From a virus, in the IMG/VR virus record IMGVR_UViG_3300025109_003118, positions 1-28,519 of that record: DNA of 28,519 bases. The stretch is one strand, 5' to 3'. The position numbers were made by a program, and so were the translations under genes. Shown one piece after another: positions 1 to 28,519 of this stretch (its first letter is position 1; the number at the start of each line of letters is the position of its first letter). The notes under the pieces are model-generated. The model was not told the DNA's origin. It searched no databases and was given only the letters and a program-made list of their open reading frames with translations.

Positions 1-1393
1 GGAATAACAACTCACCATCAACAGACAATAATCCATCATCTGTTGGATCCACGCCTCTAGAAATTGTATCCACTGAAGCTAAATTAAAATCCCAAGTACC
101 ATCTCCTGATAAGGATAATTGATCTGATGGACTAGCAGTCCCAATCCCCACATTCCCATCCTCATCAATACGCATCCTCTCAACCGGAGTCGCAGATGCA
201 GAACTTGTCCCAAAAATCAAATCATGGTCATTAGAGGCAGATTGTCTCTCAGCCGCAATAAACGCCCCTCGAAAAGTATTATTAATTGCCCCAAGAAAAA
301 TCCCCGCAGCCTCTCCATCAGTCCCACTATCATCCCCATTAACAACAAGATTATAATTAATACCTGCAGCCATAGTATCCTGAACATGCATATCACCTTC
401 AACTTCTAATAATGCATCTGGAGTAGTAGTGCCTATACCTACATTGCCATCGTGGACAATATACATAAGGGGAGTTCCAGCTTGATTTGTAAACTGAAAT
501 CCTCTAGTTGTTAAATCTCTAGGTAATGTAAACTTAAAGCCAGGAGTGTCCCAGTAAGTTGTAATTATAGAAGCAGTCCCTAAATTAGAACCATTATGAT
601 AATGTTGAAAAAATAATTCATTGGCTGCTGAGTTCAAATCGTTATTAGTTCTAAAATAAACTGAGTTTTGTTGGTTTCCTACACTTGCCGGATTCCCTCC
701 AGAAAATAGTGCTGTAGTAGTGGAATCTATTGAACTTACATGCAATAAAGCCCCCGGACTAGCAGTCCCAATCCCCACTCTCCCCAAATCAGGATCAACC
801 CAAAAGTCAGCTGCCCCAACCGAAAAATTCCCCCCAACAGTCACATTTCCCACAACACTCAAATTCTGAAAATTATTCTGTGTCATGTTGTAACCTAATG
901 ACGGAGAAATTGTAGTCATGTTATATCCTAATGATGGAGAAATAGTTGTCTGATTGTAAAAGTAAACAGTATCTGTTTGGTTGTAAAAGTAAACAGTATC
1001 TGTTTGGTTGTAAAAGAAGATAGTATCTGTTTGGTTGTAAAAGAAGATAGTATCTGTTTGGTTGTAAAAGAAGATAGTATCTGTTTGGTTATAATCTAAA
1101 CCAGTCCCTGTAAAGTTAGCATCAAATGATGATTGAAAATCCGTTGCACTGAAATTACTATCTCCATCACCACAAGCTCCAAATTCTAATGCAGTTTCAC
1201 CTGCATTTACTTTAATACATTGCGTTCCAGATCCTGTATATGTTGAAGGAGTGTCATATAAGTTAAGAAAGGTTGTTAAGACTTCACTAAAATCTTGACA
1301 AGTTCCATAGATTTCACAATCTTGATAAGTTGTTGCACTGGATGATGCAATTAAAAATATTCCTATTACTATTACTCCCAACAAATTTTTCAT
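1..1393 (-). CDS. Secreted receptor-binding fibre, N-terminal part (continues at 28486 across the circle join)
   Basis: The frame opens at ATG 1393 and stays open to base 1. Base 1 is equivalent to 28487, and the codon phase matches the frame that ends at 27318, so the whole gene is 2562 nt (853 aa). The N-terminus is a signal peptide (MKNLLGVIVIGIFLIASSSA). It is followed by a Cys-containing region, short tandem repeats with NQT sequons, and beta-rich units each carrying a VGIGT.sP motif (VGIGTASPG, VGIGTTTPD, VGIGTASPSD in this part). VGIGT repeats are common in trimeric adhesins and phage fibres. Its start directly abuts the stop of the membrane gene upstream, so it is the last gene of the structural operon. 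Receptor binding is inferred from architecture; an adhesin of a cell is the alternative. Confidence 0.8.
   Translation of the reverse strand, partial: MKNLLGVIVIGIFLIASSSATTYQDCEIYGTCQDFSEVLTTFLNLYDTPSTYTGSGTQCIKVNAGETALEFGACGDGDSNFSATDFQSSFDANFTGTGLDYNQTDTIFFYNQTDTIFFYNQTDTIFFYNQTDTVYFYNQTDTVYFYNQTTISPSLGYNMTTISPSLGYNMTQNNFQNLSVVGNVTVGGNFSVGAADFWVDPDLGRVGIGTASPGALLHVSSIDSTTTALFSGGNPASVGNQQNSVYFRTNNDLNSAANELFFQHYHNGSNLGTASIITTYWDTPGFKFTLPRDLTTRGFQFTNQAGTPLMYIVHDGNVGIGTTTPDALLEVEGDMHVQDTMAAGINYNLVVNGDDSGTDGEAAGIFLGAINNTFRGAFIAAERQSASNDHDLIFGTSSASATPVERMRIDEDGNVGIGTASPSDQLSLSGDGTWDFNLASVDTISRGVDPTDDGLLSVDGELLF
884..949 (-). repeat. Two 33-nt tandem repeats in the fibre gene
   Basis: Two adjacent 33-nt units (884-916 and 917-949) with a few mismatches encode an 11-residue repeat containing TISPSLGYNM. 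They directly abut the 27-nt repeat array on its C-terminal side. Confidence 0.85.
949..1083 (-). repeat. Five 27-nt tandem repeats in the fibre gene
   Basis: Five consecutive 27-nt units end at 975, 1002, 1029, 1056 and 1083. They encode FFYNQTDTI-type nonapeptides, each with an NQT N-glycosylation sequon. Three units are nearly identical and two share a different variant, as expected from slippage or unequal recombination. The unit keeps the reading frame, so copy number can change without breaking the gene. Confidence 0.9.
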
Positions 1394-1726
1394 TTATTGT
1401 TCTCCCCGTTGTTTACTCAAAAAGAACCACACTGCACTTAATATAGTTATCCCAAAAATGATAGATAACACGTATGGTTGAATAATTCCAACAGAGCCAA
1501 GAGTCATAACTAACCCTTCAAATACTAAAGTTAATCCTGCTAGTAATGTCCAGAAAGGATAATCAGCTGTTCCAGTTCTTCTTTTTTGATTAGAGCTTCC
1601 CCCAATTAAAACGAACAAATAAGTGAATACTAATATCATTATTGGAAAAGCAGGTACTGACTGTGCAGTTGAAACTAGTGCATCGTCAAGTCCGCTTGTT
1701 AAATTTGGTTGATCGTATAATGCCAT
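1394..1726 (-). CDS. Three-helix membrane protein of the structural operon
   Basis: This 110-aa protein has a short polar N-terminus and about three transmembrane segments (around residues 25-43, 58-78 and 84-104), separated by a basic loop containing NQKRRTG. It lies between a membrane protein gene (1 nt upstream of its start) and the fibre gene, whose ATG directly follows its stop, so all three are translationally coupled. I do not recognise the family. A virion membrane or assembly protein is inferred from position only. Confidence 0.8.
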   Translation of the reverse strand: MALYDQPNLTSGLDDALVSTAQSVPAFPIMILVFTYLFVLIGGSSNQKRRTGTADYPFWTLLAGLTLVFEGLVMTLGSVGIIQPYVLSIIFGITILSAVWFFLSKQRGEQ

Positions 1727-1727
1727 T

Positions 1728-2153
1728 TTAATCTGGATTCCCCTTCCATGTTTTCCATATATAAAAACCCATGATTATTCCAATTAATGTAAAAAAAGCT
1801 GTTATTAAAACTCCGAACTCACTACCAAATATAGACTGGTATGCAGATTTCATTGCGGTTGATACAAATCTTACAGTTGTAAATGGACCTACTTTAAATG
1901 CAGTTCCTCCCTCTGTTGCATCTGTTTGTGAACTAATAGTGCTTTTCATTAAAGCTCCAACAGAGGTATTTGCGTCATCATAAGCTACTTCAACATCAGA
2001 TTCTAATGAAGTTTTGATACCTGAATAATTTCCTGCACTATCTATATTAACTCTTGTATCATTTTCACTACCAAAATTAATTCCAAAAGAAAGAATTGCA
2101 ATTACAAATAACCCAATCAATACAAGACTTGACATAAATTTAATCTGCCCCAT
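1728..2153 (-). CDS. Membrane protein with N- and C-terminal helices around an ectodomain
   Basis: The 141-aa product has an N-terminal hydrophobic segment (SLVLIGLFVIAILSFGINFG), about 90 polar residues, and a C-terminal transmembrane helix (FFTLIGIIMGFYIWKTWKG). The middle section is Thr/Ser rich and free of Cys. The same helix-ectodomain-helix plan is seen in the proteins at 19386-20646, but I see no clear sequence match to them. Its ATG overlaps the stop of the upstream spike gene (TAATG), a sign of coupled translation. Function is unknown; a minor virion membrane protein is plausible. Confidence 0.8.
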   Translation of the reverse strand: MGQIKFMSSLVLIGLFVIAILSFGINFGSENDTRVNIDSAGNYSGIKTSLESDVEVAYDDANTSVGALMKSTISSQTDATEGGTAFKVGPFTTVRFVSTAMKSAYQSIFGSEFGVLITAFFTLIGIIMGFYIWKTWKGNPD

Positions 2154-5100
2154 TATTGACGAGTTCCTCCTTTAATTAACATGAGTCCTATTGCAATTAT
2201 AAACCATAGTAAAGTTGCACCTGTTCCTGTCCAACTTGGCACATAAATAAGATTTAGTGATACCATTATAACTGAACCAAGTGCTAATAATATTCCATAA
2301 ACCATTGGGTTGTTAGAAGTTGCAGATACTCCAATAAATATTAAACATATGAATAATGCAATAAACAATAAATTAGCACCATATATTTCAATAGGTTTAG
2401 AATTTAATCTAATTGTTGCTTGGGTTTGGAATTCCCCCGCTTTATATAACTTTGCAACAACAGTAGTGTTTCCAAAACTTGCAGGCATAGTGCAACTTAA
2501 TGCTCCACCTGAAGAAGTTAAACTATCACTACAAACAGTATTATTACCTAATGAATCAAATAATGTAACATTTAAACTAATCTCTGAAGATACTCCTGAC
2601 GGAATTGTATAAACCGAATCCACAACTCTTGTGTCCTCGTCAAAAGTAAGTGTATAAGAAAAGTCATTAAGGTTTCTAAAATCACTTGGTAAATTAGACG
2701 AAGAGAAACTATTCAAATTTATCTCACAAGAAATTAATAACGGGTTCTGACAATCCGCAACAAAGTCTGTGAATGTGGATAACACTACTCCTCCTTTAGA
2801 AATTATAATATTATATATAACATCATTTCTAACTAAATGTCCAATTGTATATCCCTCATCACCTGACTTTGGAAATTCAACTGTTTTAAACAATCCCTCC
2901 TCTATATACTTTCTTTGAATATTAAATATTGCTCCAACTACTGGAACGAAGTTAGAATCTTTATATGTAATTTTAAACTCAGTTCCTTTGGAAGAGTTTA
3001 GATTATATAATTTAAATAGTGTATTTTGAGTTTGGTCATTCAATTCAAAGTTTTGGAAATGATAAAACTCTTGGAATCTGTTAAGTGATTTATATTCTAC
3101 AACTCCATCTAATCTATATTCAGTTGTTGTTAAATTATTCTGAACACAAACCAACGCAGGATTAGTTAATGCAAAGTCATTAGAATAGTTCAACACTTGG
3201 GTATTTGTTGCTGTATCAATAACTTCTAATTCTAATTTAATTGAAGTATTTTGATTTGGACCATCTAATAATGATTGATCATCTTCATCATACAATGTAA
3301 AATTGAATAGTTGGTTTACATATGCTGAACAATCATCAAGTGCTAACAATGAAACTGTTTGGTTATGTAATGAAGAATTAATCTGTGAACCATCGTCTGT
3401 ATTAATTGTCCAAAAGAAAGTATTATTAATCTTTGCTGTAGTACTTGGAATAGTTATATTTCTTATAATCAAAGCGTTTGTTCCTGAAGCTTCTAATGTT
3501 CCTTCATACTCAGTATTATTGTAATTTAAAAAAGCAGTTGATACTCGGATATTTGAAGCTAATGTTATGTTTATTTTAAATGTTTCAACTGAACCTTCAA
3601 TTGTATCATTGTTGAATGTTTCAGAAAGGATAAAGAAATTGTCTACTTGTAGTGAAAAATTACCATCTGATATAAAACAACTAGCTAATAACGAGTTGTT
3701 AATACCACAACTTTCAGTATTCCAAGTATAATTTCCTTTAGATAATGTAACATCTAACTCTGAATTATTTAGATCATTTCCAGTAATACTTCTTGTTGAT
3801 TGATTAAATAATGATCCCCCAGAGTCATATACAAATAATGTTGTGTTAGTTAAATTAAGATTTACAGGACTGTAAGTTACATTAAAACCAACTGTTTGAT
3901 TAATTGTTACTGTATTATTTGCAGGTTTTGTTAAACTAACTGTCATTGAAGTTGGACCTGCATCATGAAATTCTAATCCTACTCCATTATTATACAAACT
4001 TAATACTTCACTTTGTGTTAAAGCTCTGTTTACCCACACCGAAAGTTCATCCATCCCTCCACCATAATTATTATTTGCTTGTGCTGAATATTGTCCTAAT
4101 TGAATTACATCAGGTTGTGAATCCAAATCATTAATCCAAGCTCCCATATCAGCAGCTGTTAAAACTCTATCTTGTTTTGTTCCGTTTAAATAAAACGATA
4201 CGTTCGTACCGTCTTGAGTTACCACAAAATGTTGCCATTCGTTAAATGTATTGTCTCCAATTCCTGATTGATTAGTTGATAATTCCCATTTAACTGTGCT
4301 ATCATCAACTAGTTCAATGGTAATCTCATCATTTCCTCCCCCTCTTGCATCTATTTTCAAAGCTATATAATTTGTAGTACCTCCATCACCATACTGAACT
4401 GCATATCCATTTTCAGCATTTGAATTAACTGGTTTTAACCATATTGAAAATGAACCAGTTGCTGAGTTAGTTAAATTTTTAAATCCTCCAGAAGTAACTA
4501 ATTTATCACCATCACTAGAAAAGTTGAATGATAAATTTTGAATTCCAGGTTTACTTCTATCAGGACCTGCACCACTTAAATTATAATGAGCTGTTAAACC
4601 TATATCTATTGCTTCTCCACTTCCGTCAAATGTTGTGTGCATTTCTAAATCATCTTTTAATCCCGAAGTCCATCTTGCCCATTCATTAATCTCTTTCCCA
4701 AATAATGTTAGAATCCATTCAACATTATCTCCTTCTTGAACATCTACAAATACTCCAATTGTAATAGTTCCTTTAGGTAGCACATTTAATTTACTTTCTT
4801 CTAAGTCAACCCATTCATAAATATCTTCCAAATAAGTTCCAACTATTTCGTTTGGACACCTATTTCTCATTATTCCATTATCATTAAACTCTTCACAGGT
4901 TTTTGAATATCTATTCACCTCTCTTTGTCCTGAAACAATTTGATATTTATATTTGAATGTTCTATCAAACTTTTTCATTCCATTATTCACATTATAAAAT
5001 TCCATATCTTTTAACGCATTAGAATAACCATCTCCTAAATTATTAACTTCAAACTCTGCAACTTTTTGATAAACTCCGCTACCTTGATCAAAAACTTTGT

Positions 5101-5314
5101 AAACTAATGGGGTGTTTAATTTAACTGTTGCAATATCATCTCCAAAACCTAAAGCGTTTGTAATTGTTACTTCTCTTTTATCTGCATCATAAGATTTAAC
5201 ATTATCAAAATCAAACGCTGAAACTAATGGAATTGAGGTAAGGATTACCATTACTAATACAAAAAAAAGTCCGTAGTGAGCTTTTATGGACGAGTTATTT
5301 GTTTGTTTTTCCAT
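2153..5314 (-). CDS. Giant membrane-anchored spike with LamG/concanavalin-like domain
   Basis: I chose ATG 5314 (1053 aa); a GTG at 5332 would add six residues. There is a signal peptide or anchor near residues 13-34 (YGLFFVLVMVILTSIPLVSA). A long extracellular region follows, including a LamG/concanavalin-type jelly roll (about residues 225-450; WQHFVVTQDGTNVSFYLNGT is typical) and then Ig-like beta domains rich in Asn-X-Thr/Ser. The C-terminus has about three to four hydrophobic helices (roughly residues 970-1050). Such proteins bind glycans or cell surfaces. With the fibre it is the best candidate for host attachment or fusion. It lies in the structural operon between two small membrane protein genes. 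The function is inferred from architecture. Confidence 0.85.
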   Translation of the reverse strand: MEKQTNNSSIKAHYGLFFVLVMVILTSIPLVSAFDFDNVKSYDADKREVTITNALGFGDDIATVKLNTPLVYKVFDQGSGVYQKVAEFEVNNLGDGYSNALKDMEFYNVNNGMKKFDRTFKYKYQIVSGQREVNRYSKTCEEFNDNGIMRNRCPNEIVGTYLEDIYEWVDLEESKLNVLPKGTITIGVFVDVQEGDNVEWILTLFGKEINEWARWTSGLKDDLEMHTTFDGSGEAIDIGLTAHYNLSGAGPDRSKPGIQNLSFNFSSDGDKLVTSGGFKNLTNSATGSFSIWLKPVNSNAENGYAVQYGDGGTTNYIALKIDARGGGNDEITIELVDDSTVKWELSTNQSGIGDNTFNEWQHFVVTQDGTNVSFYLNGTKQDRVLTAADMGAWINDLDSQPDVIQLGQYSAQANNNYGGGMDELSVWVNRALTQSEVLSLYNNGVGLEFHDAGPTSMTVSLTKPANNTVTINQTVGFNVTYSPVNLNLTNTTLFVYDSGGSLFNQSTRSITGNDLNNSELDVTLSKGNYTWNTESCGINNSLLASCFISDGNFSLQVDNFFILSETFNNDTIEGSVETFKINITLASNIRVSTAFLNYNNTEYEGTLEASGTNALIIRNITIPSTTAKINNTFFWTINTDDGSQINSSLHNQTVSLLALDDCSAYVNQLFNFTLYDEDDQSLLDGPNQNTSIKLELEVIDTATNTQVLNYSNDFALTNPALVCVQNNLTTTEYRLDGVVEYKSLNRFQEFYHFQNFELNDQTQNTLFKLYNLNSSKGTEFKITYKDSNFVPVVGAIFNIQRKYIEEGLFKTVEFPKSGDEGYTIGHLVRNDVIYNIIISKGGVVLSTFTDFVADCQNPLLISCEINLNSFSSSNLPSDFRNLNDFSYTLTFDEDTRVVDSVYTIPSGVSSEISLNVTLFDSLGNNTVCSDSLTSSGGALSCTMPASFGNTTVVAKLYKAGEFQTQATIRLNSKPIEIYGANLLFIALFICLIFIGVSATSNNPMVYGILLALGSVIMVSLNLIYVPSWTGTGATLLWFIIAIGLMLIKGGTRQ

Positions 5315-5321
5315 TTTTTTG

Positions 5322-5864
5322 CTAGATTCCACCCCCTTCTACGAATTCTCCACTAAACATTATGATTCCACAAACAAATCCAATCACACTCATTACCATT
5401 GGAGAATATAATAACAACCAAGATAACAAAACTTGTTCATGTAATCTTGCACCAACTTCTGTTCCATCATTATAAAACTCTTCATAAATATTACTGATAA
5501 AAATACTTGTAACTATTAATAAAAACATACACACAAAAAAGAATCCAACTAACCATTTATTTCCAATCATTCTAAAACTAACAGCTAAACCAATACAACC
5601 AATTAGTCCCATAAAGTAGAATATTCCTGCTAACCAAGTAAAACTTTGAATAACTGTATTAACTGGTTGAATTGTATATCCACCATATTCCGTAAAGTTT
5701 GCATCACCAACATTTCCTATTGATAAGAACTCTGGTACAACTTCATCAGCTACCCAATCAAATGTCATAGTACCAAATACTAATAATAATCCTACGAAAA
5801 GTAGTAAGAATAAAATTGCAACCATTATTAAGATTGATTCAATCTGTCCTTTTTTACTTTCCAT
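5322..5864 (-). CDS. Four-helix membrane protein with pilin-like N-terminus
   Basis: Start ATG 5864 has GGGAGG a few bases upstream, which favours it over an in-frame ATG 33 nt earlier; the product is 180 aa. The N-terminus MESKKGQIESILIM resembles an archaeal class III (type IV pilin) signal, with KKG before a hydrophobic helix and a Glu near +3. Three further transmembrane segments follow, which ordinary pilins lack. The gene overlaps the end of the upstream regulator-like gene by 11 nt. I do not recognise a family. It may be a virion membrane or assembly factor; processing by a prepilin peptidase is only a possibility. Confidence 0.8.
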   Translation of the reverse strand: MESKKGQIESILIMVAILFLLLFVGLLLVFGTMTFDWVADEVVPEFLSIGNVGDANFTEYGGYTIQPVNTVIQSFTWLAGIFYFMGLIGCIGLAVSFRMIGNKWLVGFFFVCMFLLIVTSIFISNIYEEFYNDGTEVGARLHEQVLLSWLLLYSPMVMSVIGFVCGIIMFSGEFVEGGGI

Positions 5865-6066
5865 TTTTCCTCCCTTTAGGTAAAGTCCTAACTTCACTTT
5901 CTACTTGTGGAAATGACGGCGCGCGCATTATTAGTCTCATTGCTTCTGCAGGACTAAGTTCTCTTATGTTTAATTTAGCTAATTTCTTATCGTATCTTTC
6001 CTGCATTATGTCTTTCAACTTCCTTTCAACATCTCTATCCATTCTTACTAGTTTTGTTTTACTCAT
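5854..6066 (-). CDS. Small basic protein, possibly ribbon-helix-helix
   Basis: The 70-aa protein begins with a strand-like segment (KTKLVRMDRDVERKL) followed by two predicted helices, the order expected of a ribbon-helix-helix fold, and ends in a basic tail. A DNA-binding role would be unusual inside a structural operon. It could instead be a virion nucleoprotein or a late regulator. The start overlaps the upstream stop by 4 nt (ATGA). The fold is a guess from pattern; expression is well supported by overlaps on both sides. Confidence 0.7.
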   Translation of the reverse strand: MSKTKLVRMDRDVERKLKDIMQERYDKKLAKLNIRELSPAEAMRLIMRAPSFPQVESEVRTLPKGRKNGK

Positions 6067-6803
6067 GGTTTCCTCCCGATTTGTACTCCTCTATCAATCA
6101 TTTCCCTTATCTCTTTGTCTCTAAATAATTTAGCAATTATAAAAACAAACCAAATAATGAACATAGGCAAAGTCATAAGGAACATTAACCTATAAATCAC
6201 AAAAAAGAACTCACCAAACATTGTACTTGGTAAGTGTGCAAAGGATATATTGGAAGCTATAAACATAATAGCTAATAGTAATCCCCAAGAAACAACCCAT
6301 AAAATAGGTCTTAAGTATTTAAGATTGTTCACTCCAAGTAAAATAGATTCATCATTAAATGTATCTCCACTTGGCAATTTATTTATATTAATTACAATTA
6401 ATACAAATAGTAAAGTTAAAATAGAAACTAATCCTAGTGATAGAACTGAACGTTGTAAATTTACTTCATTTCCATCATATGTTACCTCAAAACTATTTCC
6501 ACATCCGTAAACAGAACAATCAACACAATAGTTATCCCAACTAAATGTGTGAACTCCAAGTGATTGGGTATCACAAAAAGAATAATTAAAAGTCTGTCCA
6601 TTCTTTGTCATCTCACTATTAATAATAAATGACTGATTAACACTGCTTACTTCAGTTAGATTAACTGAACTACAATTAGCTAAGACTCTAATAGTCATGC
6701 ATTCATTTTGTTGAACTGTTCCTAAACTTGCAGATGTAAAGTTTACTAAATAAATCCCGATTAAGATTATTATCCCAATCATAATTATCCATCTTAATTT
6801 CAT
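6063..6803 (-). CDS. Cys-containing membrane glycoprotein-like protein
   Basis: The 246-aa product has an N-terminal hydrophobic signal/anchor, then an extracellular region of about 90 residues with six Cys (including a CVDCSVYGC cluster) and several NxS/T sequons. Three membrane helices follow, and a basic cytoplasmic tail. The start has GGAGAAGG upstream. The layout suggests a disulfide-stabilised surface protein anchored in the particle or cell membrane. No family is recognised. Confidence 0.8.
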   Translation of the reverse strand: MKLRWIIMIGIIILIGIYLVNFTSASLGTVQQNECMTIRVLANCSSVNLTEVSSVNQSFIINSEMTKNGQTFNYSFCDTQSLGVHTFSWDNYCVDCSVYGCGNSFEVTYDGNEVNLQRSVLSLGLVSILTLLFVLIVININKLPSGDTFNDESILLGVNNLKYLRPILWVVSWGLLLAIMFIASNISFAHLPSTMFGEFFFVIYRLMFLMTLPMFIIWFVFIIAKLFRDKEIREMIDRGVQIGRKP

Positions 6804-7607
6804 TTACCTTCTCCTGAAAAAATCCAATGGACTTCCCCCAGCTGGTTTAATTGTAGGCATATTTCCTTTGGTTTCCGATATGTGGATGTGTTGTCTTAAT
6901 GTAGTTCTCTCTTGTCCTTTCCATGCTCTTAGGTAAGTTGAATGAACAGCGTCTTGAATCTTTCTCATTAGCATTGCAAACTTTTTTAATTTGTCTTTCA
7001 TCTTTTGGGCTTTAATTATTTCCATTTCTCTTTCAATAACCCCTTCCATTTCCTCTAAAATTTGTTCTTCAATTTCTTCTGCAGAAATATTCTTACCAAT
7101 AAGCTCAGAAGAAAACTTCCTTAAATCTACTTTATGTGCTATTCTTTTCTTAATCTCATCTTTACATTCTTCTATCGTAGGATATTTGAAAACCTTTTCA
7201 TAAGACATAAAAATATCATCATTCAAATCACTTGCAAAATCTTCCATCTTACTATTGATTGTTGTTTCATCGTAATTAGAAAGCAAAGTATTTTTATTCA
7301 AATACCAAGCAAGGGTATCTAATATTAATTGAACTCCATAATCTGAAAGGACAATCATATCTGGATCTTCAGATTGAACCCAATAACTATCTCCTGTTTG
7401 GTCGTCTGATTTTAAAACAAACCCTCTAAGTAAATAATCTATTCTTTTAAATTCCCCATCTAAATCTAGTTGTTGTTCAATCATAGATTTGTCTTGCTGT
7501 TCTAACATTGCAGCTTGTTGCATACCTTGTACTCTTTGCTCACCTGCGTTAAGTTCCGCTTGTCTTACAGCATCTTCATACTCTTTCATTTGTTGTTCGT
7601 CTATCAT
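6804..7607 (-). CDS. Soluble coiled-coil protein of the structural operon
   Basis: The 267-aa product has a Gln/Glu-rich N-terminus (about 1-50), a mixed alpha/beta middle, and a long charged helical region (about 150-225; repeated EEIEEQILEEMEG-like acidic heptads). It ends in a Pro/Gly tail with a final FFRRR. It has no membrane segment or signal peptide. It sits between membrane protein and basic protein genes, starts 4 nt inside the upstream small gene (ATGA), and stops next to the following ATG. A scaffold, matrix or assembly role is possible, but no homologue is recognised. Confidence 0.8.
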   Translation of the reverse strand: MIDEQQMKEYEDAVRQAELNAGEQRVQGMQQAAMLEQQDKSMIEQQLDLDGEFKRIDYLLRGFVLKSDDQTGDSYWVQSEDPDMIVLSDYGVQLILDTLAWYLNKNTLLSNYDETTINSKMEDFASDLNDDIFMSYEKVFKYPTIEECKDEIKKRIAHKVDLRKFSSELIGKNISAEEIEEQILEEMEGVIEREMEIIKAQKMKDKLKKFAMLMRKIQDAVHSTYLRAWKGQERTTLRQHIHISETKGNMPTIKPAGGSPLDFFRRR

Positions 7608-7753
7608 TTTACTTTTTTTATTTCAAATCTTCCGTAGATTTTTCTAATCTTAGCTGCTTCTTTTGGATTTCCTTTCTTCCATTGTGTTTGTGCTTTTCTT
7701 AGTTTCCTAGTATCTTCATACATTCCAATAAATTCTTCACTCCATTTACTCAT
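7604..7753 (-). CDS. 49-aa basic hypothetical protein
   Basis: ATG 7753 is preceded by AGGAGG at ideal spacing, and the TGA stop overlaps the next ATG (ATGA). The product starts MSKWSEEFIGMYEDTRKLRK and is Lys-rich and probably helical. The start signal and coupling make it a convincing gene despite its size. Function is unknown; it may bind nucleic acid or partner the adjacent coiled-coil protein. Confidence 0.75.
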   Translation of the reverse strand: MSKWSEEFIGMYEDTRKLRKAQTQWKKGNPKEAAKIRKIYGRFEIKKVK

Positions 7754-7779
7754 TGTTTTTTTCCTCCTATTTATTTAAC

Positions 7780-8103
7780 TTAAATCAAATCTGCAAGACT
7801 TAGAGCTACATCAGATTTACTAAACTTTCTACGTTTTTTTTGGGCTTTCTTCATTTTCTTTTTATTTAGTTTTCCTTGTTTCTCTACAAATTTGTTTGTC
7901 CCTTTTGCCACAGACTGACTTCCTTTTATAACTGCTCTTCTAACACCTCGTGTAAAAGCAAAAGTTTTAGGACGTTTTAGTCTTCTATTTTCAGCAGCTA
8001 TTTTTCTTCGTTCAATATTCCTCTTTCTAAAATCCTCTTGAACTTCTCTCTTTGCTTTCAACCTAGCATTTTCTCTTTTCAGTTCTTCTAATGATTTTAC
8101 CAT
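7780..8103 (-). CDS. Highly basic 107-aa protein, candidate virion nucleoprotein
   Basis: About a third of residues are Lys or Arg, with an N-terminal coiled-coil-like helix (SLEELKRENARLKAKREVQE) and a KKKMKKAQKKRRK cluster near the C-terminus. The start has a consensus AAAGGAGGT site. Such composition fits DNA condensation inside a particle or binding to the acidic surface of another structural protein. It lies within the structural operon after the large basic protein. Its role is inferred from charge only. Confidence 0.8.
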   Translation of the reverse strand: MVKSLEELKRENARLKAKREVQEDFRKRNIERRKIAAENRRLKRPKTFAFTRGVRRAVIKGSQSVAKGTNKFVEKQGKLNKKKMKKAQKKRRKFSKSDVALSLADLI

Positions 8104-8104
8104 T

Positions 8105-8200
8105 TTATTTCTTACCTCCTTTCAATCTTTTATAAGGATGTTTCTTATTCTCTTTTCTTTTCCAATGTTTATTTATTCTTCTGTCTGGATCACTTGTCAT
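8105..8200 (-). CDS. 31-aa basic micro-protein
   Basis: ATG 8200 overlaps the TGA of the 937-residue gene (ATGA), and the stop lies one base before the next ATG, so the frame exactly bridges two genes. The product begins MTSDPDRRINKHWKRK and is mostly Lys/Arg/His. It could equally be a coupling leader that brings ribosomes to the next Shine-Dalgarno site. Confidence 0.5.
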   Translation of the reverse strand: MTSDPDRRINKHWKRKENKKHPYKRLKGGKK

Positions 8201-11010
8201 TTTTTCTTTTTCTTTCTCCGTTTAGATTGTTGTATCTCCTTCTTTTCTCCCACTCTTGATAATCTAAATTTCCTTTTTTCAATAAATTCTACACCTGATT
8301 TAGTTTGTTTAGTTCTAAATCCTTTTGGAAGTGAAGGCAACTTCCCTATATCTTTAACTCTAAATGTGGCAGCTAATGTTCCACCAACTCTTTCCTTTCC
8401 AATTGACAATGCTTTGGATAATGACGTTGATGTTGCAATTGGTTTAAACTTTCCACGTCGTCTAACCTCGACGGTAAACTCTCCTCGTTTCTTTTTCCTA
8501 CCACCTGGGAAATGAGGTAAAATAATAAATGGTTTTTCTTCTCTAAGTTTTTTAGGAGAAGTTCTTGTAGAATGTAAAGGAGAAAGAAAAGATTTAGTTA
8601 ATTGTTTTGTTTTTAATTGTTGCTTTAGTTGTAATGAAAGTTTTTGTTGTTGTTTTTGTTTTGTCTTGGTTTTTGTTATTTGTTTTGTTTTTAATTGTGT
8701 TTGAAGTTTAGGTTGTTGTTTTGTAATTGTATCTAAGTTTAATTTACTTACTTGTGAAACAACTGGAGTAACAACTGAAAACTCTCTAAACGAAATTGTT
8801 GCAATTGATGGTTGAAACTTTGAAGTTAAAACAGATTTACTTCCTAATTCTCCTGGAAATAATCCTGCTGAATCTGTTCTTTCAAATAATCCTGTTCCAG
8901 CAAATTGAGATGCTGTTGGAGATTTAGAAACTATACTTGGTAAACTTTTTGTTTCTAATGTTTTAATAACTGTTGCAGGAGTTTTACCAACTTTAGTTGG
9001 TGGAGGAATGATTGATTTAATTTCTAATTTTTGTACTTGTTCTGTAAATGTTTTACTTAAAGGAGTTTTAGTTCCTGTTCCCTTTGTTCCAATTCCACTT
9101 ATTCCTCCTAGTTCATCTAAGTTAATTGTTTTTTTAATGTCAAGTAATGTGGTTTCTAATTGAGGGGTTTTACCTGTTGCTCTTGCACCAGGGAATGTTG
9201 TTTCTTTGAATATTGTTTTTATATTTACTAATTCTGCCGAAGGAAGTTTCTTAACTAATGTTATTTCTGATACAGTTAATGCTCTTGTTGTTGCAGTTCC
9301 TTCTTTTGGTAAAATAATCTTTCCTTTCTCTGGAAATATTCTTCCTAACTTAACTGCTATAATATCTGCTGTTACTAAGGTTGAATCTTTTTTAAATAAT
9401 TTAGGAAGTATTGTTGGTGAAACAGTAGTACCAACTTTAGATTCAGCTAATCTTTGAAATGTAAACTGTTCTAATTTAGGTAATTGTCCAATTGTTTCTG
9501 CACTCCTAAAAACACTATCTCCAGATACTTGTGAAAGAGTAACTGATTTTCCACCTGTTCTTTTTCCAACAAGAACAAATGGTTGTCCAACAATAGATGG
9601 AGAAATTGGTTTGTCAATAAATATAGTAGCATCTTTTAACTTAACATCCAATGGTTTTAAATTAAAGAATTGTCTCCCCTTTGTTGTATGAATTGTTATT
9701 GTTGGAGGAGTTAATTCTGTTATTCTTATAAAATCCCCAATCTTAAATTCTTTTCCTCCAGAAATGATTGGTCCTATTTGAACTTCTCTAGCAAATGGAG
9801 GTTGAATATCTCTTAATGGTTTAGTAATTTTTACAGGTGTTTCAGCAATCTTTAATAATTTAATTGCACCTGCACCTCCAAGTAATCCTCCAGCAAGAAC
9901 AACCCTTGTTGCTCCTTGTTCTTTTAACTTTCTTTCAATCTCTGGACTTGCAAATGATTCAAACTCTGCAAATGTTGGTTGCCTAAATCCTTCTTCAATT
10001 GGTTGATCTAATTGGAATTTGAATTGTCTATCTAATTCTTTTTGCACATTTGGATCAAACACTTGTTCAAATCCTTTTGCAGTTTCACCAGCTAATAGCG
10101 GTAATCCTAACGGTGTAAAAAATGCACCAGTTGTTAAACTAACTTTAGCAGATTTACCTAAACTTTCTTTAGTTGGGAAAAATGGTTGAATTGTTTCAGG
10201 AGAGGAAAGTTTTGCCAAATTAATTGTGGGACTGATTATTTGATTCTTCCCAAACTTTTCTTCGACAATTAAATCGGTAGTTATGTCCACTACTCTTCCA
10301 GGAGATTGTAAAACACTACTTATCGTTGGAGTATTAAACCTAATCTCTTGACCTTTAATATTAAAACTTTGTTCTTCAATAGGAGTAACCAATGGTTGAA
10401 ATGATTGTGGAATTAATTTAGTTTCTAATATTGGTTTAACAACTGGTTCTGTTGCTTCAATAATTGGAATAATTGGAACTTTTGTTTGAGAAGGACGAGG
10501 ATCAATAACTTTTGCAAATGTTTTAGCTCCTCCTAAAAAAACTTTATCGGAAACTGAAGGGGGAGGAGTTGTTACAGGGATAGATTGTATAACTTTAGAT
10601 TGTAATTGTTGGGTTTGTTTAGAGGTATCTATTGATTGTTGCTGTTGAACTTGTTGCTGTTTAATAATTCTGTCTTGTTGAATACCTCTTTGAAGTTGTT
10701 GTTGGAATGCAATTTCACCTTCACCTTTAAAAACTTGTCTTGTAAAGAAATCTTTTCTATCCTCAGATTTATCAAAGGATTGTAAATTTGCTTCTTCAGA
10801 ACCTGCACCAAGAGTAATTGCTCCTCGTCGTCGAGATTCAGCAAGTGCAAAAGTTCCTGCAGCAGTAACTCTTGGATCTCTTCCAAAGAAAACTATATTA
10901 CCTCCTTTCCCTTTTGCAAATGCAGATTGAACTAACTGTTGCATTTCCCTCGCTTGTGATTGTGAGAGTTGAACTGTATTACCTGCACGATTAGTTTGAA
11001 ACGTCACCAT
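8197..11010 (-). CDS. 937-aa low-complexity structural protein with basic C-terminus
   Basis: This is the first gene of the structural operon. Residues about 95-135 are Gln-rich; two hydrophobic stretches lie near 285-315 and 365-385 (VVLAGGLLGGAGAIKLL). A long Thr/Pro/Lys-rich stretch with recurring TK.P.T-like phrases follows, then a Gln/Lys-rich stretch near 760-810. The C-terminus becomes strongly basic and ends in a Lys tract. No enzyme motif is visible. Length, repetitiveness and position suggest a large virion or assembly protein (matrix, internal protein or tape-measure-like). The start is close to a TATA-like box, with a leader of only about 20 nt and no Shine-Dalgarno. Confidence 0.85.
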   Translation of the reverse strand: MVTFQTNRAGNTVQLSQSQAREMQQLVQSAFAKGKGGNIVFFGRDPRVTAAGTFALAESRRRGAITLGAGSEEANLQSFDKSEDRKDFFTRQVFKGEGEIAFQQQLQRGIQQDRIIKQQQVQQQQSIDTSKQTQQLQSKVIQSIPVTTPPPSVSDKVFLGGAKTFAKVIDPRPSQTKVPIIPIIEATEPVVKPILETKLIPQSFQPLVTPIEEQSFNIKGQEIRFNTPTISSVLQSPGRVVDITTDLIVEEKFGKNQIISPTINLAKLSSPETIQPFFPTKESLGKSAKVSLTTGAFFTPLGLPLLAGETAKGFEQVFDPNVQKELDRQFKFQLDQPIEEGFRQPTFAEFESFASPEIERKLKEQGATRVVLAGGLLGGAGAIKLLKIAETPVKITKPLRDIQPPFAREVQIGPIISGGKEFKIGDFIRITELTPPTITIHTTKGRQFFNLKPLDVKLKDATIFIDKPISPSIVGQPFVLVGKRTGGKSVTLSQVSGDSVFRSAETIGQLPKLEQFTFQRLAESKVGTTVSPTILPKLFKKDSTLVTADIIAVKLGRIFPEKGKIILPKEGTATTRALTVSEITLVKKLPSAELVNIKTIFKETTFPGARATGKTPQLETTLLDIKKTINLDELGGISGIGTKGTGTKTPLSKTFTEQVQKLEIKSIIPPPTKVGKTPATVIKTLETKSLPSIVSKSPTASQFAGTGLFERTDSAGLFPGELGSKSVLTSKFQPSIATISFREFSVVTPVVSQVSKLNLDTITKQQPKLQTQLKTKQITKTKTKQKQQQKLSLQLKQQLKTKQLTKSFLSPLHSTRTSPKKLREEKPFIILPHFPGGRKKKRGEFTVEVRRRGKFKPIATSTSLSKALSIGKERVGGTLAATFRVKDIGKLPSLPKGFRTKQTKSGVEFIEKRKFRLSRVGEKKEIQQSKRRKKKKK

Positions 11011-11053
11011 TTTTATAAATATGTTACTAGGTTAACATTCAAAGCTAATGAAC

Positions 11054-11061
11054 TATTTAAA
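11054..11061 (-). promoter_or_regulatory. TATA-like box for the structural operon
   Basis: On the minus strand this reads TTTAAATA, with A-rich sequence before it as in archaeal BRE/TATA promoters. It lies about 45 nt upstream of ATG 11010, which predicts a short leader. It faces the promoter at 11091 in a 123-bp divergent intergenic region. Confidence 0.6.
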
Positions 11062-11090
11062 TTTTTCCCTTATATGATAGTAGTAAAGTT

Positions 11091-11098
11091 TATAAATA
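11091..11098 (+). promoter_or_regulatory. TATA box for the ATPase operon
   Basis: The sequence AAAGTTTATAAATA lies about 43 nt before ATG 11134. The same AAAGTTTATAAATA core lies about 40 nt before the start of the plus operon at 17637, so these two plus-strand operons share a promoter type. Confidence 0.7.
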
Positions 11099-11133
11099 TA
11101 TACAACTATATATTTATATTATTTTATTTTAAA

Positions 11134-11574
11134 ATGGTTTATGATGTTAGTGGAAAAGAGAGTGAATGGAATGAAGCTAATTTTAAATCCAAACGGTTGC
11201 ATGATATCCAAGAATTAATTAACTACCTTAGAATGAATCCACTTGGAATGACAGAAGGCAAATGGAATTATGAGTTAATCTTAAAAAATATTGAAACACT
11301 GTATGGAGAAGGAAGAAGTAAATATAAATCAACAGAGAAAAAAGAATTAGATGATTTAAAAGACTTCATCAACAAAACACTAAAATTAATGCCTCCATTT
11401 ATTATAGTAAAAAAACAAAATTTAACTGATAAAAAACCAAGTGTAACATTTAATGAAAAAAATTTTGAAATTTTAATGAATTTGTTATATGATTTTGAAA
11501 TGAGAGTTAAAGATTATAATGATGACCATGGACTTACTACTAAGAATAAAGGAACATCAGGATTATTTGGATAA
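11134..11574 (+). CDS. 146-aa hypothetical protein paired with the P-loop ATPase
   Basis: ATG 11134 was chosen because the TATA box lies 43 nt upstream; a longer in-frame extension to 10969 would run through the promoter and is rejected. The protein is soluble, charged and mostly helical (SKRLHDIQELINYLRMNP near the start) and ends in a Gly-rich tail. Its stop overlaps the ATPase start (TAATG). An obligate partner of the ATPase, such as a DNA- or portal-recognition subunit, is possible but not shown by sequence. Confidence 0.8.
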   Translation: MVYDVSGKESEWNEANFKSKRLHDIQELINYLRMNPLGMTEGKWNYELILKNIETLYGEGRSKYKSTEKKELDDLKDFINKTLKLMPPFIIVKKQNLTDKKPSVTFNEKNFEILMNLLYDFEMRVKDYNDDHGLTTKNKGTSGLFG

Positions 11575-12440
11575 TGGTAAGTGTTTATTTAAAATTAACA
11601 TCAGATGGATGGAAAGAAGTTATTAAATCTGATTTCTGGATAGATAGACCATTATTAGAAAAACTTAAATCATTAAATAAAATTCAAGAGAACAATTGGG
11701 ATGGAGTTATTATTATTGATGGTAAAGAAAGAAGTGGTAAATCTGTTTTAGGAATGGTTTGTGGATGGTATCTCTCTCAAGGAAAGATGACTATTCAAAA
11801 TTTTGCAAAAGGACTTGATGATGCAGCAAGAAAAATTTCTTCTCTTCCAGATAAAAGTGTTTTAATTATGGATGAAGGGAGTTTAGTCTTTTCTTCTAAA
11901 GATTCTAATTCAACTGCACAAAAAAAATTAATTAAATTAATGGATGTCATTGGACAAAAGAATATGATCTTTATTATTTGTCTACCTTGTTATTTTGATT
12001 TAAATAAAACAATTGCAGTAAGAAGAAGTTTATTTTTATGTCATGTTTATCCAGATGCTAAATATAACAGAGGGAATTATGCTTTTTTTGGTGAAAGAAA
12101 AAAGAAAATTCTTTATACATTAGGAAAAAAGAACTATGATAGTTACAAAGAACCATCAGCAGAATTTATTGGAAGATATTTAGATTTTGAACCTAATTTT
12201 TATAAAGACTATTTAGAATTAATAAAAAAAGAATCACTTAATGAAGTATTAAGAGAAGCTATGCTTGAAAATAAAACACCTGAGCAAAAGATTATAGAAT
12301 GTGAAGCATTAATTTATGGCTGGTTACTTGAAAATGGAATTATGAAACAAAAAGAATTAGTAAAGATAAAAGGACAAGCAAAAGCTACAATTTCAAATAG
12401 ATTATCTTTATATAGAGAAGAAATAAAGCCAAATCTCTAA
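11574..12440 (+). CDS. P-loop ATPase, candidate packaging or virion-assembly motor
   Basis: The 288-aa protein has Walker A GKERSGKS (residues 50-57) after strand GVIIID, and Walker B VLIMDEG (96-102) with the catalytic Glu. A conserved-looking segment FIICLPCYFDL lies near 132-143. The C-terminus (about 230-288) looks like a winged helix-turn-helix (KQKELVKIKGQAKATISNRL). The size and motif order fit the broad FtsK/HerA-type and Zot/pI-type ATPases used by archaeal and filamentous viruses for DNA packaging or extrusion. No large terminase is present, so this is the best candidate motor. An AAA-type regulator is a weaker alternative. Confidence 0.8.
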   Translation: MVSVYLKLTSDGWKEVIKSDFWIDRPLLEKLKSLNKIQENNWDGVIIIDGKERSGKSVLGMVCGWYLSQGKMTIQNFAKGLDDAARKISSLPDKSVLIMDEGSLVFSSKDSNSTAQKKLIKLMDVIGQKNMIFIICLPCYFDLNKTIAVRRSLFLCHVYPDAKYNRGNYAFFGERKKKILYTLGKKNYDSYKEPSAEFIGRYLDFEPNFYKDYLELIKKESLNEVLREAMLENKTPEQKIIECEALIYGWLLENGIMKQKELVKIKGQAKATISNRLSLYREEIKPNL

Positions 12441-12532
12441 AGAAATAGAAATTTTGTTTATCATTCATGGCAAATATTTTATTACCTATGAGTAGTAAGA
12501 AAAATTTAGATGAAATAAAAAATAATATATAA

Positions 12533-12553
12533 TGTTATAACATTGTTATAACA
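12533..12553. promoter_or_regulatory. Tandem 10-bp palindromes TGTTATAACA spaced 11 bp
   Basis: The palindrome TGTTATAACA occurs at 12533-12542 and again at 12544-12553, one helical turn apart, between convergent genes. This looks like a dimeric operator bound on one DNA face. It could alternatively form a weak bidirectional terminator hairpin. Confidence 0.5.
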
Positions 12554-12566
12554 TTATTATCATGTA

Positions 12567-12896
12567 TTATTTTTTATTTAAATGATAATTTGCATATTTG
12601 TTACACCACCACTCTTCAAAAACATCTACGGCAACAAATAATGATAACATTGGAAATGCAATCCATAACATCCAATGATTTAAAATAGAAAGTGTTAATG
12701 AAATCATCCATAACAAATGTGCAATCCCTTGCCACATAATTAATGCAGACGTCGACGGTAAATTATTAAATTTAATGTGTCCTTTCTCATGCCACCATTC
12801 TCTTGATCCTTTCTTACATCCATATATTTTCCCAGTGTTAATATCTGCATGTGGTTTATTTTGTAAATCTGTCAATAATTTTACTACTGCATCCAT
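12567..12896 (-). CDS. Small membrane protein with HExxH metallopeptidase signature
   Basis: The 109-aa product carries HEKGH at residues 36-40, the zinc-binding HExxH signature. Two membrane helices follow (about 52-72 and 75-91), then FEEWWCNKYA (93-102), where E94 or E95 could be the third zinc ligand, as in M48-type gluzincins (Glu a few residues before an Asp/Asn-X-X-Ala). A CKKG turn precedes HEKGH. At about 110 residues it is far smaller than classical M48 enzymes, so activity is uncertain. I recall similar short proteins in DPANN genomes. It may process coat or host membrane proteins. It is last in a three-gene membrane operon. Confidence 0.7.
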   Translation of the reverse strand: MDAVVKLLTDLQNKPHADINTGKIYGCKKGSREWWHEKGHIKFNNLPSTSALIMWQGIAHLLWMISLTLSILNHWMLWIAFPMLSLFVAVDVFEEWWCNKYANYHLNKK

Positions 12897-12897
12897 G

Positions 12898-13131
12898 TCA
12901 CATTACCTCTGTTTTAACAACTTCATAGTCACCAAGTAAATCGTAGTCATAACAAAAACAAACTCCATCTTGTAGTTGTGCCTCTGGATATTCTGAACAA
13001 ACATTATAATAACACTCGTTTGTTTTTTCAACTTCATCAAAGTAAAGCCAAAAAGCCCAGGCAATGTAAATTGTTTCAAGAGTAAATAATATCATAAAGA
13101 TAATTGCAATTGCTTTCCATTTAATTTCCAT
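12898..13131 (-). CDS. Single-helix membrane protein with Cys-rich ectodomain
   Basis: The 77-aa protein has an N-terminal membrane helix (AIAIIFMILFTLETIYIAWAF), then an acidic external part with Cys in ECYYNVCSEYP and GVCFCYDYD, four in all and likely forming two disulfides. I recall similar short Cys proteins from Woesearchaeota and Pacearchaeota genomes, which supports a DPANN link, but their function is unknown. It precedes the HExxH protein with 1 nt between them. Confidence 0.75.
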   Translation of the reverse strand: MEIKWKAIAIIFMILFTLETIYIAWAFWLYFDEVEKTNECYYNVCSEYPEAQLQDGVCFCYDYDLLGDYEVVKTEVM

Positions 13132-13132
13132 T

Positions 13133-13252
13133 TCAAAAAAACCACAACCTTATCACTTTATATGTTAGGAAGATTACTAAAGTAAGAATTACAACTAAAA
13201 GTACATCCCACTTTGTAAATTTAATACTACTAAAACCTTCGTCTTCTTTCAT
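13133..13252 (-). CDS. 39-aa single-helix membrane micro-protein
   Basis: ATG 13252 to TGA 13133 encodes a protein with a charged N-terminus (MKEDEGFSSIKF) and one hydrophobic helix (WDVLLVVILTLVIFLTY). It ends just before the next ATG. Its start lies in the second copy of a duplicated leader. The size, helix and operon position resemble holin-like or subunit-type micro-proteins, but no family is recognised. Confidence 0.6.
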   Translation of the reverse strand: MKEDEGFSSIKFTKWDVLLVVILTLVIFLTYKVIRLWFF

Positions 13253-13332
13253 TTTAATGTTTATCTTTTATGTCAAAAGAAAAACTTTTTAACATATTTT
13301 GTTTATTTAATTTCATTTTAATGTTTATCTTT
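13247..13332 (-). repeat. Duplicated 22-bp leader/start sequence
   Basis: The same 22 bp occur at 13247-13268 and 13311-13332, 64 bp apart. Each copy ends a TTTAAAGATAAA-like motif and contains an ATG (13252 and 13317). The upstream ATG opens a 20-codon frame ending at 13255, immediately before the real start. This may be a duplicated promoter or a short upstream frame that controls the operon. Confidence 0.65.
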
Positions 13333-13335
13333 AAA
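13324..13335 (-). promoter_or_regulatory. TTTAAAGATAAA motif in promoter of the metalloprotein operon
   Basis: On the minus strand TATTTAAAGATAAA lies just after the recombinase stop and upstream of the duplicated leader. The TATTTAAA part can serve as a TATA box. The same 12-mer occurs twice, as an inverted pair, at 17480-17508, and a variant occurs at 17561. Confidence 0.55.
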
Positions 13336-13341
13336 TACTTT

Positions 13342-14073
13342 TTATTTAACATCTCCCATAATTTTAAATATTTTTCGTTTTTCACTATCAGTAAAAATCA
13401 ATGAACTACCATAATGAGCCATAAATGTATCCATATCATGTCCAAGACGATAACATAATTCAGCCATTTCAATATTAAATGTTCTCATCCACATTCCATA
13501 TGTTTTTCTAATATTATGTGGTGAAAAATTATACCAATCTTTAATTGTTGTCTTTTTTAATTTTCTTTTTAACATATTAGAATAAGAAATTGTTTTTGAA
13601 GTATAATATTGTTTTTTTTCATTATTATCTAAACTATCATAATTTTGTGGTAATTTAGAATTATCTAAAAAAATATATTCATTATTATTAATTTTTTTAT
13701 TTCGAATAAAAGATTTATATTCTTTAATATAATTATTTGAAACAAAAAATCCTCTAGATTTTCCTATAGCATAAAAATTTTTCTTTGCTTTTCTTTGCTT
13801 TACAATTTTAAAATTAATTGAATTTCGTTCAGTATTAATATCTTCATATTTTAAATTAAGTGCTTCCATTATTCTTGCTCCTGTATGTAATAATGTAATA
13901 AAAAAGAATTTATGTTCTTTATTTTTAAATTGAGAAATAAATTCAATCCATTCATCAGGAAAAAAATATCTCCGTCTATCTGTTCTAACAGAATATTTTG
14001 TTCCATCGGATTTAGTTCCAATTAATAATCCATCAAATTTTGATTTTTTAAGTACTAGTTTTTTTGTATTCAT
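13342..14073 (-). CDS. Tyrosine recombinase (integrase/resolvase)
   Basis: The 243-aa protein shows the tyrosine recombinase catalytic set: Arg67 in HTGAR, a Lys in the VKQRK strand (near 92), His186 and Arg189 in PHNIRKT, His212 in LGHD and nucleophile Tyr221 in HYGSS. The N-terminal arm is short (about 35-40 residues before the catalytic domain), so a full SAM-like core-binding domain appears reduced or absent. It could integrate the element or resolve multimers. I see no tRNA fragment in the window that would be an attachment site. The gene overlaps the hydroxymethylase gene by 26 nt and is the last gene of that operon. Confidence 0.9.
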   Translation of the reverse strand: MNTKKLVLKKSKFDGLLIGTKSDGTKYSVRTDRRRYFFPDEWIEFISQFKNKEHKFFFITLLHTGARIMEALNLKYEDINTERNSINFKIVKQRKAKKNFYAIGKSRGFFVSNNYIKEYKSFIRNKKINNNEYIFLDNSKLPQNYDSLDNNEKKQYYTSKTISYSNMLKRKLKKTTIKDWYNFSPHNIRKTYGMWMRTFNIEMAELCYRLGHDMDTFMAHYGSSLIFTDSEKRKIFKIMGDVK

Positions 14074-14767
14074 TTATTATATCTTCAATCATTTGAAAAT
14101 GTCTTTCATAAACATGTAAACTTGCTGATGTATGAATATTATGTCCTAATTTTAAATCATTATATTTAAGTCTTAATTGCTTAAATATATTTTGTTGTAA
14201 TACTGAAAAAAATGGAAAATCATAACAAAATCCGTATATAAGATCATTACTTCTCATATTTGTAATTCCAATTAATTTATTATCTCTAATTAAATGTTGA
14301 GTATTTATTGTACATACAAAATCTTTAACTCCATCTTCTTTATGTCTTGGTTGATTAAAATTAATCACAGCTTGACGAGAATCTTTATCATCTAATAGTG
14401 AATTAACAACCCAATCAAATTGAGATGCATCATATTTTTCTAATTTTTGTTTCCAAACAAGATAACCATAATTTGAATTTACATTTCCATATTCATCTGC
14501 AATTTCTTTCCATAGTGAAGCAGATTTGCCAATTTTATCAATTGATAAATCTCCACTTAGATACCATTCCATTTCAGTATTTAAATAATCCATAGATAAT
14601 TTTCTAGCAGGATTTTTAACAATATTTTGTGTCACATCTTCAACTATTAATGTAGGTTGAATTAATTCTTTTGTTCTTTTTCCTCTTGGTGAATATTCTG
14701 GAGCTTCAACTAATTTTTTGCATGTTTTATATAACACATCATCAACTGTTTGTCCTTTTATTTCCAT
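14048..14767 (-). CDS. dCMP hydroxymethylase (thymidylate synthase family)
   Basis: The 239-aa length matches T4 gp42 (246 aa). Recalled T4 landmarks align without gaps locally: catalytic Glu65 in EMEWY (T4 E60), NSNYG (98-101 region), DSRQ, catalytic Cys152 in DFVCT (T4 C148), LIRD, NMRSND (170-175) and SLHVYERHF near the C-terminus. Most telling is Asp183 in GFCYD. T4 has Asp179 here, while thymidylate synthases have Asn; the Asn-to-Asp change moves specificity from dUMP to dCMP. The predicted reaction is dCMP plus methylene-tetrahydrofolate to 5-hydroxymethyl-dCMP. The dCTPase gene in the same operon would supply dCMP. A dUMP-type enzyme is less likely. The alignment is from memory and needs checking. 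Confidence 0.85.
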   Translation of the reverse strand: MEIKGQTVDDVLYKTCKKLVEAPEYSPRGKRTKELIQPTLIVEDVTQNIVKNPARKLSMDYLNTEMEWYLSGDLSIDKIGKSASLWKEIADEYGNVNSNYGYLVWKQKLEKYDASQFDWVVNSLLDDKDSRQAVINFNQPRHKEDGVKDFVCTINTQHLIRDNKLIGITNMRSNDLIYGFCYDFPFFSVLQQNIFKQLRLKYNDLKLGHNIHTSASLHVYERHFQMIEDIINEYKKTST

Positions 14768-15351
14768 TTAAAATTGTTTTTTCCTTCATTTACTATTTCC
14801 CAACAAATAAAATGTTCATTTTTTATTCCAACAAGAGGTTTATAATATGAAAATTCAAATATTATATCTGTTAAAGGAACTTTTCGAAAATTTTGAATAC
14901 ATTCATTTACTTTAGAATCATTTGTTGTTTCTAATCTTGATTGAATATCATATGATTGATCAACTTTATATTCATGTGTTACTCTTCTAACTGTTCCTGG
15001 TCCATTTGCAATTTCTATATATAAATGTTCTAAAGGTCCATATTTTCTTGCAGCTCCTGCAAATAAACAATCATCTGGATTAATTGGTTTTCCTAAAATA
15101 ACATAATAACCACTATATCTTAATCCATCAATTAAAGCAGAAGCTTGATCAATTGGAACAAAAGGATAATGTGGTGTAAGCCAATTTCCTACTGAACTAT
15201 TTACTTTTTCAGTTCTAATACTACAATTGTCTAAATTTTTTAAAAAATCTTCATAATCATTTTTATCATCAACTGATATTAAAATGCTATCTTCAGCATT
15301 TAGTCTGAATGATTCAACTAATCGAATTCTTTCATATTTTTTTGATTTCAT
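14758..15351 (-). CDS. 197-aa conserved-looking protein of the DNA modification operon
   Basis: I do not recognise this protein. It has no signal or membrane segment and no Walker motif. The central region has enzyme-like phrases (ALIDGLRYSGYYVILGKPI, then CLFAGAARKYGPLEHL and IANGPGTVRRVTHE) that suggest a compact alpha/beta fold with a conserved GPGTVRR loop. It overlaps the hydroxymethylase start by 10 nt and the upstream small gene by 20 nt. A role in nucleotide or base modification is inferred only from this neighbourhood. Confidence 0.75.
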   Translation of the reverse strand: MKSKKYERIRLVESFRLNAEDSILISVDDKNDYEDFLKNLDNCSIRTEKVNSSVGNWLTPHYPFVPIDQASALIDGLRYSGYYVILGKPINPDDCLFAGAARKYGPLEHLYIEIANGPGTVRRVTHEYKVDQSYDIQSRLETTNDSKVNECIQNFRKVPLTDIIFEFSYYKPLVGIKNEHFICWEIVNEGKNNFKWK

Positions 15352-15580
15352 TTATTTCTTCTTCCATAATTCTATTTATCTCTTGGAAAATTTCTTTATT
15401 ACTTTTGGGTTTTTCTTCTTCAACTTCTTCAGTATTTAATTTTTCTTCATCTTTAATTTCTTTCATTATTCTTGTAAAAGAAAAACTTAATATTTTTTTC
15501 TTCTCTTCAAGTGAAAAATTATTTTCATCAAGTAAAATCATTATTTTATCATAAATTTCTTTTTTGATTTGTTTTTCCAT
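15332..15580 (-). CDS. 82-aa charged helical hypothetical protein
   Basis: ATG 15580 has a strong AAGGAGGT site, one of the few Shine-Dalgarno signals in this operon. The product is Glu/Lys-rich and almost certainly helical (a coiled coil is likely in the C-terminal half, KSNKEIFQEINRIMEEEINE). It lies between the methyltransferase and the 197-aa gene. It could be an accessory subunit; no family is recognised. Confidence 0.7.
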   Translation of the reverse strand: MEKQIKKEIYDKIMILLDENNFSLEEKKKILSFSFTRIMKEIKDEEKLNTEEVEEEKPKSNKEIFQEINRIMEEEINEIKKI

Positions 15581-15581
15581 T

Positions 15582-16334
15582 TTATATACCTCCTTTTGAT
15601 TTTATAAGTTTTAATATCCAAAGACAATTCCGCGATTCTTTAGGAAAAAATGGTGCCATAATATTACTTATTAAATTTGAATCATAATATTTATTTAATT
15701 CATAAAACATATGCTTTTGCCATTCATTCATTAAAGGTTTATAATCTTTTTGAGAAGCAAATGTTCCAAATGTATCTTCAACTTTAAAATAAATTTCTAA
15801 TTGATTTTTTAATTCACTATATTTATACTCTTGAATAACTCCATCAATTATATGATTGTTTGCTGCTCCAACTTTTTCATCGAAGATTGGTGTTGATAAT
15901 AAAACAGTTGTATTTTCATTGCAATGCTTTTTTATATTCGATAAAAACACATCTAAATTTTTTTTATTAACATGTTCAATTACTTCAAAACATACAATTA
16001 TATCCCAATCATTTCCTTCATTTAAATTATTATCAACTAAATCACACTGTTTAAAATTTACCCAATCTATTTTTTTATATTTTTCATTTGCTTTATCAAC
16101 TGTAGATTTTTTAAATTCTAATCCTAAATAATTTTTTGCTTTATATCTGTTTCGATATAAAACTTCTGCTAAATTACCTGTACCACATCCAAAATCTAAA
16201 ATGTTCATTCCTATTTTTGCTCTTTTTAAAACATGTGTCCATCTAAGATAATGTGCAAATTGATCTCTGTGAAACACATGCTTTTCAAAAGTTACATCTG
16301 GACTTAATTGTGTTATATTATATTCTTTTGTCAT
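15582..16334 (-). CDS. Class I SAM-dependent methyltransferase
   Basis: The 250-aa protein has motif I LDFGCGTGN (46-54), an acidic motif II in YLGLEF, and motif IV region DIIVCFEVIEH (about 109-119), followed by a strand VLLSTPIF. This is the UbiG/small-molecule type rather than a DNA methyltransferase with DPPY or PC motifs. The C-terminal part ends in SRNCLWILK. In a modification operon it could methylate a nucleotide, a hydroxymethyl group or a cofactor; the substrate cannot be told from sequence. It overlaps the next upstream gene by 4 nt. Confidence 0.85.
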   Translation of the reverse strand: MTKEYNITQLSPDVTFEKHVFHRDQFAHYLRWTHVLKRAKIGMNILDFGCGTGNLAEVLYRNRYKAKNYLGLEFKKSTVDKANEKYKKIDWVNFKQCDLVDNNLNEGNDWDIIVCFEVIEHVNKKNLDVFLSNIKKHCNENTTVLLSTPIFDEKVGAANNHIIDGVIQEYKYSELKNQLEIYFKVEDTFGTFASQKDYKPLMNEWQKHMFYELNKYYDSNLISNIMAPFFPKESRNCLWILKLIKSKGGI

Positions 16335-16567
16335 TTTTTATTTATTGCATGCCTCATTATTTGTGTTGGATTAAACTGACTATTTTCTTTTTTTGTTAAA
16401 TATTTTTCAGCAATTTCTTTACAAACTTTTCCCCATTTTAAATTTGGTCTAATTTCACATAATCTTTCTACAAATAATGAAAGTAAAACTTCTGCTTTTC
16501 CATCATGCATATATGTTTTTTCTTTATATTTTTTTTCATCAATTCTATATTCTTTTTTTTCTTTCAT
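16331..16567 (-). CDS. 78-aa hypothetical protein
   Basis: Charged, mostly helical protein of unknown family, with a very Lys/Glu-rich N-terminus and a core around VLLSLFVERLCEIRPNLKWG. It overlaps genes on both sides by 4 nt, so it is clearly part of the modification operon. The segment KVCKEIAEKYL could be a small helix-turn-helix, but this is weak. Confidence 0.65.
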   Translation of the reverse strand: MKEKKEYRIDEKKYKEKTYMHDGKAEVLLSLFVERLCEIRPNLKWGKVCKEIAEKYLTKKENSQFNPTQIMRHAINKK

Positions 16568-16884
16568 TTTAATAATTCTTCTAAACCTCTTTCAATTAAT
16601 TCATCCCAATCAGTACTTAGTGTATCTAAATCTAAAACATATCTTTTTGATTTATGTTTTATTCCTCTATCATTCATCCATGCATTACAAAATGCTTGTT
16701 GATAACCTGAAGTAACATTTGCAGATTTTGCTTTTGGAATTTTTAATAATTTTCGATTTGAATATTCTATTGCTTTATAAATTGACTTAAAATTATCTGT
16801 TTCATTCATTAATTTTGCTCCAAAATAACAAGCTAACTTTTTATATTCCATTGGAAATATTCCTAAAGGTTTTTTAATAGTCAT
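16564..16884 (-). CDS. 106-aa hypothetical protein
   Basis: Soluble, basic protein lacking recognisable catalytic motifs. The middle carries ANVTSGYQQAFCNAWMNDRG and the C-terminus is acidic and helical. It overlaps the dCTPase gene by 11 nt. Gene order suggests a part in nucleotide metabolism or DNA modification, but nothing in its sequence proves it. Confidence 0.7.
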   Translation of the reverse strand: MTIKKPLGIFPMEYKKLACYFGAKLMNETDNFKSIYKAIEYSNRKLLKIPKAKSANVTSGYQQAFCNAWMNDRGIKHKSKRYVLDLDTLSTDWDELIERGLEELLK

Positions 16885-17230
16885 TATTTTGCCTCGTATG
16901 ATTTTCTTTATTTTTTCCTAAGTATCTTTCAAAAACTTCTTCATGTGTCATTCCAGCCGAAATTGAAAGATTAATTACAAAATGCCAAAGATCAATAATT
17001 TCTTCTTTATATTTTTCTTCATCTAATTGTTGTGTTTTTTTCCAACCATATTTTATTTTATGAGGATTTTTCCAAGCTGTCTCTCTCATAATTTCTCCTA
17101 ACTCATCAAAACATGCTAATAAATTTAAATTAATATATTCTTGATTATGAACTAAACTATCTAATGGACCTGCAACTCTTTCTTGGAGTGTTGCTTGTTT
17201 TTCAAATAGTTCTTTTAATTTATCTTTCAT
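16874..17230 (-). CDS. All-alpha dCTPase/dUTPase (dimeric dUTPase family, T4 gp56-like)
   Basis: ATG 17230 (MKDKLKELFEKQ) fits the family start; an in-frame ATG lies 27 nt upstream. The 118-aa protein has the metal-binding ELGE pair (E43, E46) and EEIIDLWHF (E77, D80), typical of all-alpha NTP pyrophosphohydrolases. It ends in YLGKNKENHTRQNNDY, very close to the recalled T4 gp56 ending. The predicted reaction is dCTP (and/or dUTP) to dNMP plus pyrophosphate. Beside a dCMP hydroxymethylase, it would drain dCTP and feed dCMP to hydroxymethylation, as in T4. A simple dUTPase role is the alternative. Confidence 0.85.
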   Translation of the reverse strand: MKDKLKELFEKQATLQERVAGPLDSLVHNQEYINLNLLACFDELGEIMRETAWKNPHKIKYGWKKTQQLDEEKYKEEIIDLWHFVINLSISAGMTHEEVFERYLGKNKENHTRQNNDY

Positions 17231-17339
17231 TTTTATATCCTTCAAAAATATTTTCATCTGCTTTTTCTAAATCTTCAGCTACAACAACTTTACATTTTTC
17301 TCTAAATTTTTTTATATCAAATTTTTTATCTTTAGTCAT
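17220..17339 (-). CDS. 39-aa charged micro-protein
   Basis: ATG 17339 overlaps the upstream TGA (ATGA), and the stop lies 11 nt inside the dCTPase gene. The product begins MTKDKKFDIKKFREKCKVVV and is Lys/Glu-rich. Overlap on both sides supports translation. Function is unknown, perhaps only coupling. Confidence 0.55.
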   Translation of the reverse strand: MTKDKKFDIKKFREKCKVVVAEDLEKADENIFEGYKNER

Positions 17340-17470
17340 TTTCTTTCAAACTCCAAATGTTTAATTCCAATTTTACTATGTCTTGTATGTGCATGATTAC
17401 ATTTACTACAAAAATATTGTGGAGTTGTTTCTCCTCCATGTTTAAAATAATTTTGTTTTTTCTTTTTCAT
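17336..17470 (-). CDS. 44-aa zinc-finger-like protein, first gene of the modification operon
   Basis: The product has FCSKCNHAHTRHSK, a CxxC followed by a His cluster that could bind zinc. It is the first frame after the operon promoter region with its inverted TTTAAAGATAAA sites, so it could be an autoregulator. Start ATG 17470 follows an A-rich leader without a clear Shine-Dalgarno. Confidence 0.6.
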   Translation of the reverse strand: MKKKKQNYFKHGGETTPQYFCSKCNHAHTRHSKIGIKHLEFERK

Positions 17471-17479
17471 TTTCTTTTT

Positions 17480-17508
17480 TTTATCTTTAAATTGTCTTTA
17501 AAGATAAA
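17480..17508. promoter_or_regulatory. Inverted TTTAAAGATAAA pair, candidate operator
   Basis: TTTATCTTTAAA (17480-17491) and TTTAAAGATAAA (17497-17508) form a perfect 12-bp inverted repeat with a 5-bp spacer, just upstream of ATG 17470. The TTTAAA parts can double as TATA elements. A transcription factor bound here would control the modification operon and possibly the divergent plus operon. Confidence 0.65.
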
Positions 17509-17551
17509 TAATATAGAAAAACATGGTTTATAAATGTTTCTATTTTATTAT

Positions 17552-17572
17552 TCTTTTAAGTTAAAAGATAAA
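17552..17572. promoter_or_regulatory. Second palindromic operator-like site
   Basis: TCTTTTAA and TTAAAAGA are separated by one base (17552-17568), and the right half continues as TTAAAAGATAAA to 17572. This resembles the site at 17480-17508. It lies about 25 bp upstream of the plus operon's TATA box. Confidence 0.5.
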
Positions 17573-17596
17573 TATATTGAAGTATATAGAAAAGTT

Positions 17597-17604
17597 TATA
17601 AATA
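17597..17604 (+). promoter_or_regulatory. TATA box for the plus operon at 17637
   Basis: AAAGTTTATAAATA with TATAAATA at these positions lies 40 nt before ATG 17637. It is the same box as at 11091-11098. Confidence 0.7.
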
Positions 17605-17636
17605 CATATTTCTATATATTTTTATATATTTTAAAA

Positions 17637-17807
17637 ATGGGGTTAGAAAAGTTGTTTGGTAAGAATTTCTATGAAGTGAAAACCCGATGCAGTAATTGCT
17701 CAACAAAACAAAACACAAAAATTACAAAAGGTAATGTAGCGTCGGAAGTTATTGAAAATGGTGCTTGTATCAACTGTGGTTGTAAAAATTTAGAGATTAT
17801 AAAATGA
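17637..17807 (+). CDS. 56-aa zinc-ribbon protein
   Basis: ATG 17637 was chosen because it lies 40 nt from a TATA box; an upstream in-frame ATG at 17577 precedes that box. The protein has CSNC and CINCGCK, two CxxC knuckles about 27 residues apart, the classic zinc-ribbon spacing. It may be a small transcription or nucleic acid binding factor. Its stop overlaps the following ATG (ATGA). Confidence 0.8.
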   Translation: MGLEKLFGKNFYEVKTRCSNCSTKQNTKITKGNVASEVIENGACINCGCKNLEIIK

Positions 17808-17953
17808 TGGCGATGAAAACTTATAGTGTTACTCTTCTCGAGAATGAAGTTGAAAGAGCAAGACAACTCTACAAAAAATATGGTTCAAAACTATCTCCCC
17901 TCCTCGGAGAATTACTGAAGAAGTGGTCTGATGAAGAGGAGGGGAAACGCTAA
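17804..17953 (+). CDS. 49-aa ribbon-helix-helix regulator
   Basis: The first ATG (17804) overlaps the zinc-ribbon stop; ATG 17813 is an alternative. After MKTYSVTLLENEVERARQLY (strand, then helix) comes a second helix, SPLLGELLKKW, the standard ribbon-helix-helix order. Such dimers bind palindromic operators, so it could be the regulator of the TTTAAAGATAAA sites upstream. The stop overlaps the next ATG by one base. Confidence 0.7.
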   Translation: MMAMKTYSVTLLENEVERARQLYKKYGSKLSPLLGELLKKWSDEEEGKR

Positions 17954-18654
17954 TGGCACTTACAATTGCTGGACAAGATTTAGGAATTAACATGCCTTCA
18001 TTTACTGGGGGAGGGTTTGGTTCTTGGTTAACCATCATTGCAGTTATTTTATTAGTAGTTGGATTTAGTGCTGTTGCATTTTGGTTTTGGTATCAAGGAA
18101 AGATTTTTAATAAGAGAATTAAAGTTTTTGAAAATATTGCTGGAGCAGGTTGGCAACATACCGGAAATGACAAAGCAAGAATTGTCAAAGTTGGCGACGG
18201 TGGTGAAGAAATTATGTATCTACAAAAGAGGAGAGTTTACAGAACTGCTTACGGACGTAAGATGGGAAAAAATACATATTGGTTCGCTATCGGGCAGGAC
18301 GGATATTGGTATAATGTGGTTTTGGGTGATTTAGATGCGAAAATGGGTATGCTCGATATCGAACCAATTGATAGAGACATGAGATACATGCATGTCGCTA
18401 TTAGAAAAAATATTCAAGAGAGATATAGAAAAATTGGATTCATGGAAAAGTATGGACAAATTTTAATGAGTGGAATATTTTTTATTATTTTAATTATTGG
18501 AATTTGGTTATTGATTTCAAAAGTTGAAGATTTAATTACAATTGCTGGACAAAATATTGAAGCAGGAAAACCTGTTGCAGATGCTTTATCAAATGCTGTT
18601 GGAAATCTAGATAATTTATGTAGTGGAGGTTCAGGTATAAAATCTGCAAGTTAA
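17953..18654 (+). CDS. 233-aa two-helix membrane protein
   Basis: After a Gly-rich N-terminus (MALTIAGQDLGINMPSF) come one membrane helix (about 24-48), a polar domain of about 115 residues with beta character (RRVYRTAYGRKMGKNTYWFA), a second helix (about 172-190) and a C-terminal tail ending in Ser/Gly. No family is recognised. It starts an apparent membrane complex with the next proteins, and could be a secretion or virion assembly component. Confidence 0.8.
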   Translation: MALTIAGQDLGINMPSFTGGGFGSWLTIIAVILLVVGFSAVAFWFWYQGKIFNKRIKVFENIAGAGWQHTGNDKARIVKVGDGGEEIMYLQKRRVYRTAYGRKMGKNTYWFAIGQDGYWYNVVLGDLDAKMGMLDIEPIDRDMRYMHVAIRKNIQERYRKIGFMEKYGQILMSGIFFIILIIGIWLLISKVEDLITIAGQNIEAGKPVADALSNAVGNLDNLCSGGSGIKSAS

Positions 18655-18655
18655 A

Positions 18656-19033
18656 ATGTATTTAGGAATTACAATCATTGGAATAATTATTGTAGCGGTT
18701 ATAACTTATTTTTTAATTGTATTACATTTTAAACGCAAATTAAAAAAGTTAGAAAGGGGGTATAATGAAGATGAAAACAAATCAAGAAAAACCGGAGAAA
18801 AAATTGACTCCAAAAATCTCGGTTACAGAACTCCATCAAGAACTCCAAGAACTAGCGGAGAGGAACAATACCTTGAATCAGCTAGTGAGTCTGAAGGACG
18901 AGTCTTACTTCCGAATGATGTTATTGTCGACGATGGAAAGAGGAATAGTGGAATCAGAGAAGTTAATAATTCAACTCCAAAGGATAGGAAAGGCGTTAGA
19001 AGAATCTTTGGAAGAAGGAGGAGAAACAGATGA
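18656..19033 (+). CDS. 125-aa N-anchored protein with disordered basic tail
   Basis: An N-terminal membrane helix (GITIIGIIIVAVITYFLIVL) is followed by a polar, Arg/Ser-rich, probably unstructured tail ending GRRRRNR. Its TGA overlaps the next ATG (ATGA 19030-19033), which supports this frame, and most third codon positions in the overlap region are A or T, as elsewhere in the window. A second frame with its own Shine-Dalgarno is nested in its 3' two thirds. Confidence 0.7.
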   Translation: MYLGITIIGIIIVAVITYFLIVLHFKRKLKKLERGYNEDENKSRKTGEKIDSKNLGYRTPSRTPRTSGEEQYLESASESEGRVLLPNDVIVDDGKRNSGIREVNNSTPKDRKGVRRIFGRRRRNR

Positions 19034-19037
19034 TTAA
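18765..19037 (+). CDS. Nested 90-aa coiled-coil protein in another frame
   Basis: ATG 18765 follows AAAGGGGG by a few bases. The protein looks real: soluble, helical, with coiled-coil heptads (VTELHQELQELAERNNTLNQ). It overlaps the 125-aa gene for about 270 nt in a different frame. The overlap stretch is visibly richer in G and C than its surroundings, as expected if two frames are constrained. The alternative is that only one frame is used. Confidence 0.5.
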   Translation: MKMKTNQEKPEKKLTPKISVTELHQELQELAERNNTLNQLVSLKDESYFRMMLLSTMERGIVESEKLIIQLQRIGKALEESLEEGGETDD

Positions 19038-19347
19038 AAATGACAAATTTTCAAATGCACTTTTTATAATTGCAATTGTGATTATGATCATTGGTTGTGG
19101 ACTTTTGATTAGAGAATATAACATGTGCCAAAATCCAATTGAGAATATTGTTGTTCCTCATTTAGAAAAAGAGGGAATTACAGATTATGAGTTAATACAA
19201 CTTAACATTTACCAAAGTGTTGGAGATATTGCACCAGTTGATATCATAAAATATTATTCTGATTCTTACGTCCCAAAAAATACAAGACGTTCTAATCAAC
19301 CAGTTTTTAATGAATCTAGTTTTGATAGATTAATTAATAATTCTTAA
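19030..19347 (+). CDS. 105-aa single-helix membrane protein
   Basis: N-terminal membrane helix (ALFIIAIVIMIIGCGLLI), then an external domain of about 75 residues with one Cys and polar beta/alpha content. The start overlaps the upstream stop. It is last in the plus operon, ahead of a terminator hairpin. No family is recognised. Confidence 0.75.
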   Translation: MIKNDKFSNALFIIAIVIMIIGCGLLIREYNMCQNPIENIVVPHLEKEGITDYELIQLNIYQSVGDIAPVDIIKYYSDSYVPKNTRRSNQPVFNESSFDRLINNS

Positions 19348-19357
19348 AAAAAGAAAG

Positions 19358-19375
19358 TTGGGGAAAATTCCCCAA
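19358..19375. terminator. Hairpin terminator between convergent operons
   Basis: TTGGGGAA and TTCCCCAA form an 8-bp stem with a 2-nt loop. The stem is flanked by A tracts, so that T runs follow or precede it on the minus strand. It lies between the plus gene ending at 19347 and the minus gene ending at 19386, and may stop transcription from both sides. Confidence 0.7.
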
Positions 19376-19385
19376 AAAAAGTAAT

Positions 19386-19979
19386 TTACAATGAGCCACG
19401 TGATTCTCCACCGATGCCCATTCTCTTAGATTGAGCTACTAATAGAACTATAACTCCGAAGAGTAGAACTACTGCACCTATCAATAAAATGGTTGGAATC
19501 TTTTCTGATACATTATCAATTCCTTCTGTGAAGTTAGTACTCATTCGGTTACTTGATAATTCATAGCTTGTCAAGTTGTAGTAAGTGAATGATACGTTTG
19601 CTGCATGCCATTGGTATGCAGTTGCGTTACTAAACTGTCCTGTTGCGGAATTAAAAGTATAGTTATCTGCGTTAATTTCATCAGCAGAAGCTGATGAATG
19701 GTTGTAAAGTGTCACAGCCGCAAATCCCCTATTAATCGTTGAATCAAACATTGATAGGATACTTATGTCCGAACTTCCATTTACTGTTATCGACGCATCA
19801 TAACCTGTAGACTGAGTTGAGTTTTGTCTTAATAGATTTGCTCCCAATAAAGTTGATACAATTACTAGAACAATTATCACTCCAATAATTAAACCACCAG
19901 TACCATTAATCAAATCTCCAACAACACCTCCCCTTTTATTTAAACTTCTTATTCCCATGACTTGGTTTGATTTTGTCAT
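19386..19979 (-). CDS. Long coat-like membrane paralogue with inserted ectodomain
   Basis: The 197-aa protein shares its first helix region (RGGVVGDLINGTGGLIIGVI) and its last 50 residues (NFTEGIDNVSEKIPTILLIG, then the second helix and QSKRMGIGG) with the two 106-aa proteins upstream. Between the helices it carries about 85 extra residues with several NxS/T sequons, where the others have about 20. This looks like a minor or decorated version of the same virion protein. An internal ATG eight residues in is an alternative start. No clear Shine-Dalgarno is present, so coupling to the upstream gene is likely. Confidence 0.85.
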   Translation of the reverse strand: MTKSNQVMGIRSLNKRGGVVGDLINGTGGLIIGVIIVLVIVSTLLGANLLRQNSTQSTGYDASITVNGSSDISILSMFDSTINRGFAAVTLYNHSSASADEINADNYTFNSATGQFSNATAYQWHAANVSFTYYNLTSYELSSNRMSTNFTEGIDNVSEKIPTILLIGAVVLLFGVIVLLVAQSKRMGIGGESRGSL

Positions 19980-19990
19980 GTCAAGTTTAA

Positions 19991-20116
19991 TTAAAGAGAA
20001 CCTGAACCTCCTCCGCCTCCGATTCCCATTCTCTTAGATTGAGCAACTAGTAGAACTATAACTCCGAAGAGTAGAACCACTGCACCTATCAATAGAATAG
20101 TTGGAATCTTTTCTGA
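19991..20116 (-). repeat. 126-bp identical segment shared by coat paralogues
   Basis: Bases 19991-20116 are identical to 20326-20451 (offset 335). The first difference is at 20117/20452. The identity includes silent sites, so it points to recent duplication or gene conversion. The third paralogue (19386) is more diverged. Confidence 0.9.
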
Positions 20117-20311
20117 AACGTTATCAATTCCTTCTGTGAAGTTAGCAGCCATCCACGACGACGAATTGTCATAAGCACTTCCAGTTGTCAATAGATTTGC
20201 TCCCAATAAAGTTGATACAATTACCAAAACAATAATTACTCCGATAATTAATCCTCCAGTTCCATTGATTAAGTCACCAACAACTCCCCCTCTTTTTTTT
20301 AATTTTTGCAT
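19991..20311 (-). CDS. Candidate major coat protein, membrane paralogue 2
   Basis: The 106-aa protein has a short basic N-terminus, a helix (LIIGVIIVLVIVSTLLGANLL), a small external loop with NxS/T sites, a second helix (ILLIGAVVLLFGVIVLLVAQ) and a Gly/Ser tail. It is almost identical to the next paralogue upstream outside the loop. Small, two-helix, highly hydrophobic proteins in tandem are a hallmark of membrane-embedded coat proteins in filamentous or pleomorphic viruses. No experimental family is recognised. Confidence 0.85.
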   Translation of the reverse strand: MQKLKKRGGVVGDLINGTGGLIIGVIIVLVIVSTLLGANLLTTGSAYDNSSSWMAANFTEGIDNVSEKIPTILLIGAVVLLFGVIVLLVAQSKRMGIGGGGGSGSL

Positions 20312-20325
20312 TCTAAAAAATTAAA

Positions 20326-20646
20326 TTAAAGAGAACCTGAACCTCCTCCGCCTCCGATTCCCATTCTCTTAGATTGAGCAACTAGTAGAACTATAACTCC
20401 GAAGAGTAGAACCACTGCACCTATCAATAGAATAGTTGGAATCTTTTCTGATACATTATCAATTCCTTCTGTGAAGTTCTGTGCCATGCTTGTAGACGAA
20501 ACATCATAAACACTTGCAGATGTCAATAAATTTGCACCAAGTAAAGTTGATACAATTACTAAAACAATAATTACTCCAATAATTAGTCCTCCAGTACCGT
20601 TAATCAAATCACCAACAACTCCTCCACGCTTAAATGATTTTCTCAT
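20326..20646 (-). CDS. Candidate major coat protein, membrane paralogue 1
   Basis: This is the first gene of the three-paralogue operon and the only one with a perfect AAAGGAGGT site (20657-20665), suggesting the highest expression. It is 106 aa, with two membrane helices, a short loop (SASVYDVSSTSMAQ) and a C-terminal GGGGGSGSL. The helices and tail match paralogue 2. High expression and tandem copies fit a major virion protein; a pilin-like cell surface protein is the alternative. Confidence 0.85.
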   Translation of the reverse strand: MRKSFKRGGVVGDLINGTGGLIIGVIIVLVIVSTLLGANLLTSASVYDVSSTSMAQNFTEGIDNVSEKIPTILLIGAVVLLFGVIVLLVAQSKRMGIGGGGGSGSL

Positions 20647-20729
20647 TAATCTTTTTACCTCCTTTCAATTCAGGTTCAAAGACTACCCTACTTTTCAAAA
20701 ATAACATAATAAAGTTATATACAAAATAG

Positions 20730-20737
20730 TATTTAAA
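20730..20737 (-). promoter_or_regulatory. TATA box of the coat operon
   Basis: On the minus strand this reads TTTAAATA within GTTTTAAATAC. It lies about 85 nt before ATG 20646, which predicts a leader of about 55-60 nt that contains the strong Shine-Dalgarno. Confidence 0.6.
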
Positions 20738-20766
20738 ACATTATTAACAATGTAACATAGTAACAC

Positions 20767-20802
20767 ATTAAAATTCAAACTGTTAACAGTTTGAATTTTA
20801 AT
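20767..20802. terminator. 36-bp perfect palindrome at the end of a gene
   Basis: Bases 20767-20784 are the exact reverse complement of 20785-20802 (centre GTTAAC). The palindrome includes the stop codon of the gene ending at 20798 and lies just upstream of the coat promoter. It could be a terminator separating two operons or an operator for the coat promoter; an 18-bp perfect stem without a loop also fits a protein-binding site. Confidence 0.65.
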
Positions 20803-21163
20803 TTACTCTTCCTATTATTTTAAACTGAACTCCATGTAACACCCAAGAAATTGAAATAGCTCCAATTAATATTATGAATGATAATTGAAAAGCATAAATA
20901 AACTCTAACCATTTATTTTCTTCTTGTAAAGATAATGCTTGTCTTACTTCTTTTTTAATTAATAAATTACATTCACTTTGAGATAAATCATTATCATAAT
21001 TTCTAATTGCCTCAATTGTTAGATTAATCATTAAAATTAAAAAGAAAATTCCAATAGCAGTAAACAAAATTCTTTTATCTATAATTGATAAATTTCTGTA
21101 CCATTTTTTAGTTTTTCTCATATCTCCAAACAAATTCAGTTGTTTTTTCTTTTTTTCTGTCAT
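20798..21163 (-). CDS. 121-aa two-helix membrane protein
   Basis: ATG 21163 was taken; a TTG 24 nt upstream is in frame. The protein has a basic N-terminus (TEKKKKQLNLFGD), a helix around 42-58, a polar loop of about 35 residues with a single Cys, a second helix around 88-110 and a short basic end. It is monocistronic and bounded by a structured region upstream and the 36-bp palindrome downstream. No family is recognised. Confidence 0.75.
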   Translation of the reverse strand: MTEKKKKQLNLFGDMRKTKKWYRNLSIIDKRILFTAIGIFFLILMINLTIEAIRNYDNDLSQSECNLLIKKEVRQALSLQEENKWLEFIYAFQLSFIILIGAISISWVLHGVQFKIIGRVN

Positions 21164-21224
21164 TTTATTATTGTATCTAACAAACAATATTTTATTTTAA
21201 TTTCTTATTTCATTTTATTTTAGT

Positions 21225-21301
21225 GTTGGGTTTGGGCGTAAAAAAGATGGTTTATGCCCTTAGAGTGTGAACCCTTAGTTAAAAACCCACCCAAACCCAA
21301 C
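21225..21301 (+). other. Structured noncoding region, candidate RNA or replication element
   Basis: GTTGGGTTTGGG (21225-21236) and its exact complement CCCAAACCCAAC (21290-21301) can form a 12-bp stem. Alternatively GGGCGTAAA (21234-21242) pairs with TTTATGCCC (21251-21259). CCCTTAG occurs twice (21257, 21272). The minus strand has several GGG tracts that could form a quadruplex. The block is far more GC-rich than the surrounding intergenic DNA and has no long frame. A riboswitch-like leader, small RNA, or single/double-strand origin are possible; I recognise no known family. Confidence 0.55.
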
Positions 21302-21319
21302 GAAAGGAGGTAACACGAA

Positions 21320-21352
21320 ATGAACCTCGTATCACCTGTCAACCCTCGGTAA
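21320..21352 (+). CDS. Possible 10-aa leader peptide
   Basis: A consensus AAAGGAGGT (21303-21311) lies 8 nt before ATG 21320, which opens a 10-codon frame MNLVSPVNPR on the plus strand, opposite to both neighbouring genes. It follows directly on the 12-bp stem and precedes a strong hairpin. It may be a leader peptide on a plus-strand transcript or chance. Confidence 0.25.
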   Translation: MNLVSPVNPR

Positions 21353-21368
21353 AAAGAGTGACCATGAA

Positions 21369-21388
21369 GATTGGGGTTTCCCCCAATC
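21369..21388. terminator. Strong 8-bp hairpin
   Basis: GATTGGGG and CCCCAATC with a 4-nt loop form a perfect 8-bp stem seven bases past the stop of the minus gene ending at 21396. It can terminate that operon, or terminate a plus-strand RNA that starts near 21220. Confidence 0.65.
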
Positions 21389-21395
21389 AATGATT

Positions 21396-21689
21396 TTATA
21401 TTACATCAACTGAATACTTTGTCGCCATTCCTGATCCTGTTTTTGTAACTTTAACTTTTTCAACTTCAGGTTTTAGTTTCAAAATCTTTTGGATTTCTTC
21501 CAAAACCGTAACTGGAACTCTATAATCTTTTCCTTCTAACTTTGTATATTTGTACTTAAACATATCTCCGTTTTTATCAGTTCCTTCACCGTCGAAAAGT
21601 TCTAGGTTTACAGATACTTCTGGTAAATCTGCTATGTTCAATGTTTGCTTTGGCTCATAAGCCATTGCTTCTTCTTTTAACGTTGCCAT
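21396..21689 (-). CDS. 97-aa soluble protein, possible nucleic-acid binding
   Basis: ATG 21689 has AAGGAGG at good spacing; ATG 21758 gives 120 aa and overlaps the upstream gene by 19 nt. The protein is beta-rich with a final KVTKTGSGMATKYSVDVI. Lys/Thr/Gly endings of this kind occur in some small phage proteins linked with single-stranded DNA binding, but the resemblance is weak. It is the last gene of the operon before a hairpin. Confidence 0.7.
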   Translation of the reverse strand: MATLKEEAMAYEPKQTLNIADLPEVSVNLELFDGEGTDKNGDMFKYKYTKLEGKDYRVPVTVLEEIQKILKLKPEVEKVKVTKTGSGMATKYSVDVI

Positions 21690-21739
21690 TTTCTTTTTTT
21701 CCTCCTTTTTACTTCTATAAATATCTGCCCAATATTTAT

Positions 21740-21925
21740 CTATAATTTCCTGCCCCATTTTTTTGAAATTCTCCCAGCATAATTTATTATGTATCTATCG
21801 ACGCTGTGGAGTTGGATGTAGTCTTGAACTTCCTCTAAGTCTTGTTCAAAACTTCTATCTTTCTTTTTCCATAACAATAACTCTAAAGTCAATCTCGACC
21901 TTAAAACTCCCTGGTTGTTTTCCAT
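21740..21925 (-). CDS. 61-aa hypothetical protein
   Basis: Helical, charged protein with Leu-rich centre (SRLTLELLLWKKKDRSFEQD) and basic end KKWGRKL. It starts one base after the previous stop, without a clear Shine-Dalgarno, suggesting coupled translation. No function is recognised. Confidence 0.6.
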   Translation of the reverse strand: MENNQGVLRSRLTLELLLWKKKDRSFEQDLEEVQDYIQLHSVDRYIINYAGRISKKWGRKL

Positions 21926-21926
21926 T

Positions 21927-22238
21927 TTAAGCGTTTTTTAATCTTTCAATTTCTGCTTTAAGTTGTTCTAATGTCACTGGTTCTTCATTAACCTCTGGAA
22001 CTTGTATTGGTTCTGGTTGTAAAACTGGCATTGGTTTAGGAACTGGAATTGTTTGAACTGACTTTCCAATTTCAATTGCCTTAATCTCTTTTGTTAATAC
22101 TAAACCATTTTCTGCAAATGATCCTCTTAATTCATATCCTTCTAAGGATAATTTATCTAATTCTCCTTCCAATGTTTCTGGATTTTTATCCCACTTCTTA
22201 AAATCTCTAGCAACATTAATAATTTTATGTTTTTCCAT
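21927..22238 (-). CDS. 103-aa protein with DUF4177-like N-terminus and Pro-rich linker
   Basis: AAGGAGGTG precedes ATG 22238. The first 55 residues (ELDKLSLEGYELRGSFAENG) have the small alpha/beta pattern of DUF4177-like proteins, followed by a repeat-like Pro/Val/Gln linker and a short C-terminal coiled coil (EQLKAEIERLKN). The layout suggests an oligomerising adaptor. The family match is a guess. Confidence 0.7.
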   Translation of the reverse strand: MEKHKIINVARDFKKWDKNPETLEGELDKLSLEGYELRGSFAENGLVLTKEIKAIEIGKSVQTIPVPKPMPVLQPEPIQVPEVNEEPVTLEQLKAEIERLKNA

Positions 22239-22478
22239 TTATGCACCTCCTTGTCGATTATTTATTAAACACACATAAGTTGTGTTTTGAATTTGAAATG
22301 ATGCTTGCCCTTCGGTTTGAATTAAATTCACTATTTGGGCAATGACTTCCATTTGTGCCTCTCCTAATTTTTCTTGGTATTTTGGTGTGATGTATTTTGT
22401 TGTTGTAAAATACCCTCCAATAATCAAAACCAAAACAATAATTACTCCAATTGCAATCTTAAGATTTCTATCTGTCAT
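22239..22478 (-). CDS. 79-aa single-helix membrane protein
   Basis: N-terminal membrane helix (IAIGVIIVLVLIIGGYF) and an external or cytosolic domain of about 50 residues with one Cys. A GGTGATTAGG site precedes ATG 22478. Part of the small-gene operon that starts at 22828. No family is recognised. Confidence 0.7.
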   Translation of the reverse strand: MTDRNLKIAIGVIIVLVLIIGGYFTTTKYITPKYQEKLGEAQMEVIAQIVNLIQTEGQASFQIQNTTYVCLINNRQGGA

Positions 22479-22518
22479 TTCCTAATCACCTCACATTTAA
22501 TCATTTTAATCTCTTTTT

Positions 22519-22662
22519 TCATTTTTCATCTCCGTAGTTAATATGAGAAACCAACTGCTCTGCAGTTGGTACTTTTTGGACTTGCATTTTAGCAACGAGA
22601 ACTCCATCAAGATATTCTAATCTCCATTTTATATCTCCATCCATAACAAATTTAGTTTCCAT
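22519..22662 (-). CDS. 47-aa hypothetical protein
   Basis: GAGGTGG lies upstream of ATG 22662, and the start overlaps the end of the preceding gene by 11 nt. The product (DGDIKWRLEYLDGVLVAKMQ in the middle) looks like a small beta-hairpin-plus-helix protein. A perfect 9-bp hairpin with 3-nt loop sits inside its coding sequence (22550-22570). Confidence 0.6.
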   Translation of the reverse strand: METKFVMDGDIKWRLEYLDGVLVAKMQVQKVPTAEQLVSHINYGDEK

Positions 22663-22828
22663 CTTTTGTTACCACCTCTTTTAATTTATATTCAACATAA
22701 ACTATTTTACCAACAAGGTCTTTTGGTAAAGTTATTGATCCTGCTCCACCACTTACATTTACTTTTTTGTATGCTTTGTATAATCTTATTTTTCCTCCAA
22801 CTTTAATTAACTTATCTTTATTTTTCAT
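22652..22828 (-). CDS. 58-aa AbrB-like / DUF2080-type DNA-binding protein
   Basis: The segment SGGAGSITLPKDLVGKIVYV follows the AbrB/SpoVT swapped-hairpin pattern (polar turn, strand, LPK, VGK, strand), also seen in archaeal DUF2080 proteins. Such proteins are antitoxins or small regulators. ATG 22828 lies about 25 nt from a TTTATAAA box, so the transcript is probably leaderless. It is the first gene of the operon and may be an autoregulator. Confidence 0.65.
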   Translation of the reverse strand: MKNKDKLIKVGGKIRLYKAYKKVNVSGGAGSITLPKDLVGKIVYVEYKLKEVVTKDGN

Positions 22829-22849
22829 ATATTTTATAACTATTTAGTC

Positions 22850-22857
22850 TTTATAAA
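22850..22857 (-). promoter_or_regulatory. TATA box of the operon starting at 22828
   Basis: TTTATAAA within AAGATTTATAAAGAC on the minus strand lies 22-29 nt before ATG 22828, which fits a leaderless archaeal transcript. Confidence 0.65.
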
Positions 22858-22862
22858 TCTTT

Positions 22863-23090
22863 TCATTTTGTGTTATTACTTAAAAATGACATAAAATAAT
22901 CTTCAAACTCTGGTTGCATAGTGAGATATAAAATAATCACAATAACAGCATAAGTTAATATTTTAATCTCAATAAATTGTAAATTTCCAAAATAATCCAC
23001 TACTTCTAGTAAAACAACTCCTAATAATAATGAAAATACTATTGCAGCTAATACTGATCTTTTCTTTGGATTAAATTCTGGTTCTTTCAT
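22863..23090 (-). CDS. 75-aa two-helix membrane protein
   Basis: A short basic N-terminus is followed by two membrane helices (about 13-31 and 42-60) and a polar end. AAGAGG lies before ATG 23090. It is last in the operon of zinc-finger genes that starts at 23815. No family is recognised. Confidence 0.7.
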   Translation of the reverse strand: MKEPEFNPKKRSVLAAIVFSLLLGVVLLEVVDYFGNLQFIEIKILTYAVIVIILYLTMQPEFEDYFMSFLSNNTK

Positions 23091-23113
23091 TTGTAATGCC
23101 TCTTATTTGTATT

Positions 23114-23272
23114 TTAAAGCCCGTCATGGAGTTTTTTCTCATTATTGTTATTATTCCCCTTAAACTTCTTGTACTCATCTTTTATATTGTAATAGCAGTC
23201 ATAACAGTAAAGACTAAATTTGTTCTTTGCAGGAAATCTTTTACCACATTTGATACATCTAGTGAATTCCAT
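23114..23272 (-). CDS. 52-aa zinc-finger protein
   Basis: CIKC near the N-terminus and CYDC 17 residues later form a four-Cys zinc site; the tail is Asn/Lys-rich. The gene overlaps the upstream zinc-finger gene by 14 nt. Likely a small nucleic acid binding protein. Confidence 0.65.
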   Translation of the reverse strand: MEFTRCIKCGKRFPAKNKFSLYCYDCYYNIKDEYKKFKGNNNNNEKKLHDGL

Positions 23273-23435
23273 TTTTTATTTTATAACGTTCAGGATGTTT
23301 AGTATATTTCATAGAACATTTCCGAGAACAAGTAACACAATGCATTGGTCTCTTAAATCTTGCTATTAATCTTCCTCTCTTTCTAATATCATTAACTTTA
23401 AATTCTCTACCACAAACTCTACAATATCTAATCAT
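23259..23435 (-). CDS. 58-aa zinc-finger protein
   Basis: AAAGGAGA lies before ATG 23435. The product has CRVCGREF and then HCVTCSRKC, a treble-clef-like or ribbon Cys arrangement, in a very basic protein. It overlaps both neighbours, so it belongs to the operon. It may bind DNA or RNA. Confidence 0.7.
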   Translation of the reverse strand: MIRYCRVCGREFKVNDIRKRGRLIARFKRPMHCVTCSRKCSMKYTKHPERYKIKNGIH

Positions 23436-23565
23436 TTAAAATCTCCTTTAATTTAATTTTCATTTTATGTAGTTTTTCACATTCACCTATTAATTCTAAA
23501 GTGATACATCTTAATAATTCAATATCTTTTGTTACTTTTACTAATTCTCTAGTATCTTCAGGCAT
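23428..23565 (-). CDS. 45-aa helical hypothetical protein
   Basis: ATG 23565 overlaps the end of the upstream gene by 8 nt, and its stop overlaps the next start by 8 nt. The product is one long amphipathic helix (RELVKVTKDIELLRCITLEL). It may oligomerise; function is unknown. Confidence 0.55.
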   Translation of the reverse strand: MPEDTRELVKVTKDIELLRCITLELIGECEKLHKMKIKLKEILND

Positions 23566-23815
23566 TTTCTCTCTCCATCAATCTAGCAAACTCTTCCAAG
23601 AACTTTTCATGGATTGTTTTATCTGGATGTTTCTTTTCTTTTAATTTTAAAACTAACTTTCGTAAATGGGCTTTAACTATATCAATCTTATCAACTGTCT
23701 CTCCGTAAGTAAATCCTTGATTTTGGAACTTATTTCTAAGGAAATGGACTTCGTCTTTTGTTAATGCAAATTTATAAGATTTTTTTTCTTCAATTGGTGT
23801 GATTTTTGGTTTCAT
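23558..23815 (-). CDS. 85-aa basic helical protein
   Basis: ATG 23815 lies about 25 nt from a TATA-like box, so it is probably leaderless and first in its operon. The sequence KFALTKDEVHFLRNKFQNQG suggests a small helical domain. Lys-rich helices follow (HLRKLVLKLKEKKH). No family is recognised; a regulator or replication accessory is possible given the neighbouring origin-like region. Confidence 0.7.
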   Translation of the reverse strand: MKPKITPIEEKKSYKFALTKDEVHFLRNKFQNQGFTYGETVDKIDIVKAHLRKLVLKLKEKKHPDKTIHEKFLEEFARLMERENA

Positions 23816-23836
23816 TTTATATTATTTTAATTCTTT

Positions 23837-23845
23837 AATTTATAG
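23837..23845 (-). promoter_or_regulatory. TATA-like box of the operon starting at 23815
   Basis: On the minus strand CTATAAATT lies about 22-30 nt before ATG 23815. Confidence 0.5.
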
Positions 23846-24013
23846 TCTTTAAGTCATTTAAATTCATATTTGATTTATTGATAGGAGCTCACTATGAGAC
23901 TTTTTTTAATTTTATGATGCTTTACTCATTTTAATTATTTTTTGTAATTTTTTTTGTAATTTTTATGTTTTTTTAATGTATTTTTCATGTTTTTTGTTAA
24001 ATATTTGTGTTTT
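23846..24013. other. Very AT-rich noncoding tract, possible DNA unwinding element
   Basis: This 168-bp stretch has no convincing gene. From about 23905 to 24015 it is almost only T and A with long T runs on the plus strand. An imperfect palindrome centred on GAGCTC lies near 23880-23898. Next to the 9-bp repeats at 24044-24178 it looks like the melting part of a replication origin. Confidence 0.5.
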
Positions 24014-24193
24014 TCATGATTCTCGACTGGAAATGAAGGTAGCAACCCAACTAGTGACTTTGTCATTTTGTGTATTAATAGTTGGGTTAGTTGGGTTTTC
24101 AGGGTTACTATCAACTAGTTTACATGTGTATAGATTAGTTGAAACAACCCTACTAACCATACTAACCCTACTAATTTGCTTGTTTTTTAACAT
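24014..24193 (-). CDS. 59-aa repeat-bearing small protein, uncertain
   Basis: ATG 24193 overlaps the helicase stop (TAATG) and follows GGAAGGA, so translation is plausible. The product contains SRVSMVSRVVS and NPENPTNPT, encoded by the 9-bp repeats. Those repeats may be present for DNA function instead, in which case the frame could be incidental. Confidence 0.4.
   Translation of the reverse strand: MLKNKQISRVSMVSRVVSTNLYTCKLVDSNPENPTNPTINTQNDKVTSWVATFISSRES
24044..24178. repeat. Inverted clusters of 9-bp iteron-like repeats, candidate origin
   Basis: AGTTGGGTT occurs twice in tandem (24080-24088, 24089-24097), and AACCCAACTA at 24044-24053 is its inverse. Further on come ACTAACCAT, ACTAACCCT and ACTAATTTG in direct tandem (24152-24178). 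The arrays face each other and lie beside an AT-rich tract and the SF3 helicase gene, the usual setting for a replication origin. The 9-bp period equals three codons, so coding repeats are the alternative reading. Confidence 0.55.
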
Positions 24194-25581
24194 TATTCCT
24201 TCCATTTTACACCTTCCCAAACATTCATTTGACCACCTTTTCCATCATATAACCAGTCAGCATATTTTCGATTTGCAGATATTCCTTTTTCTTTCATTTT
24301 CCTTCCAAGAGTATTTTCAGCCAATTCTCTATGTCTATTTTCTTTACACCATGAAACAAACTTCTTATAGAAATCAGATTTAGAAACATAACTATTTAAA
24401 TCTTCAATTATATTTTCATCTAAGAACTTCTGTAAGAAATCAGATTTAGCTTCAAACCTATCTTTTCTTTCTTCTATTGAACCTTCATTATAGAATTCCC
24501 TTTTAATTAATAAATTTTTAAGAATTTTAACACATTTTGAAGCTAAACAATTATATTCTTCATCAGGAATATCATTTAATATATCTTTTTTTTCATCAAA
24601 AGTATTTGGAAAATCTATAATCATCCAACGCCTATAAAAACCAATAGTTTTATCATCAGTTGTTGGAAGATTATTTGTAGAAATTAGTATCTTTGCATAA
24701 TTTTTTTCATGAAATAAGTCTTTATTTTTATACTCAAATCCAATTAAATCTCCACCACTTAATTTTTTTAATGTAGAAGTTTTTTTCATTTCATTAAAAT
24801 TAGTTTCACCCATTTGACAAACCAACTTTTTATGTAATCTAGTTATTTCAAATCTAGAAAGAAGCAAAGTATCTAGTTCAGTTGTTGCACAATTTTCAAC
24901 CCCAACAAATTTAGTAATTAAATCTAAGAACTTTGTTTTTCCATTTAGTCCAACACCAATAAAACAAAATATTCTATTAATAGGATAATCAACCAATAAA
25001 CAATAAGAAATTATTTCATATAAAGTTGAAACATAATCTTTTCCAACCCATTCTTTAAATATTCTATCCATGTTTGGAGTTTGCATATCTTCTTCACTTA
25101 AAGCATATGGAATAGGATTAGTGATAAAATATTTTGGTGATGCTGTAAATGTTTCTCCTGTTTCAATATCAATAATTTTATCTTTAAATTGCACCCAAGT
25201 ATTTTTGATTGGTTCAGGATTATATTTTCTACCTTCTTGTTTTAATGCTTCAATGATTTCTCCTTTATCTTTTGAACTAATTGTATTTGTTCTTGATTGA
25301 TAATCTACTGCATTTAATACATCTGTTTCATCAACTAAAGCCCATTTATATTTTTCCTTATCCCATATCCACCACATTTTTGATTTATCATAAAACAAAG
25401 GTTGATGTCTTAAAAATTGTCTAGCTAAATCTCTTTTGTCGACGAAAACAAAAATATTTCTCCCTAGGTTTTCAATGATTTGTTTTTTTTCTTTATGATC
25501 TTTAATTTGTTCTAATTCATTTTTTCCAGTAAATAATCTTTCCTCTTTCCACAATTCTTTTAATCTTTCTTCTTCACTCAT
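24193..25581 (-). CDS. Superfamily 3 replicative helicase (D5-type)
   Basis: The 462-aa protein has Walker A GVGLNGKT (209-216, the SF3 form GxxxNGKT), Walker B-type KLVCQMGETN (about 252-261), motif C ILISTNN (299-304) and a candidate arginine finger in FYRRWMIIDF (315-324). The N-terminal part (about 40-180) resembles the D5_N region that precedes the helicase in poxvirus D5 and many phage proteins. No polymerase-type primase domain is visible upstream, so priming must come from the host or another gene. It is the only recognisable replication protein here. The start overlaps the preceding zinc-ribbon gene by 4 nt and has GGAG upstream. Confidence 0.9.
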   Translation of the reverse strand: MSEEERLKELWKEERLFTGKNELEQIKDHKEKKQIIENLGRNIFVFVDKRDLARQFLRHQPLFYDKSKMWWIWDKEKYKWALVDETDVLNAVDYQSRTNTISSKDKGEIIEALKQEGRKYNPEPIKNTWVQFKDKIIDIETGETFTASPKYFITNPIPYALSEEDMQTPNMDRIFKEWVGKDYVSTLYEIISYCLLVDYPINRIFCFIGVGLNGKTKFLDLITKFVGVENCATTELDTLLLSRFEITRLHKKLVCQMGETNFNEMKKTSTLKKLSGGDLIGFEYKNKDLFHEKNYAKILISTNNLPTTDDKTIGFYRRWMIIDFPNTFDEKKDILNDIPDEEYNCLASKCVKILKNLLIKREFYNEGSIEERKDRFEAKSDFLQKFLDENIIEDLNSYVSKSDFYKKFVSWCKENRHRELAENTLGRKMKEKGISANRKYADWLYDGKGGQMNVWEGVKWKE

Positions 25582-25709
25582 CGCCCATTCTCCTTCATTA
25601 ATTTATGAATGCAATCAACACAAATCCAACGGTTCTTAGAATTAATCTTATAGACTCTCCCATGAGATTTTGATTTCTTACAGATGGGGCAAGTGAAAAT
25701 CCAAATCAT
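25578..25709 (-). CDS. 43-aa zinc-ribbon protein
   Basis: ATG 25709 follows TTGGAGGT at good spacing; a longer in-frame extension to 25823 lacks this signal. The protein has CPIC and CVDC knuckles 21 residues apart. It overlaps the helicase start (4 nt) and the upstream micro-gene (ATGA). It may assist replication or transcription. Confidence 0.75.
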   Translation of the reverse strand: MIWIFTCPICKKSKSHGRVYKINSKNRWICVDCIHKLMKENGR

Positions 25710-25792
25710 TTTGTTACCTCCAATAGACTTATTAAAAATAATAACATCATTCCCAAACTGTAAGCAGAACATATTAAAAATATCAAAATCAT
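25706..25792 (-). CDS. 28-aa membrane micro-protein
   Basis: ATG 25792 has GGAGGAAGG upstream, and both ends overlap neighbours by ATGA. The product is nearly all one hydrophobic helix (ILIFLICSAYSLGMMLLFLI). The precise overlaps favour a real gene; its role is unknown. Confidence 0.55.
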   Translation of the reverse strand: MILIFLICSAYSLGMMLLFLISLLEVTK

Positions 25793-26040
25793 TTTCCTTC
25801 CTCCAATTCTTCATATTCTTCAAACCGAATTATATCAACAAAGAAAATCCTATCCATTTCTCTCATTCTTTTTCCAGCAAAACTTTTAACAACAAAATAA
25901 TTATCATTAACTTTTAAAATTTTACAGAAATAATAATCTCCATTAATATCTTCGATAAATGTTTTAAGATTTTCAGCAAGAAATATCTTTGCCTTCGCCT
26001 TAAATCTTTCTATTTTTTGTTTTAGGTTTTCCTTATCCAT
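25789..26040 (-). CDS. 83-aa protein, possible Sm/Hfq-like beta barrel
   Basis: After a basic helix (LKQKIERFKAKAKIFL) comes a strand series, FIEDINGDYYFCKILKVNDN then YFVVKSFAGKR and IFFVDIIRFEEY, which matches the five-strand order of small barrels such as Sm-like folds. I recall similar short proteins in DPANN genomes. An RNA-binding role is a guess. It has its own TATA box upstream and AAAGG before ATG. Confidence 0.65.
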   Translation of the reverse strand: MDKENLKQKIERFKAKAKIFLAENLKTFIEDINGDYYFCKILKVNDNYFVVKSFAGKRMREMDRIFFVDIIRFEEYEELEEGK

Positions 26041-26110
26041 TTCCTTTCCCCTTTTTAAAGATGGATAAGAGAATTAACTCTCACCCACCCAATCTAATAT
26101 GTTTTTTTAA

Positions 26111-26118
26111 TTTATAAA
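26111..26118 (-). promoter_or_regulatory. TATA box upstream of the Sm-like gene
   Basis: TTTATAAA flanked by ATATAT lies about 75 nt before ATG 26040, giving a leader of about 45 nt. It sits just past the stop of the preceding gene and probably starts the helicase sub-operon. Confidence 0.55.
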
Positions 26119-26126
26119 TATATATC

Positions 26127-26303
26127 TTAACTCTTTAGTAATAATTCATAACAGCGTTGGTAATTAACAATCCACTCATCAAATTCAAATCTCTCTTCAT
26201 AAATTGGAAGCAGTTGCTCAACCATCCGATACGAACCTGCATTTAAAAATACAGTTAAGTTCTGTCTTAAATCTTTTTTAACTTCTTGTTCATTTCGCAC
26301 CAT
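26127..26303 (-). CDS. 58-aa helical hypothetical protein
   Basis: AGAGGAGG precedes ATG 26303. The product is charged and helical (NAGSYRMVEQLLPIYEERFE in the centre) with one Cys. It overlaps the upstream membrane gene by 37 nt. No family is recognised. Confidence 0.6.
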   Translation of the reverse strand: MVRNEQEVKKDLRQNLTVFLNAGSYRMVEQLLPIYEERFEFDEWIVNYQRCYELLLKS

Positions 26304-26398
26304 TCTTTGTCCTCCTCTAACATTATAATTATCCCCAATATTAATCCAATCTCAAAAGCTAGGACAACTGATGCACAAATTAACGCCATATCATTCAT
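26267..26398 (-). CDS. 43-aa membrane micro-protein
   Basis: ATG 26398 overlaps the upstream stop by 8 nt. One hydrophobic helix (LICASVVLAFEIGLILGIII) is followed by a charged tail. Function is unknown. Confidence 0.55.
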   Translation of the reverse strand: MNDMALICASVVLAFEIGLILGIIIMLEEDKEWCEMNKKLKKI

Positions 26399-26555
26399 TT
26401 TGTTTTACTCCTTGTTGTTGTTTTCGGTACTTTTTAACTAATACTAATTTAAATGCTTTGCAATCACATTTCTCGCAAGGTTGTTCAAAAGCATTTAAGT
26501 ATCTATGTCTTCTATAAATATGCCCACACCTACACCTTTGTCTCATTTCAGTCAT
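26391..26555 (-). CDS. 54-aa zinc-binding protein
   Basis: ATG 26555 follows AAGGAGA and overlaps the upstream TGA (ATGA), which decides the start over an in-frame ATG at 26603. The protein has CRCGHIYRRHRY and CEKCDCK, giving several Cys/His ligands, and is basic. Likely nucleic acid binding. Confidence 0.7.
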   Translation of the reverse strand: MTEMRQRCRCGHIYRRHRYLNAFEQPCEKCDCKAFKLVLVKKYRKQQQGVKQNE

Positions 26556-26692
26556 TTTGATTCGTTCTCCTTGTGTTCTACGCCCTGTCGTGTTTTTCGG
26601 CACTTCATTTCTTCTAAAAACAATAAGAAACTAAGAAACAATAATTCAAAAGGTATTCCAACCAAAACCCAAAATAATAACTCTTTATTCAT
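26552..26692 (-). CDS. 46-aa membrane micro-protein
   Basis: ATG 26692 and the TGA at 26552 both overlap their neighbours by ATGA. The N-terminal half is hydrophobic (LLFWVLVGIPFELLFLSFLL), followed by a basic tail. It is the third tiny membrane protein in this operon. Confidence 0.55.
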   Translation of the reverse strand: MNKELLFWVLVGIPFELLFLSFLLFLEEMKCRKTRQGVEHKENESK

Positions 26693-26901
26693 TCTTGTGC
26701 CTCCTTGATAGTTTTTGCGTAATCCTTATCAATCTCCTTTTTTATCTCCTCTTCATCTGAAGGTGCGTCTTGTTCTACTTCTCTGCAATCTTTACAAGTT
26801 TTGCAATCTCCAAAGTTTGCTCCAATGGGTGTTATTCCACACTCTTTACAATCTTCACAATTTTCTACAATTACGTCTTTGTCTTCTTGTACGTTCTTCA
26901 T
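26689..26901 (-). CDS. 70-aa acidic Cys-rich protein
   Basis: ATG 26901 has GGAGG upstream and overlaps the preceding stop by ATGA, favouring it over ATG 26925. The product has CEDCKECG and CKTCKDC, two rubredoxin- or knuckle-like clusters, in an acidic helical protein. A metal- or zinc-binding protein is likely. Confidence 0.7.
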   Translation of the reverse strand: MKNVQEDKDVIVENCEDCKECGITPIGANFGDCKTCKDCREVEQDAPSDEEEIKKEIDKDYAKTIKEAQE

Positions 26902-27092
26902 TCTTTCCTCCAAAACTTCCACCATTTACGTTCATATTGTTGACATTCTCCGGTTCTATTAAGTGACCTACAATATGGTCTTGATACTCCATTTTTTACA
27001 CTCTTCTTCATAGCAAGATAATAACCAAAGTCATTACAAGTAATTGGATTAGTTTTTGTATCTACTGATACACAATCTTTACATCTTATCAT
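26898..27092 (-). CDS. 64-aa Cys-rich protein
   Basis: CKDC at the N-terminus is followed by three more Cys (TCND, YCRS, ECQQ) and a Trp/Lys-rich end (KWWKFWRKE). AAAGG precedes ATG 27092, which overlaps the end of the regulator gene. It may bind zinc or an Fe-S cluster. Confidence 0.65.
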   Translation of the reverse strand: MIRCKDCVSVDTKTNPITCNDFGYYLAMKKSVKNGVSRPYCRSLNRTGECQQYERKWWKFWRKE

Positions 27093-27216
27093 TTCCTTTC
27101 ACCTTTAATTTAATTAATCTTTTAATTATATCTTCATTAGTTTCCCGAGGGTGAAGTTCATGTTTACGAAGTTCTTTTAAGACTTCTTTCTGTATTCTTA
27201 TTGTTGTTATATTCAT
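27079..27216 (-). CDS. 45-aa ribbon-helix-helix regulator, first gene of the replication operon
   Basis: The strand TTIRIQKEV followed by helix LKELRKH and second helix EDIIKRLIKL is the ribbon-helix-helix pattern of small antitoxin or CopG-like regulators. ATG 27216 lies 22-29 nt from a TATA box, so the transcript is probably leaderless. It could autoregulate the operon. Confidence 0.7.
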   Translation of the reverse strand: MNITTIRIQKEVLKELRKHELHPRETNEDIIKRLIKLKVKGNDKM

Positions 27217-27237
27217 ATATAGTTGAATATATTAAAG

Positions 27238-27245
27238 TATTTAAA
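27238..27245 (-). promoter_or_regulatory. TATA box of the replication operon
   Basis: On the minus strand this reads TTTAAATA within AAAGATTTAAATAC, 22-29 nt before ATG 27216. Confidence 0.65.
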
Positions 27246-27317
27246 TCTTTTGGTTTAGAAAAAACTTAGAGATATATTTACAATAGGATTTATTATTTTT
27301 TTAATTTTAATACCATT

Positions 27318-28519
27318 TTAACAAACCTCTGCTGTAGGATTTAATGCACATATTGCTGCTTTTAATAATGTATTTTCTTCTTTCAACTCAAAAATAGCTT
27401 GTCTTAAAACATCAATTTCCATTCCTAGTTCTACTCCTGATTCAGTTTTATTATAAGGATAAACTATTCTTATTCTTGTTTCATTATTGCAATCTGTTCT
27501 TAAATACTCTTTAACAGTTTCATTAAATTCATCCAAAACATCTTCAAATATATCTTCACAAACTTCTTGTTCATATGATTCATTGACAGGAATTGTAAAA
27601 TCAGTTACAGGATAAGTGACATACCCATAAAAACTAGAGTGGTTTATTTCATTACCTGTTTTATAATAATCTGCATCCTTAATATGATCCCAAACATTTT
27701 TATTTTTATCAAAAATACTTGTTCTTGTTATATAACCTGTTGCAGATATATTTGAATCTACCCATATTGAAACTAAATTACTTCCATCTGAAACATTACC
27801 TACAACTGTTAAAGGAAAAGTTGGAATTGTAGTTCCTATTCCCACCTTCCCATTTTCACTTATCCTCATTATCTCTCCTTCTATACCGTTAAAAAATCTA
27901 AAAGCACCTTCCTGATTATTATTATTATCAGTCTGGAATAACAACTCACCATCAACAGACAATAATCCATCATCTGTTGCACTCCCGCCTCTAGAAATTG
28001 TATCTACTGAAGCTAAATTAAAATCCCAAGTACCATCTCCTGATAAGGATAATTGATCTGATGGACTAGTAGTCCCAATTCCGACATTTCCATCGTGGGC
28101 AATAACCATAGCCACATCAGTTGAGCTTCCATCATCACTAACCATAAAAACATGGTCTAAATCCCCAGTCGTTCTTGGTTGATAAACTAAATTTCCATAA
28201 GCATTAAATGGATAAGAACCTGCACTTGTTCCAGTTCTATAAATATGGGGCAAAGCATTATTAACTGGTGCTGAAGTTAAGCCATTCGAAAATTTTAATG
28301 CCCCACCAGTAACTCCTGAAACAGTAACATTTCCTGATGCTTCAATGTTTCCAATTACTTCTAGGGATTCTCCAGGAGCAGCAGTCCCAATCCCCACCTT
28401 CCCATTTTCACTTATCCTCATTATCTCTCCTTCTATACCGTTAAAAAATCTAAAAGCACCTTCCTGATTATTATTATTATCAGTCTGGAATAACAACTCA
28501 CCATCAACAGACAATAATC
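27318..28519 (-). CDS. Fibre, C-terminal part (continues from base 1 across the circle join)
   Basis: The frame is open from 28519 to TAA 27318 and is the continuation of the gene starting at 1393. It holds three more VGIGT motifs, in VGIGTAAPG, VGIGTTSPSD and VGIGTTIPT. After these comes a globular part with GYVTYPVTDF and Cys residues, then a C-terminal coiled coil (VLRQAIFELKEENTLLKAAI) suited to trimer formation, ending in CALNPTAEVC. There is no S74 chaperone domain. The apparent start inside this segment is an artefact of the contig cut. Confidence 0.8.
   Translation of the reverse strand, partial: LLSVDGELLFQTDNNNNQEGAFRFFNGIEGEIMRISENGKVGIGTAAPGESLEVIGNIEASGNVTVSGVTGGALKFSNGLTSAPVNNALPHIYRTGTSAGSYPFNAYGNLVYQPRTTGDLDHVFMVSDDGSSTDVAMVIAHDGNVGIGTTSPSDQLSLSGDGTWDFNLASVDTISRGGSATDDGLLSVDGELLFQTDNNNNQEGAFRFFNGIEGEIMRISENGKVGIGTTIPTFPLTVVGNVSDGSNLVSIWVDSNISATGYITRTSIFDKNKNVWDHIKDADYYKTGNEINHSSFYGYVTYPVTDFTIPVNESYEQEVCEDIFEDVLDEFNETVKEYLRTDCNNETRIRIVYPYNKTESGVELGMEIDVLRQAIFELKEENTLLKAAICALNPTAEVC
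27840..28080 (-). repeat. Duplicated fibre module
   Basis: About 240 nt here (encoding SDQLSLSGDGTWDFNL through the EIMRISENGKVGIGT end) recur with few changes in a second copy that spans the contig ends (about 28390-28519 joined to 34-130). The codons between DTISRG and DDGLL differ between the copies (GSAT versus VDPT). Confidence 0.85.
28487..28519. repeat. 33-bp terminal overlap with bases 1-33
   Basis: The last 33 bases equal the first 33, and also equal 27936-27968. Joining the ends keeps the fibre frame and gives a gene divisible by three, so the contig is probably a circle cut within the repeat. Confidence 0.85.

Follow-up and report, generated by a model that had tools for sequence, protein, structure and literature searches.

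The hydroxymethylcytosine pathway of bacteriophage T4 comprises the dCMP hydroxymethylase gp42, the pyrophosphatase gp56, the kinase gp1 and the alpha- and beta-glucosyltransferases. Thymidylate synthase (ThyA) has an asparagine at the base-recognition position and a hydrophobic residue three positions before the catalytic cysteine. In the 5-hydroxymethylcytosine carbamoyltransferase cassettes described in the main text of the MetaGPA paper, a dCMP hydroxymethylase (dCH) is paired with a tailoring enzyme, with a pyrophosphohydrolase and a dCMP deaminase close by, and no methyltransferase was found in that main text (PMC8670742). Of 37 restriction enzymes, only 2 cut the DNA of Stenotrophomonas phage AXL3, each at a site made up of A and T alone; the authors who described the phage took gp28 for a thymidylate synthase and left the resistance of the DNA unexplained (PMC7504290).

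The window analysed here is the whole 28,519-nucleotide stretch of a viral record. Its minus strand carries eight co-directional ORFs, neighbouring genes abutting or overlapping, at positions 13342-17257 (Table 1), which bears out the single operon proposed in an earlier note on this DNA and the ORF positions given there. The locus resembles T4 in possessing a gp42-type dCH with every tested signature residue and a pyrophosphatase of the gp56 family, and differs from it in belonging to a small virus with a probable DPANN host, in having a methyltransferase within the operon, and in that the dCTPase activity is predicted from sequence. As in the cassettes of the MetaGPA main text, dCH is paired with a tailoring enzyme, which here would be an S-adenosylmethionine (SAM)-dependent methyltransferase. 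Of the T4-like pathway described in the earlier note, two steps (dCH and the gp56 family) hold, whereas the methyltransferase had been overlooked. The span discussed in that note covers the operon, with the methyltransferase at its centre. We think it probable that the operon, with its dCH, pyrophosphatase and partner methyltransferase, works as a cassette for pre-replicative modification of cytosine in a virus most likely infecting DPANN archaea.

Table 1. Operon genes and other features of the virus genome discussed in the text (window coordinates).
Feature	Position	Strand	Basis
All-alpha NTP pyrophosphatase, dUTPase_2 family, T4 gp56 homologue (dCTPase/dUTPase candidate)	16874..17257	-	PF08761, E = 3e-15
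ORF106, operon member	16564..16884	-	no family match above cut-off
ORF78, operon member	16331..16567	-	no family match above cut-off
Class I SAM methyltransferase, with a dCH gene nearby at most homologue loci	15582..16334	-	PF13489, E = 1e-16
ORF82, operon member	15332..15580	-	ORF map; family searches
ORF197, orphan protein immediately upstream of dCH	14758..15351	-	no homologue in searches
dCMP hydroxymethylase (dCH), T4 gp42 type (predicted)	14048..14767	-	homology, AF2 model, signature residues
Tyrosine recombinase, operon end	13342..14073	-	PF00589, E = 3e-12
Conserved virus-family protein, query for relatives and host	17953..18654	+	homologues L003-L011, Pacearchaeota bin L012
Virus-family ATPase	11574..12440	+	51% identity to L003; Walker A GKERSGKS
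Primase-helicase, P4/D5 type	24193..25581	-	TIGR01613, E = 1e-38
Three small membrane proteins in tandem, possible capsid proteins	19386..20646	-	repeated sequence; homologues in relatives

The dCH protein belongs to the thymidylate synthase (TS) family (Pfam PF00303, E = 3e-20; PHROG thymidylate synthase, E = 7e-37). Its closest PDB entry is T4 gp42 (1b49, E = 2.6e-30), compared with 3e-10 for the best TS, and a profile comparison with gp42 gives E = 1.8e-56. The AlphaFold (AF2) model, with a pLDDT of 96.7, superposes 218 residues on T4 dCH with Z = 24.1 and an rmsd of 2.3 Å; the Z score is 26.1 for the CMP hydroxymethylase MilA, a tied 26.2 for PDB entry 9iqc, and at most 21.4 for any TS. 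All signature residues tested are there (E65, S98, Y100, D149, C152, D175 and D183). E65, C152 and D183, the residues singled out in the earlier note, are indeed the equivalents of Glu60, Cys148 and Asp179 in T4, and the T4 counterparts checked also included Asp145 (three before the cysteine), Ser94, Tyr96 and Asp171. The alignment is free of gaps from the RSND motif to D183, the cytosine-specificity residue, while C152 corresponds to the catalytic cysteine. D149 together with S98 and Y100 is a published signature of hydroxymethylation, in which water is added instead of hydride being transferred (PMC6400193). The comparisons proposed in the note thus place Asp, not Asn, at the base-recognition position, and a model closer to T4 dCH than to any TS. 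From sequence and modelled structure the protein is a T4-type dCMP hydroxymethylase, with the corresponding activity predicted.

Other assignments within the family were rejected. DPANN ThyA sequences have N and L/P where the window protein has D183 and D149, and the dUMP hydroxymethylase of SPO1 (gp29) has N at position 183; the TS, SPO1 and RB69 enzymes each lack at least one of D149, S98, Y100 and D183. MilA shares the fold and the cytosine-recognising aspartate but prefers CMP, and its Lys133 corresponds to Arg131 in the window protein, a position occupied by Arg in deoxynucleotide enzymes (PMC5175136). A scan of IMG/VR for dCH relatives with the single sequence gave no match, whereas an alignment query found relatives, the nearest homologues lying in tailed-phage contigs.

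The pyrophosphatase is 29% identical to T4 gp56 in a pairwise comparison (E = 3e-13), and its metal-site residues are invariant (ExxE, E52 and E55; ExxD, E86 and D89). The gp56 homology claimed in the earlier note therefore stands. Phage dUTPases are as similar to the protein as gp56 is, so that the removal of dCTP, which the note had also claimed, is not established by homology, and the protein is best called a dCTPase/dUTPase candidate. For the same reason, the replacement of cytosine by hydroxymethylcytosine suggested in the note can, as a full replacement, only be presumed.

The methyltransferase model (AF2, pLDDT 88.9) has the fold of a generic small-molecule methyltransferase; profile matches to Rab GTPases in the PDB were judged to be chance hits to Rossmann-like segments. 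Its genomic context is more specific. Among 80 IMG/VR loci with close homologues, collected by the methyltransferase alone and without regard to dCH, 75 have a TS-family gene nearby, and all 75 of these genes carry the dCMP signature D183, D149, S98 and C152. After removal of redundancy, dCH is nearby in 29 of 30 loci. On the dCH tree the linkage requires at least five state changes, and the linked enzymes are spread over separate clades, two of them adjoining T4 gp42. The genes around linked dCHs include those for dCMP deaminase, dUTPase, MazG, an HMUDK domain and SAM-synthetase-like proteins, whereas sugar and ATP-grasp enzymes and kinases surround dCHs lacking the link. Distant homologues of the methyltransferase occur in the cultured phages AXL3 and PW916 together with an NTP pyrophosphatase, a pyrimidine hydroxymethylase and a dCMP deaminase; the same four-gene cassette is found in two complete metagenomic phages, and D183 and D149 are kept in the TS-family proteins of all these cassettes. 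The AXL3 cassette (gp27-gp31), in a phage with restriction-resistant DNA, differs from ours in belonging to a tailed bacteriophage, in having a thymidylate kinase gene and a dCMP deaminase, in a methyltransferase only 27% identical, and in a Gly at S98.

The methyltransferase is a dedicated partner of dCH. Since it is conserved in this role within the operon, plain hydroxymethylcytosine may not be the final base, and the final viral base may be one that nobody has described. The methyltransferase most likely acts on the hydroxymethylcytosine nucleotide or base, its likeness to characterised methyltransferases being generic. We tentatively suggest that dCH and the methyltransferase together yield a methylated 5-hydroxymethylcytosine, such as 5-methoxymethyl-deoxycytidine, in the DNA of many environmental bacteriophages and of this DPANN virus. 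Our literature search found no description of methylated 5-hydroxymethylcytosine as a DNA base and returned nothing on methoxymethylcytosine in phages.

The chemistry could be simpler and stop at hydroxymethylcytosine itself, with dCH and the pyrophosphatase acting as in T4 but without glucosylation, and the methyltransferase serving elsewhere, for instance on RNA or protein. The sequence, structure and residues of dCH all fit such a scheme, and the methyltransferase scores generically and has no recognised substrate, but its family almost always accompanies dCMP-type enzymes, both in widely separated dCH lineages and in phage isolates, and we consider the scheme unlikely. Alternatively, the TS homologue could methylate dCMP to 5-methyl-dCMP and so yield 5-methylcytosine DNA, as phage Xp12 has a TS-family dCMP methylase (PMC5175136); D149 with S98 and Y100 is the signature of water addition, not hydride transfer (PMC6400193), which makes this quite improbable. 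It is very unlikely that the protein works like the RB69/AfhB enzymes, as a 5-hydroxy-dCMP synthase that hydroxylates dCMP with the help of flavin. That enzyme shares the TS fold, the dCMP substrate and D183, and the Z score of 9iqc is tied with that of MilA, but its chemistry is different, it is only 20% identical with a weak sequence match (E = 4e-4), and RB69 has E149, N175, F220 and T98 where the window protein has D149, D175, Y220 and S98.

Relatives of the virus occur in DPANN bins, one of them Candidatus Pacearchaeota and the others in the same class, so that a DPANN host is likely, in agreement with the earlier note. The possible capsid protein, used as a query, returned no relatives. 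The cassette is absent from all eight related virus contigs, the present contig being the only one of the family to have it. Among the relatives, two encode C5-cytosine DNA methylases and one encodes a Dam methylase, which indicates that DNA modification recurs in the family. That the cassette derives from a tailed bacteriophage and was mis-assembled onto the contig is suggested by this absence, by the tailed-phage origin of the closest dCH homologues and by the operon being an AT-richer island (GC 0.237 versus 0.307 for the rest). Genes with family homologues, however, flank the operon on both sides (12567-12896, L004; 17577-17807, L010; 17953-18654, all relatives), so that two breakpoints would be needed, and third codon positions of the ATPase and the primase are likewise AT-rich. 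We regard mis-assembly as very unlikely.

In the proposed pathway, dCH would convert dCMP and methylene-tetrahydrofolate to 5-hydroxymethyl-dCMP, and the pyrophosphatase would reduce dCTP and/or dUTP. A host or unrecognised kinase would raise hydroxymethyl-dCMP to the triphosphate, which the polymerase would then insert instead of dCTP. The methyltransferase would take the place held by glycosyl- or carbamoyltransferases in bacteriophages, and the probable purpose would be evasion of host nucleases. Here the window may again differ from T4: no NMP kinase was recognised by Pfam in 30 window ORFs, and no glycosyltransferase by family searches including Pfam and PHROGs, on a contig that is possibly incomplete. 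A Walker A scan agrees with the note that no gp1-like kinase is recognisable, as the motif occurs only in the ATPase, the primase-helicase and, as two chance-looking instances, a 937-aa repeat protein. It is absent from ORF197, for which no homologue was found in Pfam, PHROGs, NCBIfam, phage records or the IMG/VR scan. Serine hydroxymethyltransferase (SHMT) had no match in the named Pacearchaeota bin; of the 280 genomes in the class of that bin, just 46 gave a match exceeding the cut-off, and with so few matches the cofactor supply is uncertain.

In line with the earlier note, which named no pathway of this kind for viruses of small DPANN-type archaea, the open-licence papers to which our literature search was confined yielded none for any virus of archaea. 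The conserved pairing of dCH and methyltransferase points to undescribed cytosine tailoring chemistry, for which the cultured phage AXL3 offers an immediate test case. If our reading is correct, pre-replicative cytosine hydroxymethylation would extend beyond tailed bacteriophages to a virus whose hosts are very small, reduced archaea, and one would have to ask which nucleases those archaea turn against their viruses.

The 28.5-kb IMG/VR virus record contains a single minus-strand operon of eight overlapping or abutting genes, encoding in order a pyrophosphatase of the dUTPase_2 family, two unknown ORFs, a class I methyltransferase, two more unknown ORFs, a thymidylate-synthase (TS) homologue and a tyrosine recombinase. 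Its AT content exceeds that of the remainder of the window, which raises a question about the assembly; against this, genes with homologues in the virus family lie on either side of it. The record is probably incomplete at the end where a tail-fibre-like repeat protein runs off the contig.

Features of the window, with positions and strand
Feature	Position	Strand	Remarks
Operon	17257-13342	-	
Pyrophosphatase	16874-17257	-	
Methyltransferase	15582-16334	-	
TS homologue	14048-14767	-	
Recombinase	13342-14073	-	
Conserved protein	17953-18654		
1059-aa protein	2153-5332		laminin-G domain, terminal hydrophobic segments; kept across virus family
Three tandem copies of small protein	19386-20646		two hydrophobic segments each; insertion in first; possibly capsid proteins
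Tail-fibre-like repeat protein	27318-28514		reaches contig end

The earlier note had ascribed to the TS homologue the residues D183, C152 and E65 of T4 dCMP hydroxymethylase (dCH). These are present, and the T4 enzyme is the closest solved protein in a PDB search (E = 2.6e-30), followed by MilA (5e-19) and thymidylate synthases (3e-10); a profile built from 64 relatives of the window dCH matches T4 dCH at 1.8e-56. The AlphaFold model (pLDDT 96.7) superposes on T4 dCH with Z = 24.1 (2.3 Å), on MilA with Z = 26.1 and on thymidylate synthases with Z of at most 21.4. The determinants in the T4 ternary complex are Cys148, Asp179 (for cytosine) and Glu60, and the hydroxymethylation signature comprises Asp145, Ser94 and Tyr96 (PMC6400193); by alignment, the window dCH has all of them (C152, D183, E65, D149, S98, Y100). 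The position of T4 Arg124 is occupied by Gln132, a Gln common to 72 of 80 relatives. Asn at the base-recognition position, named in the note as contrary evidence, is absent here, whereas it is found at 183 in SPO1 dUMP hydroxymethylase and in DPANN ThyA, the latter also having Leu or Pro in place of D149. The RB69 enzyme, a 5-hydroxy-dCMP synthase (PMC13390438), differs from the window dCH in Glu149, Asn175 and Phe220.

The pyrophosphatase is homologous to T4 gp56 (29% identity, E = 3e-13) and keeps the ExxE and ExxD metal residues. The proposed membership in the gp56-type dCTPase/dUTPase family thus stands, but not a specificity for dCTP, as dUTPases of Sporosarcina and Microbacterium phages match equally well or better by tblastn.

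The methyltransferase, which the earlier note does not mention, was the surprise of the operon. Loci picked by the methyltransferase alone (the best 80 IMG/VR homologues, 50-60% identity) contain a same-strand TS-family gene in 75 cases, mostly downstream and within about 1 kb; four of the other five have little sequence remaining before the locus end. With near-copies removed, the gene is found at 29 of 30 loci. All 75 TS genes have D183, D149, S98, Y100 and C152. These methyltransferase-linked dCHs are scattered over the dCH tree, some next to T4 gp42 and others among the enzymes of jumbo phages, and the linked/unlinked label requires at least five changes; their methyltransferases, in contrast, form one close family. 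The pairing has thus arisen or been retained more than once, and this speaks for a shared function. Genes near linked dCHs include dCMP deaminase, dUTPase, MazG-type pyrophosphatases, an HMUDK helical domain and, at some loci, a short SAM-synthetase-like protein, whereas unlinked dCHs have kinases, ATP-grasp and sugar-nucleotide enzymes as neighbours, a contrast that is suggestive only because the two sets were sampled at unequal distances from the dCH gene. A fold search with the window methyltransferase returned generic small-molecule methyltransferases, not DNA methylases. Five phage clusters (loci L140, L157, L143, L151 and L139) have the order methyltransferase, nucleotidyltransferase-like protein, short SAM-synthetase-like protein, dUTPase and dCH, with an HMUDK-domain protein additionally in L140 and L157.

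Five phage records contain distant homologues of the methyltransferase (27-35%). Four distinct phages were examined, namely AXL3, PW916 and two complete genomes from Manatee Spring; each shows the order methyltransferase, NTP-PPase, pyrimidine hydroxymethylase, dCMP deaminase, and a kinase gene is annotated in AXL3 and MW202510. Their hydroxymethylases keep D183 and D149, with Gly at 98. Of 37 restriction enzymes, 35 failed to cut AXL3 DNA, and the two cutters have A/T-only sites (PMC7504290). This pattern is consistent with a modified cytosine (or guanine) and gives the cassette type, though not the window virus, independent support from experiment. AXL3 gp28 (locus L228, 7304-8113) was annotated and discussed as a thymidylate synthase, but it carries residues of dCMP-hydroxymethylase type, which could explain the restriction resistance.

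Eight related contigs, found via the conserved protein, have a structural block in common with the window. A pattern scan of about 85,000 genomes gave one confirmed match, in a Cand. Pacearchaeota bin, whose contig agrees in length and coordinates with one IMG/VR record among the relatives. In a profile search the family was detected in 4 of 378 genomes of that class, one weakly, and genes on retrieved contigs back the relation for three. A DPANN host is therefore likely, though binning errors are possible. A TS-family or dUTPase_2 gene is absent from all of the related virus contigs; two of them, L003 and L011, encode C5-cytosine DNA methylases, and L003 additionally a Dam-type methylase, all in the variable genome part. 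The recombinase also varies within the family (window, L004, L005, L006, L008, L011), between tyrosine recombinases and serine resolvase-like proteins.

Supply of the cofactor is uncertain: a search for SHMT gave no match in the named Pacearchaeota bin; 46 of 280 genomes of its class exceeded the cut-off, although bin G226, home of a related virus contig, does have a match. One DPANN genome contig (L221, G173:C7, 3418-5317) carries a dCH-like gene followed by an HMUDK helical-domain protein; D183, D149 and C152 are present, E65 and S98 are not conserved, and the surroundings resemble archaeal housekeeping genes (TruB/Cbf5-like, ribosomal protein L21e-like, threonine synthase-like). DPANN genomes, Pacearchaeota bin G009 among them, also encode short TS-like proteins of about 215 aa (L211, L201, L209, L212, L214, L217, L219) with Gly, Ser or Ala at the catalytic Cys position.

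The open-licence literature yielded no hydroxymethylcytosine (hmC) pathway in any archaeal virus, in line with what the earlier note had stated for viruses of small DPANN-type archaea, and no description of a dCH-methyltransferase system. In the probable pathway, dCH would hydroxymethylate dCMP while the pyrophosphatase limits dCTP and/or dUTP. Some kinase would complete hm-dCTP; as in the earlier reading, which recognised no dNMP kinase like T4 gp1, Pfam and a Walker A scan revealed no hm-dCMP kinase among the window ORFs. The polymerase would then insert hm-dCTP. The methyltransferase would act before or after incorporation, with hmC as its most likely target, and the simplest guess is O-methylation of the hydroxymethyl group, the acceptor atom itself being a guess.
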